Origin: Woeseiaceae bacterium
Lineage (GTDB): Bacteria > Pseudomonadota > Gammaproteobacteria > Steroidobacterales > Woeseiaceae
Reading direction: 5' to 3'
NCBI GenBank assembly: GCA_024640345.1
Contig: JAHEFD010000008.1
Coordinates: forward strand, 1 to 64,000
DNA: 64,000 nt
Position numbers and translations under genes: made by a program. The notes under the pieces were generated by a model that was not told where the DNA came from, ran no database searches, and saw nothing but the letters and a program-made list of their open reading frames with translations. Of this stretch, positions 1-64,000 are shown piece after piece. Within the stretch, counting starts at the first letter, position 1. Every line of letters starts with the position of its first letter.

Positions 1-114
1 GTCATCGGGGAAGACGCCGAAGCTGACCGGGCGCGCGGCTTTCGCGTAACATCCGACGGTTTGACGCTCGTTACCCCGGACATGCTTGGTCAACAACTTC
101 ACTTCACCAGATAA
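1..114 (+). CDS. glgC: Glucose-1-phosphate adenylyltransferase, C-terminal 37 codons (partial)
   Basis: The window opens inside this gene. The frame from base 1 reads 37 residues to a TAA at 112-114. It carries the end typical of GlgC: an acidic IGEDAEAD segment, then G-LTLVTPDML, which matches the conserved (I/V)xLVTxxML tail of bacterial ADP-glucose pyrophosphorylases. GlgC makes ADP-glucose from glucose-1-phosphate and ATP, the first committed step of glycogen synthesis. The glycogen phosphorylase gene begins 65 bases downstream on the same strand, which supports the call. The catalytic part lies outside the window, so intactness cannot be judged. Confidence 0.85.
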   Translation, partial: VIGEDAEADRARGFRVTSDGLTLVTPDMLGQQLHFTR

Positions 115-179
115 TTGACCGCCAACACTAATTTTGAATCGCGCGACACGCCTCGCTGCCTCCGGATGGAGATGAACTA

Positions 180-2687
180 ATGTCCGAACCTGCTGACGAA
201 ACGAGCGGCAACGGCGATATCGACCTGTTACAGGCACCAGACCTGCCGATAACGGCAGACGCGATGTTTTCCGACATCACCCATTACTTCCTGCGAACGC
301 TAGGTCGACGCACCGTTCGCCCGCGCGAGCCTTTTCTTTACCAGGCTGTTGTACTCGCGACCAGGGATCGACTGATGGAACGATGGAACCAGACGCGAAT
401 CGCCGTGCAGCGAAACAATGACCGTCGCGTCTGTTACCTCTCGCTGGAGTTTCTGATGGGTCGCCTGTTACGAAACGCTATGCAAAGCCTCGGAACTGAG
501 GACGAGACAGCCGAAGCACTCGGTCGCCTCGGACTTGAGCTTGAGGAGCTCTATGAACGCGAACAGGATGCCGGCCTCGGCAACGGAGGTTTGGGTCGGC
601 TGGCTGCATGCTTCCTCGACAGCTGTGCGACCCTGAGACTCCCTGTAGTCGGGTATGGCATTCGTTATCACTACGGAATGTTTCATCAACGGATCGACAA
701 CGGCTTCCAGGTTGAGGAACCTGACGACTGGTTGCGGGGCGGATTTCCGTGGGAAATCAAGCGCATTGAGCTCACGCAAAAAATAAAATTTGGCGGGCAC
801 AGTAGCGCCTACACGGACGCCGACGGACAAATCCGACATACGTGGGAGGCGACACACGACGTTCTCGCCATACCGTATGACATCCCGGTTCCGGGTTACC
901 GCAACGATTTCGTCAATACACTTCGCCTGTGGTCCGCCGCCGCTACAGATGAATTCGATCTCGAAGAATTCAATGCGGGCAGTTACACCGATGCGGTCGC
1001 GTCAAAAAATGCGGCCGAAAATATTACGATGGTGCTATACCCGAATGCGGCTACCGAAACCGGCCAGGAATTGAGGCTTCGTCAGCAATATTTCCTGGCG
1101 TCGGCAAGTCTTCAGGATACGCTGAGAAACTGGCAGGAACGCCACGGTGACGATCTCGATCTGTTTGCAAATCGACATTGCTTCCAGCTCAACGACACAC
1201 ATCCTGCAATTGCCGTTCCCGAGCTTATGCGACTACTGATGGATGAGCACGGTGTAAGCTGGGACGGGGCCTGGGAAATCACCAGGACTACCATGGCCTA
1301 CACAAACCACACCTTACTGCCGGAAGCCCTGGAGCAATGGCCGGTAGAGATGTTTCGAAGACTTCTGCCAAGACTCCTGGACATCATCTTTGAAATCAAT
1401 AATCGCCTGCTTGCGGAGATCAGTGATCGCTGGCCTGGCGATGCCGAACGAATTAGAAACATGACACTGATCACCGAAGGCGACTATCCCATGGTGCGCA
1501 TGGCGTACCTCGCAATCGTTGGCAGTTATTCAGTTAACGGCGTTGCCGAACTGCACTCCCGGTTACTGCGAGACGGATTATTTCGCGAGTTTGCCGAGCT
1601 TTGGCCGACGAAATTCAATAACAAGACCAATGGCGTTACACAACGGCGCTGGCTGGCCGCTTGCAATCCAAAACTGGCATCGATGATCAGCGAACGAATC
1701 GGCGAAGGCTGGGTTACAGATCTGGACCAGTTGGGAAAGCTCAGGGAGTATGTTCACGATGCTGAATTCGGGGAACAGTGGCGCAAAGTCAAACTAGCCA
1801 ACAAGGAACGGCTTGCGCGGGAGATCCTCGACCGAACTGGCGTGAATATCGGTACTGGTATGCTGTTTGATGTGCAGGTAAAGCGCATTCATGAGTACAA
1901 ACGGCAGCTCCTGAATTTGTTGCACGTGGTGTATCTGTATGACCGTATCAGACGTGGCGATGCCGAGGATGTTCTGCCAAGAGCTGTTGTCATTGGCGGA
2001 AAAGCGGCCCCGGGCTATGTGATGGCCAAGCACATAATAAAAGGCATAAACAGCGTTGCCGCGACAATCAACGCCGATCCCCTGACGACCGACAAGCTCC
2101 GATTGATCTTCTTTCCTGATTACAACGTGTCGGCGATGGAGTTAATCTGCCCCGCGACCGATCTTTCGGAACAGATATCGACCGCTGGCAAGGAAGCCTC
2201 GGGAACCGGAAACATGAAGCTGATGATGAATGGCGCCGTAACGATCGGTACATTAGACGGCGCCAACGTGGAAATCCTCGAGGCGGTTGGCGAAGACAAT
2301 TTCTTCCTTTTCGGGATGACCGTCGAGCAGATTCAGCAGGCAAGAGATGAATACGATCCGCGTTCACTCATCGCCAATGACGAGGACTTTTCCCGGGTAT
2401 TGGCCCTGCTCGGCAGCGACCACTTCGAAAGCATGGATCCGTCTGCCCGCGATGCCATACTCTATTCTGTTCAAAGTCCTGACGACCCATGGATGACTGC
2501 AGGCGATTTTCGCAGTTTCGTTGACGCCCAACAGCGTGCCAGTAATTGTTATCGCGACGTCACACGCTGGACCGAAATGAGCATTTTGAATACCGCCTCA
2601 AGCGGTCGTTTTTCGACGGATCGAACCATTCGTGATTATAACGAGGACATCTGGCGGCTTACCCCGATCGATATCACGTCGAGATGA
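180..2687 (+). CDS. glgP: Glycogen/starch/alpha-glucan phosphorylase
   Basis: This 835-residue cytoplasmic enzyme phosphorolyses terminal alpha-1,4 glucose units of glycogen to glucose-1-phosphate, using pyridoxal phosphate. Family signatures are clear: the CYLSLEFLMGRLL segment near residue 85, GLGNGGLGRLAACFLDS near 131, the VKRIHEYKRQLLN block near 565, and the PLP-lysine region EASGTGNMKLMMNG with its Lys at about 680. The length fits the family (about 800-840). The ATG at 180 follows a GGAGATGA stretch. Its stop overlaps the start of glgX by four bases (ATGA), so translation of debranching enzyme and phosphorylase is probably coupled, which suits their joint role in glycogen breakdown. 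Confidence 0.97.
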   Translation: MSEPADETSGNGDIDLLQAPDLPITADAMFSDITHYFLRTLGRRTVRPREPFLYQAVVLATRDRLMERWNQTRIAVQRNNDRRVCYLSLEFLMGRLLRNAMQSLGTEDETAEALGRLGLELEELYEREQDAGLGNGGLGRLAACFLDSCATLRLPVVGYGIRYHYGMFHQRIDNGFQVEEPDDWLRGGFPWEIKRIELTQKIKFGGHSSAYTDADGQIRHTWEATHDVLAIPYDIPVPGYRNDFVNTLRLWSAAATDEFDLEEFNAGSYTDAVASKNAAENITMVLYPNAATETGQELRLRQQYFLASASLQDTLRNWQERHGDDLDLFANRHCFQLNDTHPAIAVPELMRLLMDEHGVSWDGAWEITRTTMAYTNHTLLPEALEQWPVEMFRRLLPRLLDIIFEINNRLLAEISDRWPGDAERIRNMTLITEGDYPMVRMAYLAIVGSYSVNGVAELHSRLLRDGLFREFAELWPTKFNNKTNGVTQRRWLAACNPKLASMISERIGEGWVTDLDQLGKLREYVHDAEFGEQWRKVKLANKERLAREILDRTGVNIGTGMLFDVQVKRIHEYKRQLLNLLHVVYLYDRIRRGDAEDVLPRAVVIGGKAAPGYVMAKHIIKGINSVAATINADPLTTDKLRLIFFPDYNVSAMELICPATDLSEQISTAGKEASGTGNMKLMMNGAVTIGTLDGANVEILEAVGEDNFFLFGMTVEQIQQARDEYDPRSLIANDEDFSRVLALLGSDHFESMDPSARDAILYSVQSPDDPWMTAGDFRSFVDAQQRASNCYRDVTRWTEMSILNTASSGRFSTDRTIRDYNEDIWRLTPIDITSR

Positions 2688-4762
2688 TTGAGGCCGGAAG
2701 CCCCTCGCCGCCAGGCGCGCACTTTGACGGAGATGGTGTCAATTTCGCGCTGTTCTCCTCATCCGCAAGCAGCGTCGAACTTTGCCTGTTTGATGACGAT
2801 GCGCACGAGGTCAGACGCATCTGCCTGCCTCAGCGAACAGGCGACATCTGGCATGGCTATATTCCGCGATGTGCCGCAGATCAACGCTATGGATATCGCG
2901 TTCATGGCGCATATGATCCCGATGAGGGTCTTCGGTCTAACGCGAACAAATTATTGCTTGACCCTTACGCGAGAAAACTTGAAGGCGAGTTTCGCTGGTC
3001 GCCGGCGGTATTCGACTTCACCGAGAAGAATGGCGCTTACCTGCGGAATGATTTGGACAGTGCGGCTTTCGTACCCAAATGCGTCGTGACCGATCAGCCT
3101 CAACGCGCGAACCCGGCAAGACCCGCAATTCCATGGGCAGATACGATTATTTACGAGGCGAATGTTCGCGGGTACACAATGCGCCACCCGGATGTTTCCC
3201 GGTCTGATCGTGGTCGTTTTCGCGGTATGACGAACGCAAGCATCCTCGCCCATCTCAAGTCGCTGGGAATAACGACGATCGAACTGATGCCTGTGCAGAC
3301 TTTTGTCGATGAGCAATTCCTGGTCAAACGCGGGCTGCGAAACTTCTGGGGCTACAACACACTCAGTTTTTTCGTGCCCGACGCTCGTTACGCGGCCGGG
3401 AACGCACATGCCGAGTTTGTCGAGATGGTCAACACTATCCATGATGCCGGCATGGAAGTTTTGCTGGACATCGCTTACAACCATACCGCGGAAAGTAACA
3501 CGCTCGGCCCGACCGTCAGCTTTCGCGGAATCGATAATCTTTCCTATTACCGGACGTCACCTCGAAACCGCGGTGAGTATGTCAATCACACCGGCTGCGG
3601 TAACACGATCAATACCGACCACCCCCAGGTCCGGGCGCTGATTACGAACAACATGCGTTACTGGGTCGAGGAAATGGGCGTGGATGGTTTTCGATTCGAC
3701 CTCGCGACTATTCTCGGGCGGTCTGCAAATGGCTTTACCAGGGATCATCCCTTGTGGCACACCATCGAAAATGATCCGGTACTGGGCAACGTAAAGCTGG
3801 TTGCCGAACCCTGGGACCCGGGACCGGACGGCTACCAGCTTGGAGAATTCCCGGCGTACTTCGCCGAGTGGAATGACAAATACAGAGACTCGGTGCGTCG
3901 ATACTGGCGTGCCGATCCGGGAGAGGCAGCAAAGTTTGCCGGGCGACTGCTTGGATCGGCTGATGTGTTCGAGAGCAGCAAGCGGGGACCTCACCGCAGT
4001 ATCAACCTTCTGACTGCCCACGATGGCTTCACGCTATCTGATCTCGTTTCCTTCGAGAAGCGACACAACCGCAACAATGGTGAGCAGAACCAGGATGGAC
4101 ACCAGCATAACTTCAGTTGCAACTACGGCGTCGAAGGAGTGACCGCCGATGAGTCAATAAATGCAACCAGGAGAAAACAACGGCTCAACATGCTGGCGAC
4201 ACTTTTGTTTTCTCAAGGCACACCAATGCTGCTCGCTGGCGACGAACTGGGCAATTCCCAACAGGGCAATAACAATGCGTATGCGCAAGATAACGAAACG
4301 GGCTGGCTTGACTGGTCAGGCCTGGAAACCGACCCGGGCTTCGTGACCTCCGTTGCCAGGATGATCGAACTTCGGCGCAACGTTGCACTTGTCAGGCAGG
4401 ACGGATATCTGCACGGCCAGTCAATCAATGACGAGGGGTGGAGGGACATCACGTGGTTGAGACCGGATGGTCAGCCGGTGCTACCCGATGACTGGCCGAA
4501 TATTCTCGCGCTCGCTGTCCTGCTGGCGGCAACATCAGCCTCGCAGCAAGAGCGCTATTTCGCCGCCGCGTTATTTTTCAATCCAACTTCGGAACCCGTG
4601 GAGTTTCAGCTGCCGACGCCACGTGATGGAGCAACATGGCACACGGAATTCGCGACTGGTCCCGGGAAGGCGATCGAGGTCAACCAAACCTCGCTCACAC
4701 TGTCAAACAGATCAATCGCGTTGCTCACACTGACCGGAAACGACGGGGATTCGGAAGCATAA
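2684..4762 (+). CDS. glgX: Glycogen debranching enzyme GlgX (isoamylase-type, GH13)
   Basis: This 692-residue enzyme hydrolyses alpha-1,6 branches of phosphorylase-limit glycogen. Domains in order: an N-terminal CBM48/E-set sandwich (about 1-130, starting SPPGAHFDGDGVNFALFSS), a GH13 TIM barrel, and a C-terminal beta domain. Active-site motifs are visible: GVDGFRFDLA (nucleophile Asp about 339), VAEPWD (acid/base Glu about 375) and LLTAHDGF (Asp about 447). The TTIELMPV and GYNTLSFF segments are typical of GlgX/TreX. Start and glgP stop share ATGA. A 52-base gap follows before the next gene, so the downstream accessory genes may belong to the same transcript. Confidence 0.96.
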   Translation: MIEAGSPSPPGAHFDGDGVNFALFSSSASSVELCLFDDDAHEVRRICLPQRTGDIWHGYIPRCAADQRYGYRVHGAYDPDEGLRSNANKLLLDPYARKLEGEFRWSPAVFDFTEKNGAYLRNDLDSAAFVPKCVVTDQPQRANPARPAIPWADTIIYEANVRGYTMRHPDVSRSDRGRFRGMTNASILAHLKSLGITTIELMPVQTFVDEQFLVKRGLRNFWGYNTLSFFVPDARYAAGNAHAEFVEMVNTIHDAGMEVLLDIAYNHTAESNTLGPTVSFRGIDNLSYYRTSPRNRGEYVNHTGCGNTINTDHPQVRALITNNMRYWVEEMGVDGFRFDLATILGRSANGFTRDHPLWHTIENDPVLGNVKLVAEPWDPGPDGYQLGEFPAYFAEWNDKYRDSVRRYWRADPGEAAKFAGRLLGSADVFESSKRGPHRSINLLTAHDGFTLSDLVSFEKRHNRNNGEQNQDGHQHNFSCNYGVEGVTADESINATRRKQRLNMLATLLFSQGTPMLLAGDELGNSQQGNNNAYAQDNETGWLDWSGLETDPGFVTSVARMIELRRNVALVRQDGYLHGQSINDEGWRDITWLRPDGQPVLPDDWPNILALAVLLAATSASQQERYFAAALFFNPTSEPVEFQLPTPRDGATWHTEFATGPGKAIEVNQTSLTLSNRSIALLTLTGNDGDSEA

Positions 4763-4814
4763 GGGCAGTTGCACCAATCGGTCTCAATAGCGCTATGATG
4801 TCTGTCCAGGGAAT

Positions 4815-5492
4815 ATGATCATGAACAAAATCCTCCTCAGCTTGCTTTTTCTCGTGCTGGCGGCCGCAGCGAAACCGACCGTCGCTCAGGACGAGCGCTC
4901 GCTCTTCACGCTCGATGACCAGGTCTGGGTTCTCTTCTACGACCTGCCATCACGTCGCTTCCGCTCCATCCGCGATGCGTTTATCGGCGGCAGAACAGAT
5001 GATGCCCGTCGCGATCTCGAGGTCAGCGAGGCGTTCCTGCGCGCCGAGATCACGCGCGCGATACCCGTCCTGGTTCCACCGATGACGGAAGTCGCCGATC
5101 GCCTGCGCACAATTCGCGAGCAGATAACGGCGCCAGAAACCACCGTGCGCGACCTGGATCCGGTTTTCGCCAGGGCGCACTGGCTTTTATCACAACACTA
5201 CCTGACGCTGGCGACGGAGGCGCGCGACGCCGGGCGACACAAAAGCGCGGGCAACTATCTTTGGGCCACGGCACACCACATGGAGCGGGCGGTCCTCTGG
5301 TCGGATGCAAAAATTGATCGCAAACTACTCGGTGCGCTCGATAATATGCGGACAATGGCTGACCGATTGCGAAACGGCGACCGGCCAGAACGAGTTTACC
5401 GGGACAAGCCGATCGATAATGCGCGCCGAACGCTGTTCGAGCTGGGACGTTATCTCGATCGCAAGGTTTGGGTCCAACCGGTTCCGATGTGA
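4815..5492 (+). CDS. Predicted exported helical protein of unknown function
   Basis: This 225-residue protein begins with a clear Sec signal peptide: lysine, then LLSLLFLVLAAAA, with likely cleavage after TVAQ. The rest is predicted helical, with charged heptad-like stretches (for example the segment around ARRDLEVSEAFLRAEI) and several conserved-looking Trp/Tyr/His positions (DDQVWVLFYDLPSRRFRSI, HYLTLATEARDAGRHKSAG). It loosely recalls helical periplasmic proteins such as YfdX, but I do not recognise the family. A second in-frame ATG at 4821 is an equally good start; AGGGAA lies just upstream. It sits between glgX and an ATP-grasp gene whose GTG start overlaps its stop (GTGA), so an exported protein appears to be co-expressed with cytoplasmic glycogen enzymes. 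Confidence 0.75.
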   Translation: MIMNKILLSLLFLVLAAAAKPTVAQDERSLFTLDDQVWVLFYDLPSRRFRSIRDAFIGGRTDDARRDLEVSEAFLRAEITRAIPVLVPPMTEVADRLRTIREQITAPETTVRDLDPVFARAHWLLSQHYLTLATEARDAGRHKSAGNYLWATAHHMERAVLWSDAKIDRKLLGALDNMRTMADRLRNGDRPERVYRDKPIDNARRTLFELGRYLDRKVWVQPVPM

Positions 5493-6712
5493 CACAGCAC
5501 GTTATTTTTGTGGCGCCATTCTTTATGGATGCGACGCTGTCATTCATCGAGGGCGCGACGCATCTTCCCGATACGCGGTTGACTGTCATCAGCCAGGACC
5601 CGGCAGAACGAATTCCCGCCCACATCCGGCAACGAGTGGCCGGCCACTGGCGTGTTGAAGATGGACTGGACCCGCAGCAACTGGTCAATGCCGCACGTAA
5701 TCTTGAGCGCAGCTTCGGCAAAGCCAGGAGAATGATTGGTGCACTCGAACAGCTGCAGGTTCCGCTTGCAGTCGCTCGTGAGGCCCTCGGAATCGCGGGC
5801 CTGAGCGTTGATGCCAGCATTAATTTTCGTGACAAGTCACGAATGAAAAACGTGTTGCGCGAGGCCGGAATCCCTTGCGCAAGACACGCCCTGGTCGGCG
5901 AACGAAGCCAAGCAGAAGCGTTCGCCGCGAAAGTTGGTTTTCCCGTCGTTGTAAAACCACCGGCAGGTGCCGGTGGCAAAGGCACGTTCCGACTTGATAG
6001 CAGTCATGACCTCGTGCAATTTCTCGATCGATATCCCGTCGATGCAGAGCGGCCGTCCCTGTTCGAGGAATTCGTGCGCGGCACTGAATACTCGTTCGAT
6101 AGCGTAATGATAGCGGGGCGTCCGGTATGGCATTCCATTTCGCGTTACATGCCCTCGCCGCTGGAGGTCCTGGAAAATGACTGGATACAGTGGTGCGTCA
6201 TGCTGCCACGAGATGTCAGCGGGCCCGAGTTCGATCCGATCAGGAAGGCCGGGTTTGCCGGCGTCAAAGCCCTTGGCCTGGAAACAGGGCTTAGCCACAT
6301 GGAATGGTTCCGCCTCAACGATGGCAGAATTGCCATTTCGGAAGTGGGCGCACGACCCCCGGGCGCTCAATTTACGTCGCTTCTTTCCTACGCACACGAC
6401 ATGAATTTCTACCGCGCCTGGCCGCACCTGCTGGTATTCGACGAATTCGCAGCCCCCGAGCGGCGCTATGCCGCCGGTGCTGCCTATATTCGCGGCCAGG
6501 GCCGCGGCCGGGTACACCGCATAACCGGACTTGACGAGGCGCAGCGTCGATTCGGATCGCTGGTCGTCGAAGCAAAGCTGCCACACGAAGGGCAGCCACC
6601 ATCCGACAGCTATGAGGGTGATGGATACATCATTGTTCGCCACCCCGATACCGAAGTCGTACAACATGCTTTGCAGACCATCGTGCAAATCATTCGCGTC
6701 GAACTGGCCTGA
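5489..6712 (+). CDS. ATP-grasp ligase, paralogue A
   Basis: This 407-residue protein belongs to the ATP-grasp superfamily of carboxylate-amine/thiol ligases. Visible are a pre-ATP-grasp Rossmann-like N-terminus (HVIFVAPFFMDATL), a linker with NFRDKSRMKNVLREAGIPC, the ATP-binding lysine and glycine-rich loop FPVVVKPPAGAGGKGTF, the lid segment FEEFVRGTEYSFD, and the metal-site strand HMEWFRLNDGRIAISEVGAR. It is clearly related to the genes at 11082-12299 and 13859-15079. The start is taken as the GTG at 5489, which overlaps the preceding stop (GTGA); a TTG at 5468 is also in frame. The substrate cannot be read from sequence. No Mur-ligase or carboxylase domain is fused. Confidence 0.88.
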   Translation: MTQHVIFVAPFFMDATLSFIEGATHLPDTRLTVISQDPAERIPAHIRQRVAGHWRVEDGLDPQQLVNAARNLERSFGKARRMIGALEQLQVPLAVAREALGIAGLSVDASINFRDKSRMKNVLREAGIPCARHALVGERSQAEAFAAKVGFPVVVKPPAGAGGKGTFRLDSSHDLVQFLDRYPVDAERPSLFEEFVRGTEYSFDSVMIAGRPVWHSISRYMPSPLEVLENDWIQWCVMLPRDVSGPEFDPIRKAGFAGVKALGLETGLSHMEWFRLNDGRIAISEVGARPPGAQFTSLLSYAHDMNFYRAWPHLLVFDEFAAPERRYAAGAAYIRGQGRGRVHRITGLDEAQRRFGSLVVEAKLPHEGQPPSDSYEGDGYIIVRHPDTEVVQHALQTIVQIIRVELA

Positions 6713-6718
6713 TTGCCC

Positions 6719-7651
6719 ATGCCGCAACGACTGCTACTCGGACCGCAGCGCCCCGTCACCAATCTTGGCCAGGTTGTCGCCGATGCCGATATTCCCCGCG
6801 ATTCTATCGCGGTCATCTCGGCCGGTTGGCAGGAGGCAGAGGGCGATATCGATGATGTGCGGGAGCTTGTTCCCGGCAACCTTGTCGACCTTAATCTTTA
6901 TCACCGTGCCGAAGAAGTATTTTCCGCCGACAAGGATTTGCATGAGGCCCACCGGGAACGCCAGGACCAGTTGAAAGAATTGCAACGACTGTATCGACTG
7001 CGATTGCGACAGTTGATGATTGCGGCCCGACAATTGGGACGCAGTAGCGCTAACGCCGATATGGTTGCCGCGGAAGAGCGTCATGCCATCTCGCAGCTAC
7101 GAGCACTTGACCGGCACCATCTCGGCCGGATCGAATCGATACATAAGGCGTTTGACGACAGGGTCAGCATCGCCTGTTCGGGCGCTCTTCTGGATCAGGC
7201 GAACGCTGTCAGGAAGATCCTGGAGGATTGCCCCACTGTACTCATCACCGGTGGCAACGTCATTGTATTGCTGAACAGGCTTCGACTGTTCGGTGTCGAC
7301 CGCCTGCTTGCAGAAAAACACCTTATCGCCTGGTCGGCTGGCGCAATGGTGCTCTCCGACCTGATTGTTCTTTATCACGACAAAACGCCACAGGGGCGAC
7401 GCGATGCGGAGGTGTTCAGTACCGGAGCCGGCGTGTTGCCCGGGTACGTTTTTTTGCCGGATGCACGACGACGGCTGAAGGACAACGACGCAGTGCGGGT
7501 CGGCCTGTTTTCTCGCAGGTTTTCACCGGCGACGGCAGTCACCCTGGACAGCGGATCCGTACTACAGTTCGAGGGTACCGGCTTCCAACGGGCGGTTGAT
7601 GTCCGGCGCCTGACCAACAAGGGTCGGCTGGCCAGGGTACGAACACCTTGA
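6719..7651 (+). CDS. Peptidase S51 / cyanophycinase-like protein
   Basis: This 310-residue protein has a class I glutamine-amidotransferase-like fold of the S51 type. The N-terminal strand RLLLGPQRP, the VLITGGNVIVLLNRL segment and the nucleophile elbow AWSAGAMVLSD (Ser about 206) match the GGN/D...GxSAGA pattern of dipeptidase E and cyanophycinase; here a Trp replaces the usual residue before Ser. Between the first strands and the nucleophile lies a long charged helical insertion (about residues 75-130), making it longer than PepE (about 230). Family members hydrolyse Asp-X or beta-Asp-Arg peptides. It starts at ATG 6719, six bases after paralogue A; an in-frame TTG lies at 6713. Its stop is coupled to the next gene. 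Hydrolysis of an amide product made by the neighbouring ligases is inference. Confidence 0.8.
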   Translation: MPQRLLLGPQRPVTNLGQVVADADIPRDSIAVISAGWQEAEGDIDDVRELVPGNLVDLNLYHRAEEVFSADKDLHEAHRERQDQLKELQRLYRLRLRQLMIAARQLGRSSANADMVAAEERHAISQLRALDRHHLGRIESIHKAFDDRVSIACSGALLDQANAVRKILEDCPTVLITGGNVIVLLNRLRLFGVDRLLAEKHLIAWSAGAMVLSDLIVLYHDKTPQGRRDAEVFSTGAGVLPGYVFLPDARRRLKDNDAVRVGLFSRRFSPATAVTLDSGSVLQFEGTGFQRAVDVRRLTNKGRLARVRTP

Positions 7652-8784
7652 ACGCATTACTGAGAAAACTGTTCCGCAAGGGAACGCCGACTGCGGCGGA
7701 CATCAATGCTTTTTTGAGTACCGCGAATTTTCCGCTGGTGGACGGAAGCGACGTTACCTTTGTATTTCGCGGCCAGGCTGACGCCGTCAATTTGCGCTGC
7801 TGGATATCCGGTCTTAACACCGCCCAGCCTTTTCAGGCGCTGGCCGATACAGACCTGTGGGCGGTGACAATTGAACTGCCTGCAGGATCCCGCATCGAGT
7901 ACAAATTTGAAGTTGTAAAAAGTGGCCATCGACAGCTGATCCTGGACCCACTCAATGATGTCCTGGCGCACGATCCATTTGGTGCCAACTCGGTATGCCA
8001 GGGATCCGGTTACGTTCGTCCGGCCTGGACACTGCATGACCCGGAAGCACGCAAAGGGTCCATAGCAATCGAAACGATCGACAGTCGGCAATTCAAAGAG
8101 AAGCGAGAGATCCAGGTTTATTTGCCGGCACGATTTCGTCGCAACAGACGTTATCCACTGCTGATCGTCCACGACGGCACGGACTATCTTCGCTTCGCGG
8201 ACCTGCAAATCGTATTGGATAATCTGACCCACAATCTTGAAATTCCACAGATGATTGTGGCACTGACCCAGTCACGCGATCGACTGAAGGAATACGCGGC
8301 AGACGACAGGCATGCTGCTTACCTCGCGGACGAGCTTCTGCCTTATCTGTCAGGCACGTTCCCACTAATAGATGAACCGCGGTCGCGGGGTATCATGGGA
8401 GCCAGCTTTGGCGGTGTTGCGGCATTGCACACGGCATGGCGATTCCCAGGTCGTTTCGGTCGCCTTTTATTGCAGTCCGGTTCATTCGCTTTTAGCGACC
8501 TGGGACGCCACGAGCGCGGCCCGGTATTTGACCCGGTTGTTCGGTTTATGAACGAGTTTCGCGAGAAGCCGGGGCAGCCTGCAGAGAAAATGTACATGAG
8601 CTGCGGTATTTACGAGTCTCTGATTTACGAAAACCGATCACTCGTGCCGCTCCTGCAGAAACAGGGAATCGAAATCCGGTTCGAGGAAGCAAGGGACGCT
8701 CATAACTGGGAAAACTGGCGCGATCGGTTGCAAAATGGGCTCTCATCACTTTTTCCCGGACCCGTCTGGATGGTTTACGAGTAA
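7648..8784 (+). CDS. Alpha/beta-hydrolase esterase with N-terminal E-set (CBM48/AMPK-like) domain
   Basis: This 378-residue protein uses a TTG start that overlaps the S51 gene's stop (TTGA). Residues about 25-125 form a beta-sandwich with the pattern of CBM48/AMPK-beta or enterochelin-esterase N domains (VTFVFRG...VNLRCWISG...LWAVTIELPAGSRIEYKFEV, then LDPLNDVLAHDPFG). Residues about 150-370 are an esterase-D/Fes-type hydrolase: the strand YPLLIVHDGTDY, nucleophile motif GASFGG (Ser about 253) and catalytic-His motif AHNWENWRD (His about 352). No signal peptide is seen, so it should be cytoplasmic. The N domain could place the enzyme on an alpha-glucan or could be structural. It probably cleaves an ester; the substrate is unknown. 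Confidence 0.85.
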   Translation: MNALLRKLFRKGTPTAADINAFLSTANFPLVDGSDVTFVFRGQADAVNLRCWISGLNTAQPFQALADTDLWAVTIELPAGSRIEYKFEVVKSGHRQLILDPLNDVLAHDPFGANSVCQGSGYVRPAWTLHDPEARKGSIAIETIDSRQFKEKREIQVYLPARFRRNRRYPLLIVHDGTDYLRFADLQIVLDNLTHNLEIPQMIVALTQSRDRLKEYAADDRHAAYLADELLPYLSGTFPLIDEPRSRGIMGASFGGVAALHTAWRFPGRFGRLLLQSGSFAFSDLGRHERGPVFDPVVRFMNEFREKPGQPAEKMYMSCGIYESLIYENRSLVPLLQKQGIEIRFEEARDAHNWENWRDRLQNGLSSLFPGPVWMVYE

Positions 8785-8854
8785 CATCAGCAAAATCCAG
8801 ACTAATTATCATGCTGAGATTTTCTAGTTTGCAGCACTAACCAAGGACAATATT

Positions 8855-10099
8855 GTGGCAATCAAAACACGTCGAATCGGCTTATCTCTTGGCGCCGATA
8901 TTTGCTGGCCAATTTGTTACGAAGCACTTCTGAAGAAACTCGACCTGACAATACCGGACGGCAGGGACAAGATCCGTTTCGATGTTGAGCGTGTTTTTAT
9001 CGAACCATTTGATTTAAAACAGCCATGCGAGTATGACCTTGTTATCGACCGACTGACACACTGGTACCACACGTCACGTGAATGGATAAAGAAATCGATT
9101 CTTACTGACGATCTTTACGTCTTCAACAATCCCTGGTCGCTGCAATCGATGGAAAAGCAGACAACCTACTGCGCAATGATGCGTCTCGGTTTTCCAGTTC
9201 CCGATACCTGGCTGATCCCGCCAAAGTCATACGTCGAATCAGCCGATCTGCAGCCGACCCTCAAAAAGTATGCCCGGCTGTTTGACCTCGGTGCGATCGG
9301 CGACAAGATCGGTTATCCGTTATACATGAAGCCATATGACGGCGGGGCGTGGGTCGGCGTCACCGGAATCGATGATCAGCAATCCCTGCTGAGCGCCTAT
9401 GATGATAGCGGGACACGCGTCATGCACCTGCAAAAAGGGGTAGAAGCACACGACGCTTTCGTGCGTTGTATCGGGCTCGGTCCTCAATGGCGTTGCGTGA
9501 ACTACGACCCGGCCGCGCCCCTTCATGACCGATACCAGATGGACCTCGACTTCCTGCCGATCAGCGAAGAAACACATCTCGCCAACATGACAATGGTCAT
9601 CAATGCATTTTTTGGCTGGGATTTTAATTCCTGTGAATCCTTGCGCAGCAAGGGCATATGGCACCCTATCGATTTCGCGAATGCCTGTCCTGACTCACAG
9701 GTGACCTCACTGCACTTTCACTTTCCGTGGTTGATCAAGTCCAATATTCGCTGGTCTGTGTTTTGCGCAGCTACGAAGCGACGCATGAAAACGAACCTGG
9801 ACTGGCAGCAATATTTTGACATTGCGGACCAGGACAAACCGTTCGAGGAGAAACTCGCAGAATATGTTGCTATTGCAGAGCGGCATTTTGACGCCGAGCG
9901 ATTCAACGAATTCTGTGAGGAGCACCTTTCGGACCTGGATGAGATTGCGAACGAGTTCTTTACGACTGATCTTGTCAAGGACGCGATTCGACAGAAAGTT
10001 GAGGCACTTTATCCTGCGCACGAGCTGGATGAGTTTACGGAATTGTTCTGGAATCGCGTACAGGATTCCGTTCGCCTCGAAGGTGGACAGCCCGGATGA
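8855..10099 (+). CDS. ATP-grasp family protein (family distinct from the three paralogues)
   Basis: This 414-residue protein starts at GTG 8855, with AAGGAC seven bases upstream. Features point to an ATP-grasp fold: an N-terminal alpha/beta part, the motif NNPWSLQSMEKQTTYCAMMRLG that precedes the ATP-binding core in ligases of this type, the lysine loop YPLYMKPYDGGAWVGV, and a late segment NSCESLRSKGIWHPIDFANA that may replace the usual E-x-N metal site. A characteristic stretch CPDSQVTSLHFHFPW follows. The C-terminal 130 residues are helical and acidic. It is not closely similar to the 405-residue paralogues. Its stop overlaps the next esterase start (ATGA), so ligase and esterase are translationally coupled. 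Confidence 0.8.
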   Translation: MAIKTRRIGLSLGADICWPICYEALLKKLDLTIPDGRDKIRFDVERVFIEPFDLKQPCEYDLVIDRLTHWYHTSREWIKKSILTDDLYVFNNPWSLQSMEKQTTYCAMMRLGFPVPDTWLIPPKSYVESADLQPTLKKYARLFDLGAIGDKIGYPLYMKPYDGGAWVGVTGIDDQQSLLSAYDDSGTRVMHLQKGVEAHDAFVRCIGLGPQWRCVNYDPAAPLHDRYQMDLDFLPISEETHLANMTMVINAFFGWDFNSCESLRSKGIWHPIDFANACPDSQVTSLHFHFPWLIKSNIRWSVFCAATKRRMKTNLDWQQYFDIADQDKPFEEKLAEYVAIAERHFDAERFNEFCEEHLSDLDEIANEFFTTDLVKDAIRQKVEALYPAHELDEFTELFWNRVQDSVRLEGGQPG

Positions 10100-10827
10100 G
10101 CAGGAAAGAGGTCTTTCGCTGGCATTCGCCACACCTTGAACGGGAAGTACAGCTTGTGCGCTGGGGAGAAATCGGCACACCCGTGCTGTTGTTTCCGACA
10201 GCGGGCGGTGACGCCGAAGAAGTTGAGCGATTCCACCTTGTTCGGATGCTTGAACCGCTAATGGATGCCGGGCGCATCAAGGTCTATTCAACTGACAGCA
10301 TCGCTGGAAAGGCCTGGATCTCGGGCGAGCACTCCGGCGAATACTGTTCGAAATTGCAGAATCTCTTCGACGCATTTATATACAAGGAAGTTGGCGAGGC
10401 CATACGCAAGGACTGTAATTCACCAGACATTGAAATTGTCGCAACAGGCGCCTCGATTGGCGCATTTAATGCCGTTGCAACAGTATGCCGTCATCCGGAT
10501 GTATTCAAATTGGCAATCGCGATGAGCGGAACTTTTGACTTGTCAAAATACCTCGAGGGTCGCTTCAACCAGGATTTCTATTTTTCGTCGCCGTTACACT
10601 ATCTGCCTGACCTGAGCGGACCGCCACTCGATGCGCTCCAGCGACGCCTTATACTCCTGCCGACAGGAGAAGGTGACTACGAGGACATTGGCGAGTCGTG
10701 GAGACTCGCGAAGGTTCTTGGCGCGAAAGGCGTGCCGAATCGCGTTGACCCATGGGGGCCCGGATATCATCACAATTGGGTGACATGGCGCGAAATGCTG
10801 CCCAAATACCTGGACGAATTCGTCTGA
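10096..10827 (+). CDS. Alpha/beta-hydrolase esterase, short form
   Basis: This 243-residue single-domain hydrolase is related to esterase D/Fes-type enzymes and to the hydrolase half of the gene at 7648. It shows the N-terminal strand GTPVLLFPTAGGDAEE (oxyanion side), the YSTDSIAGKAW segment, nucleophile elbow ATGASIGAFNA (Ser about 120), and the C-terminal HHNWVTWREMLPKYL, whose adjacent histidines (about 225-226) would supply the catalytic base. It lacks the N-terminal sandwich found in its relative. No signal peptide is visible. It is coupled by ATGA to the ATP-grasp gene at 8855. A ligase next to an esterase suggests that a product is made and then released, or that an activated intermediate is proof-read; this is inference. 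Confidence 0.82.
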   Translation: MSRKEVFRWHSPHLEREVQLVRWGEIGTPVLLFPTAGGDAEEVERFHLVRMLEPLMDAGRIKVYSTDSIAGKAWISGEHSGEYCSKLQNLFDAFIYKEVGEAIRKDCNSPDIEIVATGASIGAFNAVATVCRHPDVFKLAIAMSGTFDLSKYLEGRFNQDFYFSSPLHYLPDLSGPPLDALQRRLILLPTGEGDYEDIGESWRLAKVLGAKGVPNRVDPWGPGYHHNWVTWREMLPKYLDEFV

Positions 10828-10866
10828 TGATATGTGTCAGACCCAGTCAAACTTGCGGAGAAATCA

Positions 10867-10920
10867 ATGGATGAAAGAGAACAGGCGGAACTGGCCGCGC
10901 TACCGGCAATCCTCCAGTAA
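10867..10920 (+). CDS. Possible 17-residue peptide ORF, with an in-frame open extension after its stop
   Basis: A GGAG at 10857-10860 sits six bases before an ATG at 10867, an ideal ribosome-binding arrangement, 39 bases after the esterase stop. The ORF encodes MDEREQAELAALPAILQ then TAA. The same frame stays open past this TAA to a TAG at 11044-11046, reading LIVNRRPQHND, then SSDPAWRSIFEDANYLAQRF and further residues, which look protein-like. This could be a real tiny peptide, a 59-codon gene broken by one stop, or chance. A GTG at 10927 could start the second half on its own. Its position among ATP-grasp ligases, one of them PGM1-like, makes a ligase substrate conceivable, but nothing in the sequence proves it. 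Confidence 0.3.
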   Translation: MDEREQAELAALPAILQ

Positions 10921-11046
10921 TTGATTGTGAATCGCCGACCACAGCATAACGATTCTTCCGATCCGGCCTGGCGTTCAATCTTCGAAGACGCTAATTATCT
11001 TGCACAACGGTTTGGCGGGGTCTATTCACGCAATCAGCGAGACTAG

Positions 11047-11078
11047 TAAAAAAAGGACGGGATCCGACCCTTTTTTTA
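11047..11078. terminator. Bidirectional terminator between convergent genes
   Basis: TAAAAAAAGG at 11047-11056 pairs perfectly with CCTTTTTTTA at 11069-11078, around a 12-base loop that itself contains GGATCC. The A-run and T-run flank a short GC-rich hairpin on both strands, so it can stop transcription from the left-hand esterase operon and from the ATP-grasp gene ending at 11082 on the minus strand. Its shape also resembles short palindromes seen near REP elements, so a mobile origin is possible. Confidence 0.7.
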
Positions 11079-11081
11079 ATT

Positions 11082-12299
11082 TTACTCTGCGTAAAGCTGC
11101 AGATCCGTCCCAACGGCGTCAGCCATTGCCAGCGTTTGCTGCAGGTCAGGGTGCCGCAACATCACGAAGCCGTCGGAGACCAGGGTCTTCTGCCAGTCCC
11201 GTCGCGGCGTTCCCGGCTGCAGCAGGGTATTCCAGACGACATGCTGACCAAACTGTTGCTGTAGCCGGTCGACGCCCTCGATCCGCGAGATTCGGCCGAC
11301 GCCTCGCGCTCGCTTGAAAATGATCGCCACATTGTAAAGACGCTCGATCTCCTGATCGATCCTGCCCTGGGTCACCGCCTGCCCCCAGGCGCGAAACACG
11401 TCGAAATCACATGCGTACTTCATCTGGTCGACCTGGTGGGCTCCCGGCGGCCGGGCGCCGATTTCACCAAACACGACCTCACCGTCCGCTTTTCGATACC
11501 ACTCCATGTGCGTAAAACCGGTATCGAACTCCAGCGCCCTGATGACCTCATAACCCATACGAATGCCGTCCGCCAGGTCCGGCTGGTCGACGTTCCTCAG
11601 CGCGATAACCTGCGGGCTGATCCACTCGTTGCTGCGGGCGATCAACGGTCGTGGTCGATACCAGGCCACATTGTAATAAGCGATTTTGCCGCCGATGGTA
11701 ATGGTATCGAAAGTAAACTCCTCCCCATCGACGAATTCCTCAACGCTGACCGTTGATACATGCCTCAAGCGTGGTAGTACCGCACGAAGATCATCGACAT
11801 TGTCTACCCGATACGTGTCGGCCGATCCGGCGCCTGCGATCGGTTTCAGTATCAGCGGAAACCCGATCTTTTCTGCCGCTTCCCAGCAACCCGCGATACT
11901 GTCAACAGCCACATGCTTCGGGGTGCGTATCTTCGCCGCATCCAGCGCAACCTTCATCGCCTCTTTGTCGCGGAAGCGATGCGCCTGTTCGATACTTAAT
12001 CCCGATACCCCGAAATGTTGCCGCAATTCCGCGGCAAGCATTATGCCCGGCTCCCAGAGACATTCGATCCTGTCGATGGCCTGGCCACGAAGCTGCGCAT
12101 GCATTTGTTTAATAACATCTGCACTGTTCCACAGGGACGGCACCTGGATGTATTCATCCAGCGAGCGCCGAACCAGTTCCGGCAACGCACCCGTTCCCTG
12201 GTCCCCGATGCCGATGACCCTGGCGCCACACTCTGCAAGGCCGCGTGTAAATTCTGGCATGTCAGCCGGATAACCCGGCGATATGATTAATACATTCAT
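11082..12299 (-). CDS. ATP-grasp ligase, paralogue B
   Basis: This 405-residue ATP-grasp protein has the same layout as the genes at 5489 and 13859. It has the pre-ATP-grasp domain MNVLIISPGYPADMPEFTRG, HRFRDKEAMKVALDAAKIRTP, the lysine loop FPLILKPIAGAGSADTYRV, the lid VEEFVDGEEFTFDT, and the metal strand HMEWYRKADGEVVFGEIGAR followed by PPGAHQVDQM. The start is placed at the ATG at 12299 because homologous sequence begins there; the frame continues 13 codons upstream without similarity. It is the only minus-strand gene in the cluster and diverges from glgA across 90 bases, so it has its own promoter and may be regulated apart from the others. Confidence 0.88.
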   Translation of the reverse strand: MNVLIISPGYPADMPEFTRGLAECGARVIGIGDQGTGALPELVRRSLDEYIQVPSLWNSADVIKQMHAQLRGQAIDRIECLWEPGIMLAAELRQHFGVSGLSIEQAHRFRDKEAMKVALDAAKIRTPKHVAVDSIAGCWEAAEKIGFPLILKPIAGAGSADTYRVDNVDDLRAVLPRLRHVSTVSVEEFVDGEEFTFDTITIGGKIAYYNVAWYRPRPLIARSNEWISPQVIALRNVDQPDLADGIRMGYEVIRALEFDTGFTHMEWYRKADGEVVFGEIGARPPGAHQVDQMKYACDFDVFRAWGQAVTQGRIDQEIERLYNVAIIFKRARGVGRISRIEGVDRLQQQFGQHVVWNTLLQPGTPRRDWQKTLVSDGFVMLRHPDLQQTLAMADAVGTDLQLYAE

Positions 12300-12389
12300 T
12301 TTTGTTTTGACATTATTTCCGGTTGCACCGCGGCACAAGTCGCGGACGGGTTAGAATAGCACTTTAGTCATAACAATCCCGGCCTCCCA

Positions 12390-13862
12390 TTGCCTCACAA
12401 GAAACCACTGAAAATTTGCCTGGCCAGTTCGGAATTCGCGCCGCTGGCCAAGACAGGCGGCCTCGCTGACGTCAGCGCATCGCTCGCGGCGTATTTACAT
12501 ACGGCTGGTCACGACGTTCGGCTGATCCTGCCTTTCTATGACACGCTGGACACGAGCGGCCTCGACATCGTGCCCGTTGATTACCTGCAGCAGGTACCGA
12601 TCAGCATCGGTCCACGTCACGGTCATTTTTCGATCGATATGACGACGTTACCGGGAAGCGGCCTGCCTGTGTACCTGTTACGTTGCCCCGACCTGTACGA
12701 GCGCGGCGGCCTTTATACTCGGGACGACGACGAGCACCGCCGCTTCATACTGCTGTCACGCGCCGCCATCGAAATGTGCCAGCACATGGGATTTGCACCG
12801 GATATATTTCATTGCCACGACTGGCACACGTCGTTGATTCCTCTGTATCTGAAAACGACATATGCGTGGGACAAACTTTTTTCCAGAACCCGGTCGGTAT
12901 TAACGATACATAATATCGGTTACCAGGGTATCTTCGACGCTGGCATCATCGGCGACCTTGACCTGAAGGGTGGCGAAGGCGAGCTCCACCAGGACGACCT
13001 GAAACTGGGTCGAATCAACTTCCTGAAAACCGGCGTTCTGCACGCACACCAGCTCACGACGGTCAGCCCGACTTACGCCCAGGAGATTCTTGGAGACGAA
13101 TACGGCATGGGTTTGCAGGACCTGCTAAGGACTCGGAGCAATTCGCTGACAGGTATCCTCAATGGCATCGATGAAGCGGAGTGGAACCCGGAGTCCGATC
13201 CACTGATACCAAAACCCTATTCCGCAAAAAATCTCGCCGGAAAAGCTGCCTGCAAACTCGCACTGATGGATGATCTTGAATTGAAGGGCGGCGGCGAACG
13301 CCCGGTCATTGGTATCGTGACACGGCTCACCAGTCAGAAAGGCATCGACCTGATGCAAAAGGTATTGCCCGGGCTGCTTCATGAGCGCGACTTTGCACTC
13401 GCCGTTTTGGGCAGTGGCGAACCACGGTACGAACGGTTCTTTGCCTCGCTGCAGAATTCACTACGTGACTCTGTTTGCTTCTATCGCGGTTACAGCAACA
13501 AGCTGGCGCACTGGATTGAAGCCGGGAGTGATATTTTTCTGATGCCGTCCCTTTACGAGCCATGCGGACTCAACCAGATGTACAGCCTGAAATATGGCAC
13601 AGTGCCAATCGTACGACAGACCGGCGGTCTTGCCGATTCCGTCCAGCTGATCGATCCCGGCGCAGCCACCGGCACGGGTGTCGTTTTTCGTGACTACAAC
13701 GAAAAAGCACTTAAATGGGCCATCAATGCCGCACTGGACCTGTATGCCAACAAACCGGTTTGGAAAAAAATCATGAAAAACGGCATGGCAATGGATTTTT
13801 CGTGGAATCATCAGGGTTCCATGTACGTGGATCTGTTTCGAACGTTGAGTGCATCACGATGA
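12390..13862 (+). CDS. glgA: Glycogen synthase (ADP-glucose-dependent, GT5)
   Basis: This 490-residue enzyme transfers glucose from ADP-glucose to the non-reducing end of alpha-1,4-glucan. The N-terminal GT5 signature LASSEFAPLAKTGGLADV contains the ADP-glucose-binding KTGGL. Further motifs are FHCHDWHTSLIPLYLK, LTIHNIGYQGIFD, TVSPTYAQEI, and the C-terminal acceptor/nucleotide loop PSLYEPCGLNQMYSLKYG. The length is typical (about 480). It starts with TTG at 12390; no strong ribosome-binding site is visible, so translation may be weak. The stop overlaps ATP-grasp paralogue C by ATGA, which directly couples glycogen synthesis to a ligase. Confidence 0.96.
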   Translation: MPHKKPLKICLASSEFAPLAKTGGLADVSASLAAYLHTAGHDVRLILPFYDTLDTSGLDIVPVDYLQQVPISIGPRHGHFSIDMTTLPGSGLPVYLLRCPDLYERGGLYTRDDDEHRRFILLSRAAIEMCQHMGFAPDIFHCHDWHTSLIPLYLKTTYAWDKLFSRTRSVLTIHNIGYQGIFDAGIIGDLDLKGGEGELHQDDLKLGRINFLKTGVLHAHQLTTVSPTYAQEILGDEYGMGLQDLLRTRSNSLTGILNGIDEAEWNPESDPLIPKPYSAKNLAGKAACKLALMDDLELKGGGERPVIGIVTRLTSQKGIDLMQKVLPGLLHERDFALAVLGSGEPRYERFFASLQNSLRDSVCFYRGYSNKLAHWIEAGSDIFLMPSLYEPCGLNQMYSLKYGTVPIVRQTGGLADSVQLIDPGAATGTGVVFRDYNEKALKWAINAALDLYANKPVWKKIMKNGMAMDFSWNHQGSMYVDLFRTLSASR

Positions 13863-15079
13863 ACGTCATTTTTATCGAGCCTTCATTCCCGTATAACCAG
13901 CGCGAGTTTGTGCGTGCTTTGCACGCTGCCGGAGCCAACGTCATCGGCATCGGCGAACGTCCCGCCTCAAGCCTGAGTGCAAACCTGAAGGAATGGCTTT
14001 CGGAGTACGTTCAGGTGTCGTCCGTCGTTCATGAGCCGTCATTGCTTGAAGCGGTAACCGCGGTGCAACGCGCCGTCTGGGTCGACCGGCTGGAGGCCAC
14101 CGTTGAGGCCCATATAATGGCCGCGGCATCAGTCCGCGAGGCGGCGGGGATTCCCGGCACATCGGTCAAAACGGCGTATCTGTGTCGTGACAAACCGGCG
14201 ATGAAGGAAGCGCTGCGGGAAGCGGGTATTCCATGTGCACAGTCGACCCGGGCGAAATCGGCGCAGGATGCTCGCGACTTCGCATCTGCCGTGGGTTACC
14301 CCTTGATCATCAAACCACCTGCCGGTGCCGGCGCGTCTGCAACCTATCGCGTCGATGACGATCGCGAACTCGAATCGGTTATCACCGAGTCGGGCCTGGC
14401 GGACGGGAAAGCAGTCGCGATCGAAGAGTTCATTGAGGGGCACGAGGGATATCTCGACACACTGACAATCAATGGCGAGGTGACTCACGAGTTCATCACG
14501 CATTATTACCCCAATGTGCTGACGGCCATGCGCGAGCGCTGGATATCACCCCAGATGGTCACGACGAACCGAATCGAGGCTCCCGGTTACGGCGAAGTCC
14601 GGAAAATGGCGCGTGACGTTATCAGGATTCTGGACATCGGCACCTCTGCGACGCACATGGAATGGTTTGCAGGGCCGAAGGGGTTGAAGTTTTCCGAGAT
14701 CGGATGTCGCCCGCCCGGCGTGGGCCAGTGGGATGTCTACAATGCGGCGAACGAATTCGATCTTTATTTCGAATGGGCACACGCGCTCATCCATGGAAGC
14801 ACCCACACCAAACCGTCACGTCGTTATGCGGCTGGCATGATCGCCCTGCGCCCTGGTCGCGATGGCCAGATCACCGGGTACTCCGGTGTCGATGCTATCA
14901 GTCGCCGATATGGTGAAAACATCGTAGCCGCACATTTTCCGGATGCCGGTACCCCGACTCAGCCCGTCGAAGGTGGTTACATGGCGAATGCCTGGATGCG
15001 CATGCGGCATCCTGACTACGACCAGTTGCGTGCAATCCTCAGCGACGTCGGTGAAACCATCAAGGTACACGCCGCCTGA
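13859..15079 (+). CDS. ATP-grasp ligase, paralogue C
   Basis: This 406-residue paralogue of the genes at 5489 and 11082 starts at the ATG overlapping the glgA stop; the frame is open further upstream inside glgA, but homology begins here (MNVIFIEPSFPYNQREFVRA, matching paralogue B's start). It shows CRDKPAMKEALREAGIPCAQ, the lysine loop YPLIIKPPAGAGASATYRV, the lid IEEFIEGHEGYLDT and the metal strand HMEWFAGPKGLKFSEIGCR then PPGVGQWD. It lies between glgA and glgB, 27 bases before the glgB GTG, and so is embedded in the synthetic half of the pathway. The conserved core suggests all three paralogues use similar chemistry on different acceptors or donors; this is inference. Confidence 0.9.
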   Translation: MNVIFIEPSFPYNQREFVRALHAAGANVIGIGERPASSLSANLKEWLSEYVQVSSVVHEPSLLEAVTAVQRAVWVDRLEATVEAHIMAAASVREAAGIPGTSVKTAYLCRDKPAMKEALREAGIPCAQSTRAKSAQDARDFASAVGYPLIIKPPAGAGASATYRVDDDRELESVITESGLADGKAVAIEEFIEGHEGYLDTLTINGEVTHEFITHYYPNVLTAMRERWISPQMVTTNRIEAPGYGEVRKMARDVIRILDIGTSATHMEWFAGPKGLKFSEIGCRPPGVGQWDVYNAANEFDLYFEWAHALIHGSTHTKPSRRYAAGMIALRPGRDGQITGYSGVDAISRRYGENIVAAHFPDAGTPTQPVEGGYMANAWMRMRHPDYDQLRAILSDVGETIKVHAA

Positions 15080-15106
15080 CCGGCTGCGCCAGGGACATCC
15101 GGATAC

Positions 15107-17299
15107 GTGCGCGCGCAAAAGCTAAGAACAGATAACGAGGAAGTTATACGCCTGCTCGAAGCGCGTCATCATGATCCGTTTTCCATCTTGGGGCGGCATG
15201 GGAGCGAACGCAAAGGATTCATTCGTGCGTTCATGCCTCGTTGCCGTTCGATACACGTCGAGACCTACGACCGTCCGATGAATCGCGTCGGCGATACGGA
15301 TATTTTCGAATATGCCGGTGACCTGTCCGGCATTCCACAGCGTTACCGCCTGCTCGTTGAGAACGAGCACGGGCAGTCCTGGGAAATCCATGATCCCTAT
15401 TGCTTCGGTCCCGTAATCGGTGATGCCGAGCTGAAAAGCTTCAACGCCGGCACCCACCGGGCGGCACAAACCATCCTGGGTGCCAATGGCCGCTGCATCG
15501 ACAATATTCACGGCACGCTATTCGCCGTGTGGGCGCCGAACGCCGGACGCGTCAGCGTGGTTGGTGAATTCAACGAATGGGATGGACGATGTCACCCGAT
15601 GCGCATTCGTGGCGAAAGCGGCGTGTGGGAGCTGTTTATTCCAGGACTCGTCGAAGGGCGGTACAAATTTGAACTGCGACAACGCGACGGCGATGGCGTA
15701 CTTCTGAAGTGCGATCCGTACGCGCGTGCCAGCGAACTAAGGCCCGCTACGGCGAATCTCATTGCTGGGCCGGATAACTATGCGTGGCAGGACCAGGCAT
15801 GGCTCGACAAACGCAAGGCCGATGAGTGGCGACATGCACCCCTCTCCGTGTACGAGGTACACCTCGGGTCATGGCGTCGGAATTCAGACGGTTCTTTCAA
15901 AAATTACAGAACGCTCGCCAGGGAACTGGTCGACTATGTCAGCGATCTCGGGTTCACGCATATCGAGTTACTGCCCGTCACCGAACATCCCCTGGACGAA
16001 TCGTGGGGATACCAGACCACCGGCTATTTCTCGCCAACCAGTCGTTTCGGATCACCGGACGATTTCCGCTGGTTTGTTGATCATTGCCATCAGCGCAATA
16101 TCGGCGTGATCCTTGACTGGGTGCCGGCACACTTTCCGCGCGATGCTCACGCGCTTGCCAATTTCGACGGCACGAACCTGTACGAATACCATGATCTGCG
16201 CAAGGCCGAACACCGCGACTGGGGTACGCTGGTTTTCAATTATGAACGCGACGAGGTCAAAAGCTTCCTTATATCCAGCGCCTTGTTCTGGCTGCGGGAC
16301 TTTCACCTTGACGGGCTGCGTGTAGATGCCGTCGCTTCGATGATTTACCTGAACTTTTCGCGGCAGTCAGAAGACTGGGTGCCGAATCGATTCGGCGGTC
16401 ATCAAAATCTCGAGGCTGTCGATTTCATATGCGAAATGAATAACGCGGTCGCCGAAACATGCCCTGGTTGCCTCATGATTGCAGAAGAGTCGACCGACTG
16501 GGAAGGTATAACGAGTTCGACATCGCGTGGCGGCCTGGGCTTTCATTTGAAATGGAATATGGGGTGGATGCACGACACGCTTAATTATATTGCCAAGGAT
16601 TCAATCCACCGCAAGCATCACCAGGACTGGCTGACTTTCGCACCAACCTATGCATTTGACGAAAATTTTATGCTGCCGCTGTCTCACGATGAAGTCGTGC
16701 ACCTGAAGCGATCGCTGCTGGGCAGAATGCCCGGCGATGAATGGCAGCGCCTGGCGAATTTGCGGCTTCTTTACTTCTACCAATGGTGTTTCCCGGGTAA
16801 AAAGCTGCTCTTTATGGGCGGTGAGCTGGCGCAGCCCACGGAATGGGATGCCGGCAGTAGCCTGCAATGGGATCAGTCCGATAAAAACGGGCCAAAAGGT
16901 GTTGCCTGCCTGTTGCGGGAACTGAACAGGCTGCACCGGTCAATGCCGGCAGTAAGCTATTGGGACTTTGACAAGAAGGGGTTTGAGTGGATTGATGGCG
17001 ACGATCGGGATCGCTCGGTCATCGCTTTCATGCGTCATGCGCCAAACGAGACGGCGATCATCGTGCTGAATTTCACGCCTGTCGTGCGCTACGACTATCG
17101 AATTGGTGTACCGTATTCCGGGAGTTATCATGAAGTGCTTAACTCTGATGATGTCCGATTCGGCGGTAGCGGCGTCAACAACGGCGGTGAAATCGCGAGT
17201 GAAAAGACAGGTATTCATGGTCGCGCGCAGAGTATCCGATTGACATTGCCGCCGCTTGCGGGACTCATCATTCAACGGTCCACCATTCCGGCCACGTGA
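15107..17299 (+). CDS. glgB: 1,4-alpha-glucan branching enzyme (GH13)
   Basis: This 730-residue enzyme creates alpha-1,6 branches in glycogen. Order: an N-terminal N1 domain (HHDPFSILGRHG), CBM48 (LFAVWAPNAGRVSVVGEFN then EWDG), and the GH13 barrel with YEVHLGSW, ELLPVTEHPLDESWGYQ, GLRVDAVASMIYL (nucleophile Asp), CLMIAEESTDWEG (acid/base Glu) and MLPLSHDEVVH (third Asp), then a C-terminal beta domain. Length and motifs are standard for a proteobacterial GlgB. It starts with GTG at 15107, with AGGGA about a dozen bases upstream. Its stop overlaps the GTG of the PGM1-like ligase (GTGA), an unusual partner for a branching enzyme. Confidence 0.97.
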   Translation: MRAQKLRTDNEEVIRLLEARHHDPFSILGRHGSERKGFIRAFMPRCRSIHVETYDRPMNRVGDTDIFEYAGDLSGIPQRYRLLVENEHGQSWEIHDPYCFGPVIGDAELKSFNAGTHRAAQTILGANGRCIDNIHGTLFAVWAPNAGRVSVVGEFNEWDGRCHPMRIRGESGVWELFIPGLVEGRYKFELRQRDGDGVLLKCDPYARASELRPATANLIAGPDNYAWQDQAWLDKRKADEWRHAPLSVYEVHLGSWRRNSDGSFKNYRTLARELVDYVSDLGFTHIELLPVTEHPLDESWGYQTTGYFSPTSRFGSPDDFRWFVDHCHQRNIGVILDWVPAHFPRDAHALANFDGTNLYEYHDLRKAEHRDWGTLVFNYERDEVKSFLISSALFWLRDFHLDGLRVDAVASMIYLNFSRQSEDWVPNRFGGHQNLEAVDFICEMNNAVAETCPGCLMIAEESTDWEGITSSTSRGGLGFHLKWNMGWMHDTLNYIAKDSIHRKHHQDWLTFAPTYAFDENFMLPLSHDEVVHLKRSLLGRMPGDEWQRLANLRLLYFYQWCFPGKKLLFMGGELAQPTEWDAGSSLQWDQSDKNGPKGVACLLRELNRLHRSMPAVSYWDFDKKGFEWIDGDDRDRSVIAFMRHAPNETAIIVLNFTPVVRYDYRIGVPYSGSYHEVLNSDDVRFGGSGVNNGGEIASEKTGIHGRAQSIRLTLPPLAGLIIQRSTIPAT

Positions 17300-18873
17300 A
17301 AAGACAGTCAATGAATCGAGAATCCGAAAGGCGCCAAGAAATCGAAAAGTTTGAATTGCTTAAACCAGGGCTCGCCCGCATATGGGCAGAGTTACAAACG
17401 GATTCAGACTACGAGCACACCTCGGTCATCGTCCCATCGCTGAGCGTCAACCAGGAGGAACTCTCCAAGGTACTGGGGTCGTCGCACTATGAAGAGCGTT
17501 TGCTCTTCGCTCTGATCCGGTTAAAAAATCCGAATGCCCGACTCATTTATGTAACCAGCCAGCCAATTCATCCGGATATTGTCGATTACTATCTGCACCT
17601 TCTGGACGGTGTCACCCTGAATCAGGCACGTCAGCGACTGCTGATGGTCTCCGTTTGCGATGCCAGTGCGCGGCCGCTTAGCGAGAAGATTCTTGAGCGA
17701 CCTCGGTTCCTGGCACGCTTGCGAAACCAGATTGGTGACCCAAGTCGAGCGTATCTGACCTGCTATAACTCGACCGTACTTGAACGACGACTTGCCGTCG
17801 CCCTGGGCATTCCACTGAACGGTGCGGACCCGGAACTACTCTATTACGGGACGAAGTCAGGCAGCCGAGAAGTGTTTCGACAGACGGGCGTCAGTTTTCC
17901 CGCCGGCTACGAGGACCTCCGATCCAGGGAAGAGATTATCCAGGCACTGGCACGCCTCGCGAACGACCGACCTGGAATTTCACGTGCAGTAGTCAAGCTG
18001 AACGAGGGATTTGCCGGAGAAGGAAACGGCGTATTCACTTATCCGAAGCAACGCGACGAGGACGCGATCCGAAATGCACTGCGTGATCTGAAATGGTCAT
18101 CCAGGCAGGAGACCCTTGACACGTTTATGAAGAAATTCGAGGAAATGGGGGGCATCGTAGAGGAAATGATCGAGGCCGAGGAGACACGGTCACCCAGCGT
18201 CCAGATGCGCATTTATCCGGAGGGCACCAGCACGCTTGTTTCAAGTCACGAACAAGTGCTCGGTGGATCAACGGGTCAGGCATATCTCGGGTGCCGCTTT
18301 CCGGCCAATGGCGCATACCGAAGCACCCTTCAGAATGAAGCGGAGAAAATCGGCGTACTGCTTAGTGAGAAAGGTGTCGTCGGTCGTTTCGGCATCGACT
18401 TCCTGGTTACGCGCAGCGCGGGTGGACAGTGGGTACACCACGCTATAGAAATCAATCTTCGAATGGGAGGCACAACACCACCGTTTCACGCGCTCGAGTT
18501 CCTGACTGGTGGCACCCTTGATATTGCCAGCGGTCTTTTTCGCGCGCCGGACGGCCATGAGAAATACTACAGCGCTACCGATAACCTGAAATCTGCTGCC
18601 TATCGTGGTCTTCTACCCGAGGACCTGTTTCAGATCATCACTCGGCACGGACTCGGTTTCAGGCACTCGACGGACACCGGCGTTCTTTTCTACATGATCG
18701 GTGCCTTGTCGCAATACGGCAAAATTGGAATGACCTGCATAGGCAACAGCGCCGATGAGGCAAAGACACTCTTCAAAAAGACCGTCGAATTGCTGGACGC
18801 ACAAACCGATAGCGACAGCCACAGCCACGGCATCACCGCACCAATTTTCGACCGTTACCTCACAATGGAATAG
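17296..18873 (+). CDS. PGM1-like ATP-grasp peptide ligase
   Basis: This 525-residue protein has the layout of the PGM1 family: a pre-ATP-grasp domain (about 20-190, with TSVIVPSLSVNQEEL and NARLIYVTSQPIHPDIVDYY), an ATP-grasp core (about 190-410, with AVVKLNEGFAGEGNGVF as lysine/glycine loop, GGIVEEMIEAEE as lid, RFGIDFLVTR and AIEINLRMGGTTPPF as the metal site, where both E and N are retained), and a C-terminal domain with GVLFYMIGALSQYGKIG. In the streptomycete pheganomycin pathway PGM1 joins an amino-acid derivative to a ribosomal peptide; transferring that function here is inference. The GTG at 17296 overlaps the glgB stop; ATG at 17311 is an alternative. Confidence 0.82.
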   Translation: MKRQSMNRESERRQEIEKFELLKPGLARIWAELQTDSDYEHTSVIVPSLSVNQEELSKVLGSSHYEERLLFALIRLKNPNARLIYVTSQPIHPDIVDYYLHLLDGVTLNQARQRLLMVSVCDASARPLSEKILERPRFLARLRNQIGDPSRAYLTCYNSTVLERRLAVALGIPLNGADPELLYYGTKSGSREVFRQTGVSFPAGYEDLRSREEIIQALARLANDRPGISRAVVKLNEGFAGEGNGVFTYPKQRDEDAIRNALRDLKWSSRQETLDTFMKKFEEMGGIVEEMIEAEETRSPSVQMRIYPEGTSTLVSSHEQVLGGSTGQAYLGCRFPANGAYRSTLQNEAEKIGVLLSEKGVVGRFGIDFLVTRSAGGQWVHHAIEINLRMGGTTPPFHALEFLTGGTLDIASGLFRAPDGHEKYYSATDNLKSAAYRGLLPEDLFQIITRHGLGFRHSTDTGVLFYMIGALSQYGKIGMTCIGNSADEAKTLFKKTVELLDAQTDSDSHSHGITAPIFDRYLTME

Positions 18874-18990
18874 AATCGTCTTATCGTGCTCGGGAGGTTC
18901 AATAACCTGAATGCTCTGCGAAGCCATTTGAGTCGTCAGCAGTTTGCGGCAAGCGACTGTCATTACAACCAATGTTCATCGGCTTGTGCA

Positions 18991-19009
18991 TTGCTGGATT
19001 CGCCAGCAA
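18991..19009 (+). promoter_or_regulatory. Hairpin just upstream of the SRPBCC gene start
   Basis: TTGCTGG at 18991-18997 pairs with CCAGCAA at 19003-19009 around the loop ATTCG. It lies ten bases before the ATG at 19019, right against the GAGAA ribosome-binding site. It could modulate translation or mark a processing site. There is no T-run, so a terminator is unlikely. The 145-base gap it sits in separates the PGM1-like gene from the next pair. Confidence 0.4.
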
Positions 19010-19018
19010 GAGAACGAA

Positions 19019-19471
19019 ATGAAACAGCGAATCGAAATACTGATCGATGCCAACCTGGATACCGTCTGGAAAGCGTTTGATAACCCGCAAAACCTGGGAC
19101 GCTGGCAGCAATATTTCCACTCCTGCACACGAATCTCCGGCGATGCAGGAAAGGTGGGGTCGGTCTCGGAGCTGAGATTTAACGAAAAAGGAAAAATGCT
19201 CGTGCTGACAGAGACCATCACGGAGCGCCGCGACAAGCACTTTCTTGCCGCCACCCATGAGTCGCAGCGAGGCAAGACAACCATCGTCAATCGGTTTGAG
19301 AAGCTGGATTCGAACATAACTCGCTGGACAACCTGGCACAGCTACGCGTTTACCGGATTCACGCGATTGGCATCATCGTTTTTTCCCGGAACAATTCGAA
19401 AACGTTTGGAGAGTGATATGCAGAGATTCAAGCTGATGGTTGAAACGGACTCGGCAGGATCGGCCGCATGA
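19019..19471 (+). CDS. SRPBCC (START-like) family protein
   Basis: This 150-residue protein fits the SRPBCC/polyketide-cyclase fold: a first strand MKQRIEILIDANLDTVWKA, helix DNPQNLGRWQQYF, then alternating strands (VGSVSELRFNEKGKMLVLTE, TTIVNRFEKLD) and a long C-terminal helix (FFPGTIRKRLESDMQRFKLM). Such domains bind hydrophobic ligands or act as cyclases; no ligand can be deduced. The ATG at 19019 is chosen because the fold begins there; the frame is open upstream. The stop overlaps the NUDIX start by ATGA. It is separated from the PGM1-like gene by 145 bases, so membership of the glycogen transcript is uncertain. Confidence 0.75.
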   Translation: MKQRIEILIDANLDTVWKAFDNPQNLGRWQQYFHSCTRISGDAGKVGSVSELRFNEKGKMLVLTETITERRDKHFLAATHESQRGKTTIVNRFEKLDSNITRWTTWHSYAFTGFTRLASSFFPGTIRKRLESDMQRFKLMVETDSAGSAA

Positions 19472-19992
19472 GCTGGAAAACCCTGACTTCAAAGACTATC
19501 TATGACAACGCGTGGATGACTGTTTTCGAGGATAACGTCGTTGATCCGTCCGGAGGTGAACATCTGTATGGCCACGTTCATTTCAAGAACAAGGCTGTAG
19601 CTATTGTTCCACTGGATGATAAGGGCAATACCTGGATTGTGGGGCAGAGTCGCTTCACGATCGGCGAGTACAGCTGGGAAGTTCCAATGGGCGGCTCTCA
19701 GCCCGGAGAGAAGCCAATCGACACTGCCCGGCGTGAGCTGAAGGAAGAGACGGGCCTGACGGCAAGCACCCTGACACCACTGATGCGTCTTCACACCAGC
19801 AATTCCATAACTGACGAAGAGGGTTTTGCCTTCGTCGCCCGTGACCTCGAAGCCGGCGAGCCGAGTTTCGATGAGATGGAAGACCTTACGATTCGAAAAC
19901 TTCCGCTGGCCGAAGCAATAAACATGGTCAAGCGTGGCGAGATAACGGATGCAATCAGTGTAGCGGCACTGCTCCGGCTCAGCGTCGGCTAG
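19468..19992 (+). CDS. NUDIX hydrolase, ADP-ribose/ADP-sugar pyrophosphatase type
   Basis: This 174-residue protein has a complete Nudix box at about residues 75-97: GGSQPGE followed by RRELKEETGL, fitting Gx5Ex7REUXEEXGU with all catalytic Glu/Arg. The N-terminal strands (KTIYDNAWMTVFEDNV, GHVHFKNKAVAIVPLDD) and the GEYSWEVPMGG lead-in resemble the ADP-ribose pyrophosphatase branch. Near a glycogen locus, ADP-glucose is an attractive substrate, since some members of this branch hydrolyse it and restrain glycogen synthesis; that is inference. It converges on the sortase gene: both stop codons lie within one CTAG (19989-19992). Confidence 0.88.
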   Translation: MSWKTLTSKTIYDNAWMTVFEDNVVDPSGGEHLYGHVHFKNKAVAIVPLDDKGNTWIVGQSRFTIGEYSWEVPMGGSQPGEKPIDTARRELKEETGLTASTLTPLMRLHTSNSITDEEGFAFVARDLEAGEPSFDEMEDLTIRKLPLAEAINMVKRGEITDAISVAALLRLSVG

Positions 19993-20579
19993 AAGATCAT
20001 CCTCGCGGATACGACATACCGCATCGGGCCACCGGCCTCGAGCGCGTTAAACGGATAACAGGTAACAAGGCTGAGCATCGGCGTATCCGTATCGAGAAGC
20101 AGGCTTCCTCGACGCGAGTCCACAACATCAATTTCCGTGACCTGGTATAGATGTCTGCGGCCGTTTGGCATCTCTACCTGAATCGTCTCGCCACGCTTCA
20201 TGTATTGCAGAAAAAGGAAGTGCGTATCCCTGTGTCCTGCGATGATGCTGTTGCCATTTTCGCCAGGCAAGACGCTGATACCGAGGTGCCCGGGACCGAA
20301 TGCAAGGGTTCTTCCGGAGCCCCCCTCCAAAACGACCAACTCGACATCACCGCCTTTGGCGCTCAGCCGCGCAACAGGATGAGTATCAGCCCAGGGCCAC
20401 GGCGGGGGCTCGTGGTCTCCGGCTTCTGCCTTTTTCCACGCGCGATGCATCATTTCCTGGGCGAGCCATGCCTTGGCCGGGAGGTAGCTTCCCTGGCCGA
20501 ATTGCCAGAAACCCAGGCAAAGCAACGAAGCCACGACGTACTTAGCCGCCCGCCGACTAGGAACGAACGGGAAAGTCAC
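19989..20579 (-). CDS. Class GN sortase (marine proteobacterial sortase)
   Basis: This membrane-anchored transpeptidase of about 196 residues has an N-terminal hydrophobic helix (KYVVASLLCLGFWQFGQG), then the sortase beta-barrel. Catalytic motifs are NSIIAGHRDTHF (His about 116), LSLVTCYPF (Cys about 174) and a following Arg in GPMRYVVSAR. Gram-negative class GN sortases act on one or few neighbouring substrates, here the vWA protein upstream. The start is set at GTG 20579, which leaves a small overlap with the substrate gene's end (20557); the frame is open to an ATG at 20627 but that would mean a 71-base overlap. Sortase and substrate are co-transcribed. Confidence 0.9.
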   Translation of the reverse strand: MTFPFVPSRRAAKYVVASLLCLGFWQFGQGSYLPAKAWLAQEMMHRAWKKAEAGDHEPPPWPWADTHPVARLSAKGGDVELVVLEGGSGRTLAFGPGHLGISVLPGENGNSIIAGHRDTHFLFLQYMKRGETIQVEMPNGRRHLYQVTEIDVVDSRRGSLLLDTDTPMLSLVTCYPFNALEAGGPMRYVVSARMIF

Positions 20580-22743
20580 GCCGTGGACTCCTTCCCAGGA
20601 CGGCCAGCAACAACATTGCAAGCACAATCAGTGCCATGCCATTCGCGAGATACGCCCCGATACCCAGCGCTGTTGCGGGGAATCCGAAAATCGCCTCGAC
20701 GCTCTGGCCGTAGGGCATGAGATTTGGCACCTGCTCACTATTAAGCTTCGCCGTTTGCGGACGCGAAGGTGTCTTGTCGACGGCAATGAGACTTGTATAT
20801 TTGCTGACCAGGTGATGCGTGAGCGCCGTATCGATGACCGCCTTTCTGACTGTCTCTTGATCGGCGCCACGGCGTTCACTGTCCATGAGATCGCCAATCT
20901 TCGCCCGGGCCCATAACGCCGCAATACCCGGACTCGGCTCGCCGATTTCAACAGGCAATTCCGCGTCCCAACCGCCCGCGGTCGAATTGCCGCGTACGGT
21001 GACTAAATCAGAGTCGTGAGCCTCATTACTGAGTCGCGCCCTGACGAACACGGGCTCGCCCGCGTAGAGATCCGGCACGGTGGCAGGGTACATCTCGGCA
21101 ACGACGCTGCCCGGCCATTCGATCACGATGTCGGTCAATTGAGGCTGCTCGAGCTTGCGGAACAACCTTCCCATTTTTTCACCTACTTCGTGCAGGGCAC
21201 TGATGAACGTAAAGGTCCCACGCCCGGCTTCTGCAGCTTTTCGCATGAACAGGCTGTTCGGCGCCGATCCGATACCGACGGTGAACAGTCGCGCTCCACC
21301 CAGTTCTTTTTCAATCAATGCGAATAGCTCATCCTCATTCCCAACACTGCCATCCGTGATGAAGATGACCTGCCGCAAGTGCGATTCAGCGATTGGCGCC
21401 GACAGTGCCTGCCGCAGCGCAGGACGCATTTCGGTACCGCCATTGGCCTCAAGGCCGGCAACGTAACGTTTTGCTATGGCGACATTAGCTGCCGTTGCCG
21501 CGGCATCCGTGTCAAACAATGCACTCGTCACGGAATTAAACTGAATAACGTTAAACCTGTCGCCTGCTCGCAGGCCCTCCAGCGCCATGATCAGCGCTCT
21601 TTTCGCCTGGTCGAGCGAGGTACCATGCATCGATCCGGATGTGTCGATGACAAATACCAGTTCGCGTGGCATCGGTTCCTGGGGAATCGAGAGATCGTCC
21701 GGCGGCAACATCATCATCAGGACGTGCGGCTCACCTGCGATCGTTTCTGTAAACAACATCGCTCGGGGCGTGCTGTCGGGCACCGGTCTCCAGGTGATTT
21801 CGAGATCGTGATCCATCGGCACGTCGGGACCTGACAAGTCGACTGTATAGCGATTATTTTCCTGGCTCACGTTGATCGGATGATAGCGACTGGCGACGAA
21901 CTGAAGTGGGACACCAGCAGTCAGCGTTGCATGGAAAGTCACCTTGTGGTCGTTTGAAGCGGTGACGACAGGTGGCGTTATTCTCGACGCATCCGGGACT
22001 GATGTTGAATCGGCTGACCATCCTGACCCTTTTCGGTCCGGAAGTGGCGAGCCGGGTATGTACCGTGGTGTGAGCGTCAGCGGAAATCGAAGGCTGAACG
22101 TACCTTCGTCGATTAGCAGAGTTTCGAGATACTCGACTTCAATCGAGACAGTTTCACCAGGACCAATGTTGGCGACGGAAGTCGTGAAGAGATTTGCCCG
22201 CTCCTGTTCAACGAGGCTCGCCTTTTTTCCGGCGGATTTTGCGGCTTCGTATGCTTCCTTCGCCTTTTCTCTTTCGCGAATTTCACCCTCAATAACACGA
22301 TCGCCGATCCTCATTCGCAGATGATCAACCGCAGCCGAGTCAGGGAGGGGGAAGACGTAGACGCCTTCGACCCAGTCGGGCCCTGAATTTCGAAACTCCT
22401 GGCGAACTCGCACCCGGGCAACAAGTCCGCTTATCGTTGCATCGATATCAGTATTCATACGTGTTGCGACGACATAGCCCGTTGCCATGCGGAATAACAG
22501 GCTTCCGGTTTTCATCTGAACGGGCGTCAGGTCTTCTTCGGGCAGACCGGTCGATTGGCCAAAAACCGGACCTCCAATCAGGATGAGACAAAAAACAGCG
22601 AACCATTGCCTCGATGCCTGGCGGCGCAGAATACCGGCCATTCGGGCTGCGGCTTCGGCATCCACGCGTGGATGCCAGCACGCATTCTTCCCGTCATCCC
22701 TTGCCCGACCGGTATCACGCCTGGCGTTTTGCCTGTTCTCCAT
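20557..22743 (-). CDS. Sortase-target surface protein with VIT and vWA domains
   Basis: This protein of about 728 residues starts at ATG 22743 behind a strong GGGGAGGAAGG. It has a long, basic, signal-type N-terminus with the hydrophobic core WFAVFCLILIGGPVFGQ, a VIT domain (about 60-190; VRVRQEFRNSGPDWVEGVYV then FPLPDSAAVD), and a vWA domain with MIDAS motif FVIDTSGSMHG (Asp about 367), plus the later GGTEMRPAL and FITDGSVGNE. The C-terminus is a sorting signal: FPATA (about 688-692), a hydrophobic span (ANGMALIVLAMLLLAVLG) and the basic tail RSPRRD. The usual motif in this family is LP-x-TA-like; the leading Phe is atypical. It is likely anchored at the cell surface and adhesive. Confidence 0.9.
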   Translation of the reverse strand: MENRQNARRDTGRARDDGKNACWHPRVDAEAAARMAGILRRQASRQWFAVFCLILIGGPVFGQSTGLPEEDLTPVQMKTGSLLFRMATGYVVATRMNTDIDATISGLVARVRVRQEFRNSGPDWVEGVYVFPLPDSAAVDHLRMRIGDRVIEGEIREREKAKEAYEAAKSAGKKASLVEQERANLFTTSVANIGPGETVSIEVEYLETLLIDEGTFSLRFPLTLTPRYIPGSPLPDRKGSGWSADSTSVPDASRITPPVVTASNDHKVTFHATLTAGVPLQFVASRYHPINVSQENNRYTVDLSGPDVPMDHDLEITWRPVPDSTPRAMLFTETIAGEPHVLMMMLPPDDLSIPQEPMPRELVFVIDTSGSMHGTSLDQAKRALIMALEGLRAGDRFNVIQFNSVTSALFDTDAAATAANVAIAKRYVAGLEANGGTEMRPALRQALSAPIAESHLRQVIFITDGSVGNEDELFALIEKELGGARLFTVGIGSAPNSLFMRKAAEAGRGTFTFISALHEVGEKMGRLFRKLEQPQLTDIVIEWPGSVVAEMYPATVPDLYAGEPVFVRARLSNEAHDSDLVTVRGNSTAGGWDAELPVEIGEPSPGIAALWARAKIGDLMDSERRGADQETVRKAVIDTALTHHLVSKYTSLIAVDKTPSRPQTAKLNSEQVPNLMPYGQSVEAIFGFPATALGIGAYLANGMALIVLAMLLLAVLGRSPRRDFPVRS

Positions 22744-22865
22744 GACCTTCCTCCCCTGGTGATGGTCTAATTTAATACCCTGCCTGAGTCGGTATCGGGG
22801 CAGGAGCATGGCAATGCACCGACGTAATGTGGCAAATTGTGACCTTCGGGCTGATTGACGGTTTT

Positions 22866-23558
22866 ATGTCGAAAAGAATTGCAATTATTGAGGATGAACA
22901 GGCCATCCGGGAAAACTACGCGGCGGCGTTTCGCCGTGAAGGTTATGACGTGGATCTGTTCGAAGCCCGCCAACCGGCGCTGGACGCATTCGAGGCCAGG
23001 CTGCCCGACCTCGTGGTCATCGACATAAACCTCAAGGATGATGTCGAAGGCGGTTTTGAGTTGTGCCGCTCACTAAGGAGCCGGTCCAGTGATCTGCCAA
23101 TCATTTTCCTGACGGCGCGGGATAGCGAATTTGATGCCGTCTCGGGCCTGCGACTGGGTGCGGACGATTACCTGACGAAAGACATCAGCCTGCCGCATTT
23201 AATGGCGCGTGTTGCAGCGCTTTTTCGACGAATGGATGCAATGCAGAAACCGCTGGGTGAGAACACCAGCCTCAAACGTGGAGACCTGGAGCTCGATGTC
23301 GATCGCATGACGGTGCGATGGAAGAATGAACCGGTGGGTTTAACGTTGACGGAATTCTGGATGGTACACGCACTCGCCCGTTATCCCGGCCACGTAAAAA
23401 ACCGGCAACAACTGATGGATGCCGCGCAGGCCGTTCTCGACGACAACACAATAACCTCCCACATCAAGAGAATCCGTCGCAAGTTCATCGCGCTGGATCC
23501 GGACTTCAGCGCAGTGGAGACTGTCTATGGCATGGGCTACCGCTGGCTTACAGACTAA
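22866..23558 (+). CDS. Response regulator of the dedicated sortase system (OmpR type)
   Basis: This 230-residue regulator has a receiver domain (RIAIIEDEQAIREN; phospho-acceptor Asp about 53 in VVIDINLKDD; FLTARDSEFD; KDISLPHLMARV) and a C-terminal winged helix (LKRGDLELDVDRMTVRWKN; ITSHIKRIRRKF; VYGMGYRWLTD). It corresponds to the regulator that accompanies marine proteobacterial sortases. The start at ATG 22866 is the conserved one; the frame is open to a GTG at 22827. It diverges from the target/sortase pair across about 120 bases, where it presumably binds. CCTGCC...GGCAGG half-sites in that gap are possible operator arms. Confidence 0.9.
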   Translation: MSKRIAIIEDEQAIRENYAAAFRREGYDVDLFEARQPALDAFEARLPDLVVIDINLKDDVEGGFELCRSLRSRSSDLPIIFLTARDSEFDAVSGLRLGADDYLTKDISLPHLMARVAALFRRMDAMQKPLGENTSLKRGDLELDVDRMTVRWKNEPVGLTLTEFWMVHALARYPGHVKNRQQLMDAAQAVLDDNTITSHIKRIRRKFIALDPDFSAVETVYGMGYRWLTD

Positions 23559-23667
23559 TGGCGTACGCTGCTTTTCCCGGATGAGTGTGAGATTCGATCG
23601 TTAACGCCGCTTCACACCGGCTGACTCTATTCAAATATGCTGCCAGCTAAGCGATGATAAATAATTT

Positions 23668-25701
23668 ATGAATCTCAGAAGACAGCTGATGCTGGTCAGT
23701 CTTCTTACCCTGATTCTGCCCTGGGCGGGTTGCCAGTTCATTCGCGAAACAGAGTCGGCGCTTCGTGAAGGACAGGAACATTTGCTGGGTGGTACCGCGC
23801 AGGCCATCGCCGATTCCCTGTCCCAGTTTCCGGACGACCTTTTGTCACAAACAGGTGAGGGCGTCAGCAACCAGCTTTATGCCCATCCTCTCGCAACGGC
23901 ACCGTTAATCGATGGTTACGTCGACGAATGGACTATTCCTAACGGTGCGATGGCCACACTTCGTGGCGCCGATGGTGCGATTCGATATGTTGTGGGCGCC
24001 TACGCGCAGTATTGGTATGTTTACGTGGACGTACGTGATTCAGCCATCATCTTCTCAGATACGCAACACACCGGGCGCGCTCGAACCTTTGCCGACCACG
24101 TGTCAATTCTCAGCCTGGATGATCGTGGTGAACGTTCCATTTTCCGTTTCCAGGCAGAAGCACCGGGCGAGATTATTGCCACTCGTCAAACAGCTAACCA
24201 GGTCTTTGACGAGATGCGGATCAGCGCTTACTGGCAGGACACGGCTACCGGATATAGTCTTGAAGCCCGAATCCCTCGTACGCTGGCCGGTCCGAGAATG
24301 GGCATTTCGATAAGCAATACCGATGATGCCGGCAAACCGGGAGTAACCAGCACGACGTTTACGGGGGACAGCCCGGGGCCCGTGGTTACCATTTCCCCCG
24401 TGCTCCGAACCGTAGCCGCAGGCTACGTCCAGCCGGGGCTTCGGCTCATCATCACCGACAAGGACGGATGGCGCGTTGCAGAGGCCGGAAACATCTCATC
24501 CGCTGGCCCCGACGACGCCAGGGGAAGCGTTCCATCCGGCTGGCTAAAGATCATCTACAACCTGCTCCTTGAGCCGGGTGCCGAGGCCGCACTTGCTGAG
24601 CCGGCACCGGGCGGACGGGAGCAGCAAAGCTACATCAGCGAGGCGCTGCGGGGCGTGCCATCGACCCGCTGGTTTCGCAGTCCGGGAACGGGGCGCGCGG
24701 TGGTTTCGGTTGCGCAGCCAATCTGGTCGGGCACGGTGCAAACAGGTGCGGTTATCCTGCAGCAAGGCACCGATGCGATCCTGAGCCTGACCAACCAGGC
24801 ATTAACACGATTGATCATTCTTACATTGATCTCGACCATCGTGGTTGCAGTTGTGCTATTGGGCTATGCAAGCTGGCTTTCCTTGCGAATCAGGCAGCTC
24901 AGCAATGCAGCAGAACTGGCGCTTGACGAGAGGCGACTGCATAGCGCACTGCCAAGTGCTCTTGCCGGTGACGAAGTCGGGGACCTGTCTCGAAGTTTCT
25001 CGAGTGTCCTGCGTCAACTCGGCACCTACAACGACTATCTTCAATCGCTCGCCAGCAAACTGTCGCATGAATTGCGGACCCCGCTGACAATCGTCCGGTC
25101 ATCGTTGGAGAACCTGGAGCACGAATCCTTATCTGGTGATGCAAAAAAATACACCGAAAGAGCGCTTGAAGGCTCTGAACGCCTGCAGAAAATCCTGAAT
25201 GCAATGAGCGAGGCGAACCGGACCGAAGAATTGATGGAAAATGCCGAGCTGGAAGTCTTCGATCTGGTGACCGTACTAGCTTCGACAGTTGCCGCCTATG
25301 CCGATGCCTGGCCGGAGAGAAAATTCGAGTTCAACCACGTCGTTGCAGAAGCGAATATCAATGGTGCGCCGGAACTTGTCATCCAGATGCTCGACAAGCT
25401 CGTGGACAACGCGGTTGACTTCACGATGCCGGGAGACACGATTGAAATATCACTTGCTGTGGAAGCAGGCTCGCTAATCCTGAAGATAAACAACCCAGGC
25501 CCGCCGTTGCCGGAGAACATGCGAAACGAACTATTTCGCTCGATGGTTTCGGTGCGGGGTGGTAACGCTGGCAAACACCTGGGGCTGGGACTATACATTG
25601 CTCGCCTGATCGCCGAAGGCCATGGTGGCTCAATCGATGCCATGAATACCGCCGACGGAGTCTCCTTTCAGGTTCGATTACCCGGGAAATCCCCGGCATG
25701 A
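23668..25701 (+). CDS. Sensor histidine kinase of the dedicated sortase system
   Basis: This 677-residue membrane kinase has an N-terminal membrane segment (LMLVSLLTLILPWAGCQF), then a large extracytoplasmic sensor (about 30-370). The sensor includes a stretch resembling CBM9-like beta-sandwiches (LIDGYVDEWTIPNGAMATL; YWYVYVDVRDS; GYSLEARIPRTL). Next come a second membrane span (RLIILTLISTIVVAVVLLGY), HAMP, HisKA with SKLSHELRTPLTIVRS (His about 467), and HATPase with a divergent N-box, LVDNAVDF, and LGLGLYIARLIAEGHGGSI. It begins 109 bases after the regulator and is its likely partner. A glycan-binding-like sensor could monitor envelope or extracellular polysaccharide; this is inference. Confidence 0.9.
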   Translation: MNLRRQLMLVSLLTLILPWAGCQFIRETESALREGQEHLLGGTAQAIADSLSQFPDDLLSQTGEGVSNQLYAHPLATAPLIDGYVDEWTIPNGAMATLRGADGAIRYVVGAYAQYWYVYVDVRDSAIIFSDTQHTGRARTFADHVSILSLDDRGERSIFRFQAEAPGEIIATRQTANQVFDEMRISAYWQDTATGYSLEARIPRTLAGPRMGISISNTDDAGKPGVTSTTFTGDSPGPVVTISPVLRTVAAGYVQPGLRLIITDKDGWRVAEAGNISSAGPDDARGSVPSGWLKIIYNLLLEPGAEAALAEPAPGGREQQSYISEALRGVPSTRWFRSPGTGRAVVSVAQPIWSGTVQTGAVILQQGTDAILSLTNQALTRLIILTLISTIVVAVVLLGYASWLSLRIRQLSNAAELALDERRLHSALPSALAGDEVGDLSRSFSSVLRQLGTYNDYLQSLASKLSHELRTPLTIVRSSLENLEHESLSGDAKKYTERALEGSERLQKILNAMSEANRTEELMENAELEVFDLVTVLASTVAAYADAWPERKFEFNHVVAEANINGAPELVIQMLDKLVDNAVDFTMPGDTIEISLAVEAGSLILKINNPGPPLPENMRNELFRSMVSVRGGNAGKHLGLGLYIARLIAEGHGGSIDAMNTADGVSFQVRLPGKSPA

Positions 25702-25796
25702 AGACGATCTCGACTCAGCGGTGATTTCCGTACGAAGATGATGGTTTGTTTTGTGCGACCCAAACTTCGCGGACCGATACACGGATTCAGGTCACA

Positions 25797-26267
25797 TCAC
25801 GGACAACGCGATCCCTCGCAATAGAGAGCAACAAAGAGCTCCGAGCGTACTTTCCAGGCACCCCCTACCTTACGCCACATGGCGGCATAGCGTCCGCCGG
25901 TTCGCACCGGCCCGTTTTCCGTAGACCAGGTACCCAACCAGGTACCGACCTCCGCCGCGAGTGGATAGCCGTCGCTAACCTCTACCGATTCCGGAGTGCG
26001 CACGTATAAAAGATCTTTTCGACTCGCGATAAGTGCCTGCCAACTGGCGGCCTCATCATCACGACCCTGCAGCAACTGACCTACACTGGTGGTTACCTGG
26101 TATTCCTCATCGAGAAAAGAAACGATCTTCGACACATCATGCTGTGCAATCGCCTCGTTGTAATCCGCTCTCTCTTTTCGAACCTGGTCTTCATCTGAAA
26201 CGCTTTGTGCAGCAACCAGCGAAGTCGTCAGCGTCAACACCAATACAGTCGATAGAAATTGATTCAC
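25797..26267 (-). CDS. Exported NTF2-like (DUF4440/SnoaL-type) protein
   Basis: This protein of about 156 residues has a signal peptide (FLSTVLVLTLTTSLVAAQ) and a small alpha+beta cone fold: helix ADYNEAIAQHDVSKIVSFLD, then EEYQVTTSVGQLLQGRDD, then strands ending in YAAMWRKVGGAWKVRSELF. This matches nuclear-transport-factor-2-like proteins of the DUF4440 group, whose functions vary. The GTG at 26267 is preferred because AGGGGAA lies nine bases upstream; an ATG at 26300 is also in frame. It lies 43 bases downstream of a second exported NTF2-like gene on the same strand, so the two probably form a unit. Confidence 0.75.
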   Translation of the reverse strand: MNQFLSTVLVLTLTTSLVAAQSVSDEDQVRKERADYNEAIAQHDVSKIVSFLDEEYQVTTSVGQLLQGRDDEAASWQALIASRKDLLYVRTPESVEVSDGYPLAAEVGTWLGTWSTENGPVRTGGRYAAMWRKVGGAWKVRSELFVALYCEGSRCP

Positions 26268-26310
26268 GAGCAGTTCCCCTGTTTTGACAGGCTGTTGCAT
26301 GACTTATTAG

Positions 26311-27351
26311 TCACTCAGCCATATTCGAAGCATTGCCGACGGACAGCCATTCGCCTTCGATCTTTCTGAGCAACATAACCCAGGCCCATTGACTATTGAA
26401 CTGCTCACCGCTTGCCCTGTCCGAGCCGACTGCTCGCACATTAACCCAGATCCATCCCAGATCGGATTCCGGCGATGTCTCGATAATCGGCGTTTTTATA
26501 TCGTGATACGCAGTGTAATCCACCCGCTCGAACACCGCTGTAAATCTCTCAAGCATTGCATCGCTCGAAGTTTGAAAAAGCTCTCCGCGGTTAGCCATCG
26601 TTAGCTCTGATGCCGATAATGCTGCTATCAGCCCGGCATCATCAAGACAGTGAGCCGCCAGCATCTTCCGATGCACTCGGTAAATCTGCACCTCATCCAG
26701 CTGTGGCGCGGATATTGTCTCGAAAAACCAGAGAGGTGATTTTGGCGTGATATCTATATCGTTATAGCGATAGTCGAAAATTCGCTCGCCGTCATCGATC
26801 TCAATCCTGAAAGGAAGCGCAACTCCATTCTCTGTTCGCCAGTCATGGAAAGTCACCCTGATTGCCGCGGTGTCCGGAAATTCAAACAACAGGCCTTCCG
26901 GGCGATTTTCCTCGTCTCCCAGAACGAGGTGTACGACACCACCATACGGATAATCACCACTGAGAGCCTGATAAATACCGCCGCCAAAATGAATCCGTTC
27001 GCTTTGCCTGACGTTGGAGACGGTTTCTTCAAAGTGGAGCAGGAACGCGTGAAACTGATGCCCAAGTGCAAAGTTTTTGTGGAAATTCGCGCCGAGGCTC
27101 TCCGTATCTCCTGTCCTGGTCCAGCCAAGTGGTCCCTCGACAGCGATGATTCGCTCGTCCTCGTAGATATGTTTTATGGCGGCATTGTCACTGGAGTGGA
27201 AAAAAGACTCGGTCTTGAATAGAGACCCGTCGGATACAGCCACATCTGCAGACGTTACAATTGCTCGTGTGGAGCACGCATCGGTCGACCATGCGACGCT
27301 GGCATGCTGCAGTAAAAGAAAATATGGAAGTAACTTGTATGCGAATTTCAA
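26311..27351 (-). CDS. Predicted exported protein with C-terminal NTF2-like domain
   Basis: This 346-residue protein starts with a signal peptide (KLLPYFLLLQHASVAWS). The middle (about 40-220) is beta-rich and recalls outer-membrane-lipoprotein-carrier or DUF-type sandwiches (FHDWRTENGVALPFRIEID; DGERIFDYRYNDIDI), without a family I can name. The C-terminal 110 residues look NTF2/SnoaL-like: SSDAMLERFTAVFERVDYTAY, then VNVRAVGSDRASG and WAWVMLLRKIEGEWLSVG. It lies upstream of, and on the same strand as, the shorter NTF2-like gene. The function is unknown. Confidence 0.6.
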   Translation of the reverse strand: MKFAYKLLPYFLLLQHASVAWSTDACSTRAIVTSADVAVSDGSLFKTESFFHSSDNAAIKHIYEDERIIAVEGPLGWTRTGDTESLGANFHKNFALGHQFHAFLLHFEETVSNVRQSERIHFGGGIYQALSGDYPYGGVVHLVLGDEENRPEGLLFEFPDTAAIRVTFHDWRTENGVALPFRIEIDDGERIFDYRYNDIDITPKSPLWFFETISAPQLDEVQIYRVHRKMLAAHCLDDAGLIAALSASELTMANRGELFQTSSDAMLERFTAVFERVDYTAYHDIKTPIIETSPESDLGWIWVNVRAVGSDRASGEQFNSQWAWVMLLRKIEGEWLSVGNASNMAE

Positions 27352-27418
27352 AGGTCTGGATTCCGGTGGATCGATCTGAAGATGATCAGCATAACAGGGT
27401 CACCAGGAGAACTGCCGG

Positions 27419-27449
27419 CTCCCGATAAACGCAGGCAATAATTCGGGAG
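27419..27449 (-). terminator. Hairpin directly after gltD
   Basis: On the minus strand, CTCCCGA directly after the gltD stop pairs with TCGGGAG about 17 bases later (27443-27449 with 27419-27425). The loop is long and AT-rich and no T-run follows, so this is a weak terminator or an RNA 3'-end stabiliser. Confidence 0.35.
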
Positions 27450-33316
<5,867 letters not shown>

Positions 33317-33658
33317 TAACACATCCGGGCGCGCAGCGAATGCGTACCCTGCCAGGGTTCCAATTGATTTGCACCGTTTCGGTGCGTCAGCGTTGTCAAC
33401 GCGCTCTGGCGGGTTGCCAGGCAAAGTCGCCTTTGATCGAACCGGTTCGCCGCAGAAGAAATTTTTACCGGCGGCGGCAAGATGCACTATCAGTTCAAAA
33501 GTTTAACCCGCAGGAACAGAGTATATGTTACCGGTTGCTTTATCATCCAGAGAACAGGAGCGGGTTGTCATCGGACCTTTGCGCTACGCGAGACCGCGTA
33601 TCAAGCACGTGCGGCCTGGAGAAATGTTACCCGCGCAACCGATAACCAGTCGTTCGCG
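33317..33658 (-). promoter_or_regulatory. 342-base leader upstream of gltB
   Basis: No convincing gene is present. A TATACT on the minus strand (33520-33525) is a fair -10 box for gltB, but no good -35 stands at 17 bases. If used, it gives a leader of about 200 nt. Within it, GCACCG-TTT-CGGTGC at 33371-33385 forms a tight hairpin. Whether the leader regulates gltB is unknown. Confidence 0.3.
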
Positions 33659-34141
33659 CTAGAAGCGATTACCGTCAACGTGGATCACACCCGTTGAAGA
33701 GAATGGAATCGGCTTCGCGAACGGAATGTCGACCGTCAGTCTTCCCTGCAGTTCGTAATTCACCTGCTCGGGCACGCCTCCACTAAACATCGACGCGAAT
33801 TGCATTGCGGAACCAAGCATATCGAGGTCTACGCTGACCAGAAACGCGTCCTGGCCGCGGGCCGGCACAGTGAAACTGCCCGTCGTTTCGCCACCAACGA
33901 ATCGTTCGTCGTCCAGGAGCACGCGATATTCGACGGCCGTTACCGGCAGAGGGAAGGGATTCGGATTGTCGACATCGAACGCAAGATGAAATGTCTGTCG
34001 ATGGATACTGGCTGATGCAAGCTCTAGGCTTGTCAGACTCACCGAAGGCGCACTGATCAGGTTTCCGGTTGCAGCACACGCGGAAAGCATGGTGCCAATC
34101 AGCGCCACAGTAATTGTTCGATTTCTGGCCCGGTGTTTCAT
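33659..34141 (-). CDS. LEA14-like (WHy domain) lipoprotein
   Basis: This 160-residue protein has a lipoprotein signal (KHRARNRTITVALIGTM, lipobox LSAC) and then a LEA type 2/WHy-domain sandwich: APSVSLTSLELASASIHRQT, FHLAFDVDNPNPFPLPVTAV (the NPNPFPLPV motif is diagnostic), FTVPARGQDAFLVSVDLD, and the ending STGVIHVDGNRF. The ATG at 34141 follows AGGGGT; longer in-frame starts lack a ribosome-binding site. It probably sits in the periplasm attached to a membrane. Bacterial members are linked to envelope stress and desiccation, but no function is shown here. A second lipoprotein gene lies 34 bases upstream. Confidence 0.85.
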   Translation of the reverse strand: MKHRARNRTITVALIGTMLSACAATGNLISAPSVSLTSLELASASIHRQTFHLAFDVDNPNPFPLPVTAVEYRVLLDDERFVGGETTGSFTVPARGQDAFLVSVDLDMLGSAMQFASMFSGGVPEQVNYELQGRLTVDIPFAKPIPFSSTGVIHVDGNRF

Positions 34142-34175
34142 AAAGACCCCTCCATTTGTTACCCGAGTCCGTCGG

Positions 34176-34619
34176 TCAGCGTAACTCGCCCCCATACTCA
34201 CCCCAACGAGCTCCGATCAGCAACCATTCGTCATCCGGCTTTTGTAACTCCAGTTCGAACTGGTAGGCATCCGCACTGAACCCGAGCGCACCGCCATTCG
34301 TGCCGGCCATTCCGACAGAGAGCGTCAACATGGCTGCCGTATCATCATAGAATGTTATGTCATCGATTCCGATCAGCAACGCAATTGACTGCTGGCGAAA
34401 GAAGTAAGCACGGAGAATATTGTCCAGGTCGTTCCGATCGTTGCCGCGACCATCGACGTAACTTTCGGCAATCATGTCGAGCAACCCACCGCGATCTTTT
34501 TCCTCCGCGGCCGCCTCTCCGCGTGCCACCCAGTCGCGCAATTCCGCTTCCGGATCGCTGGCCCTATCGCCACATGCCGAAAGCAAAATCATTGTCAGAC
34601 TTAACATCAGGTACCGCAT
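34176..34619 (-). CDS. Small lipoprotein, possibly NTF2-like
   Basis: This 147-residue protein begins MRYLMLSLTMILLSACGD, a textbook lipobox with Cys at 16. The mature part has helices (EAELRDWVARGEAAAEEKDR; GGLLDMIAESYVDGRGNDRN) followed by beta strands (IALLIGIDDITFYDDTAAML; YQFELELQKPDDEWLLIGAR), an order consistent with an NTF2-like fold. I do not recognise a specific family. It probably forms an operon with the LEA14-like lipoprotein downstream. Confidence 0.7.
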   Translation of the reverse strand: MRYLMLSLTMILLSACGDRASDPEAELRDWVARGEAAAEEKDRGGLLDMIAESYVDGRGNDRNDLDNILRAYFFRQQSIALLIGIDDITFYDDTAAMLTLSVGMAGTNGGALGFSADAYQFELELQKPDDEWLLIGARWGEYGGELR

Positions 34620-34818
34620 GAGCTCCCGCCTTGAACGTCTGCCGACCGGGTCACGCTATTCCGGTGAATAGTGCCCGACACGTGGTATTTGCCGGCATCC
34701 GGTGTTAGAACAGACTATGAGTGGTTCCACCCCCGGCATACTGTGACGTGGTTCCCATTACGACTGGTCCCGGGCTGCGGCGGATTTGGCGGCAGCAAGC
34801 ATATGGCAGGCTATAGCG

Positions 34819-35487
34819 ATGGCAGTAAAACTTCTAAGCGACAGCGGTGATCCCATCATAACGGACGATGACCAGAAGAGGATTGATGCAATCCTCGCCT
34901 TCTGGTTCAAGGAACAACGGCTGACCGCACCACAAATCGATGGCCGGATGGATATCTGGTTTGGCGAAGATCCGATATTCGACGAAGAAATCGCATCGTC
35001 TTTCGCAGATGACGTTGAAAGCGCATCCGAAGGGCGGCTCGATCACTGGGCACCGGACCCGCACGGTCGATTGGCGCTGATACTCCTGTTGGACCAGTTT
35101 CGACGCAATATCTACAGGAACACGGCGGACGCTTTTGCACTGGACAAGGCCGCTTTGAAACTCTGCGTTGAAGGCGCGATGGAGAAAAAGGACAAGGACC
35201 TGACGGCGATCCAGAGGGTATTTTTTTATATGCCCCTGCAGCATGCCGAGTCGCGAAAAGTGCAGCAGAAGTCTGTCGAAATCTACAACAGGCTGTCAGA
35301 GGCAGTATCGCCTACTTACAGGGAGACCTTCGAGACAATCGCCCAGTTTGCACAGCTACACGCGGATATCATCGAACAGTATGGCCGCTTCCCGCACAGA
35401 AACACGATTCTCAATCGCAAGAACTCAGCGGAAGAGGACGAATACTTAGCTGGCGACTCGCCAAATTTCGGCCAGGGTGAATCCTGA
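34819..35487 (+). CDS. DUF924 family protein
   Basis: This cytoplasmic helical protein of about 222 residues carries DUF924 hallmarks: ILAFWFKEQ near the N-terminus, DIWFGEDPIFDEEI, the core GRLALILLLDQFRRNIYR, TADAFALDKAAL, FFYMPLQHAESRKVQQKSV and the ending YGRFPHRNTILNR. The function of the family is unknown; TPR-like helical repeats have been suggested. ATG 34819 is preferred over a TTG at 34786. It converges with the MATE gene, leaving one base between stop codons. The roughly 200 bases upstream hold no gene. Confidence 0.9.
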   Translation: MAVKLLSDSGDPIITDDDQKRIDAILAFWFKEQRLTAPQIDGRMDIWFGEDPIFDEEIASSFADDVESASEGRLDHWAPDPHGRLALILLLDQFRRNIYRNTADAFALDKAALKLCVEGAMEKKDKDLTAIQRVFFYMPLQHAESRKVQQKSVEIYNRLSEAVSPTYRETFETIAQFAQLHADIIEQYGRFPHRNTILNRKNSAEEDEYLAGDSPNFGQGES

Positions 35488-35488
35488 G

Positions 35489-36844
35489 TCAGTCGGGCTC
35501 CATGCAGCGTTTCGACAATCGATTAAATCGCACCGTCAGCAAGACTGCGGCAACTGACAGACCAAGTACGAATCCACCCCATATATAAGAGGGTGGCGCG
35601 CGGTAGGTGACAGTCGCCAGGTAGGCGAGCGGAAAACCCAGCGCCCAGTACGAGAAGGTATTGATCAGCATCGGCATCTTGGTGTCTTTGTAGCCACGAA
35701 GCGCACCAGCAGCGCCTATTTGCACACCGTCTGCTATCTGGAATATCGCCGCCATCAGCAACAGGCTGATGGCTATTTCCGTAACGGACGGATCATTGGT
35801 GTACACGCTGACCACGACATCTCTGAACAACAGCAGAAATGCTGCCGAGCACGCCATGAAGACGATGCACATGGAAATTCCCGTCATCCCGCCCATGCGG
35901 GCCCTGGCATAATTGCCGGAGCCAATCGCATGCCCAATCCTGACTGTCGTTGCAGCACTGATGGCAAGCGGAATCATGAACATTGTAGCGGCGAAGTTAA
36001 GCGCTATCTGATGCGCTGCGGTTACGTCGGCGCCGCGGGTCCCAACCAGGATCGACACGGCGGAAAAAAGACCTGCTTCTGCCGTAATCGTCACTGCTAT
36101 TGGCGTACCAAGCGCGAAGATTTCCTTCAGCACCGGCATCCGGACCGGCGCCCAGTGATCGAATATCTTCAGCGCTTTGTAGATCGGTTTGCGACTGACA
36201 TAGATACTCATCGCAATCGCTATTAGCCACATCGTAATTGCACTTGCCATGCCGCAACCGACCGCTCCGTATGCGGGCAAGCCAAAGTGACCGTACATCA
36301 ACACCCAGTTCAGGAATACGTTCGAGACCAGGGCGAACAACGACATGTACATGATGGGTCGTGTAAAACCGATACCCTCAGTCGTAAACCTGAACGCAAG
36401 AAAGGCGCAGATACCCGGGGCGCCAAAAATAATTGCCCGGACATACCCTATCGTGACGTCACGAAACCCAGGATCAATTCCGAGGTGATTAAGAACGGGC
36501 TGAACGAACAACTGGGCCAGTGTAAATAGCGTCAGGCCAAGCACGGCGGCCAGCCATAACCCCTGTCGCGTATAACGGCCGATCATTTCCGGCTCACCTG
36601 CTCCGTAATACCTTGCAGCAATCGGTGAAATCGACATCATCAGGCCAAGACAAACCGTGAATCCGAGAAACCAGACACTACCGCCAACCGCGACAGCAGC
36701 CAGCGACTCGGCCCCAAGGCGACCCGCCATGATCGTGTCCGCAGCCTGCATACCGGCAATCGAGAGATTGTTGACTATCAGTGGCGCCGCCAGGCGCAAA
36801 AGCAGTCGGCCCTCTTTAAGCCGTTTTTCTGAGGAATCGAACAC
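35489..36844 (-). CDS. MATE family efflux transporter
   Basis: This 451-residue inner-membrane protein has about twelve hydrophobic spans and two-fold MATE repeats: LRLAAPLIVNNLSIAGMQAA, DTIMAGRLGAESLAAVAVGG, and in the second half FALGTPIAVTITAEAGLFS then GTRGADVTAAHQIALNF. It belongs to the NorM-like branch, which exports cationic drugs or metabolites using sodium or proton gradients. The gene diverges from the thiolase gene across about 115 bases. The substrate cannot be inferred. Confidence 0.93.
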   Translation of the reverse strand: MFDSSEKRLKEGRLLLRLAAPLIVNNLSIAGMQAADTIMAGRLGAESLAAVAVGGSVWFLGFTVCLGLMMSISPIAARYYGAGEPEMIGRYTRQGLWLAAVLGLTLFTLAQLFVQPVLNHLGIDPGFRDVTIGYVRAIIFGAPGICAFLAFRFTTEGIGFTRPIMYMSLFALVSNVFLNWVLMYGHFGLPAYGAVGCGMASAITMWLIAIAMSIYVSRKPIYKALKIFDHWAPVRMPVLKEIFALGTPIAVTITAEAGLFSAVSILVGTRGADVTAAHQIALNFAATMFMIPLAISAATTVRIGHAIGSGNYARARMGGMTGISMCIVFMACSAAFLLLFRDVVVSVYTNDPSVTEIAISLLLMAAIFQIADGVQIGAAGALRGYKDTKMPMLINTFSYWALGFPLAYLATVTYRAPPSYIWGGFVLGLSVAAVLLTVRFNRLSKRCMEPD

Positions 36845-36958
36845 AGTAATCGCTTGAGTACCCTACTAATTTTGCAAACTCTAACACGAAGCGCTTAACC
36901 AACAGTCCGGCAATGGTGTAAAGTTGCCGCACCAACCAGGGTCAGCACGGAGACAAAT

Positions 36959-38245
36959 ATGTTGCACGATGGCACAGCGAGACGGGTGGCAATTGTCGGC
37001 GGTGTAAGAATTCCGTTTTGCCGGGCGAATTCCGTTTATGCGGGTGCCTCAAACCAGGACATGATGAGCGCCACTTTATCTGCGCTGGTCGACAAGCATG
37101 ATTTGAAGGGCCAGACGATTGGCGACGTCGCTCTCGGCGCTGTGATCAAACATTCCAGAGACTGGAATCTCGCTCGCGAGTCCGTAATTGACTCGGGACT
37201 CTCTTTACGGACACCTGCCTATGACCTGCAGCGCGCCTGTGGCACCAGCATCGAGGCATGCATCAACATCGCCAACAAAATTGCTCTGGGCCAGATCGAT
37301 TCCGGCATTGCCGGCGGAACAGACTCCATCAGCGATGCACCGATCGTTTACAGCGACGGCTTCCGATCTGTTCTGCTTGCGAGCCACCGAGGCCGTTCAT
37401 TTCTGAAGAAACTGCTGCCCTGGTTCAGGCTTCGTCCGAGCCATTTTATGCCTCAGTTTCCCGGTGTCACCGAACCGCGCACAAACCTCTCGATGGGCGA
37501 GAGCATGGAGATCACGGCCAAGGAACTCAACGTTTCCCGCGAACACCAGGACCAATTGGCGTTAAGCAGCCACATGAAGGCGGCTGCGGCTTACGACGCG
37601 GGATTTTACGACGACCTTGTTGTGCCTTTTATGGATGCCGAAGAAGACAACAACATCCGTCGGGATACGACTTTCGAAAAGCTCAAGAGCCTGAAGCCAG
37701 TCTTCGACAAGAGCGAATCCGGCACACTGACCGCGGGAAACAGCACGCCCCTGACCGATGGTGCCGCAGCGGTGCTGCTTGCCTCGGAGGAATGGGCGAT
37801 TCTGAAGAACCTGCCAATTATCGCCTACCTGACGCATTGCAAGGTTGCGGCAGTAAATTTCGTCAGCGACGACGGATTGCTGATGGCACCGGTATATGCC
37901 GTTTCAGAAATGTTGAAGGACGCGAACCTCAGCTTGCAGGATTTCGACTTCTATGAAATTCACGAGGCTTTCGCTGCGCAGACAATTGCGACGCTCGTCG
38001 CCTGGCAGTCAGAGCAGTTCTGTCGCGAAAAGCTCGGCAGGAATCACCCGTTGGGCCCGATCGACCTGTCAAAGCTCAATGTGAAGGGTGGCAGCTTAGC
38101 GATTGGACATCCGTTCGCTGCCACAGGCGCGCGAGTGATAGCGACAATGGCCAAGCTGCTTAATGAAAATGGCGGCGGCCGGGGCCTGGTGTCTGTATGC
38201 ACCGCCGGCGGCATGGGCGTCACGGCGATTCTCGAAGCTGCCTGA
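36959..38245 (+). CDS. Thiolase (acetyl-CoA C-acyltransferase, FadI-like)
   Basis: This 428-residue thiolase has the catalytic Cys in LQRACGTSIEACINIA, the NxNGGSxAxGHP-type motif as NVKGGSLAIGHPFAATGARV, and the C-terminal CTAGGMGVT with the second Cys. The length and the long loop with PWFRLRPSHFMPQFPGVTEP agree with the FadI/trifunctional-beta type rather than short biosynthetic thiolases. It probably performs the final step of fatty-acid beta-oxidation. No multifunctional alpha subunit (FadJ-like) lies next to it here. GGAG precedes the ATG by about eight bases. Confidence 0.9.
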   Translation: MLHDGTARRVAIVGGVRIPFCRANSVYAGASNQDMMSATLSALVDKHDLKGQTIGDVALGAVIKHSRDWNLARESVIDSGLSLRTPAYDLQRACGTSIEACINIANKIALGQIDSGIAGGTDSISDAPIVYSDGFRSVLLASHRGRSFLKKLLPWFRLRPSHFMPQFPGVTEPRTNLSMGESMEITAKELNVSREHQDQLALSSHMKAAAAYDAGFYDDLVVPFMDAEEDNNIRRDTTFEKLKSLKPVFDKSESGTLTAGNSTPLTDGAAAVLLASEEWAILKNLPIIAYLTHCKVAAVNFVSDDGLLMAPVYAVSEMLKDANLSLQDFDFYEIHEAFAAQTIATLVAWQSEQFCREKLGRNHPLGPIDLSKLNVKGGSLAIGHPFAATGARVIATMAKLLNENGGGRGLVSVCTAGGMGVTAILEAA

Positions 38246-38278
38246 CGCCCGACTGTCTTTGCCCGGATTAATCTGAAA

Positions 38279-38293
38279 GCCGTGAGTCACGGC
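38279..38293. other. Short hairpin between thiolase and AGCS symporter genes
   Basis: GCCGTG and CACGGC flank AGT at 38279-38293, a 6-bp stem in the 150-base gap after the thiolase stop. No T-run follows, so it is not a classical terminator. The rest of the gap holds nothing I recognise except a strong GGGGGA before the next ATG. Confidence 0.3.
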
Positions 38294-38395
38294 CGCGGAT
38301 TTCCAACCAGTACAGGGCTGACCTTGCAAGACGCCGTTCCAGTCGACATGATGTTTGCGGCATGAAATAAAAATAAACCGACTGCGGGGGACATT

Positions 38396-40108
38396 ATGGG
38401 CGAGCTGAGCCAGACACTGGCAACGATCAACGCAGTTCTCTGGAACGAGACGTGGATCTTCATCATCGCCGGGACCGGCGTGCTGTTCACGGTCTGGAGT
38501 GGATTTTGCCAGTATCGTGCCCTGACCCATGGTCCGAAAGTCATTCGCGGCGTCTATGACGATCCGAATGATCCGGGCGCGATCAATCACTTCCAGGCAT
38601 TGTCTGCAGCATTATCCGGCACTGTCGGCCTCGGCAACATTGGTGGTGTAGCACTGGCGATCACCCTGGGGGGTCCCGGTGCCATCTTCTGGATGTGGAT
38701 CGTCGGCTTCCTCGGCATGTCAATAAAGTTTGTCGAAGTCACGTTGTCGATGCTCTATCGAAATACTGACGACCCGGAAAACCCGCATGGCGGGCCTATG
38801 TGGGTTGCAGGAAAAGCCCTGAAGAAAATGAAGCCGGAGCTGGGCTGGATCGGCACCGTCCTTGCTTTTCTCTTTTCGTTTTGTGTCATGGTGTCGTCCG
38901 GCACAGGCGGCAATATGTTCCAGGCCTGGAACGTCGCGGATATCACGAATGAATATTTCGGGGTTGCAGGCTGGATCAGCGGCGCCGTCCTGACGGTCAT
39001 TGTTGGCACGGTACTCATCGGCGGAATCAAACGTATCGGCAAAGTAGCAGGCACACTGGTACCTGCAATGGTCCTGATTTACGTGATCGCCGGTTTCTAC
39101 GTCCTGTTTGCGAATTTCGGCCAGATTCCCGACATCCTCGTCATGATCGTTACTTCCGCATTTACGCCCACTGACGCAACCGGGGCATTCATTGGCGGTA
39201 CCGTCGGCTCTGCATTCCTGTTCGGCATGAAGCGGGCCGTGTTTTCGAATGAGGCGGGACAGGGTTCGTCTGCCATTGCGCACGCCGCGGCGAAGACAGA
39301 TGAGCCGGTACGCGAGGGCCTGGTTGGCGGCATGGAGCCGTTCATCGATACGATCGTGGTTTGTACCTTTACGGCACTTATCATCCTGTCGACAGGCATC
39401 TGGAATCGGGCGCCCGATGCTGCGTTCGAAGATACGCCGGTTCCCACCCGGAGTGAATCCGGCTGGACTTTTCCGGACACGGTGCTTGGTCCGGGCGAAT
39501 GGCAGGACCAGGAGCCACTGCTAATGATCGTTTCGGCTGGTGTAAATCCAGCCACTGGCCAGGATATTCATCGTATCGACGGCGTCGTTTCCAGTACGAG
39601 CCGCGGCTATGTCGCATCGTGGCAACCTTTCACTGACGATGTCAGGCCGGAAATCGTCGGCGGTGGTTTCTACCAGGATCATGTCGGCGCAACACTGACC
39701 GCGAAAGCTTTCGATTCCGTCGCACCCGGACTCGGCAAGTGGTTGATCACAATTGCGTCATGGCTCTTCGCAATATCGACGATCATCGCGTGGGGATACT
39801 ACGGTGAACAGGGTGCCGTTTACATGATGGGCAGCAAAAGCGCGATGCCTTATCGACTTATCTACTGTTCACTGACATTTATCGCGACACTTGGTCACAT
39901 CAAGACCAGCAGCGACCTCGACAACATGACGGGCATCGGTCTTGGTATCATTATTTACGCGAACCTGCCCATCTGCTGGATATTTGGCTACCAGGCGATC
40001 CGTGCCTACAAGGAGTACATCTCGAGGCTCAAAAACGGGCAGATGGGTCCGGACCACCCGCCACCGAGTATTGATGATCTGATCAGCGGACGTGACGTAC
40101 AGAGATAG
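38396..40108 (+). CDS. Alanine/glycine:cation symporter (AGCS) with a large inserted segment
   Basis: This 570-residue sodium-coupled amino-acid transporter has AGCS signatures: LSAALSGTVGLGNIGGVALA, GGPGAIFWMWIVGFLGMS, RAVFSNEAGQGSSAIAHAAA. It is longer than its relative at 54219 (493 residues) because of an insertion at about residues 335-425, hydrophilic and Trp/Pro-rich (GWTFPDTVLGPGEWQDQEPL; YVASWQPFTDDVRPEIVGGG), between two membrane spans. The insertion probably forms an external or internal loop domain. A strong GGGGGA ribosome-binding site precedes the ATG. The substrate is probably alanine, glycine or a related small amino acid; this is inferred from the family. Confidence 0.92.
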   Translation: MGELSQTLATINAVLWNETWIFIIAGTGVLFTVWSGFCQYRALTHGPKVIRGVYDDPNDPGAINHFQALSAALSGTVGLGNIGGVALAITLGGPGAIFWMWIVGFLGMSIKFVEVTLSMLYRNTDDPENPHGGPMWVAGKALKKMKPELGWIGTVLAFLFSFCVMVSSGTGGNMFQAWNVADITNEYFGVAGWISGAVLTVIVGTVLIGGIKRIGKVAGTLVPAMVLIYVIAGFYVLFANFGQIPDILVMIVTSAFTPTDATGAFIGGTVGSAFLFGMKRAVFSNEAGQGSSAIAHAAAKTDEPVREGLVGGMEPFIDTIVVCTFTALIILSTGIWNRAPDAAFEDTPVPTRSESGWTFPDTVLGPGEWQDQEPLLMIVSAGVNPATGQDIHRIDGVVSSTSRGYVASWQPFTDDVRPEIVGGGFYQDHVGATLTAKAFDSVAPGLGKWLITIASWLFAISTIIAWGYYGEQGAVYMMGSKSAMPYRLIYCSLTFIATLGHIKTSSDLDNMTGIGLGIIIYANLPICWIFGYQAIRAYKEYISRLKNGQMGPDHPPPSIDDLISGRDVQR

Positions 40109-40189
40109 CGGATGAAGATGCGAGTCACTGTTGCTCTGTGACCGTGGCTGCACCATTACCAGGGACCAGCAAGACAGGGTACATGCCCG

Positions 40190-40651
40190 TTAACGCTGTC
40201 CTTCGTCTTCGTCGGCGGCGCCCCGCTCCCGGCGGGATGCGAGTTTGCGCAATGAATCCATCGCCTTGTCAATCCGTTCCTTAGCCTGCCTGGTCACGCC
40301 GCCTTTTCGATATTCGTCTATGACAAATGTTTCCACGCGACTGACCACTGTATCGATATCCTCATCCGGAATGCGCACCCGGTCCCGCCGTGTGACGGTT
40401 AGTCGGTCAGCAGCACCAAACAGATTGATCCAGTGTTCGGTTCTCTTCCCCAGCCGCAGGAGCTCGTAGAACGTGTCATCGGAACCCGACTTCACCAGGC
40501 TAATGAAACCCGCCACGAGCGACACCGGCACCAGCACAAAATCGCGGAGCCCATCAACGACGAGTTTGACCTGTAATACCGCGATGTCGCGAATCAGGGT
40601 CCACCGATCGGGAGGGTCAGCTGCCTTTTCTGACTGCGTTTCAATCTGCAT
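40190..40651 (-). CDS. Hypothetical protein with one membrane segment
   Basis: This 153-residue protein has a hydrophobic stretch near residue 35-55 (LRDFVLVPVSLVAGFISLV) and an otherwise charged, helical sequence ending in a basic/acidic tail (KLASRRERGAADEDEGQR). I do not recognise the family. It may be a peripheral or single-span membrane protein. It converges with the AGCS gene and diverges from hemH across about 110 bases containing a repeated GTTCGTC(A/T)GAC element. Confidence 0.6.
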   Translation of the reverse strand: MQIETQSEKAADPPDRWTLIRDIAVLQVKLVVDGLRDFVLVPVSLVAGFISLVKSGSDDTFYELLRLGKRTEHWINLFGAADRLTVTRRDRVRIPDEDIDTVVSRVETFVIDEYRKGGVTRQAKERIDKAMDSLRKLASRRERGAADEDEGQR

Positions 40652-40718
40652 TCGGTTGCCCCGCCTTGTAAGGAAAAACGCGTCCTGTCACTGGCGCACG
40701 TCCTGCCAATTTAGTACT

Positions 40719-40759
40719 GTTCGTCAGACACTTACGCAAGCTGGCAGCGTTCGTCTGAC
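40719..40759. repeat. Paired GTTCGTC(A/T)GAC element upstream of hemH
   Basis: GTTCGTCAGAC at 40719-40729 recurs as GTTCGTCTGAC at 40749-40759, exactly 30 bases apart, which puts both on nearly the same face of the helix. The cores GTCAGAC and GTCTGAC are also reverse complements, so the pair is at once a direct and an inverted repeat. It lies in the divergent gap between the 40190-40651 gene and hemH and is a candidate operator. Confidence 0.4.
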
Positions 40760-40762
40760 CTT

Positions 40763-41875
40763 ATGCCAAACTACGAATCAAACCCACAATATGAACACGG
40801 GCTACCTGAGTCGCTCGGCGTATTACTGATTAATCTCGGCACGCCGGACGATGCCACACCTGCGGCTGTACGTCGATATCTCCGGCAGTTCCTGTCCGAC
40901 CCGCGTGTCGTCGAGGTGCCACGCATCATCTGGCTGCCTGTTCTGCACGGCTACATTCTTCGCACGCGACCCGCAAAGTCCGCAAAAGCCTATGCGAAAA
41001 TCTGGACCGAGCACGGTTCTCCACTGTTATTGCACACGCAGGATATCGCGCGGTCTTTGCAGGACCAGTTATCGGCGCGGTTGTCCGGCGCAGTCAATGT
41101 CGAGATTGCGATGTCCTACGGCAGCCCGTCCATCCGGTCGGCGCTGGACAAGATGTACGCCCGATGCGTGAGGCGAATCATCGTATTACCACTTTATCCG
41201 CAATACTCGGGAACCACGACGGGCTCTGTATTTGAAGCAGTCACACAGGAACTGTCACGGAGACGCTGGATACCGGAACTGCGATTTATCAATCACTACC
41301 ACGATGCCAATGGATACATCGCAGCGCTCGCGGCGAGCGTTCGCGATTTTTGGGATATGCGGGGGCGAGGCCAGCGATTGATGATGTCTTTTCACGGCGT
41401 GCCGCAAAGAACACTCTTGAGTGGCGACCCGTATCACTGCCAGTGCCAGAAGACCGGGCGACTTCTTGCCGAAGCGCTAGAGCTCGGTGAGAGTGAGTGG
41501 CAATTGAGTTTTCAGTCCCGTGTAGGCCGTGAGCAGTGGCTCAAGCCGTATACGGACGAAACACTGGTCCAGTGGGGAAATGACAAGGTTGGGAACATCG
41601 ACGTTATTTGCCCGGGTTTCTCCGCTGATTGCCTTGAAACGCTCGAGGAAATAGAGATGCAAAACGCGAAACTCTTTTCCACCAGTGGCGGCGGCGAACT
41701 CCGTTATGTCCCGGCCCTCAATGCACGTGACGACCATGTTTCCTTTCTGAGCCGCACTATTGAAAAACACGTTGCCGGCTGGCCGGAGGCCTCGACCGAC
41801 TGGAGTTTGTCCGAAACATCCCGCCAACTGGAAAAAAGCCGGCAACGCGCGCGCGATATGGGCGCTGAATGCTAG
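40763..41875 (+). CDS. hemH: Ferrochelatase
   Basis: This 370-residue enzyme inserts iron into protoporphyrin IX, the last step of protoheme synthesis. Motifs: LGVLLINLGTPDDATPAAVR at the start, LSDPRVVEVPR, SYGSPSIRSALD, VLPLYPQYSGTTTGS, MMSFHGVPQRTL (catalytic His), DPYHCQCQKTGRLL and CPGFSADCLETLEEI (Glu of the metal site). The length is typical of proteobacterial HemH. The extra cysteines near DPYHCQCQ could be structural; an iron-sulfur cluster is not assured. The VOC-protein gene overlaps its end by seven bases. Confidence 0.96.
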   Translation: MPNYESNPQYEHGLPESLGVLLINLGTPDDATPAAVRRYLRQFLSDPRVVEVPRIIWLPVLHGYILRTRPAKSAKAYAKIWTEHGSPLLLHTQDIARSLQDQLSARLSGAVNVEIAMSYGSPSIRSALDKMYARCVRRIIVLPLYPQYSGTTTGSVFEAVTQELSRRRWIPELRFINHYHDANGYIAALAASVRDFWDMRGRGQRLMMSFHGVPQRTLLSGDPYHCQCQKTGRLLAEALELGESEWQLSFQSRVGREQWLKPYTDETLVQWGNDKVGNIDVICPGFSADCLETLEEIEMQNAKLFSTSGGGELRYVPALNARDDHVSFLSRTIEKHVAGWPEASTDWSLSETSRQLEKSRQRARDMGAEC

Positions 41876-42624
41876 GCAACTTTCTCGAATTTACTGTTGT
41901 CGCCCCGGATATCCTGGCGTCCCTGAATTTTTACAAGCAGCTCGGGTTTCGCGAAGTGGAGGGTGGCGATGTCTGGCCGCACAAGTACGCGGTGGTCAGC
42001 GACGGCGAAATCTGTATTGGTCTGCATGAGCGTGAATTCCAGAGCCCGGCACTGACTTTCGTTCACCAGGAAGTTGCAAAGGAAGCGAGGTCGATGACTG
42101 ACCTGGGATATGACTTTGCCTATCTGCAGGTTGACGACGATTCATTCAACGAACTGGGTTTCCTCGACAATGACGGCCACCTGATCACGCTGATTGAGGC
42201 ACGGACATTTTCAAAACCTGATGAAGACGCAAACAACTCAATCCTGGGACGCTGGTTTGAAACCACGCTCCCCGTACGCGATACATTGAGGGCGGGTCGG
42301 TTCTGGGCGCCACTGGCGCCAAAGTTATTGCGCATGCGCGAAGAACCGACAACTCACATGCGATTTGATGCCGCTGGGATGCCGCTGGGCCTCAGCGAAA
42401 GTATTGCGCTTGATGGTCCATCGCTCTGCTTTCGTTGTGACAATCGTGAGCAAATCTGGATTGCTCTTGCAAAGCACGGATTTGCCCACAAGGAGTTTCC
42501 GGGATTTGAGGGTGCATTCATGTCAATCGATGCGCCTGAGGGCACGAAACTTTACCTCTTCGATGAAGACTTTCTTGGTGAGTTATACGAAGTTGACGAA
42601 ACCGACGAGGCGCCGCCAACCTGA
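41869..42624 (+). CDS. VOC (glyoxalase/bleomycin-resistance) family protein with two modules
   Basis: This 251-residue protein has two VOC halves. The first begins MLGNFLEFTVVAPDILASLN (FYKQLGFREVEGG), with a beta-alpha-beta-beta-beta pattern. The second starts near THMRFDAAGMPLGLSESIAL and ends GAFMSIDAPEGTKLYLFDED. VOC proteins are metal-dependent isomerases, dioxygenases or binding proteins; the substrate cannot be told here. The ATG at 41869 lies inside the hemH end, so translation is likely coupled to ferrochelatase. It converges with the fructosamine-kinase gene, with one base between them. Confidence 0.78.
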   Translation: MLGNFLEFTVVAPDILASLNFYKQLGFREVEGGDVWPHKYAVVSDGEICIGLHEREFQSPALTFVHQEVAKEARSMTDLGYDFAYLQVDDDSFNELGFLDNDGHLITLIEARTFSKPDEDANNSILGRWFETTLPVRDTLRAGRFWAPLAPKLLRMREEPTTHMRFDAAGMPLGLSESIALDGPSLCFRCDNREQIWIALAKHGFAHKEFPGFEGAFMSIDAPEGTKLYLFDEDFLGELYEVDETDEAPPT

Positions 42625-42625
42625 A

Positions 42626-43495
42626 TCAGGTCAGATCATGGAGAAGACTTTCGGCGCGACCCAGGTAGGCAACACCAAACAGGTTAAGGTGATTCAGCAC
42701 ATGATAGAGCTGGTATAAGCGTTCACGCTCCGCATATCCTTCGGAAAGCGGCCAGGTTTCGTTATAGGCTTCATAAAAAGACTTGCTGAAACCACCAAAC
42801 AACCGCGTCATTGCGATGTCTGTCTCCCTGTCACCGTAATAAACTGCCGGGTCGAATAGCACAGGCGTACCGGCACAGGCCGCCCAATTGCCGTTCCACA
42901 GGTCGCCGTGGAGCAGCGAAGGCTCCGGCCAGTAACCGGAGAAAAACCGACCAATACCCTGCAGCAAACGAGCGCCCATTACCTGCAGATTTCCACCAAA
43001 TCCGTTTTGTTCGGCGAGTTGCAGTTGATGCCCGATTCGATGGGTTTTGAAGAACTCAACCCAGTCGTCGCTCCAGGGATTGCGCTGCAGCGTCGCACCA
43101 ATGGTGTTATCGCGCTGCCAGCCGAATTTTTCAGCAGAATATTGATGCAAGCTGGCCAGGCTACTTCCCAGCAAGCGCTCGCTGCGAGCTGAAGGCAGCT
43201 CGAAATCGATCCATTCCAGCGCCAGCAGGCTCTCATTTCCGGAGCAAACACAACCGAGGACTTTTGGCACACGAACGGAGCCGGCTTTTGCGAGTTCCCT
43301 GAGTCCGTCGGCCTCAGCCATGAACATGTCGAGTTGGCTGGCCGGACCGGTTTTCAGGAAAACGGCCTGGCCCTCTGCCCTGGCGCACCACGCCGAACTG
43401 ATGTCACCGCCGTGAACACGGCGCGGCAGATCGTCTGTGGACACGCGGATATCGCGTTCGCGAAGTGCTGTAAACAGGTTTTGCCATTGGGGCAT
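42626..43495 (-). CDS. Fructosamine/ketosamine kinase family protein
   Basis: This 289-residue aminoglycoside-phosphotransferase-like kinase shows VFLKTGPASQLDMFMAEADG (ATP-binding lysine), LALEWIDFELPSARSERLLG (hinge), PSLLHGDLWNGNWA (catalytic HGDLWxGN, diagnostic for fructosamine-3-kinases) and VLFDPAVYYGDRETDIAMT (the DP-x-YYGDRE metal loop). Homologues phosphorylate Amadori products, leading to repair of glycated proteins. The length equals that of the family. It diverges from nothing nearby and lies 24 bases upstream of no shared ORF; it may be transcribed with the exonuclease gene that begins at 44404. Confidence 0.93.
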   Translation of the reverse strand: MPQWQNLFTALRERDIRVSTDDLPRRVHGGDISSAWCARAEGQAVFLKTGPASQLDMFMAEADGLRELAKAGSVRVPKVLGCVCSGNESLLALEWIDFELPSARSERLLGSSLASLHQYSAEKFGWQRDNTIGATLQRNPWSDDWVEFFKTHRIGHQLQLAEQNGFGGNLQVMGARLLQGIGRFFSGYWPEPSLLHGDLWNGNWAACAGTPVLFDPAVYYGDRETDIAMTRLFGGFSKSFYEAYNETWPLSEGYAERERLYQLYHVLNHLNLFGVAYLGRAESLLHDLT

Positions 43496-43519
43496 AAGCT
43501 GATTATAGACTTTGATTCC

Positions 43520-44404
43520 CTAAATGAGGTCAGCCACTCTTTCCGCCTGGCGCCTGAGTGCCATTCCTATACCGGCCTCATCGAAAAGCGCGTTGATGTT
43601 CCCCAGGTCCGGAACCCTCGGGCGAAGCCCGGTGTCCGGCCGCTCGATGGGTACGTCACAGGCAATACCGGTCAGCTTGCGTGCAAGCAATGCGTCTTCC
43701 CTGTGCGTTTCCAGCTTTAGTGCCAGAGACTTTGCTCCACGAACATTAACTTCATGCACAGAGCCCAGGCTCGCATAAAGCCTTTCCATTGAACCGAAGT
43801 GTTGCAGCAAAGCGGTCGCTGTTTTCTTGCCGACGCCCGGAACGCCCTTGATGTTGTCGACGGCATCTCCGGCCAGCGCGAGGAAGTCAGCGACCTGCTC
43901 GGGCCAGACCCCGAAGTAATCCGGTATCTCGTCATAGGTGATCTTCCCGCGCCCCGCAAAATCCCAAAACACATCGTTCTTTTCAATCAGCTGCGCAAGA
44001 TCCTTGTCGCGGGAAACGACGGTTGAAGGAATCCCCTTTTCACGTCCTTCGCTAACGAGTGTTCCAATCAGGTCATCGGCCTCGTACCTTGGGTGCGCGC
44101 ACTCCATCAATCCCAATGCGCGAGTAAATCGACGACATTGACCAAACTGTCGCTTGAGCTCCGGTGGGGCCGGATCGCGATTGGCCTTGTATTCGGGATA
44201 GATCTCGGTGCGAAACGATGTCGATAAACTTTCGTCGAACAAAACGGCAATGTGCTGAGGCTTTACCTGCTCCATGAAGTCGCCGAGAAAGCGACAAAAC
44301 CCGTACAGCGCATTGACTGGATTTCCCTGTTCGTCAACCATGTCGTCAGGCATCGAGAAGTGCGCTCGAAAGACATAGACGCTGGCGTCAATCAGGTACT
44401 GCAT
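43520..44404 (-). CDS. 5'-3' exonuclease / flap endonuclease (Xni/ExoIX-like)
   Basis: This 294-residue protein resembles the 5' nuclease domain of DNA polymerase I. It has acidic PIN-like motifs LIDASVYVFRAHF, HIAVLFDESLSTSFR, CAHPRYEADDLIGTLV and STVVSRDKDLAQLI, and the helix-hairpin-helix DNA-binding motif LALAGDAVDNIKGVPGVGKKT. It lacks polymerase and proofreading domains. It is longer than E. coli Xni (about 250). It probably processes flaps in replication or repair. The gene lies between the HNH gene (upstream) and the fructosamine kinase (downstream), with 24-base gaps on both sides, suggesting one minus-strand unit. Confidence 0.88.
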   Translation of the reverse strand: MQYLIDASVYVFRAHFSMPDDMVDEQGNPVNALYGFCRFLGDFMEQVKPQHIAVLFDESLSTSFRTEIYPEYKANRDPAPPELKRQFGQCRRFTRALGLMECAHPRYEADDLIGTLVSEGREKGIPSTVVSRDKDLAQLIEKNDVFWDFAGRGKITYDEIPDYFGVWPEQVADFLALAGDAVDNIKGVPGVGKKTATALLQHFGSMERLYASLGSVHEVNVRGAKSLALKLETHREDALLARKLTGIACDVPIERPDTGLRPRVPDLGNINALFDEAGIGMALRRQAERVADLI

Positions 44405-44428
44405 GGACGACTACCACCAGGATGCGAA

Positions 44429-45073
44429 TCAGACCTCATCGAAAATCGAATCGCCTTCTGACAGGTGATCTGTCAGTCGCGCATGAATGGGACTGGATCG
44501 CGGAATGTGCGCAAGAAGATATTGCATCTGGTCGACCAGTACCCGGCGCCCCTTCAGGTAGATGTACTCGGCATAGGTCGGGGTGAATGGAACAGCAATC
44601 AGCTGCATCGACGCCTGCTCCGGAGTCCGCCCACCCTTATGGTTGTTGCATCGTCGGCAAGCTGCCGCGACATTGTTCCACACATCCTTGCCGCCCTGTG
44701 ACAGCGGCGTAATGTGATCGCGAGTCAGGTCGCGTGTTGGAAAGCGTGTAGCGCAATAAAGGCAAAGGTTGCCATCGCGCTTGAACAGCGTCCGGTTGTT
44801 CAGTGGCGGCACATACCGGTCCCTGACATAGATCAGGCCCTGGCTGGTTCCTTCGGTGGCAATGATGGAATTAACATCGATGCGGCTGCGGCGTCCATCG
44901 CGTGCGTTGTAGCCGCCAAACACCGAATAAAGACGCGTGCCGCATGCATAAGCGACCTGCTGATTGTGGTACAGACGGACCGCCTCTCGATAGTCAATCC
45001 ATTCCAGCGGCATTCCGGCTACATCAGTCCGGAGGACCTGTTGTGAAATATCCGATGCAGTTCCGTACAGCAT
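44429..45073 (-). CDS. HNH endonuclease family protein
   Basis: This 214-residue protein has a C-terminal HNH module: LFKRDGNLCLYCATRFPTRD, LTRDHITPLSQGGKDVWNNV and AAACRRCNNHKGGRTPEQ. The two CxxC pairs (CLYC, CRRC) would bind structural zinc; the His in RDHITP and Asn in VWNN provide the ββα-metal site. The N-terminal 70 residues (VAGMPLEWIDYREAVRLYHN) are typical of a widespread single-gene bacterial HNH family of unknown role, not a restriction system, and no methylase lies nearby. The 147 bases upstream hold nothing recognisable. Confidence 0.9.
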   Translation of the reverse strand: MLYGTASDISQQVLRTDVAGMPLEWIDYREAVRLYHNQQVAYACGTRLYSVFGGYNARDGRRSRIDVNSIIATEGTSQGLIYVRDRYVPPLNNRTLFKRDGNLCLYCATRFPTRDLTRDHITPLSQGGKDVWNNVAAACRRCNNHKGGRTPEQASMQLIAVPFTPTYAEYIYLKGRRVLVDQMQYLLAHIPRSSPIHARLTDHLSEGDSIFDEV

Positions 45074-45220
45074 TCCTGAACTCCCGCCCGCTATGCCTCC
45101 TAGTTTGCCGAACGGCTCAGCAATTGCAAGGATGCGACAGTTCTGACTTTCGCAGCAAAACGGGGGCCCCAGGCGATATCCTCGATTGCCGTCCGCCGCC
45201 TAAAACACAGCCGTTGCCGG

Positions 45221-45718
45221 TTAGCCGGGTCGGTCGTTCGTCCGGGGCCTGACCCGTTGCTGGCGCTGCCTTAACTGGTCCCTCAGTTTTTGTCGTTGAT
45301 CGGGCGACATTTCGCGAAAACGATCACGCAGTTGCTGTCGCCGGTCTGGTGGCAGCTGTCGGTAGCGCTGGAAGTTTTCGCGAATTCTCGCTTTCTCTCG
45401 CGGAGAAAGACTTTGGAATTGCTGGTATCGATCACGAATGGCCGCCCGCTGGTCGTCGCTCAGGTTCCTCCAGTTGTTAAACCGGTCCTGCGCCGCTTCA
45501 CGCTCGGCTGCATTCATATCCGTCCAGCGACGCGCACCTTCTGCGAGCCTCAGCCTGCGCTCGGTGGACAGCGTATCCCAGTTATCCACGTAGGGCGCCA
45601 GCAGTTGTTGCTGCTCTTCAGTCAGACCGTCCCAGCTCGAATCGTCTTCCTGCGCTGTCACACTGCCAAAAGACAGCAACAGCAAAGGGATAACAGGTAT
45701 CAGGAATTTAGTTTTCAT
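45221..45718 (-). CDS. DUF3106 exported protein
   Basis: This 165-residue protein has a signal peptide (KTKFLIPVIPLLLLSFGSVTA) and a highly repetitive, charged helical body. Units resembling W-x-x-L-(S/T)-x-x-(E/Q)-R occur in succession (WDGLTEEQQQLLAPYVDNWD, LSTERRLRLAEGARRW, NLSDDQRAAIRDRYQQFQSL, LPPDRRQQLRDRF, MSPDQRQKLRDQL). This is the DUF3106 pattern, usually found downstream of a sigma factor and a DUF3619 gene as here. The start is at ATG 45718, overlapping the upstream gene by 11 bases. The tail is rich in Arg/Gln. The cellular role is unknown. Confidence 0.85.
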   Translation of the reverse strand: MKTKFLIPVIPLLLLSFGSVTAQEDDSSWDGLTEEQQQLLAPYVDNWDTLSTERRLRLAEGARRWTDMNAAEREAAQDRFNNWRNLSDDQRAAIRDRYQQFQSLSPREKARIRENFQRYRQLPPDRRQQLRDRFREMSPDQRQKLRDQLRQRQQRVRPRTNDRPG

Positions 45719-45977
45719 CGTCCACCTCCGCCACCTTCTCTTCCCGTGGTGCAGGATCGGTTTCATTGCCATTTTTGTCACGCTGAGCCTCGTCGGCTTC
45801 CTCATCTGAAAAGAGGGTCCAGTCCTCGTCCGATTCCGCCCAACTTCCCAGGTATTCCAGGAATGCCAGGTCAGGTGCATCAGATTCATCGGCCATTGCA
45901 GCGCCACCTATACTCAAAAACCCACAGACCAATGCCAGCCTGAATGCGGCTTCTGCCTGTGGACTGCTAACCGACAT
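45708..45977 (-). CDS. Small acidic exported protein of the ECF operon
   Basis: This 89-residue protein has an N-terminal signal-like segment (AAFRLALVCGFLSIGGAAMA) and a strongly acidic mature part (FLEYLGSWAESDEDWTLFSD, then many D/E residues to the end EVDDEN). The gene overlaps both neighbours (DUF3619 upstream, DUF3106 downstream) by about 11 bases, so it is very likely translated as part of the four-gene operon. I know no named family, though short acidic proteins at this place are common beside DUF3106. Interaction of its acidic tail with the basic DUF3106 protein is a reasonable guess. Confidence 0.65.
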   Translation of the reverse strand: MSVSSPQAEAAFRLALVCGFLSIGGAAMADESDAPDLAFLEYLGSWAESDEDWTLFSDEEADEAQRDKNGNETDPAPREEKVAEVDDEN

Positions 45978-46359
45978 TGTTCGTCGGCTCAGTGGGTCCT
46001 GTTGTTTCGCCATCAAAGTCAATCCAGCTGTAGAACTCCAGATCTTCCAGCATCTCAAGACTGTCTTCCGTGAGCAGAATCTCCATATCGGAGGCGACCT
46101 CCGGTGAATCCGGTATGTCGATTTGTGGACTACCGCTCCACACCACGACAGCGACGATCGCGGCGACAGCCACCCCACCCGCAGGTGCCCACTGCATCCA
46201 GCGGCGATTTCCACTGTGAATTTCAGCGAGTGCCGCCTGTCGACCACGATTCAGTTCGGAGCGAGTTTTACCATCCAGGCCGTCCACGCTTTCATCAAAC
46301 AACCGACGTGCCTTGTCGGCAAAATCGTCAGTGGCGTTGGTGCTGTTCGACTCTTTCAT
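45967..46359 (-). CDS. DUF3619-like membrane protein, possible anti-sigma factor
   Basis: This 130-residue protein has a cytoplasmic N-terminus (DDFADKARRLFDESVDGLDG; SELNRGRQAALAEI), one membrane helix (WAPAGGVAVAAIVAVVVW), and a short acidic outer part with VASDMEILLTEDSLEMLEDL then EFYSWID. The layout fits DUF3619, found directly after ECF sigma genes. A single-span protein with a small cytoplasmic helical domain co-translated with a sigma factor suggests an anti-sigma role; that is inference. The start overlaps the sigma stop by ATGA. Confidence 0.82.
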   Translation of the reverse strand: MKESNSTNATDDFADKARRLFDESVDGLDGKTRSELNRGRQAALAEIHSGNRRWMQWAPAGGVAVAAIVAVVVWSGSPQIDIPDSPEVASDMEILLTEDSLEMLEDLEFYSWIDFDGETTGPTEPTNNVG

Positions 46360-46961
46360 TGCCAGTGCTCTCCAAGTGTTTCGCGCAAACTGTGTATCGC
46401 GCGCGAGTAATGCGTCTTCACACTGCCTGCGCTACAGCCCATCGCAGCGGCGGTGCCGGCGACATCAAGCCCCTCGAAAGTCCGCAGCATGAATGCCTCC
46501 CTTTGTCGCCCGGGCAAGCCCGTTAACGCATGTTCAAGACTCTGCATCGCCTCGCGCGACTGCAATTGCTCATCAGGCGTTCGGCCGGCCAGGTCAGGAG
46601 CAGCCGCAATCGGGTCACGTTCATCGTCATCGGTGCCCCGGCGAAAAAATACCATGACCCGGTTACGGATCATCTGTCGGCGTTGCCAGTCACGAATACG
46701 GTTTTGCAGTATCCGGTAAAACAGCGGTGCCCATTCATCAGGCGGTCGGCCGGAATAGTTGCGCGCGAGCTTGATCATCGCGTCCTGGACAAGGTCCAGC
46801 GCCTCATCACGATCGCGAACACTGATTTCCGCGATTCGCAACGCGCGTTTTTCAACGTCAGCAAAAAACCGATTGAGCCTCTTCTCGCGTTGCAGCGTAT
46901 CAACTCCGGTTCGGTCGTCAGCCTTGGACGATACCGCAAAACTGGCAGCGTAAGCATTCAT
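46356..46961 (-). CDS. ECF-family RNA polymerase sigma factor
   Basis: This 201-residue protein has sigma region 2 (FFADVEKRALRIAEISVRDR; DEALDLVQDAMIKLARNYSG, the D-A-x-D-x-V-Q-(D/E) motif) and region 4 (LTGLPGRQREAFMLRTFEGL; DVAGTAAAMGCSAGSVKTHY, then SRAIHSLRETL). Region 3 is absent, as expected of ECF sigmas. It heads a co-translated operon of DUF3619, an acidic exported protein and DUF3106. AGGGA precedes the ATG. The promoter-like element at 47049-47075 suggests autoregulation. Confidence 0.92.
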   Translation of the reverse strand: MNAYAASFAVSSKADDRTGVDTLQREKRLNRFFADVEKRALRIAEISVRDRDEALDLVQDAMIKLARNYSGRPPDEWAPLFYRILQNRIRDWQRRQMIRNRVMVFFRRGTDDDERDPIAAAPDLAGRTPDEQLQSREAMQSLEHALTGLPGRQREAFMLRTFEGLDVAGTAAAMGCSAGSVKTHYSRAIHSLRETLGEHWQ

Positions 46962-47048
46962 TCATCATTCTTCCCTGGGTTACTGTTCATGAGATCCATC
47001 TCCACCATTTCATTGCCCTTGACTCCCTTATCGGAATCATGACTATTT

Positions 47049-47075
47049 AACGTTCTGCAACGCTCGGGGTTGACA
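47049..47075 (-). promoter_or_regulatory. Candidate ECF-type promoter of the sigma operon
   Basis: Read on the minus strand, TGTCAACC (47068-47075) and CGTT (47049-47052) are 15 bases apart. An AAC-containing -35 and a CGT-type -10 at such spacing are typical of ECF sigma promoters. The element lies about 90 bases before the sigma gene start, in the 238-base gap shared with priA. The rest of that gap, AT-rich near priA, shows no clear second promoter. Confidence 0.4.
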
Positions 47076-47199
47076 GGAATCCGAACAAATTTCTCCTGCG
47101 CTGGGTAATATGCGGGTAGCCGCGTAGCGCCGTCATTAAATCATAAGTGACTGATTTTATTAAAAACGTACTCAACTCCTTTGCCTCGGATGGCCTGTT

Positions 47200-49401
47200 G
47201 TGACCAATGGGCCAATCCTGCGTGTCGCGATCAATGCACCGCTGTCGCGTCTTTTCGATTACCTGGCGCCTGTCTCAGGACAGGCACTGCCCGGTTGCCG
47301 TATTCGTGTTCCGTTCGGCCGGCAAACACAAATTGGGATGATTATGGAGGTGGCCGCCCAAAGCGAGCTGCCGGCGGAAAAGCTGAAGCGTGCCAGGGCA
47401 CTTGTCGATGAACGCCCGCTGCTCTCCGACAACGATCTGTGGTTAATACAATTTACCAGCGACTACTATCACCACCCGATAGGCGAAGTCGTTGCGTCAG
47501 CCCTGCCGGCAGCGCTGAGACAGGGCAAGCCGCGCGACACCATCATCCAGAAGATCGGTTTGACGCCGCATGGAGCGGAGACCGATCTCGATGCTCTCTG
47601 TAAACGGGCTCGTCGCCAGGGCGAATTGCTTGGGATTGTACGAGACGCTGAATCCATTAGTTTCACTGAGCTCGATGAGGCGATGCCGGGCTGGAGGCGT
47701 CTCCGCGCCGGTATGATCGAAAAATCGCTGATCGAGGAATTTGAAGTTATCGATGACAGCCTGTCCAAAGGTCTCGCCAATATAGAACAGGAGACAGGAC
47801 CCCGGCTTAACAGCGACCAGGACACTGTCCTGAAGTCCATTCGGGAAAAATCAGGGTTTAGCTCGACGCTTATCGACGGCGTTACCGGCAGCGGCAAGAC
47901 GGAGGTCTACCTGCATCTTATTCAGGATGAACTCGCGGCCGGCCGGCAGGTACTCGTCCTCGTTCCTGAAATCGGTCTCACACCACAACTGGTGTCACGG
48001 TTTCGACGACGACTTGGACTGGAGCCCGAGATACTTCATTCCGGCCTGTCGGACACTGCGCGTTTGTCGGCCTGGCGAGCTGCCCGCAGTGGCAGCGCGC
48101 AGCTGATTGTCGGCACCCGGTCGGCAATCTTCGTACCATTGAAAAACCCCGGCCTCATCATCGTTGACGAAGAACACGACAGTTCCCTCAAACAGCAGGA
48201 GGGTCTTCGATATTCAGCGCGTGACCTGGCGGTCGTCAGGGCGAAGAAACTGGATATCCCGGTAATCCTGGGATCCGCGACCCCTTCGCTCGATTCCCTG
48301 CAGCGTTGCCACGACGGCGCTTACACGTACCTCCAGCTACCCCGAAGGGCAGGCAAGGCAGTCCCGCCCCTGATGCGCCTGGTCGACCTAACCCGGCACG
48401 ACGCCTATGAAGGTTTAAGCCAACCGGTCATCGATGCGGTCGAGAAAACGATCGCACAGGATGGACAGGTCCTGATTTTTCTCAATCGGCGCGGCTTTGC
48501 ACCGACGCTGATTTGCACAGGTTGCGGCAATGTCGCCGAATGTGCGCGCTGCGATTCCAGGATGACGGTGCATGCCGGCAGCAACTTGCTCAAGTGCCAC
48601 CATTGTGGTGCGCAGCGCGGTATCGACACCGAATGTCTCGAATGTGGCTCGACTTGCAGACCCCTGGGTCATGGCACGGAGCGGCTCGAAGATGCACTTC
48701 GCAGTCGGTTTCCCGGTGAAGTAATCACGCGTATCGACAGCGACAGCACCCGGCTGAAAGGAACGATGACCCGGGCACTGGCCATGGCGACCTCCGGTGA
48801 AACCCGAATCCTGGTTGGCACCCAAATGCTCTCAAAAGGCCACCATTTCCCGAACCTGACCCTGGTCGTCGTAATCAACGCGGACCAGGGCCTGTTCAGT
48901 ACCGATTTTCGCGGCGGCGAACGACTCGCGCAGAGTCTCATCCAGGTCGGCGGTCGGGCTGGCAGAGAGGAACGTCAGGGCGAGGTCATCATTCAGACGG
49001 CCTTCCCTGGACATCCCTTCTGGACCGAGCTTTTCAGCGGCGGCTATGCCAGGGTCGCCGGCAGCGCACTAGCCGAGCGGCAGAATGCCGTGTGGCCACC
49101 ATTTTCGCGCCTTGCTCTGCTGCGAGCATCTGCTGTGAAACGTGAAGATGCGCATCGCTTCCTGGAGAGGGCCCGAATCATGGCAGAAGCTGCTGATATC
49201 GACGGTGTGCGCATACTGGGCCCCGTCAGCGCGCCAATGGAACGGAAAGCCGGGCGCTACAGAGCACAACTGTTATTACAGAGCAGACAACGCGGCTGCC
49301 TGCACCAGATGCTTGACAGCTTAAGGATATCGCTCGAAGGCAGCCAGGAGGCACGCAAGGTAAGATGGTCAGTCGATGTCGATCCGATTGAGCTTTTCTG
49401 A
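47200..49401 (+). CDS. priA: Primosomal protein N' (replication restart helicase)
   Basis: This 733-residue helicase restarts stalled replication forks. It has the 3'-DNA-binding N-terminus (RLFDYLAPVSGQALPGCRIR, VPFGRQTQIGMI), Walker A (LIDGVTGSGKTEVYLHLIQD), the DEEH box (LIIVDEEHDSSLKQQEGLRY), the zinc-binding region with cysteine pairs (CTGCGNVAECARC; CHHCGAQRGIDTECLEC), and helicase motifs LVGTQMLSKGHHFPNLTLV and QVGGRAGREERQG. The length equals E. coli PriA. The GTG start at 47200 is supported by the conserved N-terminus. argS follows after a REP-like hairpin. Confidence 0.97.
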   Translation: MTNGPILRVAINAPLSRLFDYLAPVSGQALPGCRIRVPFGRQTQIGMIMEVAAQSELPAEKLKRARALVDERPLLSDNDLWLIQFTSDYYHHPIGEVVASALPAALRQGKPRDTIIQKIGLTPHGAETDLDALCKRARRQGELLGIVRDAESISFTELDEAMPGWRRLRAGMIEKSLIEEFEVIDDSLSKGLANIEQETGPRLNSDQDTVLKSIREKSGFSSTLIDGVTGSGKTEVYLHLIQDELAAGRQVLVLVPEIGLTPQLVSRFRRRLGLEPEILHSGLSDTARLSAWRAARSGSAQLIVGTRSAIFVPLKNPGLIIVDEEHDSSLKQQEGLRYSARDLAVVRAKKLDIPVILGSATPSLDSLQRCHDGAYTYLQLPRRAGKAVPPLMRLVDLTRHDAYEGLSQPVIDAVEKTIAQDGQVLIFLNRRGFAPTLICTGCGNVAECARCDSRMTVHAGSNLLKCHHCGAQRGIDTECLECGSTCRPLGHGTERLEDALRSRFPGEVITRIDSDSTRLKGTMTRALAMATSGETRILVGTQMLSKGHHFPNLTLVVVINADQGLFSTDFRGGERLAQSLIQVGGRAGREERQGEVIIQTAFPGHPFWTELFSGGYARVAGSALAERQNAVWPPFSRLALLRASAVKREDAHRFLERARIMAEAADIDGVRILGPVSAPMERKAGRYRAQLLLQSRQRGCLHQMLDSLRISLEGSQEARKVRWSVDVDPIELF

Positions 49402-49421
49402 ATGAACGTTAAGATAAGGAA

Positions 49422-49466
49422 TCGCGGCTGAAGCGGCTCCTGCGGCAGGAGAAACTTCAGCCGCGA
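49422..49466. repeat. REP-like nested palindrome between priA and argS
   Basis: TCGCGGCTGAAG at 49422-49433 pairs over 12 bp with CTTCAGCCGCGA at 49455-49466. Inside, CTCCTG (49437-49442) pairs with CAGGAG (49446-49451). The sequence, with its GCGGCTGAAG core next to GCTCCTGC, resembles the dispersed REP palindromes of Pseudomonas, Xanthomonas and relatives. It may end priA transcription or stabilise the message. No RAYT transposase gene is in the window. Confidence 0.65.
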
Positions 49467-49479
49467 ATTCTTTGGAAAT

Positions 49480-51222
49480 ATGCACTTGAAAAACGAAATA
49501 GCAAAACTGCTCGAACTGACCCTGTCTGGCATGTCGGACCTGTCTGATGCGCCGGAGATTGCTTCGACTCACACGACGGTGGAGCGAACGCGCGATCCTC
49601 GTCACGGCGATTTCACGACCAACATTGCGATGCGACTCGCAAAATCGGCTGGTCGTAACCCCCGCGAGATTGCACAGGCAATCATCGATGCGCTGCCGCA
49701 GAACGAACTCATTGATAAAGTAGAGATTGCCGGACCAGGATTTATCAATTTTCACGTAAGCAGCATCGCGTCCCATCGCGAAGTTGCAGGCATTCTTGCA
49801 AGCGGCCAGCGCTATGGCCGGCAGGAAACGCGGGCCACGCCGAAAATCCTTCTCGAATTCGTATCCGCCAACCCGACGGGACCGCTGCACGTCGGACACG
49901 GTCGACACGCCTCTTACGGTGCAACCCTTGGAAACCTGCTCGAGGCTGCGGGTTTTAAGGTCGATCGGGAATATTACGTCAACGATGCGGGCCGACAGAT
50001 GGACATCCTCGGCGTCAGCGTGTTGCTGCGCATGCTGGAAGCGGGCGGCTCGACTGTCCGTTTTCCGGACGCAGGATACAAAGGCGAATACATTCGCGAG
50101 ATTGCGGCGAACATTACAGAAGACATATCAAATCTTGATCCCCTCGAGCTATTCAAAGGTCTTCCTACTGATGACAAGGAGGAGATCATCAGTGCACTTA
50201 TTGCGAATGCCGAGCGGCTGTTGGGTGACGACAGTTTCGGAAAATTGCGTCGCCAGGCTCTTGAGTCGATCTTATCTGACATCAAGGACGACCTGGCCGA
50301 ATTTGGCGTTGTGTTTGACAGATGGTTTTCCGAGCAGAGCCTGACGGATGACAAACTGATCGATGATGCGCTCGCGGTACTGAAAAAACGCCAAATGCTC
50401 TACGAAAAAGACGGTGCTACCTGGTTCCGGGCAACGGACTTCGGCGATGAGAAAGATCGCGTGGTCGTTCGCGAGAATGGCAAGAAGACGTACTTCGCGT
50501 CGGATATTGCCTATCACTACGGGAAGCGGGAGCGCGGCTACGATCACCTGATCGACATACTGGGATCGGATCATCATGGCTACATTGCCCGGGTGCGGGC
50601 GGGACTGGAAGCAATGGGTTATGCAGGCGACAGCCTTGAAGTCGAGCTCGTACAATTTGTCACGCTATATCGTGCCGGCGAAAAACTGCAGATGTCGACT
50701 CGCTCAGGCGAGTTTGTCACATTGCGGCAGTTACGAGAGGATGTCGGCAATGACGCGGCACGGTTCTTTTACGTGATGCGCTCGAACGACCAGCATCTTG
50801 ATTTCGACATGGAGCTGGCAAAAAGTCGCTCGAACGACAACCCCGTCTATTACATTCAGTATGCACACGCGCGCGTCGCCAGCGTGTTTCGCCAGCTTGA
50901 GGAAAAGGCATTCACCTATCAACAGGCGGAAGGCATTTCAGCGTTCGCTATGCTGACCGAATCACACGAAAAGGCGTTGATGACCTCTTTAAGTCGGTAC
51001 CCGGAAGTTATCGAGCTCGCTGCCGTCAATCGGGCACCACAGCACCTGGTACATTACCTGCGCGACGTCGCCAACGAATTGCACTCTTACTATAACGCCC
51101 ATCAGTTTATCGTCGAAGACGATGACCTGAGGAATGCCCGTCTCGCGCTGATAGACGCAACACGAATCGTGATCGCCAATGGGCTGGGCATCATCGGGGT
51201 CTCCGCCCCGGAAGCAATGTAA
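49480..51222 (+). CDS. argS: Arginyl-tRNA synthetase
   Basis: This 580-residue class I synthetase charges tRNA-Arg. It has an N-terminal Add-1 domain (RDPRHGDFTTNIAMRLAKSA), the HIGH motif in ANPTGPLHVGHGRHASYG, the Rossmann core with ASDIAYHYGKRERGYDHLID then ILGSDHHGYIARV, and the KMSKS-equivalent LQMSTRSGEFVTL, degenerate as is usual in bacterial ArgS. The C-terminal DALR anticodon-binding domain includes YYIQYAHARVASVFRQLEEK. The length is standard. The ATG at 49480 lies just after the REP-like hairpin. The SPOR gene follows after six bases. Confidence 0.97.
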   Translation: MHLKNEIAKLLELTLSGMSDLSDAPEIASTHTTVERTRDPRHGDFTTNIAMRLAKSAGRNPREIAQAIIDALPQNELIDKVEIAGPGFINFHVSSIASHREVAGILASGQRYGRQETRATPKILLEFVSANPTGPLHVGHGRHASYGATLGNLLEAAGFKVDREYYVNDAGRQMDILGVSVLLRMLEAGGSTVRFPDAGYKGEYIREIAANITEDISNLDPLELFKGLPTDDKEEIISALIANAERLLGDDSFGKLRRQALESILSDIKDDLAEFGVVFDRWFSEQSLTDDKLIDDALAVLKKRQMLYEKDGATWFRATDFGDEKDRVVVRENGKKTYFASDIAYHYGKRERGYDHLIDILGSDHHGYIARVRAGLEAMGYAGDSLEVELVQFVTLYRAGEKLQMSTRSGEFVTLRQLREDVGNDAARFFYVMRSNDQHLDFDMELAKSRSNDNPVYYIQYAHARVASVFRQLEEKAFTYQQAEGISAFAMLTESHEKALMTSLSRYPEVIELAAVNRAPQHLVHYLRDVANELHSYYNAHQFIVEDDDLRNARLALIDATRIVIANGLGIIGVSAPEAM

Positions 51223-51228
51223 TCGATC

Positions 51229-51795
51229 ATGGCGAAACGCAGACGCAAACAGACAAAGCAGGAACATGACTATCCGGGTTGGATGTGGATGCTGTTTGGC
51301 CTGGCCATCGGCCTGTCGGTTGCGTTTGCTATTTACAGGAAGGATATTGACAGTGCGCCCCAGCCTCAGCCTGTAGCACAACAACCTGCGAGTATGACCG
51401 CGCCTATCGAGCAGGAACCGGAGCCTGTCGAGCCACCAGACGAGGCAGCTCCGGAGAGCCGCTTCACCTTTTATGACATGTTGCCAAAGTTCGAAGTCAT
51501 CATTCCGGAAGTGGAGCAGGATGTCAGCCGTGACAGGGCTATTGAAGTCGTGCAGGATCCCGGTCTGTATATCCTCCAGGCCGGTTCATTCGGTGCGCTT
51601 GCAGACGCAGACCGACGCCGTGCAGAACTGGCGTTACTCGGTATCGAATCCGTCATTCAGCGGGTGGCAATCGACGAAAGAACTTACCACCGGGTCCGTA
51701 TCGGGCCAATAGAGAATCTCGATCGCCTGAATCTTATTCGTGATCAGCTGAGGCAGGCCAATATAGACGTATTGCGAATCAGGCTTGGTGACTAG
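51229..51795 (+). CDS. SPOR-domain cell-division protein (FtsN-like)
   Basis: This 188-residue bitopic inner-membrane protein has a basic cytoplasmic tail (MAKRRRKQTKQEHDYPG), one membrane span (WMWMLFGLAIGLSVAFAIY), a Pro/Gln/Glu-rich periplasmic linker and a C-terminal SPOR domain (LYILQAGSFGALADADRRRA; YHRVRIGPIENLDRLNLIRD). SPOR domains bind denuded peptidoglycan at the septum. Its place directly after argS is the usual place of ftsN-like genes in many gammaproteobacteria. It is shorter than E. coli FtsN (319). Its end overlaps the next gene's start by about eight bases. Confidence 0.9.
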   Translation: MAKRRRKQTKQEHDYPGWMWMLFGLAIGLSVAFAIYRKDIDSAPQPQPVAQQPASMTAPIEQEPEPVEPPDEAAPESRFTFYDMLPKFEVIIPEVEQDVSRDRAIEVVQDPGLYILQAGSFGALADADRRRAELALLGIESVIQRVAIDERTYHRVRIGPIENLDRLNLIRDQLRQANIDVLRIRLGD

Positions 51796-52966
51796 GACTA
51801 CTCAAAGCGCAGCAGCACTGGTCCTCGTCCTGGTGGCGGGCTGCGCGACGTCACCACCAGAGATATCCACAACCAGGCCTGATCCGGCACCACCTGCCGT
51901 CCTCCCGGCGGCGCCTCCTGAACCGCCCGTGGCGGCGGTACCTGAGCCCGACATCTCAACCAGGCGCATTACGATCGCGGCTGTTGGCGACATGATGCTT
52001 GGCACCGATTATCCGGAAAATCATCTGCCCGATGATGATGGCGTCAGCTTCCTTGCCGCGGTAACGCCTGTCCTGTCGGCTGCCGATATTGCTTTCGGCA
52101 ATCTCGAAGGCGTGCTCGTTGACGGCGGCGAACCGGGAAAGAAATGCAGCAATCCCAAAGCTTGCTATTTGTTTCGATCACCGTCTCGCTATGTCGAACA
52201 TTTCAAGGCCGCAGGCTTCGATGTTTTGAGCCTTGCCAATAACCACGCGAGAGATTTCGGGGAAGAAGGTCGGCTTGCCAGCATGCAGGCACTTGCTGCG
52301 GCGGGGCTGCATCACTCCGGACTCGAGGGGGACTTCGCCTCGATGACGGTGAATGGATTGAGGATTGCCGTGCTGGCATTCGCCGTGACGAAAAACTCCA
52401 ATATGATGCTTGACTACGAACTCGCGAAAGTGACGGTCAAAGAGCATGCTGCAAGTCACGACATTGTGCTTGTCTCGTTTCATGGCGGTGCCGAAGGCCG
52501 CGACGTAACGCATGTGCCGTTCGCAGAAGAAGAGTATTTCGGTGAACCGCGCGGCGATGTCGCTAAATTTTCGCGCATGATGGTGCAGGCCGGCGCGGAC
52601 CTGGTAATCGGGCATGGCCCGCACGTGGTTCGTGCGATGGAGAATTACAATGGTCGCCTGATTGCATACAGCCTCGGTAATTTCGCAACCTATTACGGCA
52701 TCAGCGTCGAAGGTATTAAGGGTATCGCACCAATTCTTGTGGTCACGCTCAACGGCAACGGAGAATTCGTTGAAGGTCAAATTCATTCGACAATTCAGTT
52801 GCGACCGGATGGGCCCCGTATCGATTCCGATCATCGCGCCTTCAGGCTTATGCGCGACCTGAGTATCGAGGATTTCGGCCAGCCAGGCATAGCATTTGGC
52901 GCCGACGGGAGCCTTCTGCCAATAGCAAGAAAGCCTGTTACGCCGGAGAGTTTCGAATTTAATTGA
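51788..52966 (+). CDS. CapA-family (PgsA-like) metallophosphatase-fold lipoprotein
   Basis: This protein of about 392 residues has an N-terminal lipobox (SAAALVLVLVAGC), a Pro/Ala linker, and then a CapA/metallophosphatase domain: ITIAAVGDMMLGTDY, DIAFGNLEGVLVDGG, AGFDVLSLANNHARDFGEEG, IVLVSFHGGAEGRD, LVIGHGPHVVRAMENYNGRL and IAYSLGNFATYYG. The D, N/H and GHGPH residues of the calcineurin-like metal site are present. Homologues take part in poly-gamma-glutamate capsule synthesis in Bacillus, but no capB/capC genes lie here, so the role is unknown. The GTG at 51788 (or TTG at 51785) overlaps the SPOR gene. Confidence 0.87.
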   Translation: MTRTTQSAAALVLVLVAGCATSPPEISTTRPDPAPPAVLPAAPPEPPVAAVPEPDISTRRITIAAVGDMMLGTDYPENHLPDDDGVSFLAAVTPVLSAADIAFGNLEGVLVDGGEPGKKCSNPKACYLFRSPSRYVEHFKAAGFDVLSLANNHARDFGEEGRLASMQALAAAGLHHSGLEGDFASMTVNGLRIAVLAFAVTKNSNMMLDYELAKVTVKEHAASHDIVLVSFHGGAEGRDVTHVPFAEEEYFGEPRGDVAKFSRMMVQAGADLVIGHGPHVVRAMENYNGRLIAYSLGNFATYYGISVEGIKGIAPILVVTLNGNGEFVEGQIHSTIQLRPDGPRIDSDHRAFRLMRDLSIEDFGQPGIAFGADGSLLPIARKPVTPESFEFN

Positions 52967-52995
52967 ACGGCAGTTGCTGGTAGAGAGGATCTGCG

Positions 52996-54144
52996 ATGAT
53001 GGAATTACCGCTAATCGGCCCCGACCAGGACTTCGCCCTTTGGGCGGTTCTTATCGCTATTGCGGCATTTGGCTTCTGGTGCGAGCGATACCCATGGGGT
53101 AGAAAATACTCCGGCGTGATGCTCCTGATTACCTTGGCAATCGTGCTGGCCAATCTGCGAATCATTCCAACCAAGGCGCCAGCGTACGATGTCGTCTGGG
53201 AATACCTCGTTCCAATCGCCATTCCGTTGCTGCTGTTCCAGGCAGACATGAAGCGCATTGTTCGTGAATCGGGGCCAACGTTGATTGCATTCATTGTTGG
53301 TAGTGCCGCCGTTGCCGCCGGCGCAATCGTCGGGGCTTCGCTGCTCGACCTCGGTCCGAAGGAAGCCGAACTCGCGGGAATTTTTACGGGTACTTACATT
53401 GGCGGCAGCCTGAATTTTGCCGCCGTTGCCGAAGCGACCGACATGCAGAACAGCAGCCTGCTGGCCGCAGCCGTGGCTGCCGACAACGTTATTACGAACC
53501 TGCACTTCCTTTTGATCATCTTCATTCCCGGTATCGCCTGGCTGGCGAAGAGATACCCGACACACCATATGGAAAACGCAGAGGTTGTGGATCTCGGTTC
53601 CGGCAAACCTGTGCATCGTATCGCGGATCTCGATATCGCGGGACTTCTCGCGAGTCTCGCACTTGCCTTCGCAATTGCTGGCATCGGCACGTGGCTTTCG
53701 ACCCTGGCCGGATACCCCCAGTTCGCGATTCTGGTAATAACTGCAATCGCGCTGGCGATCGCGAGCCTTTTTCCCGAACAAATGAAAAACCTCTCGGGCT
53801 ACAGCGAGGCCGGCAACGTGATGATGTTCATCTTCCTCGCGAGCATTGGAGCCAGTGCCGATGTCTGGGAGTTGATTGAAATTGCCCCCATCCTCTTTGT
53901 ATTCGCGACAATCATCATTGTCGTTCACCTGGTTGTGCTTTTCGGACTCGGAATGTTGCTGAAACTCGACCTGGCTGAGCTCGCAATGGCTTCTGCCGTT
54001 TGCATCGGCGGTCCTTCCAGTGCACCAGCACTCGCCTCCGCCAAAGGGTGGAAGGACCTTCTGATCCCGGGCATTTTGGCCGGATCTTTCGGCTACGCGA
54101 CCGGCAGTTTCATCGGTGTAACCGTTGCCGAATGGCTGCGTTAA
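52996..54144 (+). CDS. DUF819 family membrane protein
   Basis: This 382-residue inner-membrane protein has about ten hydrophobic spans. DUF819 signatures include DVVWEYLVPIAIPLLLFQAD, FTGTYIGGSLNFAAVAEATD, AADNVITNLHFLLIIFIPGI and CIGGPSSAPALASAKGWKDL. The two Gly/Asn-rich motifs in inverted halves suggest a secondary transporter. The substrate is unknown. It begins 29 bases after the CapA-like gene, and an AGCS symporter follows after 74 bases, so an operon is plausible. Confidence 0.9.
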   Translation: MMELPLIGPDQDFALWAVLIAIAAFGFWCERYPWGRKYSGVMLLITLAIVLANLRIIPTKAPAYDVVWEYLVPIAIPLLLFQADMKRIVRESGPTLIAFIVGSAAVAAGAIVGASLLDLGPKEAELAGIFTGTYIGGSLNFAAVAEATDMQNSSLLAAAVAADNVITNLHFLLIIFIPGIAWLAKRYPTHHMENAEVVDLGSGKPVHRIADLDIAGLLASLALAFAIAGIGTWLSTLAGYPQFAILVITAIALAIASLFPEQMKNLSGYSEAGNVMMFIFLASIGASADVWELIEIAPILFVFATIIIVVHLVVLFGLGMLLKLDLAELAMASAVCIGGPSSAPALASAKGWKDLLIPGILAGSFGYATGSFIGVTVAEWLR

Positions 54145-54218
54145 CCTCCGGATCGGGCGGGATTGCTGTAATATCGGGCAACTCCGCAAAAAATAACAAA
54201 ATTCCCTAGGACGCCCAC

Positions 54219-55700
54219 ATGCAAGAAATCGTCAGCAATATCAATTCCTGGGTCTGGAGCCCTGCCCTTATTTATCTCGCGCTGGGTGCCGGATTGTTCT
54301 TCTCCGTACTAACCCGTTTCGTACAGTTACGCATGTTCCGCGAGATGATTCACCTGCTGTTTTCGAGCAAGGAATCCGAGAAAGGTATCTCGTCGTTTCA
54401 GGCGCTTGCTGTTTCCCTGTCGGGCCGTGTCGGTACCGGTAACATTGCCGGCGTCGCAGCTGCTATCGGGTTCGGTGGGCCAGGTGCGGTTTTCTGGATG
54501 TGGGTGGTTGCATTCCTCGGCGCATCAACAGCGTATGTCGAAGCTGCGCTTGGACAGATCTACAAGGAAGTGGACGAGGGACAGTATCGCGGTGGACCTG
54601 CTTTCTACATAGAGAAAGCGATGGGACAACGATGGTATGCCTGGATTTTCGCGGTATCGACGATATTTGCATGCGGCGTGCTGTTACCAACCGTGCAGGC
54701 GAACGCCATCAGCACCAGCGTCGAGATCGCTCTGGGTACAAATGGAACCATTGATACATTCCTCGGGTCGATTAGCACGACAAAACTCGCAGCAGCTGTT
54801 TTCGTCGTTACGGTTTTTGGATTTATTATTTTCGGCGGCGTCAAAAGAATCGCGCACGTCACACAGGTCGTTGTTCCTTTCATGGCCATGGGCTATATCC
54901 TCGCAGCGGTCGTAATCATCCTGATGAACATTGGCGAACTGCCAAGAATCATCGGCATGATCATTGGTGATGCGTTTACACCTATGGCAGGGGTCGGTGC
55001 AGCGATTGGCTGGGGCGTCAAACGCGGCGTCTATTCTAACGAAGCCGGCCAGGGCACCGGTCCACACGCGGCATCTGCAGCAGAAGTTCAGCATCCTGCA
55101 CAACAGGGTCTGGTGCAGGCCTTTTCAGTCTACGTTGACACGCTGTTCGTTTGTTCAGCCACGGCATTCATGATTCTCATAACCGGCGCGTACAACGTGC
55201 AAGGCGGTGACAGCGGTTTCATCATCCAGAATCTGCCGGCAGCAACCGACCCCAACAGCGCCGCCTTCACACAAATGGCAGTGGAGAGCGTCCTGCCGGG
55301 CGTCGGCAAACCTTTCGTGGCAGTAGCCTTGTTTTTCTTCGCGTTCACGACCGTGCTGGCTTATTACTACATCGCGGAAACCAACATCGCTTACCTGCGA
55401 CGATTCTTCAGGGTTCCCGGAGAGATGGTGATCCTCAAGCTCGTCATGATGGGCGCCGTTTTCTATGGGGCAGTCAGAACAGCAGAGCTCGCCTGGGGCC
55501 TTGGCGACATCGGTGTCGGCCTGATGGCGTGGCTGAACATCATAGCCATCCTGATTCTTTTCTTCATGGGCAAGCCGGCACTCAAGGCACTTGCGGATTA
55601 TGAGAGGCAGAAGAAGGAAGGGGTCGCCCAGTACACGTTTGACCCTGAGGCGCTCGGCATCAGGAATGCCGATTTCTGGAATAACAGGAAATCCTCCTGA
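54219..55700 (+). CDS. Alanine/glycine:cation symporter (AGCS)
   Basis: This 493-residue sodium/amino-acid symporter is a paralogue of the gene at 38396 with normal family length. Motifs: ALAVSLSGRVGTGNIAGVAA, FGGPGAVFWMWVVAFLGAST, GGPAFYIEKAMGQRWYAW, GVYSNEAGQGTGPHAASAAE. About eleven membrane spans can be recognised. AGGAC precedes the ATG. The SDR gene begins 19 bases downstream. The substrate is probably alanine or glycine. Confidence 0.94.
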   Translation: MQEIVSNINSWVWSPALIYLALGAGLFFSVLTRFVQLRMFREMIHLLFSSKESEKGISSFQALAVSLSGRVGTGNIAGVAAAIGFGGPGAVFWMWVVAFLGASTAYVEAALGQIYKEVDEGQYRGGPAFYIEKAMGQRWYAWIFAVSTIFACGVLLPTVQANAISTSVEIALGTNGTIDTFLGSISTTKLAAAVFVVTVFGFIIFGGVKRIAHVTQVVVPFMAMGYILAAVVIILMNIGELPRIIGMIIGDAFTPMAGVGAAIGWGVKRGVYSNEAGQGTGPHAASAAEVQHPAQQGLVQAFSVYVDTLFVCSATAFMILITGAYNVQGGDSGFIIQNLPAATDPNSAAFTQMAVESVLPGVGKPFVAVALFFFAFTTVLAYYYIAETNIAYLRRFFRVPGEMVILKLVMMGAVFYGAVRTAELAWGLGDIGVGLMAWLNIIAILILFFMGKPALKALADYERQKKEGVAQYTFDPEALGIRNADFWNNRKSS

Positions 55701-55719
55701 CCCGAACCTGGAGAATATA

Positions 55720-56703
55720 ATGAAGAATAGTGTCGTGACATTGGTCGCCATATTGTTGTTCGTGGTTAGTCCCGCGTTTGCCCAACAGGGTTCATCCGCT
55801 GGTAAAGCCCAGCGGGCCATACTCGTCACGGGCGCAAGCACCGGCATTGGTCGCAACATTGCCGAGACGCTGGCTGCCGAGGGTCACTTCGTTTATGCCG
55901 GCGCGCGCAAGCAGTCAGACATTGACGAACTGAGCACAATTGACAACATCCAGGGCATTCGCCTCGACGTAACCATCCAGGAAGAAATTGACGCCGCGGT
56001 CGCAGCGATCACAGCGGAAGGTCGTGGACTCTATGGTCTCGTGAACAACGCGGGTGTTTCGGTGGCAGGTCCAATGATCGAAATGTCCGAAGAGGACATG
56101 CAGTTCCAGATGGGCGTGAACCTGTTTGGCCCCTACCGGGTAACCAAAGCTTTCGCTCCCCTGATCATTGAAAGCAAGGGAAGAATTTCGACTGTTGGCT
56201 CGATCGCCGGTGTTCTGTCCGGTTTTTTTAGCGGTCCCTACGCGATGAGCAAACATGCTATGGAAGCTTTTTCGGACGCCCTGTCAGCTGAAATGCAACG
56301 ATTCGATGTTCACGTCAGTGTCATCGAACCCGGGAATTACAATTCACAGATAAGTAACTCGCGAATACAGCGCCTGGCAGAAAGTGGCGAAACCGGGAAG
56401 GGATCTCTCTTTGAAGAAGACATCAAGGACATGCTCGACGACCCGCGCGATCGATTACGTTACAAGAGCCCGGACGATGTATCCGCCGCCGTTCTGCACG
56501 CCATGTTCAACGATCGACCGAAGCAACGTTACCTGGTTGTGCCTGTCGAGGAGGAGGCAGAGATCACCATGTTCGTCGGTATGTTAAAGCTGATGCAAAT
56601 GAACGACGATCAAGCCTTCAGTTTCAGTCGCGAGGAACTCATCTCGATTATGGACAGGGCCATTACTGCCGCTGAAGCACGACAACCACCACCCGGTGAG
56701 TAA
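55720..56703 (+). CDS. Short-chain dehydrogenase/reductase with an N-terminal signal peptide
   Basis: This 327-residue classical SDR has the NAD(P) motif ILVTGASTGIGRNIA, LYGLVNNAGVSVAGPM, the catalytic Ser in GSIAGVLSG and YAMSK (Tyr about 174, Lys about 178). Before the Rossmann fold stand about 25 residues with all marks of a Sec signal (VVTLVAILLFVVSPAFAQ). An exported NAD(P)-dependent enzyme is unusual, since free cofactor is scarce outside the cytoplasm. GGAGA lies eight bases before the ATG at 55720. The frame is open further upstream into the AGCS gene, but that start is rejected. The substrate is unknown. Confidence 0.9.
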   Translation: MKNSVVTLVAILLFVVSPAFAQQGSSAGKAQRAILVTGASTGIGRNIAETLAAEGHFVYAGARKQSDIDELSTIDNIQGIRLDVTIQEEIDAAVAAITAEGRGLYGLVNNAGVSVAGPMIEMSEEDMQFQMGVNLFGPYRVTKAFAPLIIESKGRISTVGSIAGVLSGFFSGPYAMSKHAMEAFSDALSAEMQRFDVHVSVIEPGNYNSQISNSRIQRLAESGETGKGSLFEEDIKDMLDDPRDRLRYKSPDDVSAAVLHAMFNDRPKQRYLVVPVEEEAEITMFVGMLKLMQMNDDQAFSFSREELISIMDRAITAAEARQPPPGE

Positions 56704-56734
56704 GGCAGCGGCTTGCAACCTCGGGAACAGGAAC

Positions 56735-56755
56735 GGTCAGAGCCTCGGTCTGACC
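56735..56755 (+). terminator. Hairpin between convergent SDR and NtrX-like genes
   Basis: GGTCAGA at 56735-56741 pairs with TCTGACC at 56749-56755 around GCCTCGG. A TTTTT follows at 56765-56769 after a short spacer. It lies in the 65-base gap between convergent genes and probably ends the plus-strand transcript. The spacing to the T-run is longer than ideal. Confidence 0.4.
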
Positions 56756-56768
56756 CCTGGATACTTTT

Positions 56769-58139
56769 TCAATCGCTGCTCGACCCCGCCGACTTAAAGT
56801 CCACGCCAAGCGATCGCAACTTGCGATAAAGATGTGTGCGCTCCATTCCGACGCGTTGCGCCAGCTTGCCAACCTTGCCGTCACAAAGAGCAAGCTGCTG
56901 TTGCAGATACGCACGCTCAAACTGTTCACGAGCTTCCCGTAGTGGCAGAGAAAGCAGGTCCTGCTTGATCAATGGCTCATCTGTAACCGTCGCCGCACTG
57001 ATCTCTCCTTCGACTTCTTCCAGCGTAATCTCATCACTGGTATCCGCCATCAACAGGCGGCGCACAAGATTCTTCAGCTCACGGACATTGTCCGGCCACG
57101 GATAGTTTCTCAGTCGATTCTGAGCCGCTACGCTAAACCGTCGGAATCGCAGCCCTTCCGAATCAACCAGCCTATCGACATAGTAGGCGAGCAGCTCGGG
57201 AACGTCCTCGGCGTATTCGCGTAACGGAGGAACCTTTACCGTAAGCGTGTTCAGGTTGGATACGAGTTCCCTGCGAAGCGTGCCATTGTCCATGGCTTTT
57301 TCATAATTCGTATTGGCGGTTGCCAGTATGCGGGCTGTCAATCTGACACGTGTATGCCCGCCCACGCGAACGAATTCACCTTGCTCCAGGACGCTCATTA
57401 TCAGCTTCTGAGCCTGGTCGCACAGATCCGTCAGCTCATCGATGATGATCGTGCCATTTTTTGCGCGCTCGAAATAACCACTGTAAATATCGCCTCTCGA
57501 CTCGCTGCCAAATAGTTGTTCTTCCGCGTTGCTATCGGTTATTGAAGCGGCGAGAAGCGTTACCAGAGGGCCATCTTCGTGCGGCCCCATGTTGTGTATG
57601 TACCGCGCGAAAGCTCCTCGGCCGGTCCCCGGTTCACCAATGAAAAGCACCGGAGAATCGTGAGCAGCAAACTGCTGCGCTTTCTCACGCAGCGCCTTCA
57701 TCAGCGGACTCCGTCCAATGGGTGCAAGCAATGAAGGCAACAGGCCTCGCGCGGAACCGCTGACCTTCCTGGAAGAGCCGATGGCACGCTCGACGGTACG
57801 CAGCAGTTTGGCAAGCGATAACGGCTTCTCGACGAAATCGAATGCGCCCAGTCGGGTAGCCTCGACCGCGGTATCGACAGTGCCATGCCCCGACATCATC
57901 ACTACGGGACAATCAAGATCGCCCGGCTCGGACCATTCCCGAAGCAAACTAATCCCGTCGGTGCCCGGCATCCAGATGTCGAGCAACACGAGGTCGAACT
58001 TGTCGCCACCTCGGGCCTGGCGAGCTTCATCAGCATCCCCGGCGACCGTCACCTTGTAACCTTCTTCTGACAGAATTTCGTCGATTAGCGCCCGAATATC
58101 AGCCTCGTCATCGACCACCAGCACATTTGCCGTGCTCAT
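56769..58139 (-). CDS. NtrX-like response regulator with degenerate AAA+ domain
   Basis: This 456-residue regulator has a receiver domain ([19 protein letters not shown]; Asp about 54 in [27 protein letters not shown]), an AAA+ domain and a Fis-type helix-turn-helix ([20 protein letters not shown]). Walker A reads [10 protein letters not shown], with Arg (about 174) in place of the usual Lys; Walker B is GTIIIDEL. The GAFTGA loop needed to contact sigma-54 is absent: the corresponding stretch is [19 protein letters not shown]. NtrX proteins commonly lack GAFTGA, so regulation without sigma-54 is likely. The start overlaps the kinase stop by ATGA. Confidence 0.9.
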
Positions 58140-60367
58140 GCTCTTTCCCTCCGTTTCTCAACAAGGCCTGGCATCCTCGCGATCATCTGGCCTCGTGCAA
58201 TCTCATTGACCGGCAGGTGAATTGTAATCACCGCACCACCTTCTTCACGGTTTTCCGCCACGATAGTACCTGCATGCTCTTCAACCAGTTTCTTCACAAT
58301 CGCCAGTCCAAGACCGGTACCTTTCGGCTTGGTCGTCACGTACGGGTCGAAAATCTGGTTGATGGAATCAGACTGAAAACCGGGCCCGTTATCAGCAACA
58401 AACATTTCAATGACATCCACCCCGTGAATCTCCGCGGCACTGATACCAACGTCTATGCGACCGTTCGGCGCGTGCCCAAGCGCTTCGGTCGCGTTTCTAA
58501 TCAGGTTGTGCAGAATTTGCCGTATGCGACCCCTGTCGGCCTCAACTTCCGGCAGCTCTGTATCGGTCTTGAGTACAATATCGATTTCACTTTCCTGGGC
58601 GCGATAAAGATCGACGACTTCGTGAGCCAGCACACCTATGTCAAAACGATTGATGTCGATGTCCGGAGCTCGCGCATAATCGCTGAACGCATTGACCATT
58701 TCTTTCATCGCCTCGACCTGCTGGACGATCGTGTGTGTCGCACGATCGAGTACCTGGGCATCTTCATCGCTGAGTGTGTGCAGGTATTTGCGCCGCATGC
58801 GCTCCGCGGACAGCTGGATAGGCGTAAGGGGGTTCTTGATCTCATGCGCCAGGCGTCTTGCAACTTCACCCCACGCAGCATCACGCTGCGCCTGCAGTAA
58901 TGCTGTAATGTCATCAAACACGACCACGTAACCCGCAGCATGGTCTTCATCGCCCGGCAAGGTCGTACATGCGCAGGTCAATACTCTTCGACCAACTTCA
59001 CCGCGCAGCACTATCTGCTCGCGCCACTCCGTTTCCCCGGCGTTGAGGTGAACCCTTGCCACATCAACGAACTGTTCGAGCAGCGGCTGTCCTTTCGCGA
59101 CGTCTGGCAGATATTCGCCAACGCGATTTTCCAGGTTGACGTTAAGAATCGAGCCCGATGCCTCATTTGCATTACGAATCCTGAGATCCGATTCGAGCGC
59201 CACCACGCCGGTCGATAATCTGTCCAGGATGACAGCAAGATTCGCCCGTTCGGCTTCAACCAATGCCTGGCTTAGGCTTGCTTCCCGGCGGGCTGACGAC
59301 AGGCGTCTTGTCATGTCGTTGAAGGAACTGATCAGGAATCCGATCTCATCGCGTGACGGCGTGGGCAGACGCGTGTCGAAATCTCCCTCGGCAACGGCGC
59401 GCGTACCGGCAACCAGGTCCTGAATAGGAGCGACCAGGCGTCGTGACAACACAAAGGCGCCATAAATCGAGCCGAGCAGCGATAACATCAGCACAACCGT
59501 CAACGTCAGCGAGAAGTTCTGCTTCAGTGGCTCACGAATGAACATTGCTCGTTTGTATTCGTTGTATGAGGAATCGACACTGTCGGCCATCATGCCAATA
59601 CGGTCGGGAACCGGATAAAGTGCCAGGATTACGCCGCCAAGATCAGAGCGATCAGTGGCACCAAATGGCACTGCTGTCCGGATTTCGAAGCCTCCGCTTT
59701 CCAGTGGTTCCAGGCCAACGTAGGGCCTGCTTTGACGAATCTGGAGTGCCACTTCATCGGTCAGCGGTTGCGGCAGGCTGCCGGCCGGACGATCAGAACT
59801 CGTGGCGAGAATGCGGCTGTTGCGACCGTAAATGGAAATTTCACTCGCCCCGCTTTCCCTGCGTAACATGCTTAACTCGAAAATCAATTGGCGCGCATTA
59901 ACGTCCTGCAGACGATCTGATATCTGCAGTGTTGTCCGCAAATGGTCACGCATCTGGATTCCAAGCGCGGCCTGGCTGAGCTTCAGCGCGTCATCCAGGC
60001 CCTCTTCAATTTCAATGTTGAACCAGCTGTCAATGCCGCTGTTGATGAACTGAATCGAAAAGTAGAAAACAACGAGCAGCGGCAATACGGCAAGGCCGAC
60101 GAACATGCCAACCACCCTGGCCTTGAGTTTTGATCCCGGCACATGGTTCCGGTAATCATTGAAAAGCTTCGCGAGGTTGCCGACCATGAGAATGAACAAG
60201 ACAACAACGCCGGCAATGTTGATCAGAAGAATAGTGATATGCAGAGACTCGTAGTCTTCCGAGTTCTGCGGCGTCCAGCTCAACAGGAAAAGAGCAAATA
60301 AGGCGAGCCCGACACCGATGGCGCCGATCAGGGTAATCGCTGCTCGTCTTATCGTGCGAGTGTCCAT
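58136..60367 (-). CDS. NtrY-like sensor histidine kinase
   Basis: This 743-residue kinase has three membrane helices near the N-terminus ([60 protein letters not shown]), a periplasmic sensor to about residue 290, and a fourth span ([20 protein letters not shown]). HAMP and PAS domains follow, then HisKA ([20 protein letters not shown]) and HATPase ([40 protein letters not shown]). It is the partner of the NtrX-like regulator. NtrYX pairs sense nitrogen, redox or envelope signals in other proteobacteria. Its start overlaps the DUF4390 gene by 19 bases. Confidence 0.93.
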
Positions 60368-60942
60368 TCGTACCAGTCACTCTCCAGTTGCCATTGACTG
60401 CGCCAGAAAAACAAGAGGCGCAGCGCGGCCGGATATTGGCGCGTACTCAGGTGTGCCTGCAACCTGAACCGATAGCGGCTGTTGGGATCCAGAACGGCAT
60501 CGTCAACGACCGGAAGCCCTTGAATACGTCCGAGGTTATTGAGCGCGGAATAAAGCGTTGCGAAAGAATCCTGATCGCCGCTGTTGAGATTACGAACGAC
60601 ATACCGTTGGCTCAACGGCCTGTATTCCAGTTCATAGGTGAAAGTCAGTGATGCATCAAGCGAATCGAGCCACAGCCCCCGTACACGGATGACCTCAAAA
60701 TTCAGTTCGATCATCAATGGCACGCCGCTGTTGAGTGCCTCGAGTGCCTCGTCGCTCAGGATAAGCTGCAATCGGGCTTCCAGCTCGTGAACGCCATCGT
60801 TCAGCAAAGTAGTTGCCGATCGAATATCGAAAAATCCCTGTCGCTCGGGCAGTTGCTGTGCCGTAGCCGGCGCAAAGGCCACCATGCCGGCAATAATTGC
60901 CAGCATAAGCGCGGTGATTCCTGTGTTCCTTGTTCCTCTCAT
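60349..60942 (-). CDS. DUF4390 exported protein
   Basis: This 197-residue protein has a signal peptide ([20 protein letters not shown]) and a beta-rich DUF4390 domain: [80 protein letters not shown], and the C-terminal [20 protein letters not shown]. It is found between rsmB and ntrY in many gammaproteobacteria and may be part of what NtrY senses; this is inference. The ATG at 60942 is chosen over a start 31 codons earlier, because that would overlap rsmB. Confidence 0.88.
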
Positions 60943-60949
60943 TTCTTCT

Positions 60950-62269
60950 TCAGGACACCTTTTCCAGGCACGCAAAATAAAAACCGTCGAGACCCTGTGT
61001 GCCGGGTAAAACCTGGAAACCGGAGTTCTTGTCATGCATTAAATCGCGGATGTTGTAATCATGCAACACTCTATCTTCCCGTGCGTCACCATGTGCCGCC
61101 AGGAACTTGCGGATTACGGCATCGTTTTCTTCCGCCAGTACCGAGCAGGTCACATAGAGAAGTCGACCTGCCGGCTCGAGCAGCGGCCAAAGAGCGGCCA
61201 GCATCTCGCCCTGCCGGCAGGCCAGCGTCTGAATGTCCGATTCCCGGCGTAACAGCTTGATGTCCGGATGCCGCCGGATCACACCTGACGCCGAACAGGG
61301 GGCATCCAGCAGAATCCGATCGAAGCTCTTTCCGTCCCACCATTCACCTGGTTTGGATGCATCGGCAGCCAACACGGTTGCAGTTTGACCAAGGCGGTCC
61401 AGGTTTTGCCGGACGCCCTCCAGCCTGGTCGAATCCGAGTCGATAGCGGTCAGATGGGCATTGGGCCCAAGAAGTTCCAACAAATGACCCGTCTTGCCGC
61501 CGGGTGCCGCACAGGCATCGAGCACCCTTTCTCCGCCCCTGGCAAGCAACCATGGCGCGGCCAGCTGGGCAGCTGCGTCCTGGACTGAAACCTGGCCTTT
61601 ATCGAAAGCCGGAATTTCCTCAACCCGCATTGGGCGGCGCAGCTTGAGTGCCCCGTTGACTCCCGCCAGTAAATCTCCGTCTATTTCATTCTGTGTTTGA
61701 TAATCCAGTGCGCTTTTCTGCCGGGTATTGATTCGCAGCCACATCGGGGCCCGATCATTATTTGCTTCAATGATCTGCCGCCAGTGATCGGGCCAGTCCG
61801 TCCTGAATCTCTGAATCAGCCAGGCCGGATGATTGAGGCGGGCTTCTTCGTCAGCGGGTTCGAGTTCGCTGATGTTTTTTCGTACGTAATTTCGCAGCAC
61901 GGCATTAATCAGCCCGGCGTATCGGGGCCGGCGAAGCAGTCTGGCCGCCTCTACCGTCGTGGAGACAGCTGCGTGGTCGGGAATCCGCGTGTCACTGAGT
62001 TGAAAGAAACCGATCGCCAGGAGCGTTTCGACGATGCTGTCGCGCGGCTTCAACGGTTTATCGAGCAACTGCGCCAGCTGCCATCTCAGCAACCAGTGAA
62101 ATCGCAGGACCCCGTAGCAGAGCATGTGTACTACCGGTCGATCGGCGGGGGCGACCTTTTCGTCACTTCGGGCAAGTGCCCAGTCAAGGGAGCGACCATC
62201 GCTCACCACGGCATCGATTACCCTTGCCGCTTCTGCTCGCGTCCGTGCTCCGGATTTTAGTGCGGTCAC
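60950..62269 (-). CDS. rsmB: 16S rRNA (cytosine-967-C5)-methyltransferase
   Basis: This 439-residue enzyme has an N-terminal NusB-like RNA-binding domain (ARTRAEAARVIDAVVSDGRS; LAIGFFQLSDTRIPDHAAVS) and a C-terminal SAM-dependent methyltransferase domain. Key motifs are the SAM loop LDACAAPGGKTGHLLELLG, the catalytic IV motif LLDAPCSASGVIRRHPDIK and the VI motif YVTCSVLAEENDAVI (the two cysteines in PCSAS and TCSV are the base and nucleophile residues). The length matches E. coli RsmB (429). It lies six bases after fmt. Confidence 0.96.
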   Translation of the reverse strand: MTALKSGARTRAEAARVIDAVVSDGRSLDWALARSDEKVAPADRPVVHMLCYGVLRFHWLLRWQLAQLLDKPLKPRDSIVETLLAIGFFQLSDTRIPDHAAVSTTVEAARLLRRPRYAGLINAVLRNYVRKNISELEPADEEARLNHPAWLIQRFRTDWPDHWRQIIEANNDRAPMWLRINTRQKSALDYQTQNEIDGDLLAGVNGALKLRRPMRVEEIPAFDKGQVSVQDAAAQLAAPWLLARGGERVLDACAAPGGKTGHLLELLGPNAHLTAIDSDSTRLEGVRQNLDRLGQTATVLAADASKPGEWWDGKSFDRILLDAPCSASGVIRRHPDIKLLRRESDIQTLACRQGEMLAALWPLLEPAGRLLYVTCSVLAEENDAVIRKFLAAHGDAREDRVLHDYNIRDLMHDKNSGFQVLPGTQGLDGFYFACLEKVS

Positions 62270-62275
62270 GCCTGG

Positions 62276-63208
62276 CTAACCCAATCGCTTGCCGACAGGA
62301 TTGACCTGCGCAGCAAATTCGGCACCGGTTACCCGGTTCTTGCCGGGTCGCTGGACCTCCAGGAGCCGCAGGGCGCCCGTGCCGCAGGCAACTTCCAGGC
62401 CGGTTTTTCCCGCTGCCATTATCTTGCCGCACTGACCGGAAACTTCCGGGATCACATCTGCTCTCCAGCACTTGACGCTTTCACCTTCAAAATTGAAGTA
62501 TGCGCCGGGTACCGGATTGTATGCCCGAACGTGCCGTTGAATGTCCTTCGCGTCTTTCCCCCAGTCGATCGCTGCATCCTGACGGTCTATTTTTCCGGCG
62601 TACGTCGCAGCGCTTTCATCCTGGGGCACCGCGCCAAGGCTGCCGTCGAGAATCTCAACGAGCTTGTCGACCAGCAATCTGCCGCCCAACACAGCCAAAC
62701 GGTCATGCAACTCCCCGGCTGTTTCACCGGCACCGATCGGGGTCGCGACCTGTGCATAAACCGGACCTGTATCCAGTCCGGCTTCCATCTGCATCAGGCA
62801 AATACCTGTTTCCTTATCGCCCTCGAGAATGGCGCGTTGAATCGGCGCAGCCCCCCGCCAACGTGGCAACAGCGACGCGTGTACATTCAGACAACCGAGT
62901 CTCGGGATGTCGAGTACGGACTGCGGAAGTATCAGTCCGTACGCCGCTACGATGATGATGTCCGGTTCCGTGTCACGAATGCTCGCAATGATGTCCGGGT
63001 CCTTCAACGTTGCAGGTTGCCAGACTTCCAGCCCCTTTGACCGCGCGTATTCCTTGACCGGACTTGCCGTCATTCTCTTGCCGCGCCCGGCCGGGCGATC
63101 CGGCTGGGTCAGGACGGCTACGGGTACATGACCCGCTTCAACCAGCGCACGCAACGACGCCCGGGCAAACTCCGGCGTACCGGCAAACAGGATTTTCTCA
63201 ATGCTCAT
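62276..63208 (-). CDS. fmt: Methionyl-tRNA formyltransferase
   Basis: This 310-residue enzyme formylates initiator Met-tRNA. It shows the N-terminal Rossmann domain (KILFAGTPEFARASLRALVE; VAVLTQPDRPAGRGKRM), the catalytic LNVHASLLPRWRGAAPIQRA with Asn/His, and Asp in the GLDTGPVYAQ segment. The C-terminal OB-like domain has RAYNPVPGAYFNFEGESVK. The length is typical (about 315). It is followed by rsmB and preceded by def, the usual order. Confidence 0.97.
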   Translation of the reverse strand: MSIEKILFAGTPEFARASLRALVEAGHVPVAVLTQPDRPAGRGKRMTASPVKEYARSKGLEVWQPATLKDPDIIASIRDTEPDIIIVAAYGLILPQSVLDIPRLGCLNVHASLLPRWRGAAPIQRAILEGDKETGICLMQMEAGLDTGPVYAQVATPIGAGETAGELHDRLAVLGGRLLVDKLVEILDGSLGAVPQDESAATYAGKIDRQDAAIDWGKDAKDIQRHVRAYNPVPGAYFNFEGESVKCWRADVIPEVSGQCGKIMAAGKTGLEVACGTGALRLLEVQRPGKNRVTGAEFAAQVNPVGKRLG

Positions 63209-63247
63209 GCGGATTGTTAGTGGCTTACGGAGATCGTGGCCGGCGGA

Positions 63248-63772
63248 TTAAAACACCGTGGCACGTTCTTCCTCGCGACTCCGTCGATCTTTTTCGAGCC
63301 GTTTCCTGATGCGCTGACGTTTCGCCTCTGACAGGTAATCGACGAACAGTTTTCCTTCGAGGTGATCCATTTCATGCTGAACGCAAACTGCCAGCAATCC
63401 CTCGAATTCACTTTCAACCTCGATGCCATCACGGTCGAGATATCGCACACGAATATGCTCGGCCCGTTCGACCGCCTCGTAGTAGCCAGGAACAGACAGA
63501 CATCCTTCTTCGGAGACCTCCGTACCGTCTTTCTCGAGAATAACCGGATTAATAAGTACCCATGGCTCGTTTTTCTCGCTCGACACGTCGGCGACCAGCA
63601 GTCGCCTGTGAACGTCGACCTGGGTCGCTGCCAGACCTATTCCGGGTGCGTCATACATCGTCTCAAACATGTCATCGACCAGCTGCCGCAGGGCCGCATC
63701 CACGTTTTCGACCGGTACTGCCTTTTTTCGCAGCCTTGGATCGGGAAATTCCAGTATTTTCAGCTTCGCCAT
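63248..63772 (-). CDS. def: Peptide deformylase
   Basis: This 174-residue metalloenzyme removes the formyl group from nascent proteins. The three motifs are [15 protein letters not shown] (motif 1), [16 protein letters not shown] (Cys metal ligand) and [20 protein letters not shown] (HExxH). The length and the C-terminal helix ([15 protein letters not shown]) match the type I enzyme. It begins the def-fmt-rsmB-DUF4390-ntrY-ntrX run; the promoter should lie in the 228 bases to the right. Confidence 0.97.
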
Positions 63773-64000
63773 GTGCTCGTATCAAAATTGGTGTGAATTA
63801 CCACAAATTGCGCCTAAATTTTTGACTTTATTGAATAAGATAGCGGACAATGCCGCGAGTTATCTGGGCAATCAAACCCTTTTTTGGGCCGGAATTGTGA
63901 CGTGTTTGGCAGCCCCAGCGGCGCCGACACGACATATTATAGCAACGCCTGCCCATGGGCAGACACTGACTACCATGATGGAGCACCCGTCAATTATGTC
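63773..64000. other. Non-coding tail of the window upstream of def, with a 14-bp palindrome
   Basis: No gene is identifiable here. The stretch upstream of def is AT-rich (63790-63850) and probably contains its promoter. CTGCCCATGGGCAG at 63949-63962 is a perfect palindrome, suggestive of a dimeric regulator site or short hairpin. In many relatives a LysM-domain gene diverges from def; an ATG at 63975 or 63978 near the edge could begin one, but only a few codons are visible. Confidence 0.35.

Follow-up and report, generated by a model that had tools for sequence, protein, structure and literature searches.

What is a short ORF with a well-placed ribosome-binding site doing among ATP-grasp ligase genes? 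The question is raised by positions 10857-11046 of the window (the whole stretch of DNA analysed, 64,000 nucleotides from a draft Woeseiaceae genome). The initial annotation described a GGAG and an ATG at ideal spacing, a 17-codon ORF closed by TAA and a further 41 sense codons in the same frame, all of which are present in the sequence. It proposed that the peptide might be a ligase substrate or, alternatively, a leader or a recently broken small gene. We conclude that the interval is very probably a recently inactivated copy of a 59-codon small protein gene.

The interval and its surroundings

The interval lies in a 254-base gap (10828-11081), delimited by junction comparison, between the stop codons of two convergent genes. 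The upstream gene (10096-10827, plus strand) encodes an esterase-like alpha/beta hydrolase (Pfam Esterase) and the downstream gene (11082-12299, minus strand) an ATP-grasp-like ligase, as judged from Pfam scans (for the ligase, also NCBIfam). On the plus strand, a Shine-Dalgarno-like GGAG (10857-10860) is separated by a six-base spacer from the ATG (10867-10869) of the 17-codon ORF (10867-10920), which ends with TAA at codon 18 (10918-10920). The frame then runs through the 41 sense codons (10921-11043) to a TAG (11044-11046). A scan between 10600 and 11300 gave no promoter-like site.

The TAG is followed by a palindrome (11047-11078, plus strand; TAAAAAAAGG...CCTTTTTTTA), an A-run/T-run hairpin with z -2.73 on the minus strand and -1.74 on the plus strand. 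It was not called by a simple terminator scan. From its sequence and folding it might serve the two convergent genes as a two-way transcription terminator.

The surrounding cluster (180-18873) contains glycogen genes (phosphorylase, debranching-type amylase, starch synthase and branching enzyme) with several ATP-grasp ligases set between them, one of which (17296-18873) carries a PGM1_C domain. It also holds two esterases and an S51 peptidase, which we take to be of the cyanophycinase type. A 414-residue ORF at 8855-10099 matches nothing in Pfam at E up to 1 and has only weak, ATP-grasp-like matches in NCBIfam; it is perhaps a divergent ligase. We found no literature on ATP-grasp ligases with glycogen neighbourhoods.

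The open run after the TAA has no significance of its own and is covered by chance: when runs of 41 codons are drawn at random from the window's dinucleotide model, 28% are free of stops. Since such runs are so common, relatives had to decide.

Full-length relatives and the premature stop

The window frame, translated through its stop, was used as a query against 107 genomes of the family, of which five matched, the window's own included. The other matches were G005 (69% identity over 65 residues, without a stop, E 6.5e-27), G026 (62% over 61 residues, E 3.2e-22), G034 (38% over 55 residues) and G008 (47% over 36 residues). A TAA reported in the G026 match sits 5' of the G026 ATG, outside the gene. 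When the frames are aligned, the closest are 71-76% identical to G005, and G034 stands at 42%. The frames of the window, G005 and G026 each span 59 codons from the same ATG and that of G034 spans 57. In each of the five copies whose start can be read (the window, G005, G026, G034 and G137), a GGAG-type site stands ahead of the aligned ATG.

Larger samples extended this set only slightly. Across the order, 396 sampled genomes yielded 10 matches (E 0.01 or better). Seven of these, including the window, are credible; G066, G011 and G350 (E 0.003-0.007) were set aside after reading their frames. This added G042 and G137, the latter truncated where its contig ends. Another sample, of 395 genomes centred on G005, again returned the six other carriers (E 0.001 or better), the window's genome not being listed. 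No carrier beyond the window was seen in class-wide (369) and phylum-wide (398) samples. A search of genome contigs matched the Woeseiaceae MAG OFTM117 and Woeseia sp. SS_bin_42, with identities that fit G005 and G026. The frame had no match in phages or viral contigs and a single chance-level one in plasmids (E 0.7, 45% over 31 residues), and we rejected a phage, plasmid or viral origin on these results.

The parent family is therefore sporadic and narrow, with seven genomes found and two of the other copies decayed: in the G008 copy neither the aligned start codon nor the frame survives, and the front part of the G042 copy is disturbed. Decay is thus common among these genes. Homology to full-length 59-codon genes lifts the window frame above chance, and the biological unit is the whole frame and not the 17 codons. 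The short ORF is probably the surviving 5' part of the gene, its ATG being common to the intact relatives, and 10921-11046 its remaining codons and original stop.

At codon 18, TAC (Tyr) is found in G005, G026, G034, G137 and the decayed G008, and TGC (Cys), as read by eye from the frame, in the degenerate G042. TAA occurs in the window alone (none of the six relatives). In third-position and pN/pS tests, which assume independent sites and draw on few sequences, 33 of the 53 differences between the window and G005 over the whole frame fall at third codon positions (P 1.5e-5), pN is 0.15 and pS 0.84, and the two other frames give pS below pN. The third-position excess is present both before and after the TAA; 3' of it, third positions account for 23 of 39 differences from G005 (P 0.0009) and 25 of 45 from G026 (P 0.0018). 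This argues that the frame was under protein selection until recently. Counted per branch, the P value for the window is only 0.04.

Strong relaxation on the window branch is not apparent in these comparisons, nor is a clear loss of constraint after the stop. There, pN is 0.17 between the window and G005, similar to the 0.20 between G005 and G026, and the window branch carries six amino-acid changes besides the stop (G005 three, G026 nine). An unrelaxed 3' part fits a very recent break, but it also fits an assembly error or a frame that is still used.

Of these, an error of sequencing or assembly, which would leave the gene intact, is the better alternative, though we consider it unlikely. The genome is a draft (192 contigs, 91.8% complete), the TAA is one base away from the relatives' codon and constraint is not lost beyond it. 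However, the neighbouring genes run uninterrupted over their full length, and the independent decay of the G008 and G042 copies indicates that loss is common. A frame in use despite its stop, either as two peptides through stop and restart or by read-through to the 59-residue protein, is very improbable: a TTG does stand directly 3' of the TAA and constraint beyond it is not visibly relaxed, but no ribosome site is seen ahead of the TTG and none of the six relatives has the stop.

We therefore favour a recently broken gene. The full-length homology, the protein-like evolution before as well as after the TAA and the stop where relatives have tyrosine are all established by sequence comparison, and the window copy is an ordinary pseudogene of a small gene that is itself rare. 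The initial annotation had listed this only as an alternative, and the existence of intact 59-codon relatives with a tyrosine codon in place of the TAA now bears it out.

Genomic location of the small gene

The junction was compared across 14 esterase loci (the window and 13 others), leaving out three loci with esterases of 34-35% identity (L015-L017) and the remaining weak matches. Of the 13, one (L011) lacks a ligase within the locus and one (L014) is cut by a contig end; the convergent ligase is retained in the other 11, which come from 10 genomes. The small gene was seen in none of these 11 junctions. Their gap is 2-39 bases in 10 cases, against 254 in the window, and 267 in the eleventh (G054), where the sequence is other than the small gene. 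The G054 stretch (L009, about 2224-2493) is bounded by inverted copies (GCCTGCA..TATTCATGAG-like), which might reflect the arrival of some unrelated small element at this junction too.

The six other copies of the gene lie in varied neighbourhoods, none with the esterase-ligase pair, according to ORF lists (for G137, of one flank only). The G026 copy lies between presumed YaiI-like and dienelactone-hydrolase-like genes, the G034 copy near a presumed hemerythrin-like gene, and the G042 copy precedes what is presumably a peptidase-like gene (all names read from ORF starts). The YaiI-like gene is present in 25 of 40 relatives, and in the 20 other YaiI-like gene loci examined the small gene is absent within the flanks covered. 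The G005 neighbour is a poor anchor, its next best relative (G017) being only 42% identical. Given unrelated neighbours and absence at comparable sites, the place of the gene differs from genome to genome. It is missing from all 11 related junctions that keep the flanking genes and does not belong to the ligase cluster.

Because the gene is absent from the relatives' junctions, the 254-base gap looks like a lineage-specific gain. It is unlikely that the gene stood here in a common ancestor and was lost several times. The small gene would have landed between the two convergent genes in this lineage and the nonsense mutation would have come later, so that the product may now be at most a 17-residue fragment. 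Neither element ends nor a target duplication were found at the junction, and there are no direct repeats in 10780-11140. An upstream TCAGACCC stretch and the downstream palindrome were considered as repeats or insertion-element ends and rejected, each being single-copy in the genome. That an undescribed small gene moves among intergenic sites of the Woeseiaceae group, being gained and decaying repeatedly by a route not visible as a known element, is a tentative idea that we rate as rather doubtful.

The distribution of the gene also bears on the suggestion that a ribosomally made peptide, 17 or 59 residues long, is the substrate of a PGM1-type or other ATP-grasp ligase of the cluster. The PGM1_C domain of one ligase (E 9.6e-12) speaks for it. 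The peptide, however, is missing from all 11 related esterase-ligase junctions and so is not kept with the ligase cluster, the six other copies do not adjoin such ligases, and the closest copies are conserved across all 59 residues with no leader-core pattern visible. We regard this proposal as hardly tenable. Least probable of all is a leader peptide or attenuator of a downstream gene: a short ORF with a good ribosome site does precede a possible terminator, but on this strand no further long gene begins until 12390, past the convergent ligase, Rfam gave no match at E up to 1, and the frame codes for a conserved protein through and past the stop. Peptide substrate, leader and stop-restart were all rejected on these points.

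For the interval itself, a false lead (a peptide substrate for ligases) is removed and a well-supported pseudogene takes its place. Beyond it, the small-protein family, which is not in the libraries scanned, is undescribed and apparently relocating. Its sporadic, repeatedly decayed copies at unrelated places provide a modest example of small-gene turnover.

The intact protein and comparison with known systems

Library searches say little about the intact protein. There was no Pfam match over the cut-off, none in NCBIfam at E up to 1 (with the read-through window frame as the only member scanned), none in PADLOC, only matches above E 0.1 in PHROGs and nothing below E 0.9 among solved structures searched by sequence. 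The fold predicted from a three-row alignment is helical (pLDDT 70.5, pTM 0.46), and Foldseek returned uninformative helical matches (best E 1.5). This modest model suggests a soluble helical hairpin. The scattered occurrence of the gene, with two further copies apparently decayed, leads us to guess at a small accessory, protein-binding factor that is dispensable to the cell. No literature on Woeseiaceae small proteins was found and, judged by title, nothing related on Woeseiaceae pseudogenes.

One described family with some resemblance is DUF2934 (Pfam PF11154). Residues 16-38 of the G034 member resemble it (E 0.0011, below the cut-off), and by eye the helix, turn and tryptophan spacing are alike. 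This was the sole match among four members, at 19 bits against a curated cut-off of 22, and the window's frame gave none; membership was rejected on this score. Profile-profile comparison of thin alignments gave a gapless 31-column alignment (E 0.043, probability 1.2%).

PGM1 of pheganomycin biosynthesis is described in PMC8939145 as the enzyme that couples a nonproteinogenic amino acid with a small core peptide. The window resembles that system in having a PGM1_C ligase about 6 kb away, but differs in that the association of peptide and ligase is not conserved in its relatives. The closest comparison is with the 59-residue family itself (G005, G026, G034 and G137, with the decayed G008 and G042). 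The window copy is homologous to its intact genes over the full length and has the start and ribosome site in common with them, and its frame has the same 59-residue length as G005 and G026. Unlike them, it is interrupted by a stop at codon 18 and occupies another genomic place.
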